A DNA stretch of 64,000 bases from NCBI RefSeq assembly GCF_900459225.1, contig NZ_UHFH01000003.1, positions 960,501 to 1,024,500 of the forward strand. The letters are read 5' to 3'. This document shows positions 1-64,000 of this stretch, in pieces; the stretch's first letter is position 1; the number at the start of each line of letters is the position of its first letter. The position numbers and the translations under genes are program-made. The stretch comes from Streptococcus dysgalactiae subsp. dysgalactiae. Its GTDB lineage: Bacteria; Bacillota; Bacilli; Lactobacillales; Streptococcaceae. The notes beneath the pieces were generated by a model. It was not told where the DNA came from and did no database searches. It saw only the letters and a list, made by a program, of their open reading frames with translations.

Positions 1-1412
1 TTAGTCAAAATTTAGGAAATGATAGTGTTGAATATATATGTAGTCAGATAGGAGTTTTTTCACATCATTCAGGTATACCTATGGGGATACGCATTGCTAT
101 AGAGTATGCTTTTTCAAAAAGTAAAATAAATAATGTAGTATGTACTTCAACCCTAGCACAAGGTGTAAACTTACCTATTAAATATTTGATTATTTCAAGT
201 GTGTATCAAGCAGGAGATGCAATAAAAGTTCGTGATTTTCAGAACTTGATAGGTAGAGCAGGAAGAGCTGGAAAATATACAGAAGGAACGATAATTTTAA
301 CAGAGCCAAATATTTATAAATCACCAAAAAATAAGTGGAAAAAACAAAACTATGAAAAATTATTAAATCCTATTAATACGGAGGGTTGTCAAAGCAATAT
401 TCTAAATATCATACAGTTTAAGTCAGTTGTTTCGACTAACTACAGAATTGGTGAAAAAGAATTTGATTTTTGGAGCATGATTATAGAGAGGTTTATCAAT
501 AATATAGAGTATAGAGCAAAAATAGGCGATATGTTATCGAATTTAAGGAAACAAAACAATCCTTATTTTAAGGATTTTAATTCTAAGATAAATCTAATTG
601 AAAAAACTCTAGTTGCTATTGAAAATTATATAGCTTCTATGTATGCTACTGAATTGGAGACTGATAGATTAGCTGAAAATACTTTTGGATATTTCTTAGG
701 TAATGAAGAGGAGCAAGGAAAAATAAAAGAATTATTTGCTTTAATAAAAACCAAGGTAACTGATAGTTCAGTAAAAACTGAAATAATTGCAAAAAACTCA
801 ATTGGATTATATCAATCTGAATTGTTAAAAAAATGGGTTCAGGAAAATATAGCTTTTATCCTTGCTTGCGAGAGAGAAGAAGATTTATTAAGTGTTTTAA
901 CTGATATTATAATAGTTTTTTCAAACAACAAGGAGATTAAAAGATTAAGTATAGGAAATCTAAACTATATTTCTCAACTATGGATTAAGGGCATTTCTTA
1001 TTTTCAAATATTGGAAAGTTGTACCGAAAAATCAATTAGTATCAAGAAAAGCGGTAAACTAAAACTAATTGATATGTCGGATATCATTTCTATTTGCGAT
1101 AATGGATTAGGGTATGAAACATCGATGATTTTAAATGCAATCAACAATATTCTCGAAGAATTAAATGGAGAAAAAACAGATGTACTAAATAAGCTGGTAA
1201 AGAGATTGAAATATGGTTTATCTCTTGAAAAAGAAATTAATATCTATGAATTAGGTTTTTCAGATAGAATTGTAGTTCAAGTTATTGGTCAAGAGATTAA
1301 TTCTATAAGTAAGAATCAGATTAGAAATGAAATCAAACAGAAATCAATTGACTTGAAAGGTATATTGACAGATTTTCCAAGTTACTATACTAAGTTAATT
1401 AGTGAAATGTAA
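1..1412 (+). CDS. Ski2/HamB-like superfamily 2 helicase, C-terminal part (5' end outside window)
   Basis: The frame is open from the first bases, so the gene starts upstream; the ATG at 81 is internal. Visible helicase motifs are an HHSGIP segment (about nt 63-80), TSTLAQGVNLP (motif V) and QNLIGRAGRAG (motif VI). Together they mark the second RecA domain of an SF2 DEAD/DEAH helicase of the Ski2-like type. About 340 residues without recognisable motifs follow. The gene is much richer in A+T than the core genes downstream, which fits horizontally acquired DNA, and it sits directly before a mobilization module. Helicases of this shape occur as the HamB subunit of Hachiman defence systems and as stand-alone element genes. 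The partner gene that would decide between these lies outside the window. Confidence 0.75.
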   Translation, partial: SQNLGNDSVEYICSQIGVFSHHSGIPMGIRIAIEYAFSKSKINNVVCTSTLAQGVNLPIKYLIISSVYQAGDAIKVRDFQNLIGRAGRAGKYTEGTIILTEPNIYKSPKNKWKKQNYEKLLNPINTEGCQSNILNIIQFKSVVSTNYRIGEKEFDFWSMIIERFINNIEYRAKIGDMLSNLRKQNNPYFKDFNSKINLIEKTLVAIENYIASMYATELETDRLAENTFGYFLGNEEEQGKIKELFALIKTKVTDSSVKTEIIAKNSIGLYQSELLKKWVQENIAFILACEREEDLLSVLTDIIIVFSNNKEIKRLSIGNLNYISQLWIKGISYFQILESCTEKSISIKKSGKLKLIDMSDIISICDNGLGYETSMILNAINNILEELNGEKTDVLNKLVKRLKYGLSLEKEINIYELGFSDRIVVQVIGQEINSISKNQIRNEIKQKSIDLKGILTDFPSYYTKLISEM

Positions 1413-1413
1413 A

Positions 1414-1500
1414 ATTAGTTTCTATGAAGCTTTAAAAGTTAAGATAATTGGTGATTCTAAAACTGGCAATCCGAATGTTTCTATAATTTATAAAGAGTAA
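1414..1500 (+). pseudogene. Possible C-terminal remnant of an unknown gene
   Basis: Immediately after the helicase stop, another frame reads 28 codons with protein-like composition (ISFYEALKVKIIGD, then KTGNPNVSIIYKE) to a TAA at 1498-1500. There is no start codon or ribosome site. It may be the tail of a gene whose body was replaced when the helicase was inserted. The product is not recognised and chance is possible. Confidence 0.25.
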
Positions 1501-1507
1501 CTTTTCC

Positions 1508-1532
1508 GAGAGCTATCCAGCTCTCTTTTTTT
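1508..1532 (+). terminator. Intrinsic terminator after the helicase
   Basis: A perfect 7-bp stem (GAGAGCT / AGCTCTC) with a 4-nt loop is followed by a run of T. It closes the helicase transcript before the mobilization module. Confidence 0.8.
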
Positions 1533-1840
1533 CTTACCTTCATTTCTAGGATGTGATATCTTTTCCAAATCATCCCTGCTATCCTAATATCATTCCTAAG
1601 AAAATCAAGTCTTGATTTTCTGCTGGGGGTTTGGGGGCGAAGCCACCAAGTTATCTTATCGTTGGCTGTCAAAACTGGAAGGTTTTTGTCGGCTGGCGAT
1701 ATGATTTTTTGGGTATTGTGACCACAATGCCTGAGCTCGCAAAGACCGAACAAGAAGAGAGTGAGGTCTTTAGGAAGCGTACTGACAATGTGAGGCAGCC
1801 TGACATTGTCAGACAAGTATAATGTTGAAAGGATAGTAGG
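1533..1840. other. Intergenic region upstream of mob genes, candidate oriT
   Basis: No convincing gene is present; overlapping short frames on both strands have no ribosome site and no family look. The stretch holds a G-rich patch (about 1623-1640), a near-palindrome at 1782-1812 and a TATAAT at 1818-1823, 18 bases before the first mob start. Its position directly ahead of relaxosome genes makes it the best oriT candidate in the window. This is inference from position and structure. Confidence 0.4.
1782..1812. repeat. 31-bp near-perfect inverted repeat upstream of mobilization genes
   Basis: The 10-bp arms CTGACAATGT and ACATTGTCAG are exact complements. The 11 bases between them (GAGGCAGCCTG) continue the symmetry as AGGC-A-GCCT with one G/G mismatch. 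It could be the hairpin of an oriT or an operator for the mob operon. Confidence 0.6.
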
Positions 1841-2200
1841 ATGGGACAAGAAATTAAGTTGATTCGTAAGCAATTTAGAATCACGAGACAAGAAGAAAAA
1901 CAGATAAAAGAAATGATGAGGGAACAAAAACTGGATAGTTTCTCAGAATTTCTTCGTCAAAATTTGTTGAAAAAGAATTATCAGGATAGAATTTTTGAAA
2001 GTTGGTTCTCCCTTTGGCAATCTCAAAAGTTTGAGCAGATTAGTCGAGATGTGTATGAAGTTTTGATTATTGCAAGAGAAAATCACCAAGTGACTCAAGA
2101 ACACGTTTTAATCTTATTGAGCTGCGTTCAAGAATTGATAGCGGAAGTCAATCAAGTACAACCACTCAGTCATGAGTTTCGTGAAAAATACATGAGATAG
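1841..2200 (+). CDS. Putative mobilization accessory protein (119 aa)
   Basis: A small charged protein with a basic N-terminal half (IRKQFRITRQEEKQIKE) resembling the ribbon-helix-helix style of relaxosome accessory proteins, followed by a helical C-terminal half. It is first in a tight operon with the MobC-like protein and the relaxase, and ends 9 bp before the next start. No exact family is recognised; a role in oriT binding or relaxase recruitment is inferred from context. Confidence 0.6.
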   Translation: MGQEIKLIRKQFRITRQEEKQIKEMMREQKLDSFSEFLRQNLLKKNYQDRIFESWFSLWQSQKFEQISRDVYEVLIIARENHQVTQEHVLILLSCVQELIAEVNQVQPLSHEFREKYMR

Positions 2201-2209
2201 GAGGCTACT

Positions 2210-2575
2210 ATGGTTTATCGATATCGCACTAATCTCAAAAAAGTATTTTTAACAGATTCAGAGTTACATCAATTGAATGAACGAATTGCTAAGAGTCATT
2301 GTCAAAATTTTTCAGTCTATGCCAGAAAAGTGTTGCTGAATCCCAATATGTCATTTGTCACCATTAACACGGATACCTATGACCAGTTAGTATTTGAATT
2401 GAGACGGATTGGAAATAACATCAATCAAATTGCGCGTGTTATTAATTACAGTCATCTTATTTCTCAAGAACAGCTGAATGAATTGCGTAAGGGGATTGGT
2501 GAGTTAGTTACAGAAGTCGAAAAAGAATTTCAAGTAAAGATTAAAAAATTAAAGGAGTTTCATGGTAGTCACTAA
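2210..2575 (+). CDS. MobC-like relaxosome protein (121 aa)
   Basis: The sequence LRRIGNNINQIARVIN (about residues 63-78) matches the core signature of bacterial MobC mobilization proteins, which bind beside nic and help the relaxase open oriT. The N-terminal part (RTNLKKVFLTDSELHQL) resembles a ribbon-helix-helix DNA-binding region. The ATG follows an AGGAGG-like site. The 3' end overlaps the relaxase start by 14 bp, which suggests translational coupling. Confidence 0.8.
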   Translation: MVYRYRTNLKKVFLTDSELHQLNERIAKSHCQNFSVYARKVLLNPNMSFVTINTDTYDQLVFELRRIGNNINQIARVINYSHLISQEQLNELRKGIGELVTEVEKEFQVKIKKLKEFHGSH

Positions 2576-4427
2576 ACACTTTGCGACACATGGAAAAAAA
2601 TATCGTAGGCGTTTAATTAAGTATATTCTCAATACTGATAAAACGGACAATTTGAAATTGGTATCTGATTTTGGCATGAGCAATTATTTAGACTTCCCTA
2701 GCTATGAAGAAATGGTAGAAATGTACAATGTCAACTTTACCAATAACGACAAGTTGTACGAATCTAGAAATGACCGACAAGAAAAACACCAGCAAAATAT
2801 TCATGCCCATCACCTCATCCAATCATTTTCTCCTGAAGATAATCTGACACCTGAAGAAATTAACCGTATTGGTTACGAGACTATGATGGAATTGACAGGA
2901 GGTCGCTTTAAGTTTATCGTAGCGACTCATACAGACAAAGATCATACCCACAACCATATCTTAGTCAATGCCATAGACAGTAATTCAGATAAAAAATTGA
3001 TATGGAATTATGCCTTAGAACGAAATTTACGTATGATTTCAGACCGTATTTCTAAAATGGCGGGGGCAAAAATTATCGAGAAACGTTACTCCTACCGTGA
3101 CTATCAAAAATATAGGCAGTCTAGTCATAAATTTGAATTGAAAAAACGTCTGTATTTTTTGATGCAACAGTCAAAGTCCTTTGATGATTTTTTAGAAAAA
3201 GCGGTGCAGTTACATGTTTATATTGATTTTAGTCAGAAGCATAGTCGATTCATGATGACAGATAGAGCAATGACAAAACCAATTCGAGGACGCCAACTCA
3301 GCAAACGAGATTTATATGATAAAGAATTTTTTAGAACGCATTTTGCTAAGCAAGAGATTGAAAGTCGTTTAGAATTTTTGTTGAACCGTGTCAATTCTTT
3401 AGAAGAGTTACTGACAAAAGCGAAAGAATTGAATCTAACCATTGACTTAAAACAAAAGAATGTAACCTTCATACTTGAAAAAAATGGAAAGCAGATAAGT
3501 CTGAATCATAAAAAAATAAGTGACAAGAAATTATATGATGTCAATTTTTTTCAAGATTACTTTAAAAATAAGGAAGTCGGTGATTCAGAAGGATTAGAGA
3601 ATTTACAGGAGCAGTACCATACTTTTCAAGAAGAACGAGATAAGGATAAAGTATCCACTGAAGAGATTGAGGAAGCCTTTGAAACATTTAAGGAAAAACG
3701 AGATGCCGTTCACGAATTTGAAGTGGAACTTGCAGAACATCAAATTAAGAAGTTAGTTGATGAGGGCGTTTATATCAAGGTGTCTTTTGGTATAAAGCAG
3801 AGCGGTTTTATTTTTATTCCCAACTATCAATTAGATATTCTTGAAGAAGAGAATCAGACAAAATATAAAGTCTATATCTGTGAGACAACCTCATACTTTG
3901 TCTATAACAAAGAGCATTCGGATAAGAATCAGTATATAAAAGGACGAACCTTGATTAGACAGCTAACCAACGATAGTCGAGTAATACCATACAGAAGATC
4001 GACTGTTGAGCGACTTCAAGAAAAGTTTTCTGATATTAACCTCTTGATTGAGTTAACAGAGACAGACAAAAAATACCAGGACGTTAAAGACGAACTGGTT
4101 GTAGAAATAGCAGAGCTAGACATCAAACTGACTCAAACAAATGAAAAAATCGCCACCTTAAACAAGATGGCAGAAGTGCTTATCAATTTGAAGAGTGATG
4201 AAACGAGCAGTCGAAAACTAGCAAAGTATGACTTTTCAAAACTTAATTTGACGGAATCAATCACACTAAAACAGGTGAATGACGAAATAAGAGTACTGCA
4301 AGAGGAATTAGGACATTATCTTGATGAGTATGAAGGATTAGCTAGAAGATTGGAGATGTTTGTGAGCTTGTTAAATAAAGAAAATACACTTGAGCTAGAA
4401 AATCGGGATGATATTTCTTTGGTATGA
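2562..4427 (+). CDS. Relaxase/mobilization nuclease, MOBP-like (621 aa)
   Basis: DNA-nicking transesterase that starts conjugal transfer at oriT. The metal-binding histidine motif is clear at residues 123-132 (HTDKDHTHNH), and a second His-rich stretch lies at 81-84. The nuclease domain occupies roughly the first 200 residues. The remainder is charged and helical, with coiled-coil-like stretches near residues 340-400 and 500-600. The length suits streptococcal integrative-element relaxases. The start is an ATG behind AAAGGAG inside the end of the mobC-like gene. The frame is intact, so the protein may be functional. No coupling protein or type IV secretion genes are visible, so a helper element may be required, or those genes lie before the window. 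Confidence 0.85.
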   Translation: MVVTKHFATHGKKYRRRLIKYILNTDKTDNLKLVSDFGMSNYLDFPSYEEMVEMYNVNFTNNDKLYESRNDRQEKHQQNIHAHHLIQSFSPEDNLTPEEINRIGYETMMELTGGRFKFIVATHTDKDHTHNHILVNAIDSNSDKKLIWNYALERNLRMISDRISKMAGAKIIEKRYSYRDYQKYRQSSHKFELKKRLYFLMQQSKSFDDFLEKAVQLHVYIDFSQKHSRFMMTDRAMTKPIRGRQLSKRDLYDKEFFRTHFAKQEIESRLEFLLNRVNSLEELLTKAKELNLTIDLKQKNVTFILEKNGKQISLNHKKISDKKLYDVNFFQDYFKNKEVGDSEGLENLQEQYHTFQEERDKDKVSTEEIEEAFETFKEKRDAVHEFEVELAEHQIKKLVDEGVYIKVSFGIKQSGFIFIPNYQLDILEEENQTKYKVYICETTSYFVYNKEHSDKNQYIKGRTLIRQLTNDSRVIPYRRSTVERLQEKFSDINLLIELTETDKKYQDVKDELVVEIAELDIKLTQTNEKIATLNKMAEVLINLKSDETSSRKLAKYDFSKLNLTESITLKQVNDEIRVLQEELGHYLDEYEGLARRLEMFVSLLNKENTLELENRDDISLV

Positions 4428-4578
4428 TTCATTTTTTAAGGAATAAATTCATACCATAGGTCGTTATCCTAGTTAAAAAAGATATAACCAATAACTATAT
4501 CAAATCATTAGAAATATATAATTTACTCTTATAGTATTGTTTGGTAAACTATTTCAAAATTTATATGAGGTGATGTCT

Positions 4579-5698
4579 ATGGTTAAGAAGTATTTTGAGC
4601 ATGTTGGTTCCTTTTTACGTCCTGAAGAATTAAAGGTAGCGAGACAACAATTTGATAATGGTGATATTTCCAAGGAAGCATTAAAAGAAGTTGAAGATAA
4701 AGCTATTATCGAGTTGGTGGATAAACAGGTTGCGGCAGGTCTTGATAAAATTACTGATGGTGAATTTCGTCGTTCTTACTGGCATTTAGATAATTTTTGA
4801 GGATTTGATGGTGTATCACATGAGCATTTTGGTCGTGGTTACCTATTTCACGATGAAGAAACTCGAGATGATACCGCTGTTTTGCGTGGGAAATTAGGGT
4901 TTACAAAAGAAAAACATCCTTTTATCTCTCATTATGAGTTTTACAAGAAAATAGCTGATGATAAAGGAGTTGAAGCTAAAATTACGATTCCAGCTCCAGC
5001 ACAATTTTTGGCGGAATTGGAACGAGGAAAGAATGCTAATTCTATCGGTGATTTTTATCAAGATAGAGGCACATTTTTAACGGATATAGCGAGAGTGTAC
5101 AGGGAAGAAATTTTAGCACTTTACGAAGCTGGTGTCAGAACAATTCAACTGGACGATTGTACGTGGGGCATGTTAATTGATGAGGATTACTGGCAAACAA
5201 GACAAAGAGAAGGATTGAGTAAGCAAGACGTTATTGAAGATTACCCTTTTGTTAATAACAATGCTATCAAAGATCTACCAAATGATTTGACGATCAATAC
5301 ACATGTATGTAGAGGAAATTACCATTCAACTTATGCTTCTAAAGGGCCTTATAATGATGTTGCGGAAGCCTTCTTTGCTCGAGAAAATGCAGAGACTTAT
5401 TTCTTGGAATTTGATGATGAACGTTCTGGGGGGGGTTGAACCATTAAGCCATTTACCAGAGGAAAAAGTTGCAGTTCTAGGACTTATTACTTCAAAAAAT
5501 GGGAAATTGGAGGATAAAGAAGCTGTTATCAAACGAATCCAAGAAGCTAAGCAGTATCTGCCACTAAAAAACTTATGGCTATCAACGCAATGTGGATTTG
5601 CATCAACCGAAGAAGGTAATATCCTAACTGAAGAGGATCAATGGAAGAAACTAGCTTTAGTGAAAGAAATCATTGATGACGTTTGGAAAGAAGATTAA
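4579..5698 (+). pseudogene. Broken cobalamin-independent methionine synthase family gene (MetE C-domain type)
   Basis: The reading frame begins at the ATG at 4579 behind GAGGTG and encodes the one-domain MetE-like family (about 370 aa; motifs HVGSFLRP, DGEFRR, IQLDDCTWG, STQCGFAS). Two lesions break it. TGA at 4798-4800 stands where the context (YWHLDNF-stop-GFDG) calls for Trp, and a run of eight G at 5428-5435 shifts the frame, where seven G would restore SGGVEPLSHL. The protein would transfer methyl groups from a folate or other donor to homocysteine. It lies between the relaxase and an IS200 copy. It is read as a decaying cargo gene; slippage in the G run cannot rescue the nonsense codon. 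Confidence 0.85.
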
Positions 5699-5715
5699 GT
5701 CCACTTGAATCATGG

Positions 5716-6445
5716 CCACCCGTCCAACGGGTGGTTTGAACAGGGGCTATAAGCCCATATCACCAGCCAGCGTCTAAAGACGCTGGCTTTCACTTTGTTC
5801 AAGCCTAATCGCTCTTGACTCGTCACTTGCCTCTTAAAGAGGCGTTGGTATTACTTACCATCATCCCTAAAGGGATCTTCATATTCTTTTACGCTCAATT
5901 GATCTAAGGCTATATCATGTTTTTCTTGTTCTTGAATATATTTTTTGATAGTGGCTTCGTTCAGACCAACTGTGCTCACATAATATCCCTCAGCCCAAAA
6001 ATGGCGATTTCCAAACTTATATTTGAGATTGGCGTGTTTATCAAACATCATCAAGGCACTCTTACCTTTTAAGTAACCCATGAAACTTGAAACACTAATT
6101 CGTGGAGGAATACTTACTAACATGTGAACATGGTCTGGCATTAAATGACCTTCTATAATTTCAACTCCTTTATAACTACATAAGCGTCGAAGAATGTCTC
6201 CTAAACTACTTCTATATTGATTATAGATGATTTTTCGTCTATACTTAGGGCTAAACACTATGTGGTAGAACACATCCACTTTGTGTGTGATAAACTATGT
6301 GCCTTTTGTGTCATATTTTGCTCCTTTCGCTTTACATTAGGCTTGAACACCTTTATTGTATCGCGTTTGGAGTTTTTTTGGTATAACCTTCGATGCGCAC
6401 CCGCATAGCGGGTGGTTTATTTGTTTCGCACCTACGGAGCGAAAC
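5716..6445 (-). mobile_element. IS200/IS605-family insertion sequence (tnpA only)
   Basis: A minus-strand TnpA gene is flanked by subterminal hairpins instead of inverted repeats, as in IS200 elements. Right-end hairpins are at 5716-5734, 5744-5756, 5765-5788 and 5829-5843; left-end hairpins are at 6398-6414 and 6423-6445. Exact cleavage points cannot be set from one copy, so the borders are approximate. There is no tnpB. It sits between the broken methionine synthase gene and the fructose operon. Confidence 0.75.
5851..6314 (-). pseudogene. tnpA: IS200-type transposase TnpA, frameshifted near its start
   Basis: Y1 (HUH) transposase that moves single-stranded DNA. The HUH motif lies in GHLMPDHVHMLV and the catalytic Tyr in the segment AEGYYVSTVG. 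The natural start is the ATG at 6314-6312 behind AAAGGAG, giving MTQKAHSLSHTKWMC, but that frame then stops at TAG. The rest of the protein (FYHIVFSPKYRRK onward) is in the next frame, consistent with loss of one base near 6265-6270. A GTG at 6279 opens the downstream frame but has no good ribosome site, so the copy is probably inactive. Confidence 0.8.
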
Positions 6446-6473
6446 GGACTTAAAGTCACATAATAAAAATTTC

Positions 6474-6503
6474 AAAACACCTGTGCTGGAGCGTAGGTGT
6501 TTT
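6474..6503 (-). terminator. Intrinsic terminator of the rpiR-type regulator
   Basis: AAAACACCT (6474-6482) pairs with AGGTGTTTT (6495-6503). On the minus strand it follows the regulator stop, and the A/T flanks give the U-run. Confidence 0.65.
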
Positions 6504-6517
6504 AGAATGGTTAGCAT

Positions 6518-7273
6518 TTACGCTTTCATATTTACTGCTAGAGTATCTAAAAGTAGCCTCATAATAATATAAAGTGGCAGTCTTGAATGGACCTCGAAAT
6601 CAGGAAAATAGGTTAATTCTGTCTTAAACCCATATAATTGATAATCCGTTAGTTTTCCGAGATTTCCAGCTTGATTGGAACTAATTAAAACACTGGGTAT
6701 CAGTCGTTCTTGACAGTTGCTAGCAGCATTTTGTAAAGAGTGCGTCTCACCATTTAGTGAAATAAAGATGACACACGTTTTTGTATCTAAACGTTTGCTA
6801 ATGGTACGAATGATATTGGGATCGGTGTAGAGTTCAGTATAGATGCCTAATAGCAACAATTTAGTTTGCATTTCTGTTCCCAATAATTCTGAAAAACCAC
6901 GTGCAAAAATGATGACTTTTTCTGTATCTAGTAAGAGATCCACCACGTTATTGAGAGTTTTTAAATCTAGCATATTCAATGTTCGAGTAACTTCCTGGTA
7001 ACTCTTTAAAATTGAAATCTTAGTTTCGTCATTCAATAGAGGTTCTGTTAGGATATTTAATTCATCCTGAGCATTATTGGCCATACTGTGTTTAAAATCT
7101 ACAAAGCCACGATACCCCTTTTTTTGAAGCGTTCTTGTAATAGTAGCGGTAGAAACACTGATAATCTCTCCGACTTCGGATATATTGAGGTTGATAATTT
7201 CTTGAAAATGCTCATTTAAATAGTCCCAAGTGTAAGTCTCGGTTTGTGTTAGTTGTTTTTTTGATGTCGTCAT
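6518..7273 (-). CDS. RpiR/MurR-family transcriptional regulator (251 aa)
   Basis: It has an N-terminal RpiR helix-turn-helix (about residues 1-75, including SEVGEIISVSTATITRTLQKKGYRG) and a C-terminal SIS sugar-phosphate-binding domain (about 110-245, including VIIFARGFSELLG and VIFISLNGETHSL). The ATG at 7273 follows GGAG at the right distance; an in-frame start 27 bp upstream lacks a ribosome site. The gene is divergent from the fructose-type PTS operon. By context it senses a sugar phosphate, probably fructose 1-phosphate or similar, and controls that operon. Whether it activates or represses is not visible. Confidence 0.85.
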   Translation of the reverse strand: MTTSKKQLTQTETYTWDYLNEHFQEIINLNISEVGEIISVSTATITRTLQKKGYRGFVDFKHSMANNAQDELNILTEPLLNDETKISILKSYQEVTRTLNMLDLKTLNNVVDLLLDTEKVIIFARGFSELLGTEMQTKLLLLGIYTELYTDPNIIRTISKRLDTKTCVIFISLNGETHSLQNAASNCQERLIPSVLISSNQAGNLGKLTDYQLYGFKTELTYFPDFEVHSRLPLYIIMRLLLDTLAVNMKA

Positions 7274-7298
7274 ATATTCTCCGAAAGTAATGTAAAGC

Positions 7299-7325
7299 AT
7301 TTCAATATTGCTTGAATATCAGAAA
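7299..7325. promoter_or_regulatory. Candidate operator in the rpiR / fruK divergent region
   Basis: An imperfect inverted repeat, TTTCAATATT and AATATCAGAAA around GCTTG, lies upstream of both divergent genes. It is a plausible site for the RpiR-type regulator; assignment is by position only. Confidence 0.35.
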
Positions 7326-7386
7326 ACCCTTACAAGTTATTTGTGTTATTTTAATGATAATAAAAAAATAAAAGAGTGGTGATTTT

Positions 7387-8319
7387 ATGTCGGTCTATAC
7401 TTGCACAATGAATCTAGCGATAGATATGTTTATTCAGACAGAAGATATGGAGGATAAAAAAGTTAATAGGACCATCTATGATGAGTTACAAGCAAATGGT
7501 AAAGGGGTTAACGTATCAATTATTTTAAAAAAACTCGGTATTGATAGTACGCCTTTAGGATTTAAAGCTGGTTTTACAGGTGATTTTATCGAAGATGAGT
7601 TAAAAAAACAAGCTATTTTGTCAAATTTTGTCAAAGTAGATGGAACGACTAGGATAAATGTATTCACTCAGGTCATGTCAAAAAATCAGGAATTCAAATT
7701 GGTTAACCAGGGTCCAATCATATTAGAAAAATCTCAAGGGGAACTATTAAAGCAATTTGAATCCTTAAATCCAGATGACTTCTTGATTGTATCGGGAAGC
7801 TTGCCAAGAGGAATCTCTTCAGAGATCTTTTTAAAGATTGGTAAAATTTGTCAGAAAAAAGGGATAAATCTCATTTATGATATTAGCGATCCAAAACTAA
7901 TTGAGTGTTTATCTTTTAAACCATATTTAATTAAGCCAAACGACGAAGAAATATCGGAATGGTTTCACCTAGAAGATCCGTCATTGAATGATTTAATCGA
8001 AAAAGGAAAACTCCTTCAAGAAAAAGGGGCGAAAAATGTTCTCATTTCATTGGGAGGAAGTGGATGTCTTCTGATAAGCGATTCTGTCTATTTTGCAAAT
8101 GCACCAAGCGGAATAGTTGTTAATACAGCTTGTGCGGGAGATACACTTTTGGGAACATTTCTTGCCAATAAATTGAAGGGACACTCCGAAGTGGAATGTC
8201 TTGCTCAAGCAGTAGCAGCAGGCTCATCGACCGCCTTTCGACCAGGACTTACAGATTTTACTGATGTTGAATTATTAAAAAAACAAATCAAAATTAAGGA
8301 GATTACAGATGGTTTATAA
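7387..8319 (+). CDS. fruK: PfkB-family sugar-phosphate kinase, probably 1-phosphofructokinase (310 aa)
   Basis: It phosphorylates a ketohexose monophosphate to the bisphosphate in the cytoplasm. The PfkB N-terminal signature is NGKGVNVS (about residues 37-44), and the C-terminal ATP/anion-hole motif is ACAGDTLLG, whose Asp is the catalytic base. The length is typical of FruK/LacC kinases. It overlaps the EIIBC gene by 11 bp. With a fructose-class PTS alongside, fructose 1-phosphate is the likely substrate. A tagatose-6-phosphate kinase activity cannot be excluded by sequence alone, but a true lacC is present in the next operon. Confidence 0.8.
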   Translation: MSVYTCTMNLAIDMFIQTEDMEDKKVNRTIYDELQANGKGVNVSIILKKLGIDSTPLGFKAGFTGDFIEDELKKQAILSNFVKVDGTTRINVFTQVMSKNQEFKLVNQGPIILEKSQGELLKQFESLNPDDFLIVSGSLPRGISSEIFLKIGKICQKKGINLIYDISDPKLIECLSFKPYLIKPNDEEISEWFHLEDPSLNDLIEKGKLLQEKGAKNVLISLGGSGCLLISDSVYFANAPSGIVVNTACAGDTLLGTFLANKLKGHSEVECLAQAVAAGSSTAFRPGLTDFTDVELLKKQIKIKEITDGL

Positions 8320-9703
8320 AATTATAGCAGCAACAGGCTGTCCAACAGGTATTGCTCACACGTACATGGCTCAAGAAGCTCTTGAACAGGCTGCCAAAGA
8401 TAAGAATGTCTCAATCAAAGTTGAGACGCACGGACAAATTGGTGTGGAAAATCAACTGACACAAGAAGAAATTGCGAATGCGGATGCCGTTATTATAGCA
8501 GCAGATAAGGATGTTCAAGCAGAACGTTTTGCCGGTAAAAGAGTTATCAATGTATCTGTAGGAGAAGGTATCAAAAATGCTGAAAAACTAGTGCAAGATG
8601 CAATAGATGGCAAAGGTTTTATTCAAAAAGGTGATGTTAAAGAAGATGTTGTTGACGAAAAGCAAGATCATCGTGAACATTTCGGTCGTCAAATTTATAA
8701 ACATTTGATGAATGGTGTTTCTCACATGTTACCTTTTGTGGTAGCTGGTGGAGTGCTAGTCGCTGTATCCTTCTTGTTTGGTATTTTTTCTTTTGATACT
8801 GAAAGTGAACAATATAATTGGTTTGCGGCTATGCTAAAAAATGATATCGGTGGTGTTGCAATGGGAATGATGACGCCTGTTTTGGCGGCTTTTATTGCTG
8901 AATCCATTGCTAAACGACCAGGTTTTGTTGCCGGTCTAGTAGCTGGTCTCATGGCAGCGAATGGAGGATCTGGTTTCTTAGGAGGTATTTTAGGCGGTTT
9001 TGCAGCGGGTTACATCGTTCTTGGTTTAATTAAACTTCTTAAGGGTCTCCCTAAATCACTAGATGGTTTGAAAGCAATCTTTTTATATCCCGTTATAGGA
9101 GTTTTTCTAACCGGATGTTTTATGGCTCTGATAAATGCACCAATGGCTTGGGTTAATGAATCCATGATGTCATGGTTAGCCGGTTTTGAAAATGCTAATC
9201 CTCTCCTTCTTGGAATTATTATTGGTTGCATGAGTGCTTTTGATATGGGTGGACCTATCAATAAGGCTGCCTACGTAACAGGTACTGTTCTTCTTGGTCA
9301 AGGCAACACAACATTTATGGCAGGTGTATCAGCTGCTTGTATCGTACCCCCATTGACAACATTCTTTGCAACTTTGTTCTTCCGTAAATATTACAGCGAA
9401 GAAGATAAAAACGCTGGTCTTGCTAACTTGATTCTTGGGTCAACGCATATCACCGAAGGTGCTATTCCATTTGCTGCTAAAGATCCATTACGTAATCTCC
9501 CTATCTTAATGATTGGATCTTCAATTGGTGCTGTATTGACATACCTTTGGAAAGTTCAAGTCCCTGCACCACATGGTGGCTTCTTGGTATTGCCTGTTGT
9601 GACACATGCAGCTCTTTGGGTTTTGGCAATCTTTATTGGAGCGGTTATATCTGGTCTTCTTATGGGGTTTGTGCAAAAGATAAAAAGCGATAAAGAGGTT
9701 TAA
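8309..9703 (+). CDS. PTS fructose-class transporter EIIBC (464 aa)
   Basis: Membrane permease and phosphotransfer unit. The N-terminal IIB domain (about 1-100) has the phosphocysteine at Cys11 in ATGCPTGIAHTYMA. A linker follows, then a IIC domain of about ten membrane segments (about 130-460) with the fructose-type stretch GGPINKAAYVTG. There is no EIIA domain; that is the separate next gene. The reading frame and Cys are intact, so uptake function is plausible. Fructose is the family default; related sugars are possible. Confidence 0.88.
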   Translation: MVYKIIAATGCPTGIAHTYMAQEALEQAAKDKNVSIKVETHGQIGVENQLTQEEIANADAVIIAADKDVQAERFAGKRVINVSVGEGIKNAEKLVQDAIDGKGFIQKGDVKEDVVDEKQDHREHFGRQIYKHLMNGVSHMLPFVVAGGVLVAVSFLFGIFSFDTESEQYNWFAAMLKNDIGGVAMGMMTPVLAAFIAESIAKRPGFVAGLVAGLMAANGGSGFLGGILGGFAAGYIVLGLIKLLKGLPKSLDGLKAIFLYPVIGVFLTGCFMALINAPMAWVNESMMSWLAGFENANPLLLGIIIGCMSAFDMGGPINKAAYVTGTVLLGQGNTTFMAGVSAACIVPPLTTFFATLFFRKYYSEEDKNAGLANLILGSTHITEGAIPFAAKDPLRNLPILMIGSSIGAVLTYLWKVQVPAPHGGFLVLPVVTHAALWVLAIFIGAVISGLLMGFVQKIKSDKEV

Positions 9704-9705
9704 AA

Positions 9706-10152
9706 ATGATTGATAAAAATTTAATTCGTGTAGATGTAGACATGCCACTAAAAAAAGATGTGTTTGCTTATCTTGCTGGTCTTGTTGTTGAAAATGGTTA
9801 TGCAGATGATACTGATCAAGTCTATAAAAGTTTGTTATCTCGTGAAGAAGAAGGAACAACAGGCATGATGGATGGATTTGCTATTCCACATGCTAAAAGT
9901 CAAGCGGTCATAAAACCAGGTATTACTGTTTTAAAACTAAAAAATGGAGTTGAGTGGGAGTCTATGGACGGTAAACTCATTGATTCTGTCATAGCCTTAT
10001 TTATTCCAGAGACAGAAGTTGGTTCAACTCATCTGACTTATCTCTCAAAAATTGCTAGAATTCTTATGAAAAATGACTTTAAAAATTATTTTAAAGAAGC
10101 ACATGAGATCGAAGAAATTGAGACAGTCTTTAATAAGTACTTAGAGCTTTAG
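9706..10152 (+). CDS. PTS fructose/mannitol-class EIIA (148 aa)
   Basis: Cytoplasmic phosphocarrier that passes phosphate from HPr to the IIB domain encoded just upstream. The active-site His62 lies in GFAIPHAKSQAV, the standard fructose/mannitol EIIA motif, and the length is normal. It begins 2 bp after the EIIBC stop and ends the operon before a strong hairpin. Confidence 0.88.
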   Translation: MIDKNLIRVDVDMPLKKDVFAYLAGLVVENGYADDTDQVYKSLLSREEEGTTGMMDGFAIPHAKSQAVIKPGITVLKLKNGVEWESMDGKLIDSVIALFIPETEVGSTHLTYLSKIARILMKNDFKNYFKEAHEIEEIETVFNKYLEL

Positions 10153-10175
10153 ACATGTATTAAACGCTATAAAAC

Positions 10176-10254
10176 CCCTCTGCAAATAGACTGATGACGT
10201 CAAGAATTAAAATCAAAGTTTAATTCTTGATGTCCATCGTCACAGAGGGATTTT
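10176..10254 (+). terminator. Long two-level hairpin terminator after the fructose operon
   Basis: The outer stem CCCTCTG (10176-10182) / CAGAGGG (10243-10249) is followed by ATTTTT. The inner stem TCAAGAATTAAA (10200-10211) / TTTAATTCTTGA (10219-10230) is perfect over 12 bp. It shares the words GACTGATG and ACGTCAAGA with the hairpin after potD. Confidence 0.75.
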
Positions 10255-10309
10255 TAATGTAAATAGTAATAATTTTTTGAATAGCCTTTAAGTATTTACC
10301 TTAATGATG

Positions 10310-10500
10310 TTACAAAGCCTCATCTCTATGTTGTCCAGTTCGAATTCTAATAGCATCTTCAATTGGAATAATAAAAATTTTACTATCTCCAATTTCTCCA
10401 GTTTGAACTGCCGAAATGATAGCTTCAACTACAGTATCAACACGAGAATCACTCACGATTATTACTACTTTGACTTTTGCTAAGAATGTTCGTTATTACG
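10310..10500 (-). pseudogene. Remnant of a PII nitrogen-regulatory protein gene (C-terminal part)
   Basis: On the minus strand the codons read LAKVKVVIIVSDSRVD, then VVEAIISAVQTGEIGDSKIF and IIPIEDAIRIRTGQHRDEAL to a TAA. This is the C-terminal portion of GlnB/GlnK-type PII proteins, including the GDGKIF-like and EDAIRIRTG segments. The part carrying the start and T-loop is missing, with a TAA upstream in frame, so the gene is dead. It lies alone between the two sugar operons and has no amtB neighbour. It marks a deletion or insertion boundary between the two cargo blocks. Confidence 0.8.
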
Positions 10501-10607
10501 TTAGAAAAAACTAACATAAATAAGGTGTACTAAAAAATTCAATAGAAAAAGACACTCCTTAATAATAAATTAAGAAGTATCTAGATTATCCTTTTTGAAA
10601 GCTGCTA

Positions 10608-11381
10608 TTACTTATCAGCAATAATTATTTTAGAAAATTTCTCGTACTTTTCTATCATTTCAGTTGTCACATTTTTATCAGTCACAATTAAATCCATTCG
10701 TTCTAGCTGGTAGAAGTTATAGAAATCATAACTTTCAAACTTGGTACTATCAACTAGAAGGATTTTCTCAACAGCATTATTCAAGGCAACTCTTTGAACC
10801 TCTCCTTCGAGGTCACTGTAGGTAGCAATCGAATTATTATAAACAGCATTTGCACTGACAAAAGCTTTTGAAAATGTTAATGATTCTAGGTTATTAATAG
10901 CAATAGACCCAACAAAAGCACCAGTAATTTCACGACACTCACCACCAATTAAAATCAAGTCAATAGTAGTGCTCGGATGTAAAATCAGAAAAACAGGAAG
11001 GCTATTTGTAATAACTCTTATATTTCTATTTTTCAATTCGACAGCTAGATGCTCTAAAGTTGTTCCTGGACCTATAAAGACAGTTTCACCATCTTTAATA
11101 ATATCGTTAGCTCTTTGTGCGATTTGTTTTTTTTCGTTAGTTTGTAAGACTTTCTTTTCGGTGTGCGTTTTCTCGTGGCCTTCGTCATTTGTTGAAGGGT
11201 TATCTAAGTATTGAGCTCCACCATGAGTCCTGATAAGTAATCCTTCATCTGCTAATGTATCAAGATCTCGCCTAGCGGTCATATCTGAGACGTTCATTTC
11301 ATCGATAATATCTTTTACTTTTATAAAACCGTCAACTTTTAAGATATCGAGAATTTTTTCATGACGTTCTTTCTTCTTCAT
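10608..11381 (-). CDS. lacR: Lactose operon repressor LacR, DeoR family (257 aa)
   Basis: The DeoR-type winged helix at residues 1-60 (KVKDIIDEMNVSDMTARRDLDTLADEGLLIRTHGGA) is followed by a sugar-phosphate sensor domain (VFIGPGTTLEHLA, LILIGGE). In streptococci and lactococci LacR represses lac genes and is released by tagatose 6-phosphate. The gene is divergent from lacA, with operator-like palindromes in the 448 bp between them. The start ATG at 11381 follows an AGGAGGTAAG-type ribosome site. Confidence 0.9.
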   Translation of the reverse strand: MKKKERHEKILDILKVDGFIKVKDIIDEMNVSDMTARRDLDTLADEGLLIRTHGGAQYLDNPSTNDEGHEKTHTEKKVLQTNEKKQIAQRANDIIKDGETVFIGPGTTLEHLAVELKNRNIRVITNSLPVFLILHPSTTIDLILIGGECREITGAFVGSIAINNLESLTFSKAFVSANAVYNNSIATYSDLEGEVQRVALNNAVEKILLVDSTKFESYDFYNFYQLERMDLIVTDKNVTTEMIEKYEKFSKIIIADK

Positions 11382-11637
11382 TCTTACCTCCTATCAGTTT
11401 CTTATAATATAACTATTAAAGGTATCATAACATAATAACAACCGAAAAATCAAACGAAACAAACAAAAATATTTAAAAACAAAGACAAACAAAACATAAA
11501 AATGTTTTATATGAAACGCTTACTAAAAAATAAGAAATAATGATTTAATACTGATTAATATAATAGTTATTGTTGTTAAAGGTTTATGGAAGTTGTTAAA
11601 ACACATAAAACATCATTTTCGAGACATAAAATCAAAC

Positions 11638-11663
11638 AAAATAAACATATATATGTTTATTTT
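11638..11663. repeat. 26-bp perfect palindrome, upstream LacR operator candidate
   Basis: AAAATAAACATAT is followed directly by its exact complement. It lies 23 bp upstream of the -35 box and contains an ACATA core like the proximal palindrome. A pair of operators would allow looping repression by LacR. Confidence 0.55.
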
Positions 11664-11671
11664 TAAAAAAA

Positions 11672-11701
11672 CCAACATAAAAGTGTTGACTTTTATGTTG
11701 G
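11672..11701. promoter_or_regulatory. 30-bp palindromic operator overlapping the lac -35 box
   Basis: The 12-bp arms CCAACATAAAAG and CTTTTATGTTGG are exact complements around TGTTGA. The -35 TTGACT (11686-11691) lies inside, so a bound repressor would block RNA polymerase. LacR is the obvious candidate. Confidence 0.7.
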
Positions 11702-11714
11702 TTAGGTGTATTAT
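11686..11714 (+). promoter_or_regulatory. Promoter of the lacABCDFEG operon
   Basis: -35 TTGACT (11686-11691), 17-bp spacer, -10 TATTAT (11709-11714). The leader to lacA is about 108 nt. Confidence 0.75.
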
Positions 11715-11729
11715 AAGGTCATAGAAATA

Positions 11730-11744
11730 ATGTAAGCGTTATTT
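11730..11744 (+). promoter_or_regulatory. Candidate cre site (CcpA) in the lac leader
   Basis: ATGTAAGCGTTATTT matches the cre consensus WTGNAANCGNWNNCW except at position 14. It lies just downstream of the -10 box, where CcpA binding would give a roadblock under glucose. Confidence 0.55.
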
Positions 11745-11829
11745 CAAAAGATTTTGCAAATCGTTAATTAACTATCTACGTAGGTTTTCCACATTTACTT
11801 ATTCTAAATCAAATCATAGGAGAAATAAA

Positions 11830-12258
11830 ATGGCAATTATTATCGGTGCTGACAAAGCAGGTACAGAACTTAAAGATGTTATCAAAGATTACCTTAAAGA
11901 AGGTAAATACGAAGTCATTGATGTCAGTGAAAATGAAGTTCGTGACTTCGTTGATACAACTCTCGCTGTTGCAAAAAAAGTTAATGCATCCGAAGATAAC
12001 TTGGGTATTGTAATTGATGCGTATGGTGTTGGTTCTTTCATGGTGGCTACTAAAATTAAAGGAATGGTGGCAGCTGAAGTATCAGATGAGCGCTCAGCAT
12101 ACATGACAAGAGGTCACAATAACTCTCGAATCATTACGCTTGGTTCTGAAATTAGTGCACCAGGAATTGCAAAAAACATTGTCAAAGGCTTTGTTGAAGG
12201 TGAATATGATGGTGGACGTCATCAAGTTCGTGTTGACATGCTTAATAAAATGTGCTAA
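11830..12258 (+). CDS. lacA: Galactose-6-phosphate isomerase subunit LacA (142 aa)
   Basis: With LacB it converts galactose 6-phosphate to tagatose 6-phosphate. It belongs to the RpiB/LacAB fold: [19 protein letters not shown] at the N-terminus and [14 protein letters not shown] in the second half. The length of 142 aa is the family norm. It is the first gene of the operon, behind AGGAG. LacA lacks the GTGVG loop present in LacB, as usual for this non-identical pair. Confidence 0.92.
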
Positions 12259-12292
12259 TTGATTGAAATAGGTTAAAACAAGGAGAACAAAA

Positions 12293-12808
12293 ATGAAAAT
12301 TGCTGTAGGTTGTGACCATATTGTTACTTATGAAAAAATCGCTGTTGTTGATTATTTGAAATCACAAGGTCATGAAATCATTGATTGCGGTACATACGAT
12401 AATGTCCGCACACACTATCCAATTTTTGGTAAAAAAGTTGGTGAAGCAGTAGCAAGTGGTGAAGCAGAACTAGGTGTTGTTATCTGTGGTACTGGTGTTG
12501 GTATTACAAATGCCGTAAATAAAGTTCCTGGAATTCGTTCAGCACTCGTCAGAGACATGACATCTGCTATCTACTCAAAAGAAGAGCTTAACGCAAACGT
12601 TATTGGTTTTGGTGGAAAAATTATCGGTGGTTTGCTGATGAATGATATTATCGATGCTTTCTTAGCTGCTGAATACAAACCAACTGAAGAAAATAAAAAT
12701 TTGATTGAAAAAATTGATAGCTTACAACATGCTAGTCAGGATCAAAATAACCCACACTTCTTTGATGAATTCTTAGAAAAATGGGATCGTGGTGAATATC
12801 ACGACTAA
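12293..12808 (+). CDS. lacB: Galactose-6-phosphate isomerase subunit LacB (171 aa)
   Basis: Partner of LacA in the isomerase. It shows the RpiB-type N-terminus ([14 protein letters not shown]) and the phosphate-binding loop [21 protein letters not shown]. The 171-aa length is standard. It follows lacA by 34 bp with AAGGAGAA ahead of the ATG. Confidence 0.93.
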
Positions 12809-12855
12809 TATTTGAATATACTAATATAGGGATAAATATAGAAAAAGGAGCTATT

Positions 12856-13785
12856 GTGATTTTAACAGTTACTTTAAATCCAGCTATTGATGTCTCCTAC
12901 CCTTTGGATGAGCTAAAATTCGATACCGTAAATCGAGTTGTAGATGTTACAAAGACACCTGGTGGTAAAGGCTTGAATGTTTCCCGAGTTCTTAATGAAT
13001 TCGGTGAAACAGTCAAAGCTACTGGTTGTATAGGTGGAGAAAGCGGTGATTTTATCATTAATCATCTTCCCGATTCGATTTTAAGTCGCTTCTATAAAAT
13101 TTCAGGCGATACCAGAACTTGTATAGCCATATTACACGAAGGGAATCAAACTGAGATTTTAGAAAAAGGACCGATGTTAAGTGTAGATGAAATTGATGGA
13201 TTTACTAATCATTTTAAATATTTATTGAATGATGTTGACGTAGTGACAATGTCAGGTAGTCTTCCTGCGGGAATGCCAGATGATTACTATCAGAAATTGA
13301 TTACTATTTCCAACCTTAATGGAAAGAAAACGGTTCTGGATTGTTCTGGAAATGCTCTAGAAGCAGTATTGAAAGGTGATAGTAAACCAACAGTTATCAA
13401 ACCTAATCTTGAAGAACTTTCTCAACTTCTAGGTAAAGAAATGACAAATGATTTTGAATCCTTAAAAGAAGTCTTACAAGATGAACTATTTGAAGGAATT
13501 GAATGGATAATCGTTTCTCTTGGTGCTAATGGTGTATTTGCAAAACACAAGGATACGTTTTATAAAGTTGACATTCCTAAAATCGAAATTGTAAGCGCTG
13601 TAGGTTCTGGTGATTCTACAGTAGCAGGTATCGCTTCGGGTTTAGCGAATGATGAAGATGATCGAGCTTTATTAACAAAATCAAATGTCTTAGGTATGTT
13701 AAATGCTCAAGAAAAAACAACTGGGCATGTTAACATGGAAAATTACGATAAGTTATATCAATCTATTAAAGTCAAAGAGGTATAA
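12856..13785 (+). CDS. lacC: Tagatose-6-phosphate kinase LacC (309 aa)
   Basis: PfkB-family kinase that makes tagatose 1,6-bisphosphate. Motifs are [12 protein letters not shown] near residue 36 and [10 protein letters not shown] near 250, containing the catalytic Asp. The start is GTG at 12856 behind AAAGGAG. It is flanked by lacB and lacD, which fixes the substrate. It resembles the upstream fruK-type kinase in length and fold but has a different motif context. Confidence 0.93.
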
Positions 13786-13788
13786 AAA

Positions 13789-14772
13789 ATGACAATTACT
13801 TTAACTGAAAACAAACGTAAAAGCATGGAAAAACTAAGTGTAGATGGTGTTATATCTGCCTTAGCCTTCGACCAACGTGGAGCTCTCAAACGTATGATGG
13901 CCCAACATCAAACAGAAGAACCAACAGTAGAACAAATTGAAGAGCTTAAAAGTTTAGTTTCTGAAGAACTTACACCATTTTCATCATCAATTTTACTTGA
14001 TCCTGAATATGGCTTGCCAGCAAGTCGTGTTCGTTCAGAAGAAGCAGGCTTGTTGTTGGCATATGAAAAAACAGGATACGATGCAACAACAACTAGTCGC
14101 TTACCTGATTGTTTAGATGTTTGGTCTGCGAAACGTATTAAAGAAGCTGGTGCAGAAGCAGTTAAATTCCTTCTTTACTATGATGTAGATGGAGATAAAG
14201 ATGTCAATGAGCAGAAAAAAGCTTACATTGAACGTATTGGTTCTGAATGCCGAGCAGAAGATATTCCATTCTACCTAGAAATTCTAACTTATGACGAGAA
14301 AATCTCTGACAATGCTAGTCCTGAGTTTGCAAAAGTAAAAGCTCATAAAGTTAACGAAGCAATGAAAGTATTCTCAGAGGAACGCTTTGGTGTTGACGTG
14401 TTGAAAGTTGAAGTTCCAGTAAACATGAAATTTGTAGAAGGCTTTGCAGAAGGTGAAGTTCTCTTTACAAAAGAAGAAGCAGCTCAAGCTTTCCGTGATC
14501 AAGAAGCTTCTACTGATTTACCATACATTTACTTGAGTGCAGGTGTTTCAGCCAAGTTGTTCCAAGATACTTTGGAATTTGCAGCAGAATCAGGCGCAAA
14601 ATTCAATGGTGTATTGTGTGGACGTGCTACTTGGGCAGGATCTGTAAAAGTCTATATTGAAGAAGGACCTAAAGCAGCTCGTGAATGGTTGCGTACAGAA
14701 GGTTTCAAAAATATTGACGAATTAAACAAAGTACTAGATAAAACTGCAAGTCCTTGGACTGAAAAAATTTAA
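13789..14772 (+). CDS. lacD: Tagatose-1,6-bisphosphate aldolase LacD (327 aa)
   Basis: Class I aldolase that splits tagatose 1,6-bisphosphate into DHAP and glyceraldehyde 3-phosphate. The Schiff-base Lys is about residue 206 in VLKVEVPVN. Other family marks are [14 protein letters not shown] and the C-terminal [11 protein letters not shown]. The full family length is present, 3 bp after lacC. In S. pyogenes a LacD paralogue has a second regulatory job; nothing here suggests that for this copy. Confidence 0.94.
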
Positions 14773-14795
14773 CATTATTTTCGGAGGAAACTACA

Positions 14796-15113
14796 ATGAA
14801 TAGAGAAGAAACTACTCTTTTAGGTTTTGAAATCGTAGCCTATGCTGGTGATGCCCGCTCTAAATTCTTAGAAGCTCTTAAAGCAGCGCAAGAAGGGAAT
14901 TATGCTAAAGCAGAAGAATTAATCGCAGCAGGTAGTGAATGCTTGAACGATGCTCATAATGCTCAAACAAGTCTACTACAAAAAGAAGCTGCGGGAGAAG
15001 ATTTGGCATATAGTGTTACTCTTATGCATGGTCAAGATCATTTAATGACTACCATTTTATTGCAAGATTTAATGAAACACATGATTGAACTTTATAAGAG
15101 AGGAGCAAAATAA
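14796..15113 (+). CDS. lacF: PTS lactose-specific EIIA, LacF (105 aa)
   Basis: Trimeric cytoplasmic phosphocarrier for lactose uptake. The phosphorylated His78 lies in [10 protein letters not shown], with the Asp81 that binds the metal. The ATG follows GGAGGA, and the stop overlaps the lacE start (TAATG). Confidence 0.94.
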
Positions 15114-16810
15114 TGAATGGATTAATTGCTCAGATTGAGAAAGGGAAACCTTTCTTCGAGAAAATTTCTCGAAATATCTATCTTCGTGCTATTCGTGATG
15201 GTTTTATCGCTGGTATGCCAGTCATCTTGTTCTCAAGTATCTTTATCTTGATTGCCTATGTTCCAAATGCATGGGGCTTCCATTGGAGCAAAGATATTGA
15301 GAATCTTTTGATGACACCATACAACTACTCAATGGGTATTTTAGGTTTGTTTGTGGCTGGTACGACTGCGAAAACATTAACCGATTCAATGAACCGCTCA
15401 TTGCCTAGCACGAACCAAATCAACTTTATTTCAACCATGCTTGCTGCTATTGTAGGTTTTCTACTAATGGCGGCTAATCCAGCAAAAGACGGTGGTTTCT
15501 TAACTGGATTTATGGGAACAAAAGGTTTGTTGACAGCCTTCATCGCAGCATTTATTACCGTAAATGTCTATAAAGTCTGTGTGAAAAACAATGTCACTAT
15601 TCGCATGCCTGAAGAGGTTCCACCAAATATCTCTCAAGTATTTAAGGATTTGATTCCATTCACGTTATCAGTTGTACTTCTTTATGTGATTGAATTGATT
15701 GTTCATACTACTTTAGGCGTTAACGTTGCAGAATCAATTGGTAAACTTCTTGCACCATTGTTCCAAGCAGCAGATGGCTATGTTGGAATCACTATTATCT
15801 TCGGTGCATTTGCTTTCTTCTGGTTTGTTGGTATCCACGGTCCTTCTATTGTTGAACCAGCCATTGCAGCGATTACTTACGCAAATGCTGAAACCAACCT
15901 TCAATTACTTCAAGCTGGTGAACATGCGGACAAGATTTTGACTTCAGGGACTCAAATGTTCATCGTTACCATGGGTGGTACTGGTGCAACTCTCGTCGTT
16001 CCATTCATGTTCATGTGGTTAACAAAATCAAAACGTAACAAAGCCATTGGACGTGCATCTGTTGTTCCAACATTCTTCGGAGTTAACGAACCAATCTTGT
16101 TCGGTGCTCCACTTGTTTTGAACCCAATTTTCTTTATTCCATTTATTTTGGCACCAATTGTCAATGTATGGATTTTCAAATTCTTTATTGATACACTTGG
16201 AATGAACAGTTTTACTGCAAACTTGCCTTGGACAACACCAGCTCCATTAGGTCTTATTCTTGGGACAAACTTCCAAGTGCTAGCATTCATTTTGGCAGCT
16301 TTGTTAATCGTTGTTGATGTCATTATCTACTACCCATTCTTGAAAGTATACGATGAGCAAATTCTTGCTGAAGAAGCAGCAGGTACGAATTCATCAGATG
16401 CCCTTAAAGAAAAAGTTGCAGCAAACTTTGACACTAAGAAAGCTGATGCTATTCTTGAAAAATCAGCAGCTAAAGAAACTAAAGAAATCACTGATCAAAC
16501 TAATGTTCTCGTTCTTTGTGCCGGTGGTGGTACAAGTGGTTTATTAGCAAATGCTTTGAATAAAGCAGCAAAAGAATATGGTGCACCTGTCACTGCAGCA
16601 GCAGGAAGTTATGGTGCTCACCGTGAGATTTTACCACAATATCAAGTTGTTATCCTTGCACCTCAAGTAGCTTCTAACTATGAAGATATTAAAGTGGAAA
16701 CTGATAAACTTGATATTAAATTAGCTAAAACAGAAGGGGCTCAATACATCAAATTGACTCGCGATGGTCAAGGTGCATTGGACTTCGTTAAAGAACAGAT
16801 AGAAAAATAA
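15113..16810 (+). CDS. lacE: PTS lactose-specific EIICB, LacE (565 aa)
   Basis: Lactose permease of the PTS. The IIC domain comes first (about 1-430, many membrane helices, with the family stretch [10 protein letters not shown]). A linker follows, then a C-terminal IIB domain with phosphocysteine Cys469 in [15 protein letters not shown]. Length and domain order match lactococcal and streptococcal LacE. The product inside the cell is lactose 6-phosphate, the substrate of LacG. Confidence 0.94.
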
Positions 16811-16811
16811 T

Positions 16812-16860
16812 ATTTCACTAGGGAAGGTTGGGGGTACTCAATCTTCCTTTATAGTGAAAT
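16812..16860 (+). terminator. Intercistronic stem-loop between lacE and lacG
   Basis: ATTTCACTA (16812-16820) pairs with TAGTGAAAT (16852-16860), with a further internal GGAAG/CTTCC stem. There is no U-run after it, so it is more likely a processing or partial attenuation site than a full terminator. Confidence 0.6.
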
Positions 16861-16870
16861 GAAAATTTAG

Positions 16871-18289
<1,419 letters not shown>

Positions 18290-18313
18290 TCCTTACTATG
18301 AAAGTGTGTACCT

Positions 18314-18592
18314 ATGTTTAAAACATTAAAAAGAGTGACAGACGGTGTTTTAACTTCTGCCTATGAAAAAGTTTATATTGTTAATTTTGAAAAATGTCCA
18401 TATATTCCATACATCGATCAAGATGTTTTAAAATCTTTAGGGAAATGGTATGTCTCTACTGGAGGAGAATGGATTTGTCATTCAGATTTAGAATTAGATG
18501 AATTCAAAATATTGTTTAACAATCTCTTAGAAGATTCTTTAAAAGGGAATGTTAGATATGAAATGGACTATATGCCTTTTCAGCAATCATAG
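18314..18592 (+). CDS. Unrecognised 92-aa protein in the lac operon
   Basis: It lies 24 bp after lacG and 22 bp before the epimerase, on the same strand, so it is probably cotranscribed. The protein is soluble, mildly acidic and aromatic-rich, with no signal peptide or membrane segment. It contains two Cys and a tryptophan-containing segment (LGKWYVSTGGEWICHSD). No family is recognised. Upstream there is no strong ribosome site, so translation may be weak or coupled. A small regulatory or accessory role in lactose use is possible but not shown. Confidence 0.6.
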   Translation: MFKTLKRVTDGVLTSAYEKVYIVNFEKCPYIPYIDQDVLKSLGKWYVSTGGEWICHSDLELDEFKILFNNLLEDSLKGNVRYEMDYMPFQQS

Positions 18593-18614
18593 AGTATAAT
18601 TGGGGAATCAACTA

Positions 18615-19502
18615 ATGAAATTAAAAAATGACGAATTAACGGTTGAATTTAAACCAGAGGGGGCGACCATCAGTTCGATTAAAGATCGAGATGGTGTGGA
18701 ATATCTTTGGCAAGGCAATCCAGAGTACTGGAGTGGTCAGGCACCAGTTCTCTTTCCTATCTGTGGTAGTCTAAGAAATGATGAAGCCACTTTTAAGGTT
18801 GGTGAAAAAACAATTTCTGGCTCAATGCCTCGCCATGGGATTGTCAGAAAACGCACTTTTGATTTAGTAAAACATACCGAAAATGAGGTACAGTTTCGTA
18901 TTTTGTCTGACGATGAGATGTTAAAGCAATACCCTTTTCCATTTGAACTCCAATTAACCTATTGCTTGGACGGTAATAAGTTGGAAACAGAATATGCAGT
19001 TCGATATTTAGGTGAGTTAGATGCGATGCCATTTTTTATTGGAGGCCATCCAGGATTTAATTGTCCATTATTAGAGGATGAAGCATTTGATGACTATTAC
19101 CTAGAATTCGAATTGGAAGAAGATTGCACGATTCCAAAAAGTTTCCCAGATACGGGACTTCTTGATTTTTCCAAACGTCAACCAATGCTATCTAAAACAA
19201 GAATTTTAGAATTGAATTATGAACTGTTTCAACATGATGCGTTGACGTTTGATAACCTTAAATCTCGGAAGGTTGCTTTGAAATCCAAAAACCATCAAAA
19301 AGGATTAAAAGTATCATTCGAAGATTTTCCTTTCTTAGTTGTTTGGACAACAACCAACAAAGGGCCATTTATTGCTCTGGAACCGTGGAGTGGCTTATCT
19401 ACCTCTTTGACAGAAACGGACAACTTTATTGATAAAACCCATGTCACTTATGTTGAAAAAGGCGAAGTATCTCGCAAAGCATTTACAGTTGAAATTTGTT
19501 AA
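18615..19502 (+). CDS. lacX: Aldose 1-epimerase family protein, LacX-like (295 aa)
   Basis: Galactose mutarotase-type fold: RHGIVRKRTFDL, FFIGGHPGFNCPL (with the substrate-binding His) and the C-terminal EPWSGLSTS. The ATG at 18615 follows GGGGA; a TTG five codons upstream would overlap the ribosome site. LacX ends lac operons in lactococci and several streptococci. It probably interconverts anomers of galactose or of a phosphorylated sugar made by LacG; the substrate is not proven. Confidence 0.85.
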   Translation: MKLKNDELTVEFKPEGATISSIKDRDGVEYLWQGNPEYWSGQAPVLFPICGSLRNDEATFKVGEKTISGSMPRHGIVRKRTFDLVKHTENEVQFRILSDDEMLKQYPFPFELQLTYCLDGNKLETEYAVRYLGELDAMPFFIGGHPGFNCPLLEDEAFDDYYLEFELEEDCTIPKSFPDTGLLDFSKRQPMLSKTRILELNYELFQHDALTFDNLKSRKVALKSKNHQKGLKVSFEDFPFLVVWTTTNKGPFIALEPWSGLSTSLTETDNFIDKTHVTYVEKGEVSRKAFTVEIC

Positions 19503-19566
19503 TGAATTTGGCAAATAGCTTATTAATACTTACTTTAATATTCTGACTTATATCATGAAATTATGA

Positions 19567-19593
19567 TTTATTGATTTAAAATTTATCAATAAA
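19567..19593. repeat. Inverted repeat after the lac operon
   Basis: TTTATTGAT and ATCAATAAA are exact complements separated by 9 bases. There is no T-run, so it may be a weak 3' stabilising hairpin or a binding site. Confidence 0.4.
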
Positions 19594-19622
19594 CTTCAGT
19601 AATATTGAGGTAATATATCAGC

Positions 19623-19637
19623 TGTCATATTATGACA
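19623..19637. promoter_or_regulatory. 15-bp palindrome upstream of the XRE regulator
   Basis: TGTCATA-T-TATGACA is perfectly symmetric and lies 54 bp before the XRE start. It is a likely autoregulatory operator. Confidence 0.5.
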
Positions 19638-19690
19638 ATTTCCAAGTTTTCTTCTAAAAGTATTCTATACTTTTCATAGGAGAAAGCTAT

Positions 19691-19915
19691 ATGTACCAAC
19701 GTATAAGGGACTTGAGAGAAGACAATGACTTCACTCAGAAATTTGTAGCTGAAAAACTATCGTTCTCTTCCACAAATTATGCAAAGATTGAGAGAGGTGA
19801 GGTAGTTCTTACAGCTGAAATACTTATAAAACTCTCTGCACTCTATAACGTTAGTACGGATTATATTCTTGGACTATCAGACTGTCCTCAAAGAATTAAA
19901 CAAAAAATAAAATAG
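19691..19915 (+). CDS. XRE-family helix-turn-helix regulator (74 aa)
   Basis: It is a single Cro/C1-type HTH domain (IRDLREDNDFTQKFVAEKLSFSSTNYAKIERGE, then LIKLSALYNVSTDYILGLSD) with no partner domain. The ATG is preceded by AGGAG. Small regulators of this kind next to integrase modules usually control excision or element genes, which fits its place between the cargo and the int module. Confidence 0.82.
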   Translation: MYQRIRDLREDNDFTQKFVAEKLSFSSTNYAKIERGEVVLTAEILIKLSALYNVSTDYILGLSDCPQRIKQKIK

Positions 19916-20184
19916 TCTCTCCTTGATTTGTTCATTGACAATTGAATAAACCGAGGTGGGACTTTCTTATTTGTTGAGCAATTTAGTGAGATACGCCGTG
20001 ATAGGAGCGAAAATTATTAGCTATAAAATAGAGTGGTTCTCTATCTGCCATGACCACAAATAAGGACAATGATACTTCTGAACGTTCAGGCTGCCATCGT
20101 AAAAGGACAGCGGGTGAGATGCCCATGAATGAATTAACCAATCATACCTACTGAGGAAATAATTTTTTTGACAGGAGTGGAGGT

Positions 20185-20433
20185 ATGAAAACAGTAACAT
20201 ATAAAAACTTGATGAATATTGGTTTTCCTGAACATACGGCAAGAAACATCATTAGAGAAGCAAAAAGAATAGCAGTAAAAAAGTTTGAAGAAGCTCGCAA
20301 AGTTGACCATAATGCGGTACAATTAAGTAAATCGCCCTTTGACAATAGAAGACTTGGTATTGCTCCTAAAGATATAGTAGAAGAGTTAATCGGAATTTCA
20401 CTCTCTGAAGACAATTTAGAAAGTGAGAATTAA
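20185..20433 (+). CDS. DUF3173 family protein, putative excision factor (82 aa)
   Basis: Small protein with an HTH-like start (TYKNLMNIGFPEHTARNIIREAKRIAVKKF), typical of DUF3173 proteins that precede tyrosine integrases in streptococcal integrative elements and are presumed to act like Xis. The ATG follows GGAGTGGAGG. It ends 2 bp before the integrase start, so the two are coupled. Confidence 0.8.
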   Translation: MKTVTYKNLMNIGFPEHTARNIIREAKRIAVKKFEEARKVDHNAVQLSKSPFDNRRLGIAPKDIVEELIGISLSEDNLESEN

Positions 20434-20435
20434 AG

Positions 20436-21635
20436 ATGGCTACAAAAAATCAAAAAAAGTATAAAGGTGTTTATTGTGATAAGAATGGCAAGATATTTTA
20501 TCAGGCTGATCTTGGTGTTGATCCAGTAACAGGTAAACGAGTTCAAAAGAAAGCTAGAAAGAATCAGTATGGTAAGCCATTTACTACAATGAAAGAAGCG
20601 TATGATGAACTGGTTCGAATTAGGTATGAGTTTAATAATAACCTTAGTATTGAAAATTATAATATAACATTTGAAAGTTATATGAATACCATTTATCTAA
20701 GAGCTTATAAGCAAAAGGTACAAGCTGTAACTTATAAAACTGCTTTGCCACATCATAAGTTATTTATTCAGTATTTTGGCTCTAAACCTTTAAAAGGCAT
20801 AACAGCTAGAGATTGTGAATCTTTTAGATTGCACATCATTGAGCATTATTCTGAAAATTATGCAAAGAATTTATGGTCACGATTTAAGGCTTGTATGGGA
20901 TATGCTGAGAGATTAGGATATATTTCATCTATGCCATGCAAGGCATTAGATAACCCTAGAGGCAAGCACCCTGATACTCCATTTTGGACTTATATTGAGT
21001 TTCAGAACTTTATTAAATCATTTGATTTACAAGATTACGAAGATTTACAAAGATTCACAACTATTTGGTTATATTATATGACAGGTGTTCGTGTAAGTGA
21101 AGGTTTATCGTTATGGTGGGAAGATGTCGATTTTGAACACAAATTCTTGAAAGTTCATACAACCTTAGAGAAGGATGAAAATGGAAATTGGTATCGTAAA
21201 GACCAAACCAAAACACCTGCTGGAGAACGCCTCATTGAACTGGATGATGTGACAATATCAGTATTGGAAAATTGGCGAAAAAATCAAGTTGCCAATCAAG
21301 ATAAAGATTTCATTATTTCACGATTTGGTGAACCGTTTTGTAAATCAACGATCTGTCGAATTATTAAGAGAAAAGCTAAAGAAGTTGGAGTACCAGTGAT
21401 AACAGGAAAAGGATTGCGGCACAGTCATGCTTCCTATCTCATAAATGTTTTGCAGAAGGACATTTTATATGTGGCAAGACGAATGGGACATGCTGATAAG
21501 TCTACAACTTTGAATACCTACAGTCACTGGTTTAATGCATTAGATAAAACAGTATCAGAAGAAATAACCCAAAATGTAATTAGTGCAGGACTAGATTCCA
21601 TTTTATGCCAAAATCCCTGCCAAACTCATAATTAA
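20436..21635 (+). CDS. int: Tyrosine recombinase/integrase (399 aa)
   Basis: Site-specific recombinase for insertion and excision of the element. The N-terminal arm-binding region (YKGVYCDKNGKIFYQADLG) is followed by a core-binding helical domain (about 75-180) and a catalytic domain with Arg in TGVRVSEGLSLWW, the HxxR box in GLRHSHASYL and the Tyr in KSTTLNTYSHW. All catalytic residues and the full length are present. It is the last element gene before core gene dacA, so the right attachment site should lie just after 21635. Confidence 0.92.
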   Translation: MATKNQKKYKGVYCDKNGKIFYQADLGVDPVTGKRVQKKARKNQYGKPFTTMKEAYDELVRIRYEFNNNLSIENYNITFESYMNTIYLRAYKQKVQAVTYKTALPHHKLFIQYFGSKPLKGITARDCESFRLHIIEHYSENYAKNLWSRFKACMGYAERLGYISSMPCKALDNPRGKHPDTPFWTYIEFQNFIKSFDLQDYEDLQRFTTIWLYYMTGVRVSEGLSLWWEDVDFEHKFLKVHTTLEKDENGNWYRKDQTKTPAGERLIELDDVTISVLENWRKNQVANQDKDFIISRFGEPFCKSTICRIIKRKAKEVGVPVITGKGLRHSHASYLINVLQKDILYVARRMGHADKSTTLNTYSHWFNALDKTVSEEITQNVISAGLDSILCQNPCQTHN

Positions 21636-21765
21636 GGCTAAAAAGCCTATTATACCGCCCACAGAGTAACGTGTGTTATTGTTACTCTTAAATAATAGAG
21701 TCCTTGCTTTAGTAGCTTAAATATGCTGATTAACCCGCTATTTTTAAAAATAGCGGGTTTTTTGA
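21635..21765. other. Putative right end of the integrative element
   Basis: Between int and dacA are a small hairpin (21635-21648), an inverted repeat AGAGTAAC / GTTACTCT (21663-21670 and 21681-21688) and a strong terminator (21732-21763). The inverted repeat is a possible integrase core or arm site. Without the left end the direct repeats of attL/attR cannot be compared, and no tRNA gene is visible here. Confidence 0.45.
21732..21763 (+). terminator. Strong intrinsic terminator at the element/core boundary
   Basis: The perfect 14-bp stem AACCCGCTATTTTT / AAAAATAGCGGGTT is followed by TTTT. It isolates the integrase transcript from dacA. Confidence 0.8.
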
Positions 21766-21907
21766 ATATCATTTTTGATAGGTTTTAATAAGCCGTTATT
21801 ATCGATTGTTATGATAAGTCTAGTCAATAATGTTAAGCTTTAAGAGTAATTGAGATTGTTGTGTTAAGTGGTATTTCACTTATAGTTAATTTTCTGAGAA
21901 TTTTTGC

Positions 21908-21913
21908 TATAAT
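21908..21913 (+). promoter_or_regulatory. -10 box of dacA
   Basis: TATAAT lies 25 bp before the likely ATG at 21933. No good -35 box is visible at the right distance. Confidence 0.5.
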
Positions 21914-21932
21914 AGTAACTATGAAAGATATA

Positions 21933-23162
21933 ATGAAGAAAAGGTGGGCTATCCTTTTTTTTGTGGTACTAGCTTGTTCGGGGCTTGGTAAAACAGTTCT
22001 CGCAGCTGATTTTCAAGTGGGGGCAGAACATGCGATCGTCGTAGAAGCAGATTCTGGTAGAGTCCTGTATGAGAAAGACGCTAAGACGCCAGACGCCATT
22101 GCCTCTTTGACCAAATTGGTGACAGTCTATCTGGTTTTGGATAAGGTTAAGTCAGGTCAACTACAATTATCAGATCAAGTTAACCTCTCAGATTATGCGT
22201 TTGAGTTAACCACAGATAGTTCTCTAAGTAATGTACCCTTTGACCAAAAGGCATATTCGGTGCAGGATTTATTAAAGGCAACTTTGGTGGCAAGTTCAAA
22301 TAGCGCAGCCATTGCGTTAGCAGAAAAGGTAGCAGGATCAGAGCCTAACTTTGTAGCGCAAATGAGGATACAGCTATCTCGTTGGGGCATTACTTCTGGT
22401 AAAATTCTTAATGCTTCAGGTCTGCCAAATGAGGTGTTAAAGGACCATCGTTATCCTGGTTCTGCGTTGGAAGAAGAGAATATACTGAGTGCTCGGGATA
22501 TTGCAATTGTGACGATGCACTTATTGGAGGATTTTCCTGAGATTTTAGAGATTACTAAACAAACAGAAGTTGATTTTGCTGGTAATTCTATTCACAGTTT
22601 TAATCAACTCTTGCTAGGTATGGCTAAGGGTAGAGCAGGAGTTGATGGTTTAAAGACAGGAACGACAGATTTGGCGGGTCATTGCCTTGTGGTAACTTCT
22701 ATTGAAAATGGTATGAGACTGATTACCGTTATTCTAAATGCCGATGGATCTGATAAAAACCAGAACACGCGGTTTGAGCAGGCGAATCGTTTGTTAGACT
22801 ATGTGGCTAAACGGTATCATCGTCGTAAGATTTTGAAAAAGGGAAGCCTGATGACAGAACGTCCTTTCTCAGTGGTAAATGGCACAGCACAGACCTTATC
22901 TGCTTATGTAACCAAAGATGTCACCTTGGTGTTAGGCACTGATGAGCTGGCTCCTAGACCGAAACAGTTTGTGGTGTCAACCGACTCTTTGTTAGCACCT
23001 ATTGCTAAAGGTGAGGTGGTTGCTTATTTGGCTTCTCCCAGAATTGCAGGCGAGAGGTATTTGAAAAAACCTGAGCGTATTCCTCTGAAAGCTAGTCAAT
23101 CTCTTAAAAAGGCCTCTGACTTACAGCTGTGGTGGCGAGGTCTTCTGGAGAAACTGAAGTAA
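21933..23162 (+). CDS. dacA: D-alanyl-D-alanine carboxypeptidase (penicillin-binding protein 3 type)
   Basis: It trims the terminal D-Ala from peptidoglycan stem peptides outside the membrane. With the ATG at 21933 (MKKRWAILFF) the signal peptide is clean, cut near VLA-AD. The catalytic SxxK is Ser58-Lys61 (SLTK), SxN is in VASSNSAAIALAE and KTG in GLKTGTTDLAGH. A C-terminal beta-domain and a basic tail follow, as in PBP5-family enzymes. Longer starts (21861, 21921) would overlap the promoter. It appears to be the core gene next to the mobile element, with its promoter intact. Confidence 0.9.
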   Translation: MKKRWAILFFVVLACSGLGKTVLAADFQVGAEHAIVVEADSGRVLYEKDAKTPDAIASLTKLVTVYLVLDKVKSGQLQLSDQVNLSDYAFELTTDSSLSNVPFDQKAYSVQDLLKATLVASSNSAAIALAEKVAGSEPNFVAQMRIQLSRWGITSGKILNASGLPNEVLKDHRYPGSALEEENILSARDIAIVTMHLLEDFPEILEITKQTEVDFAGNSIHSFNQLLLGMAKGRAGVDGLKTGTTDLAGHCLVVTSIENGMRLITVILNADGSDKNQNTRFEQANRLLDYVAKRYHRRKILKKGSLMTERPFSVVNGTAQTLSAYVTKDVTLVLGTDELAPRPKQFVVSTDSLLAPIAKGEVVAYLASPRIAGERYLKKPERIPLKASQSLKKASDLQLWWRGLLEKLK

Positions 23163-23190
23163 GATTAAAGATAGCATTCTTTATCAACAC

Positions 23191-23231
23191 AAAAAGACAG
23201 TGAGAAAATTTTCTTCTTACTGTCTTTTTTT
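23191..23231. terminator. Bidirectional terminator between dacA and the deacetylase gene
   Basis: AAAAAGACAGT and ACTGTCTTTTTT form a stem with A- and T-runs on both sides, serving both convergent genes. Confidence 0.8.
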
Positions 23232-23255
23232 ACTTTATTATTACTTAATTCACAC

Positions 23256-24218
23256 TTATTGTCTCATAGCTGCTAAAAGTGTTTCAGGGCTTGTCGTTGG
23301 TAAAATGCGAATGCGATTGAGGGAAAGCAGTCCATCGGCTGCGCTAGCAACACCTTCATTAGTTGTTACCCCCAGTTTGTAGTTGAGACTAGCTGCAATT
23401 TGTAAGGTAGTATCGCTGTATCGGCCTGCTGGATAAGCGATGGCAATGGTTTCTTGACCTAATTCTTTATCAAGGTAATCCTTAGAGTCTTTCATTTCAC
23501 TTGTCTGAGTGTCTGGACTGGATTGCTCTAAATCTGGATGGTTAACGGTGTGGTCCTGGAAGGACATACCGGATTGTTTCATTTCTTTCATTTGATTGAG
23601 GGTTAAATTGGCAACACTCCCAATTTCAGTTAATCCCGTAATGACATTGTTTGTTGCTTTAACACCATATTTTTTAAGGATTGGATAGGCAACTCTATAA
23701 AAATCAATCATACTATCATCAAACGTTAACCAAACCACTTTTTCAGCGGGTAATTCATTACTTGAAAGCACACGGTAGGCTTCTTCTGGGCTTAAAAAGT
23801 AGTAGCCAGCTTCTTTCATTGTTTTGATCTGCTGTTCAAAAAGATCAGGAGCAACAATTAGATTGGCATTTGCAGCCTCTTCGGGAGCCATGACATGGAC
23901 GGCGTGATACATTAAAATAGGTACTTTAACAGGTGAGGTTTGCTTCGTCCAAGTGTTCTGTGACTGATTAGTTTTTGGTGATGTCGAGGTTGTAATCTGG
24001 TTTTTTTTTGCTTTTTGAATGATTTTGGTAGTTGTTTCTTTGTGTTGGAAGAAGCTGACTTTTGGAAGAGCTTGAGATATCTGTGATAGGTTTAATTTGG
24101 AGTGATTCTGGTACAAACAGAAAATTAAGGCTAACCCAAGCGTGCAAGCTAATAACAATAGGATGTTAATCATCGTAAAGGCTTTGCGTCGTTGGCGCCG
24201 TTTATGTCTATTCTTCAT
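23256..24218 (-). CDS. Membrane-anchored polysaccharide deacetylase (320 aa)
   Basis: A basic N-terminus and one membrane segment (about 16-36) precede a linker rich in Thr, Ser and Lys. The NodB-homology domain (about 95-320) has PILMYHAV, LTFDDS (metal and catalytic Asp) at 164-169, DHTVNHPDL at 222-230 and YPAGRYSD. The usual SHTxxHP motif begins with Asp here. It probably removes acetyl groups from cell-wall glycans; whether it acts on GlcNAc of peptidoglycan or another polymer is not decided by the sequence. Confidence 0.85.
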   Translation of the reverse strand: MKNRHKRRQRRKAFTMINILLLLACTLGLALIFCLYQNHSKLNLSQISQALPKVSFFQHKETTTKIIQKAKKNQITTSTSPKTNQSQNTWTKQTSPVKVPILMYHAVHVMAPEEAANANLIVAPDLFEQQIKTMKEAGYYFLSPEEAYRVLSSNELPAEKVVWLTFDDSMIDFYRVAYPILKKYGVKATNNVITGLTEIGSVANLTLNQMKEMKQSGMSFQDHTVNHPDLEQSSPDTQTSEMKDSKDYLDKELGQETIAIAYPAGRYSDTTLQIAASLNYKLGVTTNEGVASAADGLLSLNRIRILPTTSPETLLAAMRQ

Positions 24219-24316
24219 TTGATGCTCCTTTTGATTTGGTTAATCCTATTGTAACATTTTTTAGCAGTAGCAAGTCTTTTAGAAAGAAATTTTCTTGTAC
24301 TTGCTATTAATATATT

Positions 24317-24346
24317 TTGTAAAACTAAGGCTAAATTTGGTATAAT
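24317..24346 (+). promoter_or_regulatory. Promoter of hom-thrB
   Basis: -35 TTGTAA (24317-24322), 18-bp spacer, -10 TATAAT (24341-24346) with an upstream TGG that makes an extended -10. A small GATGG/CCATC hairpin follows in the leader. Confidence 0.65.
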
Positions 24347-24404
24347 TGAGGAGATTGATGGAGGATCAGACCATCATTAAGGTAAGAGTGAGGTGAAAGA
24401 AACG

Positions 24405-25688
24405 ATGATAAAAATAGCTTTATTAGGATTTGGAACTGTTGCAACAGGTCTTCCACCTTTATTAGAACAAAATAGAGTAAAATTACAGGCTCTAGTAGGA
24501 GATACATTAGTTATTGAAAAGGTGCTAGTCCGAGATGAGGCTACCAAAAGACGATTGCAGCAACAAGGCTACTCGTATAATTTTGTTACTTCTTTGGAAG
24601 ATATTATTAAGGATGATACTATTGCTATTGTGGTTGAATTAATGGGGCGTGTTGAGCCTGCTAAAACCTATATTACTCGTATCCTTTTGGCAGGGAAACA
24701 TGTAGTTACTGCCAATAAGGACTTACTAGCTATGCACGGGTTGGAGCTTGCTTCTTTGGCCAAACAACGGGGGTTAGCTTTCTACTACGAGGCTGCTGTA
24801 GCTGGAGGTATCCCAATACTAAGAACGTTAGCCAACGCCTTTGCCGCAGATAAGGTAACGGCTCTTTATGGTATTTTAAATGGTACCACGAATTTTATGT
24901 TAACTAAGATGGTTGACGAGGGTTGGACATACGAGACTGCTCTGGCAGAAGCACAATCACTAGGCTATGCAGAGAGTGATCCGACAAATGATGTGGAAGG
25001 CATTGATGCGGCCTATAAACTTGCTATTTTGAGTCAATTTGCTTTTGGAGTGACCATACCATTTGAGAAAATTGAGCATCAAGGTATCACTCATATTACC
25101 CCAGAAGATGTGACAGCAGCAGATCAATTGGGCTATGTCATTAAGTTAATTGGTTCTATCCGTGATTGTTCCGAAGGTCTTCAGGCACAAGTGGCTCCGA
25201 CCCTTGTGCCTAAGTCCCATCAGTTGGCAGGTGTTATAAATGCTATGAATGCTGTTTATGTGGACTCTGTTGGAATCGGACAATCTCTGTTTTATGGTCC
25301 AGGAGCTGGGCAAAAACCAACAGCAACATCTGTTCTTGCAGACCTTGTTGAAATAGGAAGATGCTTAACCCATCAGTTATCAATAACCCCTTTTAATTGT
25401 TTTGAGGTAGATGGTCAACTTGCACAAGCTGAAAATTGTTATGATTACTATTACCTGTCCTTGAAGTGTTCGAAGGAGATAACACTAACAGAAGAAAAGC
25501 AGGGGAGAGATGAGCAAATACCGGTGATTCAAAAATTGCTTGATGTTTCTGATAATAATCAGTACAAACGCCTAGTCATTGTGACCAACAAAATAAGTCA
25601 ACCTACCTTTGAAACCTTTAAATGTCGCCTAGCCGCTAAGGCAGGTGTCACTATTTTAAATAGTTTTAATGTTTTAGGAGAAGACTAG
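24405..25688 (+). CDS. hom: Homoserine dehydrogenase (427 aa)
   Basis: It reduces aspartate semialdehyde to homoserine for threonine and methionine synthesis. The N-terminal Rossmann motif is [13 protein letters not shown]; the central catalytic domain has [11 protein letters not shown] and [20 protein letters not shown]-terminal ACT-like regulatory region ends the protein. The ATG at 24405 is placed by GAGGTG nine bases upstream; the in-frame GTG at 24393 overlaps that site. thrB follows after 1 bp. Confidence 0.93.
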
Positions 25689-25689
25689 T

Positions 25690-26550
25690 ATGAAAATAAG
25701 AGTTCCAGCTACTTCAGCTAATTTGGGACCAGGGTTTGACTCAGTTGGAATCGCCGTATCCAAATATCTAGAAATCACTATTTTAGAAGCCACAGATAAA
25801 TGGGTGATTGAGCATGATTTGGAAGGTGTGCCTTGCGATGACCAAAATCTATTGCTGCAAACAGCCTTGAAACTGGCTCCTAATATGCCACCTCACCGTA
25901 TTAAAATGACGTCAGATATTCCTTTGGCGCGTGGGTTAGGTTCGTCATCGTCAGTCATTGTTGCTGGGATTGAATTGGCGAATCAGCTAGGTCAATTGAC
26001 CTTATCTGATGAACGTAAGCTAGCGATTGCCACAGAGATTGAAGGACACCCAGATAATGTCGCACCAGCTATTTTTGGTCAAATGGTTATTGCGTCACAG
26101 CTTGGAAAAGAAGTGAATTATATTGTCACTCCTTTTCCAGACCTAGCTTTGGTTTGTTTTATCCCTGATTATGAATTAAAGACGACTGAGTCGAGAGATG
26201 TTTTACCAAAGCAAATGTCATATAAGCAAGCGGTAGCAGCCTCATCTGTAGCAAATCTGGCTATTGCTGCTTTGTTGACAGGAGACATGAGGAAGGCTGG
26301 TAAGGCTATTGAAAATGACCAATTTCATGAAATTTACCGTCAAAAGTTAGTGAAAGACTTTCAGCCTATTAAACAAGTGGCCGCAGCTAGCGGGGCTTAT
26401 GCCACTTACTTATCAGGAGCTGGTCCAACGGTGATGGTTCTATGCTCTCTTGATAAGCGAGCAAACGTGTATGAAGCAATTTCACAACTTGGGTTGTCAG
26501 GTAACCTTGAGATGTTGACGGTTGATCAGCGAGGTTTATGCCTTCTCTAA
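25690..26550 (+). CDS. thrB: Homoserine kinase (286 aa)
   Basis: GHMP-family kinase that makes O-phosphohomoserine. The N-terminus is [13 protein letters not shown], the ATP-binding loop is [17 protein letters not shown] and the C-terminal GHMP motif is [15 protein letters not shown]. It is cotranscribed with hom. thrC is not in the window. Confidence 0.94.
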
Positions 26551-26629
26551 AACAAGGCTAATCCCTATAGTGGAGAGGTGGCAACATCAGTTGCAATTGT
26601 CATTATCCGCTGTTACTTTACTTGTCATG

Positions 26630-26638
26630 TGGTATACT
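26630..26638 (+). promoter_or_regulatory. Extended -10 promoter of the folate operon
   Basis: TGGTATACT (TG-n-TATACT) lies 25 bp before the folC ATG. No strong -35 is needed for an extended -10, and none is clear. Confidence 0.55.
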
Positions 26639-26663
26639 AGAAATAGATGTTGTGAGGTATAAG

Positions 26664-27932
26664 ATGACTTATCAAGAAACACTAGACTGGATTCATGGAC
26701 GGTTAGCCTTTGGAATTAAACCAGGTTTAGAACGCATGCTCTGGGTACTTAATCAGCTAGGAAACCCTCAAGAGCGGATTAAAGGGATCCATGTGGTAGG
26801 AACAAACGGAAAAGGCTCTACGGTCAATAACTTACAGCATATCTTTACGGCTGCAGGTTATGAGGTGGGTACCTTTACCTCACCCTATATTATGGACTTT
26901 AAAGAGCGAATCAGTATCAATGGTAATATGATCTCAGAGGCTGATTTGGTTTATGCTGCTAATCGTGTTCGTCCTTTAACAGAGCGTTTAGTCCAAGAGA
27001 CTGATTTTGGAGAGGTAACTGAATTTGAAGTGATTACTTTAATCATGTTCCTCTATTTTGGAGACATGCATCCTGTTGACCTTGCTATTATTGAAGCAGG
27101 ATTGGGAGGATTGTATGATTCAACCAATGCTTTTCAAGCGATGGTAGTCGTTTGCCCATCTATCGGTTTAGATCATCAGGCTATCTTGGGAGAGAGTTAT
27201 GCTGAGATCGCTGCGCAAAAAGCAGGGGTATTAGAGGGGGGTGAAGCCCTTGTTTTTGCCGTTGAAGATCACGCAGCACGATTAGTTTTCTTGGAAAAAG
27301 CAGAGCAAGTAGGAGCTTCTATTTGGGAGTGGCAGAAACAATTTCAATTGCAAGGAACACCGACAGGCTATGTTTTTACAAGCCCGTTGAAGACGATTTC
27401 AACCATTCACATTGCTATGCCAGGTGAACATCAAGTATCTAATGCTGCTTTGGCGATTATGACGAGTTTAATCTTGCAAGACCGCTATCCTAAGCTAACT
27501 CCAGATCACATAAAGGAAGGTCTGGAATCCAGTTATTGGTTGGGCCGTACCGAATTATTAGCGCCAAATCTGATGATTGATGGGGCACATAATAATGAAA
27601 GTGTGGCTGCTTTAGTAGCTCTCTTGAAAAGTAAGTACAAGGGTAAAAAGATTCATATTCTGTTTAGTGCGATTGATACCAAACCCATTGCGGATATGTT
27701 AGCTAGGTTGGAAACAATGGGCGATTTGTGGGTAACTAGTTTCCATCATCCGAATGCCTATCCGTTAGATAAATACCCTAATCGATTCAGGAGAATAGCC
27801 GATTTTAGAGACTTTTTGGATTTGCGTTACCAAGCAACAACAGCCGACTTTTTCCTCGTTACGGGCTCCCTTTACTTTATTTCTGAAGTAAGGCAGTATT
27901 GGAAAAGTCAGTCCGATGACAATTCCATTTGA
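26664..27932 (+). CDS. folC: Folylpolyglutamate synthase/dihydrofolate synthase (422 aa)
   Basis: Mur-ligase-fold enzyme that adds glutamate to dihydropteroate or folates. The P-loop is VVGTNGKGSTVNNL, followed by GTFTSPYIMDFKERI, IEAGLGGLYDSTNAF and the C-terminal LMIDGAHNNESV. The ATG at 26664 is chosen because GAGG lies six bases ahead; the longer frame runs through the promoter. It is the first gene of the folC-folE-folP-folB-folK operon. Confidence 0.92.
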   Translation: MTYQETLDWIHGRLAFGIKPGLERMLWVLNQLGNPQERIKGIHVVGTNGKGSTVNNLQHIFTAAGYEVGTFTSPYIMDFKERISINGNMISEADLVYAANRVRPLTERLVQETDFGEVTEFEVITLIMFLYFGDMHPVDLAIIEAGLGGLYDSTNAFQAMVVVCPSIGLDHQAILGESYAEIAAQKAGVLEGGEALVFAVEDHAARLVFLEKAEQVGASIWEWQKQFQLQGTPTGYVFTSPLKTISTIHIAMPGEHQVSNAALAIMTSLILQDRYPKLTPDHIKEGLESSYWLGRTELLAPNLMIDGAHNNESVAALVALLKSKYKGKKIHILFSAIDTKPIADMLARLETMGDLWVTSFHHPNAYPLDKYPNRFRRIADFRDFLDLRYQATTADFFLVTGSLYFISEVRQYWKSQSDDNSI

Positions 27933-27971
27933 GAATCAACAATTAGAGATCATTTAAAAAGGGGAAGACTA

Positions 27972-28538
27972 TTGTCTATTAATAAAGAAAAAGCAGAAGC
28001 AGCCATCTACCAATTTCTTGAAGCAATTGGAGAAAATCCAAATCGAGAAGGGCTTCTTGATACACCTAAACGAGTTGCAAAGATGTATGCTGAGATGTTT
28101 GCAGGTCTTAACAAAGACCCTAAGGAGGAATTTACAGCTGTTTTTACGGAACACCATGAGGATGTGGTTATCGTCAAAGACATTAGTTTTTATTCCATGT
28201 GTGAACATCATCTGGTGCCCTTTTATGGCAAAGCTCATATTGCTTACTTACCAAGTGATGGTTGTGTCACTGGCCTGAGTAAATTAGTGAGAGCGGTTGA
28301 GGTCGCAAGTAAACGTCCTCAGTTACAAGAGCGCTTAACCGCTCAAATTGCAGACGCTTTGGTTGAGGCTCTTCATCCAACAGGCGTTTTGGTCCTCGTT
28401 GAAGCAGAGCACATGTGCATGACAATGCGAGGCATCAAAAAGCCAGGAAGTAAAACCATCACGACTACGGCAAGAGGTCTGTACAAGGAAAATCGTTCTG
28501 AAAGACAAGAAGTTATGGCATTAATGACAAAAGCTTAG
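27972..28538 (+). CDS. folE: GTP cyclohydrolase I (188 aa)
   Basis: First step of pterin synthesis, GTP to dihydroneopterin triphosphate. The zinc-binding Cys and His are in [19 protein letters not shown]; further marks are [20 protein letters not shown] and EHMCMTMRG. Start is TTG at 27972 behind AAGGGGA; no ATG fits the family N-terminus. Confidence 0.94.
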
Positions 28539-28547
28539 GAGGGGACT

Positions 28548-29348
28548 ATGAAGATTGGGAAATTTGTGATTGACGGTAACGCTGCTATTATGGGAATTTT
28601 AAATGTGACTCCCGATTCCTTTTCCGATGGTGGTTCATACACGACAGTACAAAAAGCCTTACAACAGGTAGACCAGCTAATTGCTGATGGGGCCAAAATT
28701 ATTGATGTTGGCGGTGAATCCACTCGACCAGGTTACCAATTTGTGAGCGCTGCTGATGAAATTGAGCGTGTCATTCCCGTGATTAAAGCCATTAAAGCAA
28801 AATATGATGTGTTAATCAGTATTGATACCTACAAAACAGAAACCGCAAGAGCAGCTTTAGAAGCTGGTGCTGATATTTTAAATGATGTCTGGGCAGGTTT
28901 ATACGATGGGGGAATGCTTGCTTTAGCAGCGGAGTATGATGTGCCTATTATCTTGATGCATAACCAAAAAGAAGAAGTCTATCAAGATGTAACACAAGAT
29001 GTTTGTGATTTTTTGAGTGCTAGAGCTCAGGCAGCTATAGATATTGGAGTACCAAAAGACAATATTTGGATTGATCCAGGATTTGGATTTGCCAAATCTG
29101 TTCAACACAATATGGAGTTATTAAAAGGATTGGATTGTGTCTGTCAGTTGGGTTATCCTGTCTTGTTTGGTATTTCGAGAAAGCGTGTTGTAGATGCATT
29201 GTTAGGCGGCAACACCAAAGCTAAAGAGCGAGATGGAGCGACAGCAGCCTTATCTGCTTACGCCCTTGGAAAAGGCTGTCAGCTTGTACGCGTACACGAT
29301 GTCAAGGCTAATCAAGAAATTGTGGCTGTTTTGAGTCAGTTGATGTGA
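28548..29348 (+). CDS. folP: Dihydropteroate synthase (266 aa)
   Basis: It joins p-aminobenzoate to the pterin pyrophosphate and is the sulfonamide target. The family motifs are ILNVTPDSFSDGGSY near residue 17, IDVGGESTRPG near 52 and a phosphate-binding GISRKRVVDALLGG. The ATG follows AGGAGGGG. No insertion is apparent by eye in the conserved loops where sulfonamide-resistance changes occur; resistance was not assessed. Confidence 0.94.
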   Translation: MKIGKFVIDGNAAIMGILNVTPDSFSDGGSYTTVQKALQQVDQLIADGAKIIDVGGESTRPGYQFVSAADEIERVIPVIKAIKAKYDVLISIDTYKTETARAALEAGADILNDVWAGLYDGGMLALAAEYDVPIILMHNQKEEVYQDVTQDVCDFLSARAQAAIDIGVPKDNIWIDPGFGFAKSVQHNMELLKGLDCVCQLGYPVLFGISRKRVVDALLGGNTKAKERDGATAALSAYALGKGCQLVRVHDVKANQEIVAVLSQLM

Positions 29349-29355
29349 GGGATGT

Positions 29356-29715
29356 ATGGATAAAATAATATTAGACGGTTGTCGATTTTACGGCTATCAT
29401 GGAGCCTTTCAAGAAGAACAAACCCTTGGACAGATTTTCTTGGTTGATTTAGAACTAGCAGTAGATTTACAAGCAGCCTCTTTGTCAGATGAATTGGCTG
29501 ATACTGTTCATTATGGTATGGTTTTTGAGAGTGTTCGCCAGTTGGTAGAAGGGGAAACATTTACCTTGATTGAATGTTTAGCAGGTGCGATTTGTGAAAA
29601 ACTTTTTGACGAATTTTCACGGATTGAAGCCATTAAAGTAGCCATCAAAAAAGAAAACCCACCGATCGCAGGACATTACAAGGCAGTTGGTATTGAATTG
29701 GAGAGGCAGCGATGA
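29356..29715 (+). CDS. folB: Dihydroneopterin aldolase (119 aa)
   Basis: It makes 6-hydroxymethyl-dihydropterin. Family motifs are [26 protein letters not shown] and [19 protein letters not shown]. The gene is called folQ in some S. pyogenes annotations. The stop overlaps folK by ATGA. Confidence 0.93.
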
Positions 29716-30212
29716 CCATTGTTTATTTAAGTTTAGGGACCAATATGGGAGACCGGGAAGAGTACTTGAGTCAAGCTGTCCAGTCCCTTTCTAAGATTCC
29801 TAAAACCCATTTACTAGCCCAATCGTCTATTTATGAAACGGCTGCTTGGGGTAAGACAGATCAAGATGACTTCCTTAACATGGCCTGTCAATTAGATACA
29901 AAATTAACCGCGGCTGATTTCTTAAAAGAAACACAAGCTATTGAGCAATCTCTTGGTCGTGTGAGACATGAAAAATGGGGACCAAGAACTATTGACATTG
30001 ATATCTTGCTATTTGGAGAAGAGGTTTATGACACAAAGGAATTGAAAGTGCCACACCCATATATGACTGAGCGTGCTTTTGTTTTGCTTCCTTTATTAGA
30101 ATTAAACGCTGAGTTGAAGCTGCCCTTCCGTCCAGTCCCTTTATCGACTGATTTGGCGGCTTTAGACACCTCAGGCATCACGCTTTTTTCAGCTCGACAG
30201 ACAGAGTCTTAG
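29712..30212 (+). CDS. folK: 6-hydroxymethyl-dihydropterin pyrophosphokinase (166 aa)
   Basis: It pyrophosphorylates hydroxymethyl-dihydropterin for FolP. Motifs: [15 protein letters not shown] at the start, [28 protein letters not shown] HPPK signature (visible as [18 protein letters not shown]) and [16 protein letters not shown]. Last gene of the folate operon. Confidence 0.94.
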
Positions 30213-30292
30213 CCCTGTTTTCGAGGTGATGATTGCAATAAGCCAGTCCAGAAACTTTTGTTAAAATCATCGTTATTTTTTCTAAAATTTGA

Positions 30293-30324
30293 TATAATAG
30301 TATCGGCTTTATGCCGATTTTTTT
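30293..30324 (+). promoter_or_regulatory. murB promoter -10 with a terminator-like hairpin at the start site
   Basis: TATAAT at 30293-30298 is followed at once by ATCGGC-TTTAT-GCCGAT (30302-30318) and seven T. The hairpin can end transcripts coming from folK, and would also sit at the very 5' end of a murB transcript starting near 30305. Confidence 0.6.
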
Positions 30325-30360
30325 ACTCGTATAAGAAGTGATAGAAGAAAGAAGATAACT

Positions 30361-31248
30361 ATGATAACTGAACTTCATGGGATTGATATTCGTGAGAATG
30401 AACCCCTAAAGAACTATACCTATACTAAGGTAGGTGGCCCAGCTGATTTCTTAGCCTTTCCTAGAAATCACTACGAGCTTTCACGCATTGTGACCTATGC
30501 CAATAAAGCGAATATCCCTTGGATGGTTTTGGGAAATGCTAGCAATCTGATTGTTCGCGATGGAGGTATTCGTGGTTTTGTCATCATGTTTGACAAATTA
30601 AACGCAGTCCGCATCAATGGATACACATTAGAAGCAGAAGCAGGAGCGAACCTGATTGAAACAACTAAGATTGCAAAATTCTATAGTTTAACAGGATTCG
30701 AATTTGCATGTGGCATTCCTGGAAGTATTGGGGGTGCTGTTTTTATGAATGCGGGTGCCTATGGCGGGGAGATAGCGCACATCTTCTTGTCAGCTAAAGT
30801 ACTCACACCAAGTGGGGAAGTGAAAAACCTCTCAGCTCGAGAAATGGCCTTTGGCTACCGTCACTCAGTTATTCAAGAAACTGGTGATATTGTTATTTCT
30901 GCTAAATTCGCCCTTAATCCAGGGAATTACGATCACATCAGTCAAGAGATGAATCGTTTAAATCATCTGCGCCAGCTCAAACAACCGTTGGAATTTCCAT
31001 CCTGTGGCTCGGTTTTTAAGCGTCCTCCAGGACACTTTGCAGGTCAACTAATCATGGAAGCGAATCTTAAAGGTCATCGTGTTGGAGGTGTGGAAGTTTC
31101 TGAAAAACATGCCGGTTTTATGATTAATGTGGCAGATGGCACAGCTAAAGATTATGAAGATTTGATTGCCCATGTTATTGAAACAGTTGAAAGCCATTCT
31201 GGTGTTAGGCTTGAGCCAGAAGTGCGTATTATTGGAGAAAGCCTATAA
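30361..31248 (+). CDS. murB: UDP-N-acetylenolpyruvoylglucosamine reductase (295 aa)
   Basis: FAD-dependent enzyme that makes UDP-MurNAc for peptidoglycan. Motifs: [32 protein letters not shown] (FAD binding), [29 protein letters not shown] with the proton-donating Ser, and the C-terminal EPEVRIIGE. It is cotranscribed with potABCD, an arrangement known in streptococci that couples wall synthesis to polyamine uptake genes. Confidence 0.95.
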
Positions 31249-31296
31249 CACTCGTTAATCATCATTAAAGAAAGTACCGTGGAGGATTTATGACAA

Positions 31297-32451
31297 TTGA
31301 CTAAGCCAATTATCACATTTAACAATGTTTCAAAAACATTTGAGGACAGTGGAACACAGGTCCTAAAGAATATTAATTTTGACCTTGAAGAAGGAAAGTT
31401 TTACACCTTATTAGGTGCCTCAGGCTCTGGAAAATCAACCATTTTGAACATTATGGCTGGTCTTTTGGACGCTACCAGCGGGGATATTTACTTGGATGGC
31501 GAACGTATTAATGATTTACCGATTAATAAACGTGATATTCATACTGTTTTCCAGAATTATGCTCTTTTCCCTCATATGACTGTTTTTGAGAATGTTGCCT
31601 TTGCTTTGAAGCTGAAAAAAGTGGACAAGAAAGAGCTTGCTAAGCGCGTGAAAGAAACCTTGAAAATGGTTCAGTTGGAAGGCTATGAAAATCGTTCCAT
31701 TCAAAAGTTATCCGGTGGTCAACGTCAACGTGTGGCCATTGCGCGTGCGATTATCAATCAACCTCGTGTGGTCTTGCTTGACGAGCCACTTTCAGCTCTT
31801 GATTTAAAACTCAGAACGGAAATGCAGTATGAATTGCGTGAATTGCAACAGCGTCTAGGCATCACATTTGTCTTTGTTACTCACGATCAAGAAGAAGCCT
31901 TGGCCATGAGTGATTGGATTTTTGTGATGAATGAAGGGGAAATTGTTCAGTCAGGAACGCCAGTAGATATTTATGATGAACCCATCAATCATTTTGTTGC
32001 CAATTTTATCGGGGAGTCTAATATTATCAACGGTACCATGATTGAAGACTACCTCGTTTCTTTTAATGGTAAAACGTTTGAATCGGTCGATGGTGGTATG
32101 CGTCCCAACGAGGCTGTTGAAGTGGTTATCCGTCCTGAAGATCTTCAAATTACTTTGCCAGAAGAAGGAAAATTACAAGTTAAAGTTGATACCCAATTAT
32201 TCCGAGGGGTTCACTACGAAATTATCGCCTATGATGATTTGGGTAATGAGTGGATGATTCATTCTACCTGCAAAGCTATCGAGGGAGAAGTTATCGGACT
32301 AGACTTTACCCCTGAAGATATTCATATCATGCGTCTTAATGAGACTGAGGAAGAATTCGATGCGCGTATTGAAGAATATGTGGAAATGGACGAACCAGAA
32401 GATGGATTGATTAATGCTATTGAGGAGGAGCGTAATGAAGAAAACCTCTAG
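31297..32451 (+). CDS. potA: Spermidine/putrescine ABC transporter ATPase (384 aa)
   Basis: Walker A is GASGSGKST, the ABC signature [14 protein letters not shown] and Walker [15 protein letters not shown]-terminal TOBE-type domain ([12 protein letters not shown]) and an acidic tail follow. The start by alignment is TTG at 31297, 11 bp after GGAGG; an ATG at 31290 in another frame opens a four-codon peptide (MTID-stop) between the ribosome site and this TTG. potB overlaps the 3' end by 17 bp. Confidence 0.92.
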
Positions 32452-33229
32452 CCTTTTTTCGATTCCTTACTTCTTATGGATTCTCTTCTTTGTTGTTGCT
32501 CCAGTTACTCTCCTATTTTATAAGTCCTTTTTTAACATTGAAGGGCATGTGACTTTAGCCAATTACGAAACATTTTTTAGCTCTTGGACCTATTTGAGAA
32601 TGAGTGTGAATTCCATTCTATATGCTGGTATTATCACACTTGTCACGCTCTTAATTTCATATCCTACGGCACTCTTTTTAACGCGCCTAAAGCACAAGCA
32701 GTTGTGGCTTATGCTCATTATCTTGCCAACATGGGTAAATTTATTGCTAAAGGCCTACGCTTTTATGGGGATTTTTGGTCAACAAGGAGGAATTAATAGC
32801 TTTTTAACCTTTATGGGAATGGGGCCGCAGCAAATCCTGTTCACGGATTTCTCATTTATTTTTGTAGCCTCTTACATTGAACTTCCTTTTATGATTTTAC
32901 CGATTTTTAATGCTTTGGATGATATTGACCATAATGTCATCAATGCCAGTCGTGATCTAGGAGCCAATGAGTTTCAAGCTTTTTCAAAGGTTATCTTCCC
33001 TCTTTCTTTGAATGGAGTTAGAGCAGGTGTCCAGTCAGTTTTTATTCCAAGTTTGAGTCTCTTTATGTTAACCCGTTTGATTGGTGGGAACCGTGTGATT
33101 ACGCTTGGAACAGCTATCGAACAACATTTTTTGACAACCCAAAACTGGGGAATGGGATCAACCATAGGTGTGGTGTTAATCTTAACCATGGTTGCTATTA
33201 TGTGGCTAACAAAGGAGAAAAGTAAATGA
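32435..33229 (+). CDS. potB: Spermidine/putrescine ABC transporter permease (264 aa)
   Basis: Six predicted membrane segments. The permease EAA-like loop is [26 protein letters not shown] (residues roughly 167-192). The ATG at 32435 lies behind GAGGAGG inside the end of potA. The stop overlaps potC by ATGA. Confidence 0.92.
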
Positions 33230-34002
33230 AAAAATTTGCCAATCTTTATTTAGCAAGTGTCTTTATTTTGCTCTATGTTCCCATTTTTTATTTGATTTTC
33301 TATTCTTTCAATAAGGGAGGGGACATGAATGGTTTCACAGGAGTGACATTTGAGCATTACCAAACCATGTTTGAAGATAGTCGCCTGATGGGGATTCTAT
33401 TACAAACCTTTGTTCTTGCTTTTACTAGTGCCTTACTGGCAACGATTATTGGGACCTTTGGAGCTATCTTTATTCATCAGATCAAACGTAAATACCAAAA
33501 TGCGATATTATCTGCCAACAATGTTTTGATGGTGTCACCAGATGTTATGATTGGTGCTTCCTTTTTGATTCTTTTCACTTCGTTGAAATTTCAATTGGGA
33601 ATGTCTTCTGTTCTATTGAGTCATGTTGCTTTCTCTATTCCTATTGTGGTTTTAATGGTGTTGCCGCGTTTGAAAGAGATGAATCAAGACATGGTCAATG
33701 CAGCTTATGATTTGGGAGCTAATTATTTCCAAATGCTCAGAGAAGTTATGCTTCCCTATTTGACACCTGGTATTATTGCAGGTTATTTTATGGCCTTTAC
33801 CTATTCTTTGGATGATTTTGCAGTGACCTTCTTTTTAACTGGAAATGGTTTTACCACTCTATCGGTTGAAATTTATTCACGGGCTCGTCAGGGAATTTCC
33901 TTGGATATCAATGCTTTGTCAACCATCGTTTTCTTTTTCTCCATCCTCTTAGTGATCGGTTATTATTATATTTCACAAGATAAGGAGAAAAAGCATGCGT
34001 AA
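33226..34002 (+). CDS. potC: Spermidine/putrescine ABC transporter permease (258 aa)
   Basis: Second permease subunit with an EAA loop (NAAYDLGANYFQMLREVMLP) and DDFAVTFFLTGNGFTTL, a PotC hallmark. It overlaps potD by 8 bp, so all four subunits are translationally linked. Confidence 0.92.
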   Translation: MKKFANLYLASVFILLYVPIFYLIFYSFNKGGDMNGFTGVTFEHYQTMFEDSRLMGILLQTFVLAFTSALLATIIGTFGAIFIHQIKRKYQNAILSANNVLMVSPDVMIGASFLILFTSLKFQLGMSSVLLSHVAFSIPIVVLMVLPRLKEMNQDMVNAAYDLGANYFQMLREVMLPYLTPGIIAGYFMAFTYSLDDFAVTFFLTGNGFTTLSVEIYSRARQGISLDINALSTIVFFFSILLVIGYYYISQDKEKKHA

Positions 34003-35068
34003 ACTTTATTCTTTTTTGGCAGGAGTTTTGGGCGTTATTGTTATTTTAACAAGTCTTTCCTTTATCTTGCAGAAAAACTCTGGCTCTGGTAGTCAATCAG
34101 ACAAATTAGTTATTTATAACTGGGGAGATTACATTGACCCAGCTCTGCTAAAGAAATTTACTAAAGAGACAGGTATTGAAGTACAATATGAGACTTTCGA
34201 TTCCAATGAAGCCATGTACACCAAAATTAAACAAGGTGGAACCACTTATGATATTGCTGTTCCTAGTGACTACACCATTGATAAGATGATCAAAGAAAAT
34301 CTTCTGATCAAACTGGATAAATCAAAATTGGTTGGCATGGAGCACATTGGTAAAGAATTTTTAGGAAAAAGCTTTGATCCTCATAATGATTATTCCTTAC
34401 CTTATTTTTGGGGAACAGTAGGGATTGTCTATAATGATCAGCTAGTGGATAAAGCGCCTATGCACTGGGAAGATCTGTGGCGTCCCGAATATAAAAATAG
34501 CATCATGCTTATTGATGGAGCGCGCGAAATATTGGGCGTTGGATTGACCACCTTTGGTTACAGTGTTAACTCAAAAAATCGAGAGCACTTAGAAGCTGCA
34601 GAACGTAAACTTCAACAGCTAACGCCAAATGTCAAAGCTATTGTGGCTGACGAAATGAAAGGATACATGATTCAAGGAGATGCTGCGATTGGCATAACCT
34701 TTTCCGGAGAGGCTAGTGAAATGTTAGACAGTAATGAACACCTTCACTATATTGTTCCTTCGGAAGGGTCCAATCTCTGGTTCGATAATTTGGTGCTTCC
34801 AAAAACCATGAAACACGAAAAAGAAGCGTATGCCTTTTTGAATTTTATCAATCGTCCTGAAAATGCAGCGCAAAATGCTGAATATATTGGTTATGCAACA
34901 CCAAACAAAAAAGCTAAGGCTTTGCTTCCAGAGGAGATTAAAAACGATCCTGCCTTTTACCCAACTGACGATATCGTCAAAAAATTGGAAGTCTATGATA
35001 ATTTAGGCTCAAGATGGTTAGGTATCTATAACGACCTTTATCTCCAATTCAAAATGTATCGCAAATAA
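33995..35068 (+). CDS. potD: Spermidine/putrescine-binding protein (357 aa)
   Basis: Extracellular polyamine receptor. The N-terminal hydrophobic segment (about 5-26) has no lipobox Cys, so it is an uncleaved anchor or atypical signal. Binding-protein marks: LVIYNWGDYIDPALLKKFTKETG, YDIAVPSDYTIDKMI, WFDNLVLPKTMKHEKEAYAFLNFI. Last gene of murB-potABCD. Confidence 0.93.
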   Translation: MRKLYSFLAGVLGVIVILTSLSFILQKNSGSGSQSDKLVIYNWGDYIDPALLKKFTKETGIEVQYETFDSNEAMYTKIKQGGTTYDIAVPSDYTIDKMIKENLLIKLDKSKLVGMEHIGKEFLGKSFDPHNDYSLPYFWGTVGIVYNDQLVDKAPMHWEDLWRPEYKNSIMLIDGAREILGVGLTTFGYSVNSKNREHLEAAERKLQQLTPNVKAIVADEMKGYMIQGDAAIGITFSGEASEMLDSNEHLHYIVPSEGSNLWFDNLVLPKTMKHEKEAYAFLNFINRPENAAQNAEYIGYATPNKKAKALLPEEIKNDPAFYPTDDIVKKLEVYDNLGSRWLGIYNDLYLQFKMYRK

Positions 35069-35072
35069 AAAC

Positions 35073-35157
35073 AAAAAGACTGATGTCATCTACACGTCAA
35101 GAGTTGAGACAATAAGAACTAACTCTTGAAACGAAGTGGTTATTCAGTCTTTTTTTG
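35073..35157 (+). terminator. Long two-level hairpin terminator after potD
   Basis: The outer stem AAAAAGACTGA (35073-35083) / TCAGTCTTTTT (35144-35154) is followed by more T. The inner stem is TCAAGAGTT / AACTCTTGA. It shares words with the hairpin after the fructose operon. Confidence 0.8.
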
Positions 35158-35165
35158 CTTGCTGA

Positions 35166-35261
35166 TTAATGAGATGAAGCCCAGTAAACCCAATAAGGAT
35201 GGCCAATTTTAGTAAAAATTTGTTGGCTGTCTAGTTGATTGTTTTCTTCTAAATAAGCAGT
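35166..35261 (-). pseudogene. C-terminal tail of a CitB/DpiA-type response regulator (maeR remnant)
   Basis: Minus-strand codons read AYLEENNQLDSQQIFTKIGH, then PYWVYWASSH and TAA. The pattern fits the winged-helix tail of DcuR/CitB-type regulators (a YLEY...G-R-P...Y motif). In S. pyogenes the malate regulators maeKR lie at this place on the minus strand next to potD. The gene is cut by the IS copy at 35262. The assignment rests on short similarity and position. Confidence 0.45.
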
Positions 35262-36223
35262 ACTCGTGGTGCTAGTTGATTTAAAAATATCTCAAATGAT
35301 AAGCCATTATGATTTGTTCAATTCTCAATTGTAGTCCCGTGATACTTCTAGTCAACGTGTGCTCAATATTAAATAGCGAACAAAGCTCTGAAAAACGTGT
35401 TTTCTATTGTTCTCCTCATGACAAGTCATTGCCAGTGATTATGTTATTCTGCACCGACCATGTTTTGGCGTAAAGGTGTCCATAAGTGATAGCCTTCCTG
35501 TTGTAAGGTCTCTTTTAGTTCTTGGCTGAGATAGCCTAAATCAGCAAGGATAACAGATTGTCTACAGCCTTCTAGCAACTCATTAGCAACTTTGATATCG
35601 TGAACAGAGGCTGGTGTCACAATATAGTTGAGAATAAAACCCGACAAAGTGACCAGCATATGAACTTTAAAACCATAGAACCAAAGGTTTTTAGCGGCAT
35701 TATGCCCAATATCAGCGAAGCTATTGAAAATCTTCGCCCTATGATTGCGAACAGGTTGGTAAAGTGGCAATGGAAAACTGCCCATAATCACCATGGTATC
35801 TGGTGAGATTTTTCTATTCATGGCTTGTCGAATGAGTTGAACCAACCAAATCAATTATTTTGTCCGTCTGTTAAATCGGCTTCTTTCTAGTAAGTTGCCA
35901 CCAAAGAAACATTGACAAATCCTGTAAAAACGGCGTTGAGATGTAATTCCTAACTCAGCTTGAAGTAGCAATAACACAAGAAGGGACTCATCTGAAACTT
36001 TGGAGAAACCGATATTACGACGATGTTTCAACGAATCGGGACAGTAATGGCGATAAAATTGAGAACATATTTGAGATAATTGTTTGACATCCCATTGTAA
36101 ATGATGGGATTTAGCAGTATACTGTCAGTGGTTCATTAGGACTACCTCCTGTTTGTTTTGTCACATACAGTATAGTCCTTTTGGGCTTTTTATTGTCCTT
36201 GAAAATCAACTAGCACCACGAGT
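35262..36223 (-). mobile_element. IS982-family insertion sequence (962 bp, degenerate)
   Basis: Exact 21-bp terminal inverted repeats begin with ACTCGTGGTGCTAG: left end 35262-35282, right end 36203-36223. They enclose one degenerate DDE transposase gene. Flanks AAGCAGT (35255-35261) and AAGCAAT (36224-36230) agree in six of seven bases, so a target duplication is possible but imperfect. Confidence 0.85.
35281..36136 (-). pseudogene. IS982-type DDE transposase, multiple nonsense codons and a frameshift
   Basis: The start is the ATG at 36136-36134 behind AGGAGGT. Codon 4 is TGA (36127-36125). Further lesions are TAA at 35857-35855, two stops after NMVGAE (near 35443-35425), and a frameshift near 35395 before CSLFNIEHTLTRS. 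The protein would be about 285 aa. Recognisable parts: LWFYGFKVHMLVTLSGFI, ADLGYLS and LRQNM, typical of IS982. It is certainly inactive; this copy could move only in trans. Confidence 0.88.
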
Positions 36224-36257
36224 AAGCAATATATTTTCGGACAAAAACATGAGATAA

Positions 36258-37284
36258 ATGACAAGCTGTGGCCAGTCCTTGATGGAGGAAATTGGTGAAG
36301 GTATTTTTCCCTTATCCCTTGGTTACAGTGCCATTACAGGAGTCGGAAGTGAGCAATTAGTGGCTCAACTGATTCCAGCCACCATTATTGGGTATCTTAT
36401 GCACGACTTTACTCAACCGTTTTGGGGAAAAGCAGCCCTCTTTAAAGCATTTGCAGGTGTCGATGCTATTTCAATTGTACTGGATACTAAAGATACCGAA
36501 GAAATTATTAATATCATCAAGGCGATTGCACCAACCTTTGGTGGTATTAACTTAGAAGATATTAGTGCATCCCGATGTTTTGAAATTGAGCAGCACTTGA
36601 TTGACGACTGTCAGATTCCTATCTTTCATGATGATCAGCATGGAACAGCTATTGTGGTGTTAGCAGCTGTCTTTAATAGTTTAAAACTACTTCAAAAATC
36701 TCTTGCTGAAGTGTCCATCACCCGTAAATTATTAGCAGCAGGTGCTACGAAAGTGACAGTAGTGGATAAATTTGGCATTATCAATGAATAAGAAGCAACT
36801 CAATTATCGCCACATCATTTGGATATAGCGAAAGTCACTAATAGTGAGTTTAAATCAGGTACCTTAGAAGATGCTCTTGAAGAAGCAGATATCTTCATTG
36901 GCGTATCAGCACCAGGAGTCTTAAAAACAGAATGGATTAGTAAAATGGTGGAGCGCCCAGTAATTTTTACCATGGCCAATCCTATTCCAGAGATTTACCC
37001 TGATGAAGCCCTCCTTGAAGCGGGAGCTTACATTGTAGGTACTGCCGCAGTATTTTCATAACCAAATTAATAATATCCTTGCTTTCCCAGGTATTTTTAG
37101 GGGTGCACTAGATGCGCGGACAAAAACTATTACTGTTGAGATGCAAATTGCTGCTGCAAAAGCTATTGCTAGTCTTGTCCCATACGAAACCTTGAGTACT
37201 ACTAATATTATTTCAGAAGCCTTCCAAGGAGGAGTCGCTGACATTGTTGCTAAAAGTATCAGTTCTGCCGTTACTGAAGCTTAA
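36258..37284 (+). pseudogene. Fused remnants of a malate permease (maeP-like) and malic enzyme (maeE)
   Basis: The first about 40 codons (IGEGIFPLSLGYSAITGVGS and LVAQLIPATIIG) resemble a 2-hydroxycarboxylate permease such as MaeP. The frame then passes directly into malic enzyme ([50 protein letters not shown]). The glycine-rich NAD loop expected between SLAEVSI and TRKLLAAG is missing. TAA at 36789-36791 and a frameshift near 37045-37060 break the rest (DIFIGVSAPGVL, MANPIPEIYPDEA, then [19 protein letters not shown] in another frame). Malate decarboxylation through this locus is lost. Confidence 0.85.
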
Positions 37285-37450
37285 CTTAAACATTCCTCTA
37301 AACCATTTAAGTAAAAACCTGCTAGGCTATTGGCTAGCAAATTTTGTGTATATACAGCTTTTAGCAGACTAGCCGCTGAAAAAGCACTGGTAACTTAATC
37401 CTGTCTTTGATACAATGGTACTAGTGCATTCAAAAGAAAGAGAGGAAAAG

Positions 37451-38983
37451 ATGGAAAATCACAAAAATGAATTTACCTTTTCAAACAAGTCCATTATTGC
37501 CTATGTTTGGCGTGGTATTATTGTTGGCGTTGTAGCTGGAGTTGTGGTTAGTCTATTTCGATTGGTTATTGAAAAGATGGCTGAAGCGGTTGTTGAATCC
37601 TATCATGCCGCTCATGAGAATCCCCTTTTATTAGTTCCTATCGTTGGTATCAGCTTATTAGCTGTTATTTTTGTCGGCTTTTTAGTTAAGTCTGATCCTG
37701 ATATCAAAGGTTCTGGAATTCCTCATGTCGAAGGAGAGCTTAAAGGTCTTCTGTCGCCAAATTGCTGGAGTATTCTTTGGAAAAAATTTTTAGGAGGAAC
37801 ATTAGCCATTTCTATGGGCTTTATGCTTGGTCGTGAAGGTCCCTCTATTCAACTTGGTGCCATGTCAGCAAAGGGATTTGCTAAACTCATCAAATCCAGC
37901 CGTTTGGAAAAACGAGTTCTGATTGCCAGCGGATCAGCAGCAGGTCTATCAGCTGCTTTCAATGCCCCGATTGCAGGACTTTTATTTGTTGTTGAGGAGA
38001 TTTACCATCATTTTTCTCGCCTAATCTGGATTACAGCATTAGTCGCAAGCTTGGTCGCTAACTTTATTTCCTTAAATATTTTTGGTCTCAAACCAGTTCT
38101 TGGTATGCCGAAAGCCATGCCTTTTTTAGGGCTCAACCAATATTGGTTATTACTATTGTTAGGGCTCTTTCTTGGTGGCTTAGGTTACCTCTACGAAGTA
38201 GTCATTCTTGATTTTTACAAACTTTACGGTGTTTTAGGGAGATGGCTGCATTTGCCAGCTTATTTTTATGGGATTATTCTGGTGGTTATGATATTACCGA
38301 TTGGTTATTACTTGCCACAATTATTAGGTGGGGGACATAGTTTAATTCTTGCCTTATCCCATCATCAACTCCCCTTACTCACCATTCTCCTTTATTTCCT
38401 TATTCGCTTTATCGTTAGCATGTTTAGCTATGGCAGCGGTCTACCTGGTGGCATTTTCTTACCTATTCTAACGCTCGGTGCTCTGGCAGGGTTGTTATTT
38501 GGGCAAACAGCTCTGCAATTAGGATTACTCAACCAGCGCTTTCTACCTCTTTTCTTGGTTTTAGGCATGGCAGGCTATTTTGCGGCTATCTCCAAGGCAC
38601 CCCTGACGGGGATGATTTTGGTGACTGAAATGGTTGGAGATTTGAAGCCATTGATGGCTATAGCGGTAGTGACTTTTGTTTCCTATTTGGTAATGGACTT
38701 ATTAAATGGACAACCCATTTATGAAGCAATGCTTGATAAAATGGCCATTAAACATCCTACTGACTTAGTAGAGCCAACTTTGATAGAATTAACGGTCGGA
38801 GACAAGATTTCAGGAAAGTATGTCAGAGACTTAAAACTACCTGACAATGTCCTAATCACGACACAAATTCACAATAAAAAATCACAAGTGGTTTCAGGCA
38901 GCACGCGCCTCTTAGCCGGTGCCACCATTTTCTTAGTTGTTAATGAAGCTGACACAGGATTTGTGAGAGAAGTATTGATGTAG
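37451..38983 (+). CDS. ClC-family chloride channel/antiporter (510 aa)
   Basis: Integral membrane protein with about ten helices. The three anion-pore motifs are GSGIPHVEG, GREGPSIQLGA with the gating Glu, and GSGLPGGIFLP. A cytoplasmic C-terminal RCK/TrkA-C-type domain (about 440-510) may bind a ligand. The ATG at 37451 is chosen because AGAGAGGAAAAG precedes it. Bacterial ClC proteins exchange chloride or fluoride for protons; the gating Glu sequence fits the chloride type. Confidence 0.9.
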   Translation: MENHKNEFTFSNKSIIAYVWRGIIVGVVAGVVVSLFRLVIEKMAEAVVESYHAAHENPLLLVPIVGISLLAVIFVGFLVKSDPDIKGSGIPHVEGELKGLLSPNCWSILWKKFLGGTLAISMGFMLGREGPSIQLGAMSAKGFAKLIKSSRLEKRVLIASGSAAGLSAAFNAPIAGLLFVVEEIYHHFSRLIWITALVASLVANFISLNIFGLKPVLGMPKAMPFLGLNQYWLLLLLGLFLGGLGYLYEVVILDFYKLYGVLGRWLHLPAYFYGIILVVMILPIGYYLPQLLGGGHSLILALSHHQLPLLTILLYFLIRFIVSMFSYGSGLPGGIFLPILTLGALAGLLFGQTALQLGLLNQRFLPLFLVLGMAGYFAAISKAPLTGMILVTEMVGDLKPLMAIAVVTFVSYLVMDLLNGQPIYEAMLDKMAIKHPTDLVEPTLIELTVGDKISGKYVRDLKLPDNVLITTQIHNKKSQVVSGSTRLLAGATIFLVVNEADTGFVREVLM

Positions 38984-38990
38984 ATACATT

Positions 38991-39030
38991 AAAAAAACCG
39001 AGTACCCTTTTAGAAAGTACTCAGTTTTTT
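38991..39030. terminator. Bidirectional terminator between the ClC gene and the AraC pseudogene
   Basis: GAGTAC and GTACTC form the stem, with A- and T-runs on both sides. Confidence 0.75.
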
Positions 39031-39041
39031 AATATAGTAGT

Positions 39042-39965
39042 TTAGTTATTGCTTGTGTTTAAACTGATAAGAGCGCGATTTTCTTTGGTCTTAGTGTATT
39101 GCTTGCGGTAGTGACTTGGTGTCATGTCATAATATTGTTTAAATTGGCGATTAAAGTTAGAAAGATTGTTAAAGCCAATCACATTAGCAATTTCAACAAT
39201 AGGTTTGCTTGAATTGACCAACAATTCGCAGGCCTTGTTAAGTCTTACTTGAATAATAAATTCAGTACAGGAGCTACCGGTATGTTGCTTAAAAATAGCC
39301 ATAAAATGAGTCTTACTGTAACCAATAAAGTCGGCTAAAAAATCGATAGTCAATGACTGGTGGTAGTTATTATTGATGTAAGCAACCAGTTCTCGAATTT
39401 TTTCATTTTTTCGATGGATATCATCAGTGTATTTTCGGATGACATACCGGTGGTAATATAATAAGTATAAGAATTCGTGTAGTTTAGCCTTTAAGAGTAA
39501 TTCAAAATGACGATCCTCTTCTTTGGATAAGCTGAAAATCACAAACAAGCAGTCTTTTAAAGCATCATAACCTGGCATATCAGGTTTAATGCAAGGCAAA
39601 AATTTGTAAGTGCTGTCTTGTAGGGGCTGTAAATACCGATTAGTCACTTGATCACCAACGGAAGATCCAATCATATCCAAATGAAACTGAAAAGTTTCAA
39701 TCACATGAGTTTCCCCGTTAATAGGATGAATGGAGTGCATGCCATTAGGTCTAATCAGAAGAATATCACCTGTCTCACCATTAAAAAAGTCGTTATCAAT
39801 ATGATAGCGAGCAGTTCCTTCTTGAACATAGGTGAGTTCTAATTCTGGATGTCAATGGAATAAAATATCAGGTCGCCCATCATTGATGACAGTCTGAAAA
39901 TAACGATAAGGTAGCGGCTTTCTCTTAGCCTGTATACCTAAACGTGGTTGTAACTTATTAAACAT
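39042..39965 (-). pseudogene. AraC-family regulator inactivated by a nonsense codon
   Basis: The full frame starts at ATG 39965 (MFNKLQPRLGIQAKRK) and would give about 307 aa. A TGA at 39854-39852 interrupts it at DILFH-stop-HPELELTYVQEG, where AraC cupins usually have Trp. Downstream the frame is clean: cupin sensor (GDILLIRPNGMHSIHP) and two C-terminal HTH motifs (SLTIDFLADFIGYSKTHFMA; IVEIANVIGFNNLSNFNRQF). Internal reinitiation at the ATG at 39740 would give a 232-aa product with the HTH but a cut sensor. The sugar or other ligand is unknown. Confidence 0.85.
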
Positions 39966-40146
39966 GTTTTCTCTCTCCTGAAACAATAGTCAGTTAGTAG
40001 TATTGTAACAAAAAAATGGCTTATTTCTAAGGATATGCTTAAAAAAATTTTTTCTACAATAGTAAGTGATGATCTCCAGGCGGTCAATGACTAACATGTT
40101 AGTTGTTTAATGTAGAGCGTTGTATACTGAATAGAGTCAATCTTTT

Positions 40147-40155
40147 TGTTATACT
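40147..40155 (+). promoter_or_regulatory. Extended -10 promoter of the SGNH hydrolase gene
   Basis: TGTTATACT (TG-n-TATACT) lies 25 bp before the ATG at 40180. Confidence 0.5.
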
Positions 40156-40179
40156 AGAGATAATAATAAGGAGTTTGAC

Positions 40180-40794
40180 ATGTTAGAAATTGTTTCAGAA
40201 GAATTACGACGCTATCAAGAAAAGAAGCTAGCAGATTACCATGATAAAAATAAGAGTACTAAAAAAGGGGGCATTGTTTTTGCTGGAGATTCATTGATTG
40301 AGTTTTTCCCCTTAAAAAAAGCCTTAGGAACAGCCTTTCCTTTTATTAATCGAGGTATTGCAGGAATTGATAGCCAGTGGTTAGTGACGCATTATGATGA
40401 TCATATTACTGATTTAGAACCAGAAAAAGTATTTTTATTAATTGGTTGTAATGACATTGGTCTAGGATTTGACAAGAATCATATTGTTTCAACTATTGTA
40501 GAATTGATTAACCAGATTCGAAGCCATTCCATCTATAGTCAGATTTACCTTCTGTCATTATTACCGGTGTCACAGAATCCAGCATACCAGACGACGGTTA
40601 AAGTTAGGACAAATGCTGTTATTGATAGCATTAATCACGAATTATCCATGATTCCTTCTGTAGAATTTATTGACGTCAATACTTGTCTTAAAGATGCACA
40701 AGGTGGACTAGCAGATAGCTATACCTTAGATGGTCTACACCTTAATTTTCAGGCCTATGCTATAATGGCACAAGTCATTAAGGACTACTTATAA
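40180..40794 (+). CDS. SGNH/GDSL-type hydrolase (204 aa)
   Basis: Cytoplasmic esterase-like protein with no signal peptide. Block I GDSLIEFFPL carries the nucleophile Ser, block III is IGCNDIGLG and block V DGLHLN carries Asp and His. The ATG follows AAGGAG. The family includes PAF-acetylhydrolase-like esterases that act on acetyl or acyl groups; the substrate is not known. Confidence 0.87.
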   Translation: MLEIVSEELRRYQEKKLADYHDKNKSTKKGGIVFAGDSLIEFFPLKKALGTAFPFINRGIAGIDSQWLVTHYDDHITDLEPEKVFLLIGCNDIGLGFDKNHIVSTIVELINQIRSHSIYSQIYLLSLLPVSQNPAYQTTVKVRTNAVIDSINHELSMIPSVEFIDVNTCLKDAQGGLADSYTLDGLHLNFQAYAIMAQVIKDYL

Positions 40795-40970
40795 AAGCAT
40801 TAAGAAACCAGCAACTACTGGCCTATGATGACCTTTTTAGATTATGCTAAGAAGATCAATATAACCAATTATTCTTTGTCCAAGTAGTTCTCACTGCCCT
40901 TAATGTCGATGAGAAGATTCGGGTATCCCTGTTTTGTAATTTAGTGTATAATGGAAAAGAAGGAGTTACC

Positions 40971-42098
40971 ATGAAATTTGAAAAAAAACATATCCTCTAT
41001 CTTGTTGTGACATTTATTCTTTGTTATGCTATTTTAGCCAACTGGGAAAATGGAACTGATATTGTAAGGACTATTTATAAAACAAGCCTCCCCTTTCTCT
41101 ATGGAGCAGCAGGAGCTTATATTGTTAATATTGTCATGAGTGCTTATGAAAAAGCATATGTCTACGCTTTTAAAGGAAGTCACCTCGTTTTAAAACTTAA
41201 GCGAGGCATCTGTATGTTGCTAGCTTATCTGACCTTTTTTATTTTAATCACTTGGATTATCTCAATTGTCATCCCAGATTTAATTGCTAGTATTAGCGCC
41301 TTAACAAAATTTGATACACCATCTATTAAAGAAGTGGTTAATCAGTTAGAACATAATAAATTATTAGCGCGTGTCATCAAATATATTGGTGGTGATGCCA
41401 AACTGACACAAACCATTACGAGTTATAGTCAACAATTATTAAAACAATTTATCGGAGTCCTAACGAATATCTTGACGTCAGTGACTGTTATCGCATCTGC
41501 GATTATCAACCTTTTCATCAGTTTTGTCTTTTCACTCTATGTCCTGGCCAACAAAGAGAGTCTTTGTCGTCAAGGAAATACTTTGGTGGATACTTATACT
41601 GGTAAATATGCTCAGAGTATTCATTATCTAGTTGATTTATTACATCATCGTTTTCATGGTTTCTTTGTCAGCCAGACCTTGGAAGCTATGATTTTAGGGA
41701 CTCTCACAACGACGGGAATGTTTTTACTACAATTACCATTTGCCGGAACTATTGGGGTATTAGTGGCCTTCACTGCATTAATTCCAGTTGTCGGAGCTTC
41801 TATTGGTGCAGCAATTGGTTTTGTTTTAATTATGACCCAATCCATGTCACAAGCGATTGTGTTTATTGTGTTTTTAATTATTTTACAACAAATTGAAGGA
41901 AATTTTATCTATCCAAGAGTGGTGGGAGGTTCCATTGGTCTGCCAGCAATGTGGGTGTTAATGGCCATTACTATTGGAGCTTCCTTAAGAGGAATAGTTG
42001 GGATGATTATCGCCGTTCCTTTAGCAGCAACTCTCTATCAAGTCATTAAGGATAACATCCAAAGAAAACAAGCCATTCAAAAAAAACAGGTTTCTTAA
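40971..42098 (+). CDS. AI-2E/PerM-family membrane transporter (375 aa)
   Basis: About eight membrane segments arranged as in the AI-2E family, with a central soluble region (about 90-190) and the C-terminal signature QQIEGNFIYPRVVGGSIGLPA. The ATG at 40971 follows AAGGAG, with TATAAT at 40947-40952 upstream. Members export small molecules or exchange ions. No ligand is implied here, and the name does not prove AI-2 transport. Confidence 0.85.
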   Translation: MKFEKKHILYLVVTFILCYAILANWENGTDIVRTIYKTSLPFLYGAAGAYIVNIVMSAYEKAYVYAFKGSHLVLKLKRGICMLLAYLTFFILITWIISIVIPDLIASISALTKFDTPSIKEVVNQLEHNKLLARVIKYIGGDAKLTQTITSYSQQLLKQFIGVLTNILTSVTVIASAIINLFISFVFSLYVLANKESLCRQGNTLVDTYTGKYAQSIHYLVDLLHHRFHGFFVSQTLEAMILGTLTTTGMFLLQLPFAGTIGVLVAFTALIPVVGASIGAAIGFVLIMTQSMSQAIVFIVFLIILQQIEGNFIYPRVVGGSIGLPAMWVLMAITIGASLRGIVGMIIAVPLAATLYQVIKDNIQRKQAIQKKQVS

Positions 42099-42116
42099 CA
42101 AGAAACTTGTTTTTTA
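42084..42116 (+). terminator. Terminator overlapping the end of the AI-2E family gene
   Basis: AACAGGTTTCT and AGAAACTTGTT pair around TAACA and are followed by T. Confidence 0.7.
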
Positions 42117-42144
42117 TCGAATAAATAGATAGGGAGGTAGTGAG

Positions 42145-42825
42145 ATGTATTCGATCAAATGCGATGATATAAAGCTGATGCCAAGAGAACGGTTGATGCG
42201 CATGGGGGCCGAAGCCTTAAGCAACCAAGAATTATTAGCCATTTTATTAAGGACAGGAAATAAAGAAAAACACGTTTTGGAATTATCTTCTTACCTGTTG
42301 TCACATCTAGAAAGCTTAGCAGATTTTAAAAAGCTGTCCCTGCAAGAATTACAAACCTTAGCGGGAATCGGTAAAGTGAAAGCAATTGAAATCAAAGCAA
42401 TGATTGAATTGGCTGCTAGGATTCAAGCAACTGAGCAAACGATGTCTGAGAAAATTCTTTCAAGTGTTCAGATTGCAGAGAAGATGATGGCTGTTTTAGG
42501 CGATAAAAAGCAGGAGCATTTAGTGGTTCTGTATTTAGATAGTCAAAATCGCGTGATTGAAGAGAAAACGATTTTTATAGGGACAGTCAGACGTTCGATC
42601 GCAGAACCTAGAGAAATTTTATATTACGCTTGTAAAAATATGGCAACAAGCCTTATTGTGGTTCACAATCATCCATCAGGAAGTATTGACCCGAGTCCTA
42701 ATGATTACGCTTTTACTGAAAAAATAAAACGATCATGTGAAGACATAGGCATCATTTGCCTGGATCACATCATCGTCAGTTATCAATCTTATTATAGTTT
42801 CCGAGAAAAATCATCTCTTTTCTAG
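42145..42825 (+). CDS. radC: RadC-family JAB/MPN domain protein (226 aa)
   Basis: An N-terminal helix-hairpin-helix part ([22 protein letters not shown]) and a C-terminal JAMM metalloprotease-like domain with [14 protein letters not shown] (His, His, Ser, Asp) are present. The historical DNA-repair role is doubtful; in streptococci it is not needed for repair or recombination. The ATG follows GGGAGG. Confidence 0.92.
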
Positions 42826-42826
42826 C

Positions 42827-43522
42827 TTAAAAGTCATTGACAAATAAATCAAAGAGTTGCAAATCTTCCTTGCGGACATCTTGAAGCAACTCAGGATGCC
42901 ATTGAACACCCAAAAAAGGAATCGCCTCGTTAGTAGAAACAACAGCTTCAATCGTTCCATCACGAGGGTCTCTTGCAATAACTTTTAAATCATCAGCGAC
43001 CTTTTTTAGACTTTGATGATGAAAAGAATTAATGACAGTTTTCTTACCATATATAGGATATAAAATGGAATCTTCATCCACAATCATTTCATGCGATAGA
43101 AAATCAGAAGGAGCATCTTGCCAATGGGAAGGAATATTCTGGTTTAAACTGCCACCTAAGGCAACGTTCATTAATTGAGTCCCACGACAGACGCCTAAAA
43201 TAGGTTTTTTATGGGTTATAGCTTCTTTAATGATGGCTAGTTCAAAGTAATCTCGTTCGGGTGAGAAATCATTATCAAAGGCAGCTTTTTCTTCTTGATA
43301 ATATTTAGGGTCTACATTTTGTCCCCCAATTAAAATTATTTTATCGACCATGGCCACATACACCTTAGCAGCTGACTCATCACCAATTGGTAATAGAAGA
43401 GGTAAGCCACCTACATCAGTAACTGCCTGGACAAAACCAGTAGGCGCATATGACCAGGGCAGATTATCTAGAGCGATATTTAATCTCTGATTTGTACTTA
43501 TTCCAATGATGGGTTTGGACAT
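42827..43522 (-). CDS. Class I glutamine amidotransferase-like gamma-glutamyl hydrolase (231 aa)
   Basis: Peptidase C26/PuuD-like enzyme. The nucleophile Cys is in ILGVCRGTQLMNVALGGSL and the His in GVQWHPE. It hydrolyses gamma-glutamyl amide bonds such as gamma-glutamyl-GABA; the actual substrate is unknown. The ATG follows GGAGG, 9 bp after the rex stop on the same strand, so it is probably cotranscribed with rex. Confidence 0.85.
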   Translation of the reverse strand: MSKPIIGISTNQRLNIALDNLPWSYAPTGFVQAVTDVGGLPLLLPIGDESAAKVYVAMVDKIILIGGQNVDPKYYQEEKAAFDNDFSPERDYFELAIIKEAITHKKPILGVCRGTQLMNVALGGSLNQNIPSHWQDAPSDFLSHEMIVDEDSILYPIYGKKTVINSFHHQSLKKVADDLKVIARDPRDGTIEAVVSTNEAIPFLGVQWHPELLQDVRKEDLQLFDLFVNDF

Positions 43523-43531
43523 TGCACCTCC

Positions 43532-44176
43532 TTAGCCAAGATGGTTTTGATTCATAAAATAGAGAAGGGTTTGCAATTCGCTAGTTAAATCCACGGATTG
43601 GACAATCACACCTTTTGGAACCTGTAAATGGACAGGAGCGAAACTTAGAATCCCTTTAATACCAGCTTCAATGAGTTGTTCGGATACTTCTTGAGCATAG
43701 ATACTTGGCACAGTTAAGATAGCCGTTTCAATATCAGTATTGTCAAGTTGGTCTTTGATGGTTGAAATCCCATAAATTGGAATACCATCAGTGGTCTTGG
43801 TCCCTACAAGAGGATTATCATCAGTATCAAATCCCATTGCAATCTGCATTTTATTACGGTCATGGAAACGGTAGTGTAAAAGTGCGCGACCAATGTTACC
43901 ACATCCAACTAAAATCACGTTAGTAGTAGAATGATCGTTAAGTAAATCAGCAAAGAAATTCATTAATTTGGTGACATCATAGCCAAAGCCACGACGTCCT
44001 AATTCTCCAAAATAAGAAAAATCTCGACGAACAGTTGCCGAATCAATGCCCATAGCATCTGCAATTTGTTTAGAGCTAGCTTTTTCAACCTGATCAGCAT
44101 GAAAACGTTTGAAAATGCGGTAATAGAGTGATAAGCGTTTTGCGGTCGCTTTTGGAATAGATTTATCAATAACCAC
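43532..44176 (-). CDS. rex: Redox-sensing transcriptional repressor Rex (214 aa)
   Basis: It binds DNA when NADH is low and controls fermentation genes. The N-terminal winged helix ([35 protein letters not shown]) is followed by the Rossmann domain [15 protein letters not shown]. The C-terminal swapped helix is present. The start is GTG at 44176 behind AAGGAG. Confidence 0.94.
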
Positions 44177-44320
44177 TGTTTAACTCCTTATAGAATTGTC
44201 ATTACATTTATCTTTCTTTATTGTAACAGAAAGTTTGTGAAAACTGCAACGTTTTGTTCATTATTTTGTGAAAAATCTCTTTTCATAGAAACCGTAACTC
44301 GTTTATAGGAGGATAAGAAA

Positions 44321-44347
44321 AAAGCTAAGAAGAAAATTCTTAGCTTT
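44321..44347 (-). terminator. Terminator of the DUF4649 operon
   Basis: AAAGCTAAGAA and TTCTTAGCTTT form an 11-bp stem; on the minus strand it is followed by a T-run. Confidence 0.75.
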
Positions 44348-44354
44348 GCTATTT

Positions 44355-44564
44355 TTAGTGAAGGCCTTGTTGCTCAAGGAAAAAGTAGAGGTTTCCAAAC
44401 TGTCCCGTATCATCTAGTTGCTGGCCATCTATCATTACCTTGGTAACAGGGAAATAATCTGCAATAGCAATTTGACAAGCTAATTGCGCCTGTTTATAGT
44501 CATCATAACCAGCATAGGAAATCCGCTCTTCCTGTTTGTTGTTTAAATAGCTAATGTCAATCAT
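44355..44564 (-). CDS. DUF4649 family small protein (69 aa)
   Basis: Conserved streptococcal small protein of unknown function (ISYLNNKQEERISYAGYDDY; TKVMIDGQQLDDTG). It has a strong GGGAGGTGA ribosome site. It closes the minus-strand cluster prs - cysteine desulfurase - DUF1831 - DUF4649. Confidence 0.75.
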   Translation of the reverse strand: MIDISYLNNKQEERISYAGYDDYKQAQLACQIAIADYFPVTKVMIDGQQLDDTGQFGNLYFFLEQQGLH

Positions 44565-44631
44565 TGTATGTCACCTCCCTTTTTGATAGCACCATTGTAG
44601 TACGCAGGGAAGAGAAATACAATTGATTAGC

Positions 44632-44979
44632 TTAGACTTTTGTTTTACTAAAAATATCACGTTCGACAAGGCTATCCATAAGGAAATAAAACTTGTCTTG
44701 AAGAATTTTATTGCCTTCAGATTTGAAAATATTAACTAACCTAAGACCAGACTGATCGGTAATAGCAAGTTTAAAGCTATCGAGTTCTTTATTTATCGTA
44801 ATTTTTAAAGGAAAACCTTCTCCTGAATTAGGAACTTTTTCTAACAAGCGGATTAATTGATAATGCCCCACCTTGGTTTGTGTAAAAGTAGTGTCTTTCA
44901 AAGCGTATTTTTTGACAGTTGGACTGATTTGGTAACGATATTTACAGTCTTTTAAAGTAATTTCTTTTTCAAATGCCAT
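44632..44979 (-). CDS. DUF1831 family protein (115 aa)
   Basis: Soluble small protein ([20 protein letters not shown]) of a family usually found next to NifS-like cysteine desulfurases in lactobacilli and streptococci. Here it overlaps that gene by 11 bp. A role linked to sulfur transfer is inferred from this fixed partnership only. Confidence 0.8.
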   Translation of the reverse strand: MAFEKEITLKDCKYRYQISPTVKKYALKDTTFTQTKVGHYQLIRLLEKVPNSGEGFPLKITINKELDSFKLAITDQSGLRLVNIFKSEGNKILQDKFYFLMDSLVERDIFSKTKV

Positions 44980-46096
44980 CTGATTCTCCTAGAATTTTTC
45001 GTAAGGTTTGAGCCAGTTGAGTGACTTCTTCGAAGGTATTTTGATCTGACAGGCTGACGCGAATGGATTCTGCTAGGCGATGAGACTCTTTGCCATAGTA
45101 AGCTGCAAGTACATGACTTGGCTCAACGGTTCCAGCTGTACAAGCAGAGCCTGTCGACACTGCAAAACCAGCTAAGTCAAGTTGGGTTAGTAGGACTCCA
45201 TTTTGATAGCCAGGAAAGCCAATGTTAATCACTTGTGGCAGAGAGTTTGGTCCTTGATTAAGGTAATAAGAGAGTCCCTCTAACTGTTCCAACAAGTGAT
45301 CCCGTAAAGAAGTGATATGATTGGTTGCTGACAAACAGTTAGTTAAAGCATCCTTTAGAGCTTGTGCCATCCCCACAATGCCTGGTATGTTTTCAGTGCT
45401 GGCTCTGTGTTTATGTTCTTGTTCTCCCCCATGAAGTAGGGAGTCCATAATCATTCCTCTACTATAAAGGAATCCAACACCCTTAGGACCGTGAAATTTA
45501 TGAGCAGAAGCTGATAAAAAATCAATCCCCAATTGCTCAGGAAAAATCTCAAATTTTCCGATAGCTTGTACAGCATCTACGTGAAAAACCGCTTGATGGT
45601 CTCTAAGGAGGTTTCCAATCTCTTGAATAGGTAAGACATCACCTGTTTCATTATTAGCATACATCATGCTTACTAAAATCGTATCATCTCGGAGCGCCTT
45701 TTTAACGTCAGCTAAATCAATTCTTCCATTTTTGCAAGGCAAATAAGTCACCTCGAATCCAAGTCGGTCTTCAAGATAGGCCATAGTGTGAAGAACAGAG
45801 TGATGTTCAATAGCAGTTGTGATGAGGTGCTTACCCTTATTTTGATTAGCTAAGGCGTAGCCTTTAATAGCTGTATTGTTGCTTTCTGTCCCTCCAGAAG
45901 TGAAAATAATGTGGCGAGCATTAACGTCTAAAAGATTGCTGATTGTTTTGCGCGATTCTCTTAGAGTTTTGCTTGCTTGACGTCCGTAAGAGTGAATACT
46001 AGAAGGATTGCCAAAAAAATCTGTCATTGTCTCTGTCATTACTGTGATGACAGCTGGACTAAGTGGGGTAGTAGCAGCGTTGTCAAAATAAATCAT
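44969..46096 (-). CDS. Cysteine desulfurase, NifS/IscS-like (375 aa)
   Basis: PLP enzyme that takes sulfur from cysteine. The PLP Lys is in [19 protein letters not shown] and the catalytic Cys in [17 protein letters not shown]. It may supply sulfur for tRNA thiolation or other acceptors; no Fe-S scaffold gene is adjacent. Its start overlaps the prs stop by 4 bp. Confidence 0.9.
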
Positions 46097-47073
46097 GCGT
46101 CATGTTTACCTTTGGGTTTATAGGAGAAAAGAGGACTTAATGGTTTTCTTTCGTGAATTCGGATGATTGCTTCTGCAATCAAGTCGCTAGCACTAAGGTA
46201 AGTGACATTTTCTGGGACACGGTTTTTGGTCTTAACAGAATCTGTAACGATAATGTCTTTAATCGGAGCAGTTTCCAAAACATCCGCAGCACCACCAGCA
46301 AACAAGCCGTGACTAGCAACGGCGTAAATGTCAGTTGCACCTGCTCGTTCAAGGATCTTAGCAGCTTCTGCAAAAGTTTTTCCAGTGTTAAGAATATCAT
46401 CAATCAAGATAGCTTTTTTACCAGCAACATCACCGATAACATAGCCCTCTTCACGCTCTGAGTCATCCTCTGCGTAGTCAATAATAGCAATTGGTGAATC
46501 CAGATACTCTGCTAAGCTTCTAGCACGTTTAATACCAGAATTTTTTGGGCTCACTACAACAGTATCGGCACCTGCCAAGCCAAGTTGGCTGTAATGATCA
46601 GCAAACAAAGGCACTGTGAAAAGATTATCCACTGGAATATCAAAGAAGCCCTGTACTTGAACGGCATGCAAGTCAAGTGTGACAACGCGGTCAATACCAG
46701 CTTTGGTTAGCATGTTAGCAACTAATTTAGCTGTGATAGGTTCACGAGATTTAGCTACACGATCTTGACGTGAGTATCCAAAATAAGGTAAAACAATATT
46801 GACAGTGTTGGCGCTAGCACGTTTACAAGCATCAATCATGATGAGTAATTCCCAGAGATTATCATTGACAGGAAAACTAGTGGATTGAATGATGTAAAGA
46901 TCATCACCACGAACTGTTTCTTCAATGTTAATCATAATTTCCCCATCAGAGAATTGGCGGGAAGAAATTTTCCCAAGAGGAATTCCTGATGCTTTCGAAA
47001 TTTTCTCGGCAATCGGGAGATTTGATGTGAGTGAGAACAGTTTGATTTGCTTGTCAGCATATCGTTCAGTCAT
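46093..47073 (-). CDS. prs: Ribose-phosphate pyrophosphokinase (326 aa)
   Basis: It makes PRPP from ribose 5-phosphate and ATP. Motifs: [37 protein letters not shown] and the PRPP loop [15 protein letters not shown]. Streptococci often carry two prs genes, and this one lies with the cysteine desulfurase, so it is probably the second copy. Confidence 0.92.
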
Positions 47074-47171
47074 GGTAAATTTAGCTCCTTCATTTCAACA
47101 AGTAGAATAAACAGGAAGAAATTCCAAGTTTTATTCAAAGTGATTCATTAACATTACTATTTTAACAAAAA

Positions 47172-47197
47172 AACAGAAAAATTTCAGTCTTTCTGTT
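47172..47197 (-). terminator. Terminator of the CYTH gene
   Basis: AACAGAAA and TTTCTGTT form the stem, with a minus-strand T-run from 47171 downward. Confidence 0.65.
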
Positions 47198-47201
47198 GAT
47201 T

Positions 47202-47783
47202 TTATCTGCTATTTCCAGGATTCTTCAAGGTTTTGCTAAAACGAGCAACTTTGCTTTTAGCATACTTAAAGGCAATCTGATGTTGGGTTAAAAAAAGATC
47301 AAAATCGATTTTTCCTTTGATTGGATCAGTAACTTCTAACTCTAATTCATAGTCTTTAGTATTGGCATACTGATTGTAATCCAAAGCCATTTTCCCAATT
47401 GGAGTATCGCTTTCTCTCCGAATAGTCGTCAAATGTCCAAACGTTTTAAGAGCCTCTAAATCAATCCCAATAGAAGTGATTAAGCCAAGAGCTGGCGACT
47501 CTGGCAAGTGCCCATGCTTAATCATGTCTTTTGCTTGTTCAAGAGTGAGAGGGAGATTGTATTCACGATTACCAACTTTTTCAGGAACTTTCAAGGTTAG
47601 TTCGGCACTATTTGTAAAGGTACGAATGCGCAGTGACATCTTATTAGCTTTTAAATCAAACCCCTCGGTGTCGATGTAATAATTAGTCTGTGTCACTGGA
47701 GCTACATGACTCATTTGAGAAAGGAGACGATTATATTCATCTTTGGTTAATAAGGTTTTATATTCAATTTCTAGGTTGGTCAT
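47202..47783 (-). CDS. CYTH domain protein, putative triphosphatase (193 aa)
   Basis: The diagnostic ExExK motif is Glu5-Glu7-Lys9 in LEIEYKTLL. Other charged strands of the triphosphate tunnel follow (KMSLRIRTF, LTLKVPEK, RRESDTPIG, YELELEVTD). Such proteins hydrolyse inorganic triphosphate or ThTP. The gene is divergent from relQ, a neighbourhood conserved in Firmicutes. Confidence 0.88.
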   Translation of the reverse strand: MTNLEIEYKTLLTKDEYNRLLSQMSHVAPVTQTNYYIDTEGFDLKANKMSLRIRTFTNSAELTLKVPEKVGNREYNLPLTLEQAKDMIKHGHLPESPALGLITSIGIDLEALKTFGHLTTIRRESDTPIGKMALDYNQYANTKDYELELEVTDPIKGKIDFDLFLTQHQIAFKYAKSKVARFSKTLKNPGNSR

Positions 47784-47809
47784 GGGAAATTCCTTTTAAA
47801 CTTAATTTG

Positions 47810-47818
47810 TGCTATAAT
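47810..47818 (+). promoter_or_regulatory. Extended -10 promoter of relQ operon
   Basis: TGCTATAAT lies 58 bp before the relQ GTG. Confidence 0.55.
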
Positions 47819-47876
47819 AAATTGTTATTTCAATTTTATATTAATATCCTAGCTTTGACAAGAAAGGAGAAAACAG

Positions 47877-48548
47877 GTGGCTTTAGATTGGGAAGAATTC
47901 TTAGACCCTTACATTCAAACTGTTGGTGAATTAAAAATTAAATTGCGTGGTATTCGCAAGCAATTTCGTAAGCAAAATCGTTATTCCCCTATTGAGTTTG
48001 TAACAGGCCGGGTGAAATCAGTTGAAAGCATCAAAGAAAAAATGGTCCTGCGTGGGGTTCTTGAAGAAAACATAGCGCAAGACATCCAAGATATTGCCGG
48101 TCTCCGTATTATGGTGCAATTTGTAGATGATGTTGAAGAGGTTTTAGCATTGCTACGTCAACGGCAAGACATGACAATTGTCTATGAACGAGATTACATT
48201 CGCAATATGAAATCCAGTGGCTACAGGTCTTATCATGTGGTTGTTGAGTACCCTGTTGATACCATTGAAGGTCAAAAAAAGGTTCTAGCTGAAATTCAAA
48301 TCCGTACTCTGGCGATGAATTTTTGGGCAACGATTGAACATTCGTTGAACTATAAATATGGCGGAGATTTCCCAGAAGAAATCAAAAAACGTCTTGAATT
48401 GACCGCAAAAATTGCCTTAGAATTAGACGAAGAAATGCGTAAAATTCGAGAAGACATTCGGGAGGCTCAATTATTGTTTGACCCCGTGACACGAAATTTA
48501 AGTGATGGTGTAGGAAATAGTGATGACACAGATGAATTATACAGATAA
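47877..48548 (+). CDS. relQ: Small alarmone synthetase RelQ (223 aa)
   Basis: It makes (p)ppGpp from GTP or GDP and ATP. It is synthetase-only, with no HD hydrolase domain. Motifs: [46 protein letters not shown] and [17 protein letters not shown]. The start is GTG at 47877 behind AAAGGAG. It forms an operon with nadK, rluD-like and pta. Confidence 0.93.
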
Positions 48549-49359
48549 GGTGAAGCGAGTTGCCATTATTGCGAATGGCAAATATCAAAGCAAACGCGTT
48601 GCCTCTAAACTTTTCGCCGTATTTAAAGATGATCCTGATTTTTACTTATCAAAGAAAAATCCAGACATCGTGATTTCTATTGGCGGGGATGGGATGCTTT
48701 TATCTGCCTTTCACATGTATGAAAAAGAATTAGATAAGGTACGTTTTGTAGGAATCCATACAGGTCATCTGGGATTTTATACCGATTATCGGGATTTTGA
48801 ACTTGATAAATTAATTGATAATTTAAGAAAAGACAAAGGAGAGCAAATCTCCTATCCCATCCTGACAGTGGTTATTAGTTTGGATGATGGTCGTGTTATT
48901 AAAGCGCGTGCCTTAAATGAAGCTACAGTTAAGCGCATCGAAAAGACAATGGTAGCAGATGTTATCATCAATCATGTGAAATTTGAAAGCTTCCGAGGTG
49001 ATGGCATTTCGGTATCTACACCTACTGGAAGTACAGCATATAATAAGTCCTTAGGAGGGGCTGTCTTACATCCGACGATTGAAGCTCTCCAATTAACGGA
49101 AATTTCTAGTCTTAATAACCGTGTCTTTAGAACCTTGGGCTCATCAGTCATTATTCCCAAAAAAGATAAGATTGAGTTAGTGCCGAAACGCTTAGGTATT
49201 TATACCATTTCCATTGATAATAAAACCTATCAGCTTAAAAATGTCACTAAAGTGGAGTATTTTATCGACGATGAGAAAATTCATTTTGTCTCATCTCCAA
49301 GTCATACGAGCTTTTGGGAAAGGGTCAAGGATGCCTTTATTGGAGAGATTGACTCATGA
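48523..49359 (+). CDS. nadK: NAD kinase (278 aa)
   Basis: It phosphorylates NAD to NADP. The GGDGM motif is in [14 protein letters not shown] and the second family block is [23 protein letters not shown]. The ATG at 48523 is chosen from AGGAA six bases ahead; it overlaps relQ by 26 bp. It was formerly annotated ppnK. Confidence 0.93.
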
Positions 49360-50258
49360 GATTTGAATTTGTAGCAGACAAACGAACAAAAGTAAAAACT
49401 CTGTTAAAAAGTCATGATGTCTCCAGAGGACTATTGGCGAAAATCAAATATAAGGGTGGTAATATATTAGTAAATGGTATCGAACAGAATGCCATTTATT
49501 TATTGGATATTGGGGATGTGGTAACTATTGATATTCCAAAAGAAGAGCCTTTTGAAAAGCTTGAAGCGATTCCTTTTGACTTGGACATTGTCTATGAAGA
49601 TGACCATTTTCTAGTCATTAATAAACCCGTTGGCTTTGCCAGTATTCCGAGTGCCATTCATTCCAATACTATTGCCAACTTTATCAAGGCATATTATGTG
49701 GAAAAGAGTTATCCTAATCAACAAGTACATATCGTGACTCGTTTGGATAGAGATACGAGTGGATTGATGTTATTTGCTAAGCATGGCTATGCTCATGCAA
49801 GATTAGATAAGCAGCTCCAAACTCGTGCCATTGAGAAACGTTATTTCGCCCTCGTTTCTGGTCAAGGTGCTCTACCCGACGAAGGGGATATTGTGGCACC
49901 AATTGGGCGATCTAAAGATAGTATCATTACACGGGCGGTTGATTCCATGGGGAAATATGCTAAGACCAGCTACAAGGTGGTCGCGCGCTATCCAGAAAAT
50001 GTGCACTTGGTAGACATTAAATTGCATACGGGACGTACCCACCAGATTAGAGTTCATTTTGCCCACCTTGGTTTTCCCCTGTTAGGGGATGATCTCTATG
50101 GAGGTCGCTTGGACCTAGGAATAACAAGGCAAGCCTTACATTGCCATTACTTGAATTTTAAAGATCCGTTTACAGAAAATGAGTGTAGACATGCAATAAA
50201 CTTGACAGATGACTTTGAGAGCGTTATCATAGATTTACAGAAAAAAGATAGAGGTTAA
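49356..50258 (+). CDS. RluA/RluD-family pseudouridine synthase (300 aa)
   Basis: It modifies uridine in rRNA or tRNA. An S4-like N-terminus precedes the catalytic Asp in [18 protein letters not shown] and the C-terminal [21 protein letters not shown] block. The start overlaps the nadK stop by ATGA. The target base is not fixed by sequence; RluD-like 23S rRNA sites are usual for this position next to nadK. Confidence 0.9.
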
Positions 50259-50264
50259 TAAATA

Positions 50265-51260
50265 ATGAGTATTCGGAGTTTATTCGGTGGCTTAAGAGAA
50301 AAGATTCTTGGAAAAAACATGAAAATTGTTTTTCCAGAGGGAAATGATGAGCGTGTGGTTCGTGCAGCTGCTCGTTTGAAATTTGAAGGACTTTTAGAAC
50401 CGATTATCCTTGGACAGTCAGAAGAGGTTCGCAGCCTTTTAACAAAATTAGGTTTTGCTGATCAAGACTATACTATCATTAATCCAAATGACTATGCTGA
50501 CTTTGAAAGAATGAAAGAAGCTTTTGTTGAGGTCCGTAAAGGAAAAGCAACGCTTGAAGATGCAGATAAAATGCTTCGTGATGTTAATTACTTTGGTGTT
50601 ATGTTGGTTAAAATGGGATTAGCAGATGGAATGGTATCAGGGGCTATTCATTCAACAGCTGACACTGTTCGTCCAGCCCTTCAAATCATCAAAACTAAAC
50701 CAGGTATCTCAAGAACTTCAGGTGTCTTCTTGATGAACCGCGAAAATACGAGCGAGCGTTACGTGTTTGCTGATTGTGCTATCAATATTGACCCAACAGC
50801 ACAAGAATTGGCAGAAATCGCTGTTAACACAGCTGAAACAGCTAAAATCTTTGATATTGATCCTAAAATTGCTATGTTAAGCTTCTCAACAAAGGGTTCT
50901 GGTAAAGCGCCTCAAGTTGATAAGGTAAGAGAAGCAACAGAAATTGCTAAAGGGTTGAACCCTGATTTGGCACTTGATGGTGAGTTGCAATTTGATGCAG
51001 CCTTTGTTCCTGAAACAGCAGCTATCAAAGCACCAGATTCAGCGGTTGCTGGTCAAGCTAATACTTTCGTTTTCCCTGACTTGCAGTCTGGAAATATTGG
51101 TTACAAAATTGCACAACGTTTAGGAATGTTTGATGCTATTGGACCAATCTTACAAGGATTGAACAAACCTGTTAATGATTTATCTCGTGGCTCAAGCGCT
51201 GAAGATATTTACAAATTAGCTATTATTACAGCAGCACAAGCTATTGAAAGCCAAGGGTAA
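50265..51260 (+). CDS. pta: Phosphate acetyltransferase (331 aa)
   Basis: It converts acetyl-CoA and phosphate to acetyl phosphate in mixed-acid fermentation. Marks: KIVFPEGNDERVVRAA, GLADGMVSGAIHSTADTVRPAL, MLSFSTKGSGKAP and NTFVFPDLQSGNIGYKIAQRL. It is the last gene of the relQ operon. Linking ppGpp synthesis and acetate metabolism in one transcript is a known streptococcal arrangement. Confidence 0.94.
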   Translation: MSIRSLFGGLREKILGKNMKIVFPEGNDERVVRAAARLKFEGLLEPIILGQSEEVRSLLTKLGFADQDYTIINPNDYADFERMKEAFVEVRKGKATLEDADKMLRDVNYFGVMLVKMGLADGMVSGAIHSTADTVRPALQIIKTKPGISRTSGVFLMNRENTSERYVFADCAINIDPTAQELAEIAVNTAETAKIFDIDPKIAMLSFSTKGSGKAPQVDKVREATEIAKGLNPDLALDGELQFDAAFVPETAAIKAPDSAVAGQANTFVFPDLQSGNIGYKIAQRLGMFDAIGPILQGLNKPVNDLSRGSSAEDIYKLAIITAAQAIESQG

Positions 51261-51336
51261 CTCAAGACCCCTTGATATAGGATTCTAACCGCTAAGTGAT
51301 GTGTTAGAAGTTGTCCAAAGACTAATTGACATTATT

Positions 51337-51368
51337 AAAAACGAGTTGGCCAGACCATCTCGTTTTTT
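51337..51368 (+). terminator. Terminator after pta
   Basis: AAAAACGAG and CTCGTTTTTTT form the hairpin, ending 17 bp before the next start. Confidence 0.8.
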
Positions 51369-51385
51369 TGAAGGTGAGGAAATGT

Positions 51386-52141
51386 ATGGGAAATATTGCC
51401 TTAGTAACAGGGGCTTCAGCCGGTTTTGGCAGAGCCATTGTCGAACAATTAATTGCAGATGGGATAAAGGTTATTGGTGCCGCTCGTCGTCTTGAGAAAC
51501 TCAAGGCCTTAGAAACGAGCTTTGGATCGGACAACTTTTACCCTTTGCAGATGGATGTCACAGATACCAAAGCGATTGATGTTGCTTTGACAAGTCTACC
51601 AACTCAGTGGCAAGATATTACTATTTTAGTTAATAATGCAGGCTTGGCATTGGGACTTGATAAGGCTTATGAAGCCGATTTTGAGAATTGGATGACGATG
51701 ATTAATACCAATATTGTTGGGTTGATTTATCTCACACGTCAATTATTACCAAATATGATCTCCAAAGATGATGGTATTATTATTAATTTAGGGTCAACCG
51801 CAGGGACAATTCCCTATCCGGGCGCCAATATTTATGGGGCTAGCAAGGCTTTTGTTAAGCAGTTCTCACTCAATTTACGAGCTGATTTAGCAGGTAGCCA
51901 TATACGTGTGACCAATATTGAACCCGGCCTATGTGAAGGGACAGAATTTTCAAAGGTTCGCTTTAATGGTGATGAGGAACGGGTGAAGGCCATTTATCAA
52001 GGAGCACATGCCATTCAACCTCAAGATATTGCGTCGACCGTATCATGGGTGATTCATCAGCCCCCTCATGTTAATGTTAATCGTATTGAGCTGATGCCAG
52101 TGTCGCAAAGTTATGGACCGCAACCAGTTACTCGTGACTAG
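51386..52141 (+). CDS. Short-chain dehydrogenase/reductase, YdfG-like (251 aa)
   Basis: NAD(P)-dependent oxidoreductase. The cofactor loop is VTGASAGFGRAI, then LVNNAGLALG, the catalytic Ser in INLGSTAG and YGASKAFVK (Tyr and Lys). The ATG at 51386 is set by AAGGTGAGG. Closest by eye to 3-hydroxy acid or malonic semialdehyde reductases of the YdfG type; the substrate is not certain. Confidence 0.88.
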   Translation: MGNIALVTGASAGFGRAIVEQLIADGIKVIGAARRLEKLKALETSFGSDNFYPLQMDVTDTKAIDVALTSLPTQWQDITILVNNAGLALGLDKAYEADFENWMTMINTNIVGLIYLTRQLLPNMISKDDGIIINLGSTAGTIPYPGANIYGASKAFVKQFSLNLRADLAGSHIRVTNIEPGLCEGTEFSKVRFNGDEERVKAIYQGAHAIQPQDIASTVSWVIHQPPHVNVNRIELMPVSQSYGPQPVTRD

Positions 52142-52238
52142 CAAGGGATGAGTCCATAAGAATAATAATCTTTAGAAAAATGGTTTACTGGAATGACTTA
52201 TTCTTTATAAGTGAGACTTACCGATTTAGTCATCAAAA

Positions 52239-52289
52239 AAAGCAGTCAAGAAGAAAGGTTTTAATGTTTCCAAGTGTTCTTGATTGCTT
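52239..52289. terminator. Bidirectional terminator
   Basis: AAAGCAGTCAAGAA pairs with TTCTTGATTGCTT (one mismatch) between two convergent genes. Confidence 0.65.
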
Positions 52290-52335
52290 CTTGTGCGTTG
52301 ATGATTTAGGCTGAACTCCCTATTTAAAATCAAGT

Positions 52336-53025
52336 TTAGTGATCTAAAATGGAAGGACCTGATGTCACATCGGACCAGCCAACAATGGCTTGTCCAGTTT
52401 CTTCTAAATACTGGTTTAATAACGGTTTAATGTCTTGAACGGTATCCAAAACTCCCACCAGCTGACCTTGAGGATTTTTAAGAGCTTGATAATGCTGCAT
52501 GTAAATATGATCCAATGAACCCGAAGGAAGTAGGAAGGTTTTACAAGGGTTATCTGATAAACGCAATTCAGCAAGAATCCAATCTTCTATTTCTTTATCA
52601 GTAGCTGGCAAAAAACTTCCATTAAAAGCATGATTATCGACTATGATGTTTCCATTTGCATCAGATAACCTTGCTTGCAAAGGAAGGTACTCTAAAAAAT
52701 GTCCATCAAATTTTTGGTAAAATCTAGTGAGGTATTGGCTTAACGATAAGACTGCTGTTGCTTGATCAAATACACTTTCTGTCACTAAAAATCCCTGACC
52801 ATATTGAGAGGTTTTGAAATAGAGTGTAGGCAAGTCAATGTCATGCTCATGGAAACTGAAAATTCCCTGGAAAGTCGACAATTGATTTGACTGAATGTTG
52901 GCTTTGCTAGTGAGAATAGTCACCTCAAAAAGGTGTGAGAAGTGGTGGGAAAGCTCTCTAATAAACGTATCTTCAAGTTGGTTTTCAGGTGTTAAGAGCG
53001 CTAAAATGGAAATGGTATTTTTCAT
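52336..53025 (-). CDS. Unrecognised 229-aa protein, possible PAS-like fold
   Basis: A soluble protein with no signal peptide or membrane segments. The C-terminal half (about 105-200) has a spacing reminiscent of PAS sensor domains (LQARLSDANGNIIVDN; HYQALKNPQGQLVGVLDTVQDI). The N-terminal part (about 1-90) starts like a flavodoxin or GATase-like sheet (ISILALLTPENQLEDTFIREL). No catalytic motif or output domain is seen, so no function is given. The single gene is convergent with the SDR gene. Confidence 0.65.
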   Translation of the reverse strand: MKNTISILALLTPENQLEDTFIRELSHHFSHLFEVTILTSKANIQSNQLSTFQGIFSFHEHDIDLPTLYFKTSQYGQGFLVTESVFDQATAVLSLSQYLTRFYQKFDGHFLEYLPLQARLSDANGNIIVDNHAFNGSFLPATDKEIEDWILAELRLSDNPCKTFLLPSGSLDHIYMQHYQALKNPQGQLVGVLDTVQDIKPLLNQYLEETGQAIVGWSDVTSGPSILDH

Positions 53026-53476
53026 AATTGTATGATAGCTGTATTTTCTAGAAAAGACAATTAATCTGTTTATCTATTATCATAGGCAAGTCTAGGATTT
53101 TTGATAAGGTAATTTTGGAGAGATAGGCCGACACAGTGACCTGTTTTTCTATAAGGGGGTAATAGTCTCATTATTTGACTTATAGTGGGAAACTTTTTAT
53201 AATGGTCAACAACAAACGACAAGAAAATAATGAGAGAAAATGTTTTTGAGAACTGGTGAGTTTTTACCTTACTGAGGATACCTAAGAGTCCCTTTAATTA
53301 ATAGATGAAATAGTAGATACGTTTGTCTAAAAATAGGAGTGTTTGCAATAATTCCTTTGGAAGTAAAAAACTCAAGGTAGTTACTCAGAACGTTTTGAGA
53401 AAAAATGACAGAGAGACAGGTTGAATGAATTCATCAGCTTTTATAGTGATGCTTTAACCAATGAATTGGAGAAATA
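53026..53476 (+). promoter_or_regulatory. Promoter and long leader of the osmoprotectant ABC operon
   Basis: A consensus promoter, TTGACT (53175-53180), 17 bp, TATAAT (53198-53203), predicts a leader of about 265 nt. It contains GGTGAGTTTTTACC (53255-53268), a small hairpin sequence repeated almost exactly in the guaC leader. No gene is seen in the stretch. Confidence 0.6.
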
Positions 53477-54205
53477 ATGATACGTTTTAATAATGTTTCT
53501 AAAACTTTTGGTCAGACAAAGGTTTTGCAAGAGCAGACCTTTCAAATTAATGACCGTGAATTTTTTGTGTTGGTTGGCCCCAGCGGATCGGGCAAGACCA
53601 CACTTTTAAAAATGATTAATTGCCTTATTGAACCAAGCTCTGGAGATATTTTACTGAATAACGTCCCACAGAAAGAGTTAGATTTACGTGAGATGAGGCT
53701 ATCTATTGGATACGTGTTGCAGCAAATTGCTCTTTTTCCCAATCTCACAGTAGCTGAAAATATTGCGATTATCCCTGAGATGAAGCAATGGTCACCTGAA
53801 GAAATTAGACAAAAAACTGAAGAATTATTGAATAAGGTGGGCCTACCTGCTAAAGATTATCTTAATCGTTACCCAAGTGATTTATCGGGAGGTGAACAGC
53901 AACGTATTGGTATTGTACGTGCTATCATTTCTCATCCTAAAATTCTATTGATGGATGAACCATTTTCAGCCTTAGATCCTATTTCACGTAAACAATTGCA
54001 AGAATTAATGTTGAGTCTTCACAAGGAGTTTGGCATGACTATTGTATTTGTGACACATGATATTGATGAGGCTATTAAATTAGGAGACCGCGTGGCTATT
54101 TTAAATGAGGGAGAAATTGTGCAACTGGATCGCCCAGAAATGATTAAGACCCACCCTGCTAATGCTTTTGTAGCCAATTTATTTGGAGGTAATGAGCATG
54201 CCTAA
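53477..54205 (+). CDS. Osmoprotectant (betaine/carnitine/choline) ABC transporter ATPase (242 aa)
   Basis: Walker A is GPSGSGKTT, the signature [14 protein letters not shown], Walker [13 protein letters not shown] and the H-loop FVTHDIDEA. It has no CBS domains at the C-terminus, unlike longer OpuCA/ProV proteins. Its class is inferred from the partner permease-binding fusion that starts inside its 3' end. Confidence 0.87.
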
Positions 54206-55724
54206 TTTGTTTGTAACTTTCCAAAACCGTTTTAATGAATGGTTGGCTGCTCTAGGGGAACACCTGCAAATTTCCCTTTTATCTCTTATGATTGCCTTAC
54301 TAATAGGCGTGCCTTTAGCAGCTCTTCTCAGTCGCAGCAAACGTTGGTCAGACATCATGTTACAGGTAACAGGTGTTTTTCAAACCATTCCCTCACTGGC
54401 TTTGCTTGGTCTTTTCATCCCTTTAATGGGAATTGGAACGTTGCCTGCAGTGACAGCTTTAGTTATCTATGCGATTTTTCCGATTTTACAGAACACCATC
54501 ACAGGGTTAAATGGTATTGACCCGAGTCTCGTGGAAGCAGGGACAGCGTTTGGGATGACCAAATGGGAGCGTTTGAAAACATTTGAGATTCCAATTGCTA
54601 TGCCTGTCATTATGTCAGGTGTGCGGACGTCAGCAGTCATGATTATTGGCACAGCTACTTTAGCTTCTTTGATAGGAGCCGGTGGACTTGGCTCTTTCAT
54701 CTTATTGGGGATTGATCGTAATAATGCTAATCTGATTATGATAGGGGCTATTTCTTCAGCTCTACTAGCCATTATTTTCAATAGTTTGTTACAGTACCTT
54801 GAGAAAGCTTCCTTGCGACGGATTATGATTAGTTTTGGAATCACTTTCCTTGCCTTGTTGGCATCGTACGCTCCTATGGTGCTTAGTCAGTTTTCAAAAG
54901 GAAAAGATACAGTGGTTATTGCCGGTAAATTGGGAGCAGAGCCCGATATTCTGATTAATCTCTATAAGGAATTAATTGAAGACCAATCAAATATAAGCGT
55001 TGAGTTGAAATCTCATTTTGGGAAAACTAGCTTCCTATATGAAGCCCTTAAATCTGGAGATATTGATATCTATCCTGAATTTACAGGAACCATAACATCA
55101 AGTCTTTTACGCGACAAACCACCTTTGTCTAATGACCCTAAGCAGGTCTATGAGGATGCTAAAAAAGGCATTGCTAAGCAAGATAAACTGACCCTTCTCA
55201 AGCCATTTGCTTACCAAAATACGTATGCTGTTGCTATGCCAGAAAAATTGGCAGAGGAATATCAGATTGAAACCATTTCTGATTTAAAAGTGCATGCTGA
55301 TACTTTAAAGGCTGGTTTTACTCTGGAATTTAAGGACAGAGCAGATGGCTATAAGGGAATGCAATCTCAATATGGGTTACATCTATCTGTGGCGACGATG
55401 GAGCCAGCCTTGCGTTATCAAGCTATTCAATCAGGAGATATCCAAGTAACAGATGCTTACTCTACGGATGCTGAAATTACGAAATACCATTTGAAAGTTT
55501 TAAAAGATGATAAACAGTTGTTTCCACCTTATCAGGGAGCTCCTTTGATGAAAGCCTCCTTATTAACAAAACATCCAGAATTAAAAGGCATTCTTAATCA
55601 ATTAGCGGGAAAAATTACTGAAAAAGAGATGCAGGACATGAACTACAAGGTATCTGTTAAAGGAGCAGATGCTAATAAGGTCGCTCGAGATTATCTGTTG
55701 AAAGCAGGCTTAATTCAGAAATAA
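54198..55724 (+). CDS. Osmoprotectant ABC transporter permease fused to binding protein (508 aa)
   Basis: The N-terminal permease (about 1-210) has an OpuCB/ProW-type loop ([25 protein letters not shown]) and six membrane helices. After a further segment (about 215-235) a C-terminal OpuAC-like substrate-binding domain (about 245-508) faces outward ([32 protein letters not shown]). The ATG at 54198 has GGAGG eight bases ahead. Such fusions are common in streptococci and import quaternary amines for osmoprotection. Confidence 0.88.
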
Positions 55725-56001
55725 ACAGAAATGTTGGTCCGTAGGACTGGCATTTTTTCATCTCTTACGTTCAAGAAGTAACAATTCATAAACGCAAAAA
55801 CCGAACTTTTAAATTAAAAGCAGTATTTAAATTTGACAAAAAATAAACAAATGAATAAACTATAAAAGGAAAGGTAAGTTTTTACCTAGCGATGCCTCTA
55901 ATCATCAGAGGTCATAGGAAGGTCATTTTGTATAAAGGACGTGGAGAAGAAGATGAGAACTGACTTATTTTCTTTCATCTGTGTCAAAAGAGGAGAAACT
56001 T
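55725..56001 (+). promoter_or_regulatory. guaC upstream region with a structured leader
   Basis: -35 TTGACA (55833-55838) with 17 bp to TAAACT (55856-55861) is a possible promoter. The leader has hairpins GGTAAGTTTTTACC (55873-55886) and CCTCT-AATCATC-AGAGG (55895-55911). It does not match a riboswitch class known to me. Confidence 0.45.
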
Positions 56002-56985
56002 ATGTTTAATGACATCCCTGTATTTGATTATGAAGATATTCAACTGATTCCTAACAAGTGCATTATTACTAGTCGTTCACAAGCAGATACAAGTGTAACA
56101 CTCGGAAAATACCAGTTCAAGCTACCAGTTATCCCAGCAAATATGCAAACAATTATTGATGAAACAATTGCTGAGCAGTTAGCAAAAGAGGGTTATTTTT
56201 ATATTATGCATCGTTTTGATGAAGATAGCCGCAAACCTTTTATCAAACGCATGCATGAACAAGGCTTGATTGCATCAATCTCTGTTGGGGTTAAAGCTTA
56301 CGAATATGAATTTGTGACTTCTTTGAAAGAGGATGCTCCTGAGTTTATTACCATTGATATTGCTCATGGTCATGCTAACAGTGTTATTGATATGATTAAG
56401 CATATCAAAACTGAATTACCAGAAACATTTGTCATTGCTGGAAATGTTGGTACGCCAGCAGCTGTACGGGAACTCGAAAACGCAGGTGCTGATGCCACTA
56501 AAGTAGGTATTGGTCCAGGAAAAGTTTGTATTACTAAAGTAAAAACAGGTTTCGGTACAGGTGGTTGGCAGTTAGCAGCACTGCGCTGGTGCGCAAAGGC
56601 AGCTCGTAAGCCTATCATTGCTGATGGTGGGATTCGCACACATGGTGATATCGCTAAATCCATCCGCTTTGGAGCGAGTATGGTCATGATTGGTTCGCTT
56701 TTTGCAGGGCATATTGAAAGTCCTGGAAAAACAGTAGAAGTGGATGGTGAAACGTTTAAAGAATATTATGGCTCGGCGTCAGAATATCAAAAAGGCGAGC
56801 ATAAAAATGTAGAAGGTAAAAAAATCTTACTGCCTACAAAAGGCCATTTATCAGACACCCTGACTGAAATGCAACAAGATTTGCAATCGTCCATTTCTTA
56901 CGCGGGTGGTAAAGATTTAGACAGTTTGCGTCATGTTGATTATGTTATTGTCAAAAATTCCATTTGGAATGGTGATTCTATTTAA
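56002..56985 (+). CDS. guaC: GMP reductase (327 aa)
   Basis: It converts GMP to IMP with NADPH. It belongs to the IMPDH/GMPR barrel family without CBS domains: [19 protein letters not shown] at the start, the catalytic Cys in [27 protein letters not shown] loop (visible as [17 protein letters not shown]) and [20 protein letters not shown]. The ATG at 56002 follows AGAGGAGAA. Confidence 0.93.
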
Positions 56986-57065
56986 ATGATATGGAGTTAG
57001 CTAGGACCAGCAAAGAATTTTTTTAGCTTAATGCTGGAGATGCTTTTATCATATCTCTGTAGGTA

Positions 57066-57093
57066 TTGAAAAAAATAAGAAACATGGTAAAAT
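57066..57093 (+). promoter_or_regulatory. Promoter of xpt-pbuX
   Basis: TTGAAA (57066-57071), 16 bp, TAAAAT (57088-57093) with an upstream TGG. It lies 34 bp before the riboswitch. Confidence 0.55.
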
Positions 57094-57126
57094 AGTAAAT
57101 TATCATAATGAATTAAATAATGACAT

Positions 57127-57189
57127 ACTTATTTATGCTGTGAATTGGCGCAGCGTCTCTACAAGACACCTTAATGTCTAACAATAAGT
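57127..57189 (+). ncRNA. Guanine/xanthine-sensing purine riboswitch aptamer
   Basis: P1 is ACTTATT (57127-57133) with AATAAGT (57183-57189). Between them lie the P2 and P3 arms with loops TCTCTAC and TTAAT, as in the xpt class, and the J3/1 segment CTAACAATAAG with C at the guanine-specifying position. A terminator-capable stretch (GCAAAG ... CTTTGC, about 57221-57256, then T-rich) lies before xpt. Guanine or hypoxanthine binding would stop transcription of xpt-pbuX. Confidence 0.88.
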
Positions 57190-57289
57190 AAGCTTTTAGG
57201 CTTGCTTGGTTTTTAACCTTGCAAAGTGAGGAACTTTTATGGTTTCTAACTTTGCGGCAGGCTTTTTCTATTTGAATCAAAGGAGATTT

Positions 57290-57871
57290 ATGCAGTTACT
57301 TGAGAAACGCATCTTAACAGATGGCAATATTCTAGGAGAGAATATTTTAAAGGTAGATAATTTTTTAACCCACCAAGTTGATTGTCGATTGATGAAAGCG
57401 ATCGGCAAGGTATTTGCTCAAAAATATGCTGAGGCAGGAATTACAAAAGTGGTTACAATCGAAGCTTCAGGTATTGCACCAGCCGTCTACGCTGCAGAAG
57501 CAATGGATGTTCCTATGATTTTTGCGAAAAAACATAAAAACATTACCATGACAGAGGGGATCTTAACAGCAGAAGTTTATTCTTTCACTAAACAAGTGAC
57601 GAGCACGGTGTCTATCGCTGGTAAATTTCTATCTAAAGAAGATAAGGTTTTGATTATTGATGACTTTTTAGCCAATGGTCAGGCAGCAAAAGGTTTGATT
57701 GAGATTATTGGTCAAGCAGGGGCACAAGTCGTCGGCGTTGGTATTGTGATTGAGAAATCTTTCCAAGATGGCCGTCGATTGATTGAAGATATGGGCATTG
57801 AAGTGACCTCATTAGCACGTATTAAAAACTTTGAAAATGGGAACTTAAACTTCTTGGAGGCTGACGCATAA
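57290..57871 (+). CDS. xpt: Xanthine phosphoribosyltransferase (193 aa)
   Basis: It salvages xanthine (and guanine) with PRPP. The family start is [20 protein letters not shown], and the PRPP loop is [17 protein letters not shown]. The ATG at 57290 follows AAGGAG; the longer frame runs into the riboswitch terminator. The stop overlaps pbuX by one base. Confidence 0.94.
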
Positions 57872-59145
57872 TGATACATTCAACAAAGCAAGAACATTCT
57901 CACTCGCAATCAGCTGTCCTTGGCTTACAGCATGTGCTTTCGATGTATGCCGGATCTATTTTAGTACCAATTATGATTGCAGGTGCTTTAGGTTATTCCG
58001 CTAGAGAGTTGACTTACCTGATTTCGACAGATATTTTCATGTGTGGTTTGGCTACTTTCTTACAGTTAAAGTTAACCAAGCATACGGGAGTGGGATTACC
58101 AGTTGTTTTAGGATGTGCTTTTCAATCAGTGGCACCTCTCTCCATTATTGGAGCGCAGCAAGGTTCAGGTGCCATGTTTGGAGCCCTAATTGCGTCAGGA
58201 ATTTATGTCATTTTAGTGGCAGGTATTTTTTCTAAGATTGCTCGTTTCTTCCCACCAATTGTTACAGGATCGGTCATTACCGTTATTGGTTTAAGTCTCG
58301 TAGGTGTTGCTATGGGGAATATGGGAGATAACGTCAAAGAGCCTACGGCACAAAGCATGATTTTATCATTGTTGACGATTGTCATTATTCTTTTAGTCCA
58401 AAAATTTACCAAAGGTTTTGTGAAATCCATTTCCATTTTGATTGGGCTTGTAGCGGGAACTTTGGTTTCAACCATGATGGGATTAGTAGATATAACTCCT
58501 GTTGCAGAGGCTTCTTGGATTCATGTGCCAACCCCATTTTATTTTGGCATGCCAACTTTTGAAATCACTTCTATTGTGATGATGTGTATCATCGCAACGG
58601 TTTCTATGGTTGAATCAACAGGTGTCTACTTAGCGCTCTCAGATTTGACTAATGATCAATTAGATGAAAAACGTTTGCGCAATGGTTATCGCTCAGAAGG
58701 GATCGCAGTCTTTCTCGGTGGGTTATTTAACACCTTCCCTTATACTGGTTTTTCTCAAAATGTTGGACTTGTCCAAATCTCAGGTATTAAAACCCGTCGT
58801 CCGATTTACTACGCAGCAGGTATCCTTGTGGTCATTGGTTTACTCCCTAAATTTGGAGCAATGGCGCAAATGATTCCAAGCCCAGTTCTTGGTGGAGCTA
58901 TGCTTGTTCTCTTTGGTATGGTTGCTCTTCAAGGAATGCAAATGCTTAATCGTGTTGATTTCCAAAAGAACGAGTATAATTTTATTATTGCTGCTGTTTC
59001 CATTTCGGCTGGCTTAGGGTTTAATGGCACCAATCTTTTTGCTAGTTTACCAGAGACAGCTCAAATGTTCTTAACGAATGGTATTGTGATTGCCACTTTG
59101 ACATCTGTTGTCTTAAACCTGCTCTTAAATAGTAAAGATTATTAA
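57871..59145 (+). CDS. pbuX: Xanthine permease, NCS2 family (424 aa)
   Basis: Twelve or more membrane helices. Family motifs are GLQHVLSMYAGSILVPIM, CAFQSVAPLSIIG and NTFPYTGFSQNVGLVQISG. It is partner of xpt under the riboswitch. The minor frames inside it are shadows. Confidence 0.93.
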   Translation: MIHSTKQEHSHSQSAVLGLQHVLSMYAGSILVPIMIAGALGYSARELTYLISTDIFMCGLATFLQLKLTKHTGVGLPVVLGCAFQSVAPLSIIGAQQGSGAMFGALIASGIYVILVAGIFSKIARFFPPIVTGSVITVIGLSLVGVAMGNMGDNVKEPTAQSMILSLLTIVIILLVQKFTKGFVKSISILIGLVAGTLVSTMMGLVDITPVAEASWIHVPTPFYFGMPTFEITSIVMMCIIATVSMVESTGVYLALSDLTNDQLDEKRLRNGYRSEGIAVFLGGLFNTFPYTGFSQNVGLVQISGIKTRRPIYYAAGILVVIGLLPKFGAMAQMIPSPVLGGAMLVLFGMVALQGMQMLNRVDFQKNEYNFIIAAVSISAGLGFNGTNLFASLPETAQMFLTNGIVIATLTSVVLNLLLNSKDY

Positions 59146-59164
59146 GATATCAATGATCATACTA

Positions 59165-59228
59165 AAAGACAAACCTCAAAAATGAAGTTTGTCTTCAATT
59201 TGAAACGACTCAGAGAGAGTCGTTTTTT
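59165..59228. terminator. Tandem terminators between pbuX and apbE
   Basis: Two hairpins: AAGACAAAC / GTTTGTCTT (59166-59195) and AAACGACTC / GAGTCGTTT (59203-59225), the second followed by TTTT. Confidence 0.8.
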
Positions 59229-59273
59229 TGATAGGTTTAATCAGTTAGCTAGAAAGACTCCTAGTTGTTTTTA

Positions 59274-60209
59274 CTAATACATGGCTTGGAAGTATGGTCT
59301 TAGTCCATTTGACATCCAGATTTTTTGATCTTTTGTGACCACAAGTCCTTCAATGTGTTTTAGATTATTTAAACAGCTAATAACGGTGGCTTTATCGAGT
59401 CCAAAGAGTCGGGTAGTCCATATTTCACAATCCAAAGAAGAAGGAGCCATGACCGTTAAGCTGAGCATATCTGTTTCTATAGGATAGCCTGTCTGACGAT
59501 CTAAGATATGATGATACTGTTTCCCTTTGGCTGTAAACTGCCTTTCATAAATACCAGAGGTCACTACAGAGTGATTGTTGACCTTGATGAGTCCCAAGTG
59601 CTTGCCTCGTCTGGCACCTGGTTCTTGAATTCCAATTCGAAAAGTCTTGTCAGGGCTTTTCGGATTAGGTCCATGAACTAAGACGTTTCCTCCTAAATTG
59701 ATTAGGGCAAATTCGACCCCGTCTTCGATGAGATAAGCCATGATATTATCTGCAATGTAACCCTTAGCTAAGGCACCCAAATCAAGTGACATTCCAGATC
59801 GTGTTAAGAAAACGGTTTGATTGGTCTGATTAATTCTAATGTTTTGGGGATCGGTGAGGGCTAATTGTTGTGAGATAAGCTCAGGACTGGGTAGATTAGC
59901 ATCAGGAAAGCCGATTCGCCAGGTTTGGACAAGTGGCCCGATAGCGATATTCAAATTACTTGGCGCAGCTAGGCTATGTGATTTACCAATTTGAATAAGA
60001 GTCAGCAAATCAGAGTGGGCACGGACGGCTTTGACACCAGCTGCCCTATTAATAACCATCAATTCAGAAGTAGAATCATTGGCAGAAAAACGATGATTGT
60101 AAGTATGTAATAGGGTAATCACCGTCTGAAGTTGTTGAGGAGCTTTGTTGGATGCAATATGGATATCAATAACAGTTCCCATTAGTTTTAATTGTTGCGT
60201 AACAAACAT
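59274..60209 (-). CDS. apbE: FAD:protein FMN transferase, ApbE family (311 aa)
   Basis: It attaches FMN covalently to Thr/Ser of target flavoproteins. The ApbE marks are LGALAKGYIADNIMAYL, EFALINLGGNVLVHGP and YHHILDRQTGYPIETDMLSLTV. No lipobox Cys or signal peptide is visible, unlike many ApbE proteins, so a cytoplasmic form is possible. The ATG follows AAGGGGA. Confidence 0.9.
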   Translation of the reverse strand: MFVTQQLKLMGTVIDIHIASNKAPQQLQTVITLLHTYNHRFSANDSTSELMVINRAAGVKAVRAHSDLLTLIQIGKSHSLAAPSNLNIAIGPLVQTWRIGFPDANLPSPELISQQLALTDPQNIRINQTNQTVFLTRSGMSLDLGALAKGYIADNIMAYLIEDGVEFALINLGGNVLVHGPNPKSPDKTFRIGIQEPGARRGKHLGLIKVNNHSVVTSGIYERQFTAKGKQYHHILDRQTGYPIETDMLSLTVMAPSSLDCEIWTTRLFGLDKATVISCLNNLKHIEGLVVTKDQKIWMSNGLRPYFQAMY

Positions 60210-60261
60210 AATTAGTCCCCTTTTTAGCAGAAGACCCCCACTAAGGAGTGGGGGAAGGTTA

Positions 60262-60447
60262 TTATAATTTTCGTTTCATTTCACCTTGTGGGAAATAAGA
60301 CCCTTCTGGCATGTCGTTAATAAAAACATGAATGCTTTCTTGAGGTGCTTCAGCGATGCGTGAGACGACTTCAGTCACTTCACGTGCTAATTGATTTTTT
60401 TGATTTTGGCTACGACCTTCAAAAAGGTCAATGGTTACAAATGGCAT
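60262..60447 (-). CDS. 4-oxalocrotonate tautomerase family protein (61 aa)
   Basis: Small tautomerase whose N-terminal Pro, exposed after Met removal (MPFVTIDLFEGRSQNQK), is the catalytic base. A conserved Arg is in EGRSQNQKNQLAREV. The length is typical of the DmpI/XylH type. The physiological substrate in streptococci is unknown. The start has AAGGAGG. Confidence 0.9.
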   Translation of the reverse strand: MPFVTIDLFEGRSQNQKNQLAREVTEVVSRIAEAPQESIHVFINDMPEGSYFPQGEMKRKL

Positions 60448-60643
60448 AGGAAACCTCCTTTTCTAGTTATGTCTATTTTATCATGTTGTTGTGAAATTGC
60501 CTATGCTTAACAGCTTCTTGAAAAGGCTTACCAAAGGACTTTTTTCTCATTACCAGTGTCGGGTTTTCGAAGAAGTCAATCGCCAAATGAATACAATTAT
60601 GATAGAATAGAAAGGATAAAAATAGAAGGTAGGATACTCCATT

Positions 60644-61246
60644 TTGGCTCAATTATACTATAAATATGGGACAATGAATTCAGGCAAGACTATTGAAATC
60701 TTGAAAGTAGCACATAATTATGAAGAACAAGGAAAACCTGTTGTCATTATGACAAGTGCTCTTGATACGCGTGATGGTTTTGGCGTCGTTTCAAGTCGTA
60801 TCGGCATGCGACGAGAAGCAGTTCCTATTTCTAGTGATATGGATGTTTTTAACTTTATTGATCAATTGGAGGAAAAACCTTATTGTGTCTTGATTGACGA
60901 AAGCCAATTTTTAAGCAAGCAAAATGTTTATGATTTGGCGCGTGTGGTGGATGAGTTAAATGTTCCTGTCATGGCTTTTGGGTTAAAAAATGATTTTCAA
61001 AATGAACTGTTTGAAGGGTCAAAATACCTTTTGCTTCTGGCCGATAAGATTGATGAAATCAAAACGATCTGCCAATATTGTAGCAAGAAAGCCACGATGG
61101 TTTTACGAACTGAGAATGGAAAACCGGTATATGAGGGAGCTCAGATACAAATCGGAGGGAATGAAACCTATATTCCAGTTTGCCGTAAGCATTATTTTCA
61201 CCCACCCGTTAGCACCGAACAGTCAGTCATGACTGAGAAAAAGTAA
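60644..61246 (+). CDS. tdk: Thymidine kinase (200 aa)
   Basis: It phosphorylates thymidine. The P-loop is [13 protein letters not shown], the Walker B-like LIDESQFL, and the zinc-binding Cys pairs are in [13 protein letters not shown] and near VCRKH. The start is TTG at 60644, which gives the family N-terminus. tdk-prfA-prmC is a conserved gram-positive order. Confidence 0.93.
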
Positions 61247-61268
61247 AAAGAGGAGATGATCAAAACGA

Positions 61269-62348
61269 ATGAACATTTATGATCAATTACAGGCGGTTGA
61301 AGACCGTTATGAAGAGTTAGGCGAATTATTGAGTGACCCAGAAGTCGTTTCAGACACCAAGCGTTTTATGGCCTTGTCAAAAGAAGAAGCTAGTACACGT
61401 GATACTGTAACAACCTACCGTGAGTATAAACAAGTAATCCAAGCCATTGCTGATGCGGAAGAAATGATTAAGGATGCCAGTGGTGATCCTGAATTAGAAG
61501 AAATGGCTAAGGAAGAATTAAAAGAGTCTAAAGCTGCTAAGGAAGACTACGAAGAAAAACTTAAAATCCTCCTCTTGCCGAAAGATCCGAATGATGATAA
61601 AAATATCATTTTGGAAATCCGTGGAGCTGCCGGTGGTGACGAGGCTGCCCTTTTTGCTGGTGACCTTTTGACCATGTACCAAAAATTTGCTGAAAGCCAA
61701 GGCTGGCGTTTTGAGGTCATGGAAGCCTCTTATAATGGAGTTGGTGGTATCAAAGAAGTTGTTGCCATGGTTTCTGGTCAGTCTGTTTATTCTAAATTGA
61801 AATACGAATCTGGTGCTCACCGTGTGCAGCGTGTTCCTGTAACAGAAAGCCAAGGCCGTGTCCATACGTCAACAGCAACAGTTCTTATTATGCCAGAAGT
61901 AGAAGAAGTAGAATACGACATTGATCCTAAAGATTTGCGTGTTGATATTTACCATGCTTCAGGTGCAGGTGGTCAGAATGTCAATAAAGTGGCAACTGCC
62001 GTTCGTATCGTTCACTTGCCAACCAATATTAAAGTGGAAATGCAAGAAGAACGGACACAACAAAAAAACCGTGACAAAGCGATGAAAATTATTCGTGCCC
62101 GTGTGGCTGACCATTTTGCCCAGATTGCTCAAGACGAACAAGACGCTGAACGTAAATCAACCATTGGTACAGGTGACCGTTCAGAACGTATTCGTACCTA
62201 CAATTTCCCGCAGAATCGTGTGACGGATCACCGTATTGGCTTGACCTTACAAAAGTTGGATACTATTTTGTCTGGAAAGATGGATGAAATCATTGATGCC
62301 CTTGTCATGTATGACCAAACACAGAAATTGGAATCTCTCAATAACTAA
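61269..62348 (+). CDS. prfA: Peptide chain release factor 1 (359 aa)
   Basis: It terminates translation at UAA and UAG. The catalytic GGQ loop is [18 protein letters not shown], and the PVT-type recognition motif lies in [15 protein letters not shown]. The length is normal. The stop overlaps prmC by one base (TAATG). Confidence 0.95.
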
Positions 62349-63187
62349 TGAACTATGCTACATTAATCAGGACTTATGAAGATAAACTGGAACAAATAGG
62401 TGAGGATCGCGAAAACCTCGCCTATGTTTTTAGGGAACTAAAAGAGTGGTCTAGCCTTGATTTCTTACTTCACCAAAATCAAGAAGTAAGTTCAGATGAC
62501 TGCCTGATTTTGGAAAAGATTTTCATGGATCTAAGCCAGCATTTATCTCCTCAATATCTAACAGGACGGGCTTATTTTAGAGATCTTCAGCTTTCCGTGG
62601 ACCAAAGAGTTTTAATTCCAAGGCCCGAAACGGAAGAACTAGTAGACTTGATTTTAGCTGAAAATCCCGATACACCGTTGAGTGCTTTGGATATTGGAAC
62701 AGGTAGTGGAGCGATTGCTATTTCTCTCAAGAAAGAAAGACCTGCTTGGCAGTTAACAGCATCTGACATTTCAAGTGACGCCCTGAGCTTAGCCCAAGAT
62801 AATGCTAGCCATTATCAGCTTGATATAACTTTTATCGTTTCGGATGTTTTTAGTCAACTTTCAGGAACCTTTGATATGATTGTGTCAAATCCCCCCTATA
62901 TTGCCTACGAGGATAAGGATGAGGTAGGTTTAAATGTCTACCAGTCAGAACCCCATTTAGCTCTTTTTGCAGCAGAAGACGGTTATGCCATCTACCGAAG
63001 GATTATTGAAGAGGCTTCGAATTACCTAAGTGAAAAAGGGAAGCTTTACTTTGAAATTGGTTATAAGCAGGGAGAGGGCATTAAAGCACTTGTTAACACT
63101 CATTTTCCTCAAAAACGGGTTCGGGTCTTAAAGGATGTATTTGGTAAAGAAAGGATGGTCGTCGTCGATCATGGAACGATTAGCTAG
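62348..63187 (+). CDS. prmC: Release factor glutamine methyltransferase (279 aa)
   Basis: It methylates the Gln of the RF1/RF2 GGQ motif. The SAM loop is ALDIGTGSGAIAISL and the NPPY substrate motif is MIVSNPPYIAY. Translational coupling with prfA fits its job. Confidence 0.94.
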   Translation: MNYATLIRTYEDKLEQIGEDRENLAYVFRELKEWSSLDFLLHQNQEVSSDDCLILEKIFMDLSQHLSPQYLTGRAYFRDLQLSVDQRVLIPRPETEELVDLILAENPDTPLSALDIGTGSGAIAISLKKERPAWQLTASDISSDALSLAQDNASHYQLDITFIVSDVFSQLSGTFDMIVSNPPYIAYEDKDEVGLNVYQSEPHLALFAAEDGYAIYRRIIEEASNYLSEKGKLYFEIGYKQGEGIKALVNTHFPQKRVRVLKDVFGKERMVVVDHGTIS

Positions 63188-63761
63188 TATCATTGAATCA
63201 GGTGGCGCTCTTGTGTTACCGACAGAAACGGTTTATGGTCTTTTTGCCAAGGCTTTGGATGAAAAAGCGGTGAACGCGGTTTATGACTTAAAACAGAGAC
63301 CTCGCGATAAGGCAATGAATCTGAATGTTGCTGATTTTGATAGCATTTTAGCTTTTTCAAAAGAACAGCCAACATACCTTGAAAAACTTTATCAAGCATT
63401 TTTACCTGGACCTTTGACAGTTATTTTAAAGGCGAATGATCGTGTGCCTCACTGGATAAATTCTGGACTAGCAACCGTTGGTTTTCGACTGCCCAGTCAT
63501 CCGATTACTGCAGCGCTAATTCAAAAAACTGGCCCTTTAATCGGTCCTTCTGCCAACTTATCTGGTAAACCCAGTGGTAAGGTTTTTGATCAGATTATAC
63601 AAGATTTTGATTTTCAAGTGATTGGTTATGCGGATGATCCTTTTCTAACAGGTAAGGATTCAACGATTTTAGATTTGTCAGGCGAAAGCCCTGTGATTTT
63701 ACGCCAAGGTGCTATTACGAAGGAAGAGTTAGTAGGCAAGATACCTGAGCTTCATTTTTAG
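63171..63761 (+). CDS. L-threonylcarbamoyladenylate synthase, Sua5/YciO family (196 aa)
   Basis: First step of tRNA t6A synthesis. The YrdC-type fold shows GALVLPTETVYGLFAKALD, KQRPRDKAMNLNV and GPSANLSGKPSGK. The ATG at 63171 overlaps prmC by 17 bp; a longer start at 63135 is unlikely. The length fits the short YciO/TsaC form. Confidence 0.9.
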   Translation: MERLASIIESGGALVLPTETVYGLFAKALDEKAVNAVYDLKQRPRDKAMNLNVADFDSILAFSKEQPTYLEKLYQAFLPGPLTVILKANDRVPHWINSGLATVGFRLPSHPITAALIQKTGPLIGPSANLSGKPSGKVFDQIIQDFDFQVIGYADDPFLTGKDSTILDLSGESPVILRQGAITKEELVGKIPELHF

Positions 63762-63772
63762 GAAAGGGGTTA

Positions 63773-64000
63773 TGCGGATGTTGAGACCATTAAGTAAAGC
63801 AGATTGTCCATCACTAAAGGAGATTAATGATAAAGCCTTAGGGTATTGTGTCTCAATCGATTTGGTGGAAAGTCAATTCGAACGATTGATAGATGATGGC
63901 CATCATTATTTTCTAGCCTATGATGATGAGGATACTCATCAATTAGTAGGGTATGCTCATGCAGAATGCTACGAGACACTTTACACAGATAAGGGCCTTA
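63773..64000 (+). CDS. GNAT-family acetyltransferase, N-terminal part (3' end outside window)
   Basis: The sequence reads MRMLRPLSKADCPSLKEIND and later HHYFLAYDDEDTHQLVGYAHAE, the beta-strand pattern of a GNAT N-terminal half. The start is either 63773 or 63779 behind AGGAAAGGGG. It is cut by the window end, so the acetyl-CoA motif is not visible. Confidence 0.7.

Follow-up and report, generated by a model that had tools for sequence, protein, structure and literature searches.

Lac.2 is known to mark the adaptation of group B streptococci to cattle and also occurs in other mastitis species (PMC11341095, PMC13398308). In bovine Streptococcus dysgalactiae, the available text of PMC8405622 places it on a Tn5252-type ICE, found in all S. 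dysgalactiae subsp. dysgalactiae isolates studied there, while the Lac.2-2 type, as defined in the accessible part of PMC3890567, has the order lacABCDFEGX with lacR in the opposite orientation and no lacT, its group D holding S. dysgalactiae subsp. dysgalactiae. A fru-PII-lacR-lac block with >98% identity to S. agalactiae is described, in the sections available of PMC9343751, for bovine S. dysgalactiae and for S. agalactiae NCTC8184, and in ICE_SagILRI005_rplL the relaxase is listed as a pseudogene and the conjugation module as swapped (PMC4701971, available text). Here we analyzed a 64,000-nt stretch of S. dysgalactiae subsp. dysgalactiae DNA (hereafter, the window), whose segment 6518-21635 had been interpreted from its letters alone as a fructose-type PTS operon and a lac operon carried together by an integrase/relaxase element. 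We consider it very probable that a 60.6-kb ICE of the ICESa2603/Tn5252 kind, inserted in the 3' end of rplL, carries these operons as int-proximal cargo, and that the lac operon is a hybrid. The outline of this arrangement is already known; the lac operon mosaic is the added detail.

To the right, the element ends in attR (GTTACTCTTAAATAA, 21681..21695, plus strand), the reverse complement of the published ICESa2603 att and identical to that 15-bp site (TTATTTAAGAGTAAC). A search for direct repeats of this junction covered the window plus the 60 kb upstream of it; among the matches of 12 bp, that at -38908 (L003 base 1092), on the end of rplL and outside the window, was accepted as the left core, the right 12-bp core being 21684-21695. 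Two 14-bp matches, at 39489 and 59225, fall beyond the right end of the element and were left aside. The two cores begin at C3:921592 and C3:982184 (window 21684), 60,592 bp apart, so that the ICE is 60.6 kb long and 6518-21635 is only about its right-hand quarter. The left end had indeed been expected upstream of position 1, and the boundary located there includes the sugar operons. attL differs from the published att at two positions and equals the version listed for ICESdy12394-1.

The insertion site is the 3' end of rplL. The displaced rplL 3' region and terminator (21696..21766, plus strand; stem 21732-21759, by terminator pattern) follow attR. Of 147 genus genomes (the present one included), 41 or more have the site unfilled, rplL continuing unbroken for at least 60 bases beyond the core (alignment rows spanning query base <=7 to >=373, hand-counted twice). 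No tRNA was found in the window as a target. The gene after int encodes a D-alanyl-D-alanine carboxypeptidase (Peptidase_S11 profile), as its earlier naming as dacA had anticipated. In none of the genomes looked at was rplL directly beside this carboxypeptidase gene; the gap was 10.5 kb in G044, which holds a decayed ICE, and 35.6 kb of other genes in G091.

We next describe the gene content in window coordinates, genes lying on the plus strand unless noted. The window opens within HamB, the Hachiman helicase, of which it holds the C-terminal part (3..1412; PADLOC HamB E=3.9e-166), the remainder lying with HamA at L002 17523-19999 (PADLOC HamA E=1.4e-104). Downstream are a small, weakly NikA-like protein in a position like that of Tn5252 orf10, ahead of MobC (1841..2200; Pfam PF21983 E=3.8e-4, below cut-off), MobC itself (2210..2575; PF05713 E=3.9e-15) and a conjugative relaxase of the SAG1250 family (2562..4427; NCBIfam NF040665, 1074 bits vs a cut-off of 575), residues 1-605 of which align to positions 1-606 of the 606-position model. 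Between attL and the relaxase lie genes for a VirD4 coupling protein, a VirB4-type ATPase, a VirB6-like protein (VirB6/TrbL score of 24.9, just under the cut-off of 25.9) and a CHAP/lysozyme cell-wall hydrolase. RepA_N, Toprim and zeta proteins were detected in the element by profile search, alongside C5 methylase, SNF2, AbiE and epsilon genes; the SNF2 gene is split by a group II intron that may or may not splice. The integrase, the relaxase and the main T4SS genes are full frames. The backbone set of the ICESa2603 family is present, namely T4SS genes, SNF2, a primase (as the Toprim protein), a cytosine methylase and a replication gene. The family further calls for an integrase >60% like IntICESa2603 and for 60% identity and synteny of the core genes. 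By gene content and att ends, we predict the element to be an ICE of the ICESa2603/Tn5252 kind.

The integration module comprises an XRE-type regulator (19691..19915), a DUF3173 protein in the position of an excisionase (20185..20433) and a tyrosine integrase (20436..21635) with the motifs TGVRVSE, LRHSH and MGHADKSTTLNTY starting at residues 216, 327 and 350, respectively. Its int region shares 93.3% DNA identity with S. agalactiae record CP138365, and 36 of the 147 genomes hold an integrase match at E<=1e-60. A pemK RNA motif (20066..20128, plus strand; Rfam RF02913, 46.6 bits vs 34.8) sits between xre and the DUF3173 gene. Its fold has 16 pairs, five of them changed on both sides, too few independent changes to carry weight, and a literature search for pemK RNA together with an integrase found no report.

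Within the cargo, the gene order and strands of the lactose operon are those of Lac.2-2, that is, lacABCDFEGX with lacR turned opposite and no lacT, in agreement with the suggested likeness to Lac.2 loci of bovine streptococci, for which the available parts of PMC8405622 and PMC9343751 give bovine S. dysgalactiae parallels. lacA, lacB, lacC and lacD (11830..14772) are followed by lacF (EIIA) and lacE (EIICB; together 14796..16810), the mosaic 6-phospho-beta-galactosidase gene lacG (16883..18289; TIGR01233, 920 bits vs 561), a DUF3884 protein gene (18314..18592) and lacX, which encodes an aldose 1-epimerase-like protein (18600..19502). The divergent DeoR-type repressor gene lacR (10608..11381, minus strand) was recognized by Pfam DeoRC and HTH_DeoR; no lacR-specific model matched its product above cut-off. 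A genome-wide search at E<=1e-10 returned one close LacE and one close LacG, both on the ICE, and no second close copy of either the lactose PTS permease or the 6-phospho-beta-galactosidase elsewhere.

The fructose operon consists of an RpiR-type regulator gene (6518..7300, minus strand; Pfam HTH_6 and SIS), the 1-phosphofructokinase gene fruK (7387..8319; NCBIfam TIGR03828, 318 bits vs 292) and genes for fructose-type PTS EIIBC (8309..9703; TIGR01427 and TIGR00829 above cut-off) and EIIA (9706..10152; TIGR00848 above cut-off). On its left are a metE-family pseudogene disrupted twice (4537..5698; frame reading, with a Meth_synt_2 match, E=6.6e-6, confined to the first fragment), which is a single open frame in G012 and G078, and an IS200-type insertion (about 5711..6461; transposase at 5851-6279, minus strand) absent at this place from both of these genomes. 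On its right is a PII (GlnB-type) remnant (10313..10465, minus strand; frame reading, family named by eye), in which only the C-terminal part is readable; the gene is dead, as had been proposed. The PII region shares 98-99% DNA identity with S. agalactiae ATCC 13813, whose copy was translated on the plus strand only. The observation behind the sequence-only reading is therefore confirmed: apart from PII, the genes it named are full frames of the expected families close to where it had put them, and RpiR-fruK-EIIBC-EIIA, the dead PII gene and lacR/lacABCDFEGX do lie between Tn5252-type mob genes and XRE-DUF3173-integrase.

Comparison with relatives by blastn delimited a cargo slot at about 4378..19622, at both edges of which relatives diverge. 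On the left, relaxase matches end at 4378, 4378 and 4363 in G143, G026 and G051, and cargo matches begin at 4312 in G012 and 4377 in G078. On the right, matches to the int module begin at 19621-19623 in G078, G012, G139, G010 and G143, at 19929 in G051 and at 19666 in G044. Different cargo fills the slot in G143, G051 and G044 (names assigned by eye), so that the proposed comparison with genomes lacking the insert yielded both unfilled rplL sites and slots with other contents. The metE-like/fru/lac block is one unit common to this element, S. agalactiae ATCC 13813 and G078, suggesting that the fru-lac pairing probably predates the present insertion; in ATCC 13813 it lies away from rplL (cargo at 271-285 kb, rplL at 926 kb).

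LacE matches (E<=1e-100) occur in 109 of the 147 genomes, so that lac by itself is widespread. A distance of no more than 7 kb between Fru EIIBC and LacE was seen in three genomes (this one, G012 and G078), with G136 holding an 80% EIIBC and an 80% LacE ~13 kb apart in opposite order. In four (this one, G078, G026 and G139), LacE is within 4 kb of, and on the same strand as, an integrase with 96% or greater likeness to that of the window, and in G105 a 36% integrase is ~6.1 kb from LacE; draft contigs may conceal more such linkages, and G012, which reads N past window-equivalent 20158, is outside the integrase comparison. Among 72,556 plasmid records, 223 matched the cargo (214 of them Enterococcus or Lactococcus); none matched >80% of the query, and the 20 matches listed all exceeded 33%. 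Five of 50,697 phage records matched, covering 1-6% of the query, and Fru EIIBC was found at three loci in IMG/VR.

The lac region proved to be mosaic. The S. agalactiae ATCC 13813 type extends to ~17,780, within lacG, mostly at 94-99% identity; the stretch from 17,821 to ~20,020 corresponds to an S. moroccensis ICE, and the int end to a third ICE. Site patterns and trees put the main crossover between 17779 and 17821. Left of 17800, lacG sites separating ATCC 13813 from S. moroccensis agree with the first, the second or neither in the ratio 174 : 13 : 6, vs 0 : 73 : 0 right of it, and in trees of 12 rows the window joins the Lac.2 group on the left (99/99) and with S. moroccensis on the right (96/99). 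Left of this crossover there is a small S. moroccensis-type patch (17401-17455), and ATCC 13813 is not nearest at every step on that side: identity to it drops to 87% at 7700 and 9500, and some steps are closer to G078 or G072. A second breakpoint lies between 20018 and 20149, before DUF3173. The lac operon is thus a hybrid of two related elements, most likely formed by homologous recombination between two ICEs holding different lac operons in the same slot. A literature search for the lacG breakpoint found no related report, and the 72-base lacG junction had no exact match in IMG/VR. The stepwise assembly proposed earlier is supported in a different form: the metE-like/fru/lac block is a single unit common to this element, ATCC 13813 and G078, while the joins that can be seen are the two breakpoints and the IS200-type insertion.

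Site patterns alone do not give the direction of exchange; an S. dysgalactiae-type ICE could have been the donor of the right end of the S. moroccensis ICE, and between 17750 and 20149 the window and G026 show 94.7-100% identity per 150-base step. We find this improbable, however, because to the right of the crossover it is the lacG of the window that departs from the other Lac.2 copies: G012, G078, G044, G072 and S. thoraltensis are mutually 90.7-97.2% identical over the last 400 columns, whereas their likeness to the window across the four full 100-base steps of that part is 79-88%. The element as a whole might instead be domesticated, i.e., intact in outline yet immobile, fixed in the subspecies and kept for lactose use. 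The presence of such an ICE in all subspecies dysgalactiae isolates of PMC8405622 (available text), the intron in SNF2 and the broken metE-like gene point that way, but the full frames of the integrase, relaxase and main T4SS genes, and a cargo mostly 94-99% like that of another species, make it rather unlikely.

The window by itself shows no more than mob genes, cargo and an integration module, consistent with a mobilizable island (IME) that borrows another element's transfer machine, as the sequence-only reading had it. This is very unlikely, because the stretch from attL to the relaxase encodes a coupling protein, a VirB4-type ATPase, a VirB6-like protein and a hydrolase of the element's own, which, with the relaxase, make it an ICE by gene content; "mobilizable" is thus not supported, and that interpretation is, overall, partly supported. 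Least credible, to the point of being nearly dismissed, is that the operons are ordinary chromosomal genes with ICE ends adjacent by chance. In G044 and G072, very similar lac operons (LacE 99%) do occur apart from any such integrase, indicating that the operon is not tied to ICEs; here, however, the operons are enclosed by the two cores and flanked by the relaxase end and the int module, and the slot edges are common to ICEs with other cargo.

Taken together, these results favor int-proximal cargo of an ICE in rplL. Judging from the gene families, Int and the DUF3173 protein would excise a circle, the relaxase, MobC and T4SS gene products would transfer it, and the circle would reinsert in rplL with restoration of the gene's end. 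The lac operon would then let a recipient import lactose via the PTS and break it down by the tagatose-6-phosphate route under LacR, and the fru operon would give it a second PTS of the fructose type, controlled by the RpiR regulator. Precise ends, slot edges and breakpoints indicate how the trait can travel, as int-proximal rplL-ICE cargo exchanged by inter-element recombination; they make Lac.2 history traceable through breakpoints and caution against treating lacA-G as a single locus in trees. More tentatively, and with the balance somewhat against it, ICEs of this lineage may keep allelic lac operons int-proximally, the lac genes serving as homology for swapping right ends. If so, the cargo is not a mere passenger but the driver of integration-module shuffling, and this would go some way to explaining why one fru-lac block is found on the present ICE, with another conjugation module in G078, and in ATCC 13813 on a reduced ICE not located at rplL.

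Of the described systems, the Lac.2-bearing Tn5252-type ICE (PMC8405622, PMC3541175, PMC3890567) shares the lactose operon on such an ICE, the opposite lacR and the absence of lacT; as far as their available text extends, these reports give neither att ends for it nor a mosaic, and the mosaic did not appear in the other literature consulted. In PMC3890567, as accessible, a crossover inside lacG would be invisible because lacX was omitted and a single tree was built from the concatenated lac genes. The fru-PII-lacR-lac block of PMC9343751 (available sections) likewise has lacR adjoining PII and a fructose operon, but is >98% identical to S. agalactiae, whereas here identity to ATCC 13813 is mostly 94-99% up to lacG, PII is a remnant and the block lies inside an rplL ICE. 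ICE_Sag018883_rplL and ICE_SagILRI005_rplL share the rplL recombination module, the lactose module and a Tn5252-type relaxase; the fructose operon present here is mentioned for neither in the accessible text of PMC4701971, and G078 seems to have swapped its conjugation module as ICE_SagILRI005_rplL did. Finally, the ICESa2603 family, in the available part of PMC4735348, is alike in its rplL target, 15-bp att, SAG1250-type relaxase, MobC and T4SS, as well as in SNF2, primase, methylase, replication gene and cargo hotspots; the present element differs in its sugar-uptake cargo, the comparison covering att, relaxase, MobC and backbone gene content.

Gene calls and family profile matches in the window, which belongs to a 2.15-Mb genome, confirmed the named genes of the sequence-only reading: MobC and relaxase at the mob end, left of the cargo; a metE-family remnant ahead of the fructose-type PTS genes (RpiR, fruK, EIIBC and EIIA); lacR, oriented opposite to the lac operon (lacA to lacG, DUF3884 and lacX); and the right-hand XRE, DUF3173 and integrase module. 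The presumed dead PII gene was likewise borne out, as a C-terminal remnant alone (10313-10465, minus strand). Between xre and DUF3173 lies a pemK RNA motif (RF02913, 20066-20128), also present in 20/20 of the integrase loci L005-L024 and in 3/10 of L025-L034 (two copies in L026), which may control integrase expression. Gene calls, a profile match and sequence comparison additionally placed an IS200-type element with its transposase at 5704-6464. Stretches of two other Streptococcus genomes, G071 and G091, contain its sequence close to rplL (87-90% in longer pieces), and G091 has it ahead of another gene as well. Two small contigs of the genome match S. dysgalactiae FDAARGOS_1157 plasmids full-length (100.0% and 99.6%), the first also matching an S. 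pyogenes plasmid full-length (99.7%). Together with the rplL end described below, these matches point to S. dysgalactiae as the most likely host, which the plasmids by themselves would not establish.

The left end of the element was found upstream of position 1: a 12-bp repeat, ACTCTTAAATAA, occurs at window position -38908, at the end of rplL (attL), and at 21684 (attR), a spacing of 60,592 bp. The right-end 15 bases equal the att of ICESa2603-family ICEs as given in PMC4735348, and the rplL end listed there for ICESdy12394-1 is the same as the one here. Between attL and the relaxase gene we found RepA_N, a cytosine methylase, VirD4, a VirB6-like protein, a VirB4-type ATPase, a lysozyme/CHAP protein, a Toprim protein, a large adhesin-like protein (named by eye) and an SNF2 gene interrupted by a group II intron with maturase (9521-11806 of L002, a stretch of the same contig left of the window). 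Also on the element are two toxin-antitoxin pairs, AbiE-type (14762-16224 of L003, likewise left of the window) and epsilon-zeta (L002 16287-17539), and, directly left of the mob genes, a complete-looking Hachiman pair, HamA and HamB (L002 17523-19999 and window 1-1412); HamB is the helicase that runs off the left side of the window. Against the NCBI SAG1250 model the relaxase reaches 1074 bits. By gene content the element is thus an ICE of the ICESa2603/Tn5252 kind, rather than the merely mobilizable island first proposed, as it carries its own VirD4, VirB6-like and VirB4-type genes. Separately, an 86.6-kb circular record labelled an S. agalactiae "plasmid" (CP138365.1) bears this integrase module at 93.3%, adjoining another conjugation gene set, and may be an excised composite ICE.

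Right of attR, a terminator lies at 21732-21759. When the two flanks were joined as a query, at least 41 of the 147 genus genomes (hand count) gave a match that continued unbroken beyond the core for 60 bases or more; judged by this match, the DNA right of attR is the native rplL 3' region. The comparison with insert-free genomes therefore bore out an unfilled rplL site, but none of the genomes examined joins rplL directly to the carboxypeptidase gene. G044, closest in rplL among the matches listed (99%), holds a decayed ICE at the same place, with regulator and transporter genes followed by the same carboxypeptidase gene. In G071, the stretch from rplL to a deacetylase gene contains genes resembling IS genes and, among frames of at least 90 codons, no int, mob or sugar genes.

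In relatives, the relaxase match ends at 4378 (G143 and S. moroccensis, G026) or 4363 (G051), and the integration module match begins at 19621-19623 in five genomes, 19666 in G044 and 19929 in G051. By-eye naming of the slot between them gave regulator and transporter genes in G143, an adhesin-like gene and acetolactate genes in G051, regulators, transporters and a lac operon in S. moroccensis, and a kinase gene and a lac operon in G139. In 4 of 147 genomes (own, G078, S. moroccensis and G139), LacE and a closely similar integrase are encoded on one strand no more than 4 kb apart, and in three (own, S. agalactiae ATCC 13813 and G078) the fructose EIIBC is within 7 kb of LacE. Elsewhere, S. cuniculi WM131 (G010:C69:25401-31854) has a lac operon that falls outside the usual slot, ~15 kb past an integrase of the rplL type, and S. 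thoraltensis DSM 12221 (L035 5505-14789) a Lac.2-type operon followed by a fragment resembling this ICE's left end.

Going by the established functions of these families, LacFE should take up lactose as its phosphate for cleavage by LacG; LacAB, LacC and LacD should form the tagatose-6-phosphate route, with LacR as the repressor, and FruK, EIIBC and EIIA should bring in fructose and phosphorylate it. At E<=1e-10, a search of the genome for close LacE and LacG homologues, as distinct from unrelated beta-galactosidases, returned no second copy (next best 28%, and 35% over a partial match, respectively), and another fructose-type PTS frame was found (652 codons, 44-47% in two pieces). The ICE thus likely confers lactose use, its contribution to fructose use likely being additional at most.

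The metE-like/fru/lac block also occurs in two other genomes. In S. agalactiae ATCC 13813, the left end of the ICE is matched (-38690 to -36073); next come the cargo from 4312 and the start of the integration module, beyond which the sequence is N; this remnant lies far from that genome's rplL (926 kb). Immediately ahead of this ICE left end, ATCC 13813 carries another lacABC set, which is divergent (G012:C1:264910-266760). In G078, rplL is at 356 kb and an att follows int at 429 kb, so that its ICE, of ~72.5 kb, also fits the rplL site. There the cargo is preceded by the very end of the same relaxase gene, the genes ahead of it form a different conjugation module (VirB4 37%, VirD4 36%), and an apparent IS marks the junction. 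The PII stretch is present in ATCC 13813 and absent from G078; neither cargo has the IS200-type element. Given the block's presence in both genomes, it was probably a unit before arriving on this ICE.

Stepwise identity along the window revealed three ancestries. From 4378 to 17779 the sequence is of ATCC 13813 type, mostly at 94-99% but down to 87% at 7700 and 9500, and in some steps G078 or G072 is closer. From 17821 to ~20018 it is 94.7-100% identical to the S. moroccensis ICE (150-base steps), G139 and G078 dropping to 51-90%, and from 20150 to ~21500 it is 97-100% identical to G139 and G143, falling to 91-92% past that. Of the lacG sites separating ATCC 13813 from S. moroccensis, those left of 17800 divide 174:13:6 (first, second, neither) and those right of it 0:73:0; nine of the 13 S. 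moroccensis-type sites on the left form one patch (17401-17455). In lacG trees of 12 rows, the left part groups with Lac.2 (99/99) and the right part with S. moroccensis (96/99). The LacG frame is intact across the crossover.

In substance, sugar cargo on a Tn5252-type ICE is already known, as several publications show: Lac.2 has been described in ICEs of several species (PMC3541175, PMC3890567), in bovine isolates lacR has PII and the fructose operon as neighbours (PMC9343751), and rplL ICEs can carry a lactose module, one of them with a swapped conjugation module (PMC4701971). In PMC8405622, every S. dysgalactiae subsp. dysgalactiae isolate was moreover reported to have a lactose operon on a Tn5252 ICE. 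We found no description of the lacG mosaic in the accessible portions of the literature on Lac.2 and ICEs; the tree in PMC3890567 is built on concatenated lac genes, lacX left out. What the present element adds to these known systems is the detail of its exact ends and of the lacG crossover.
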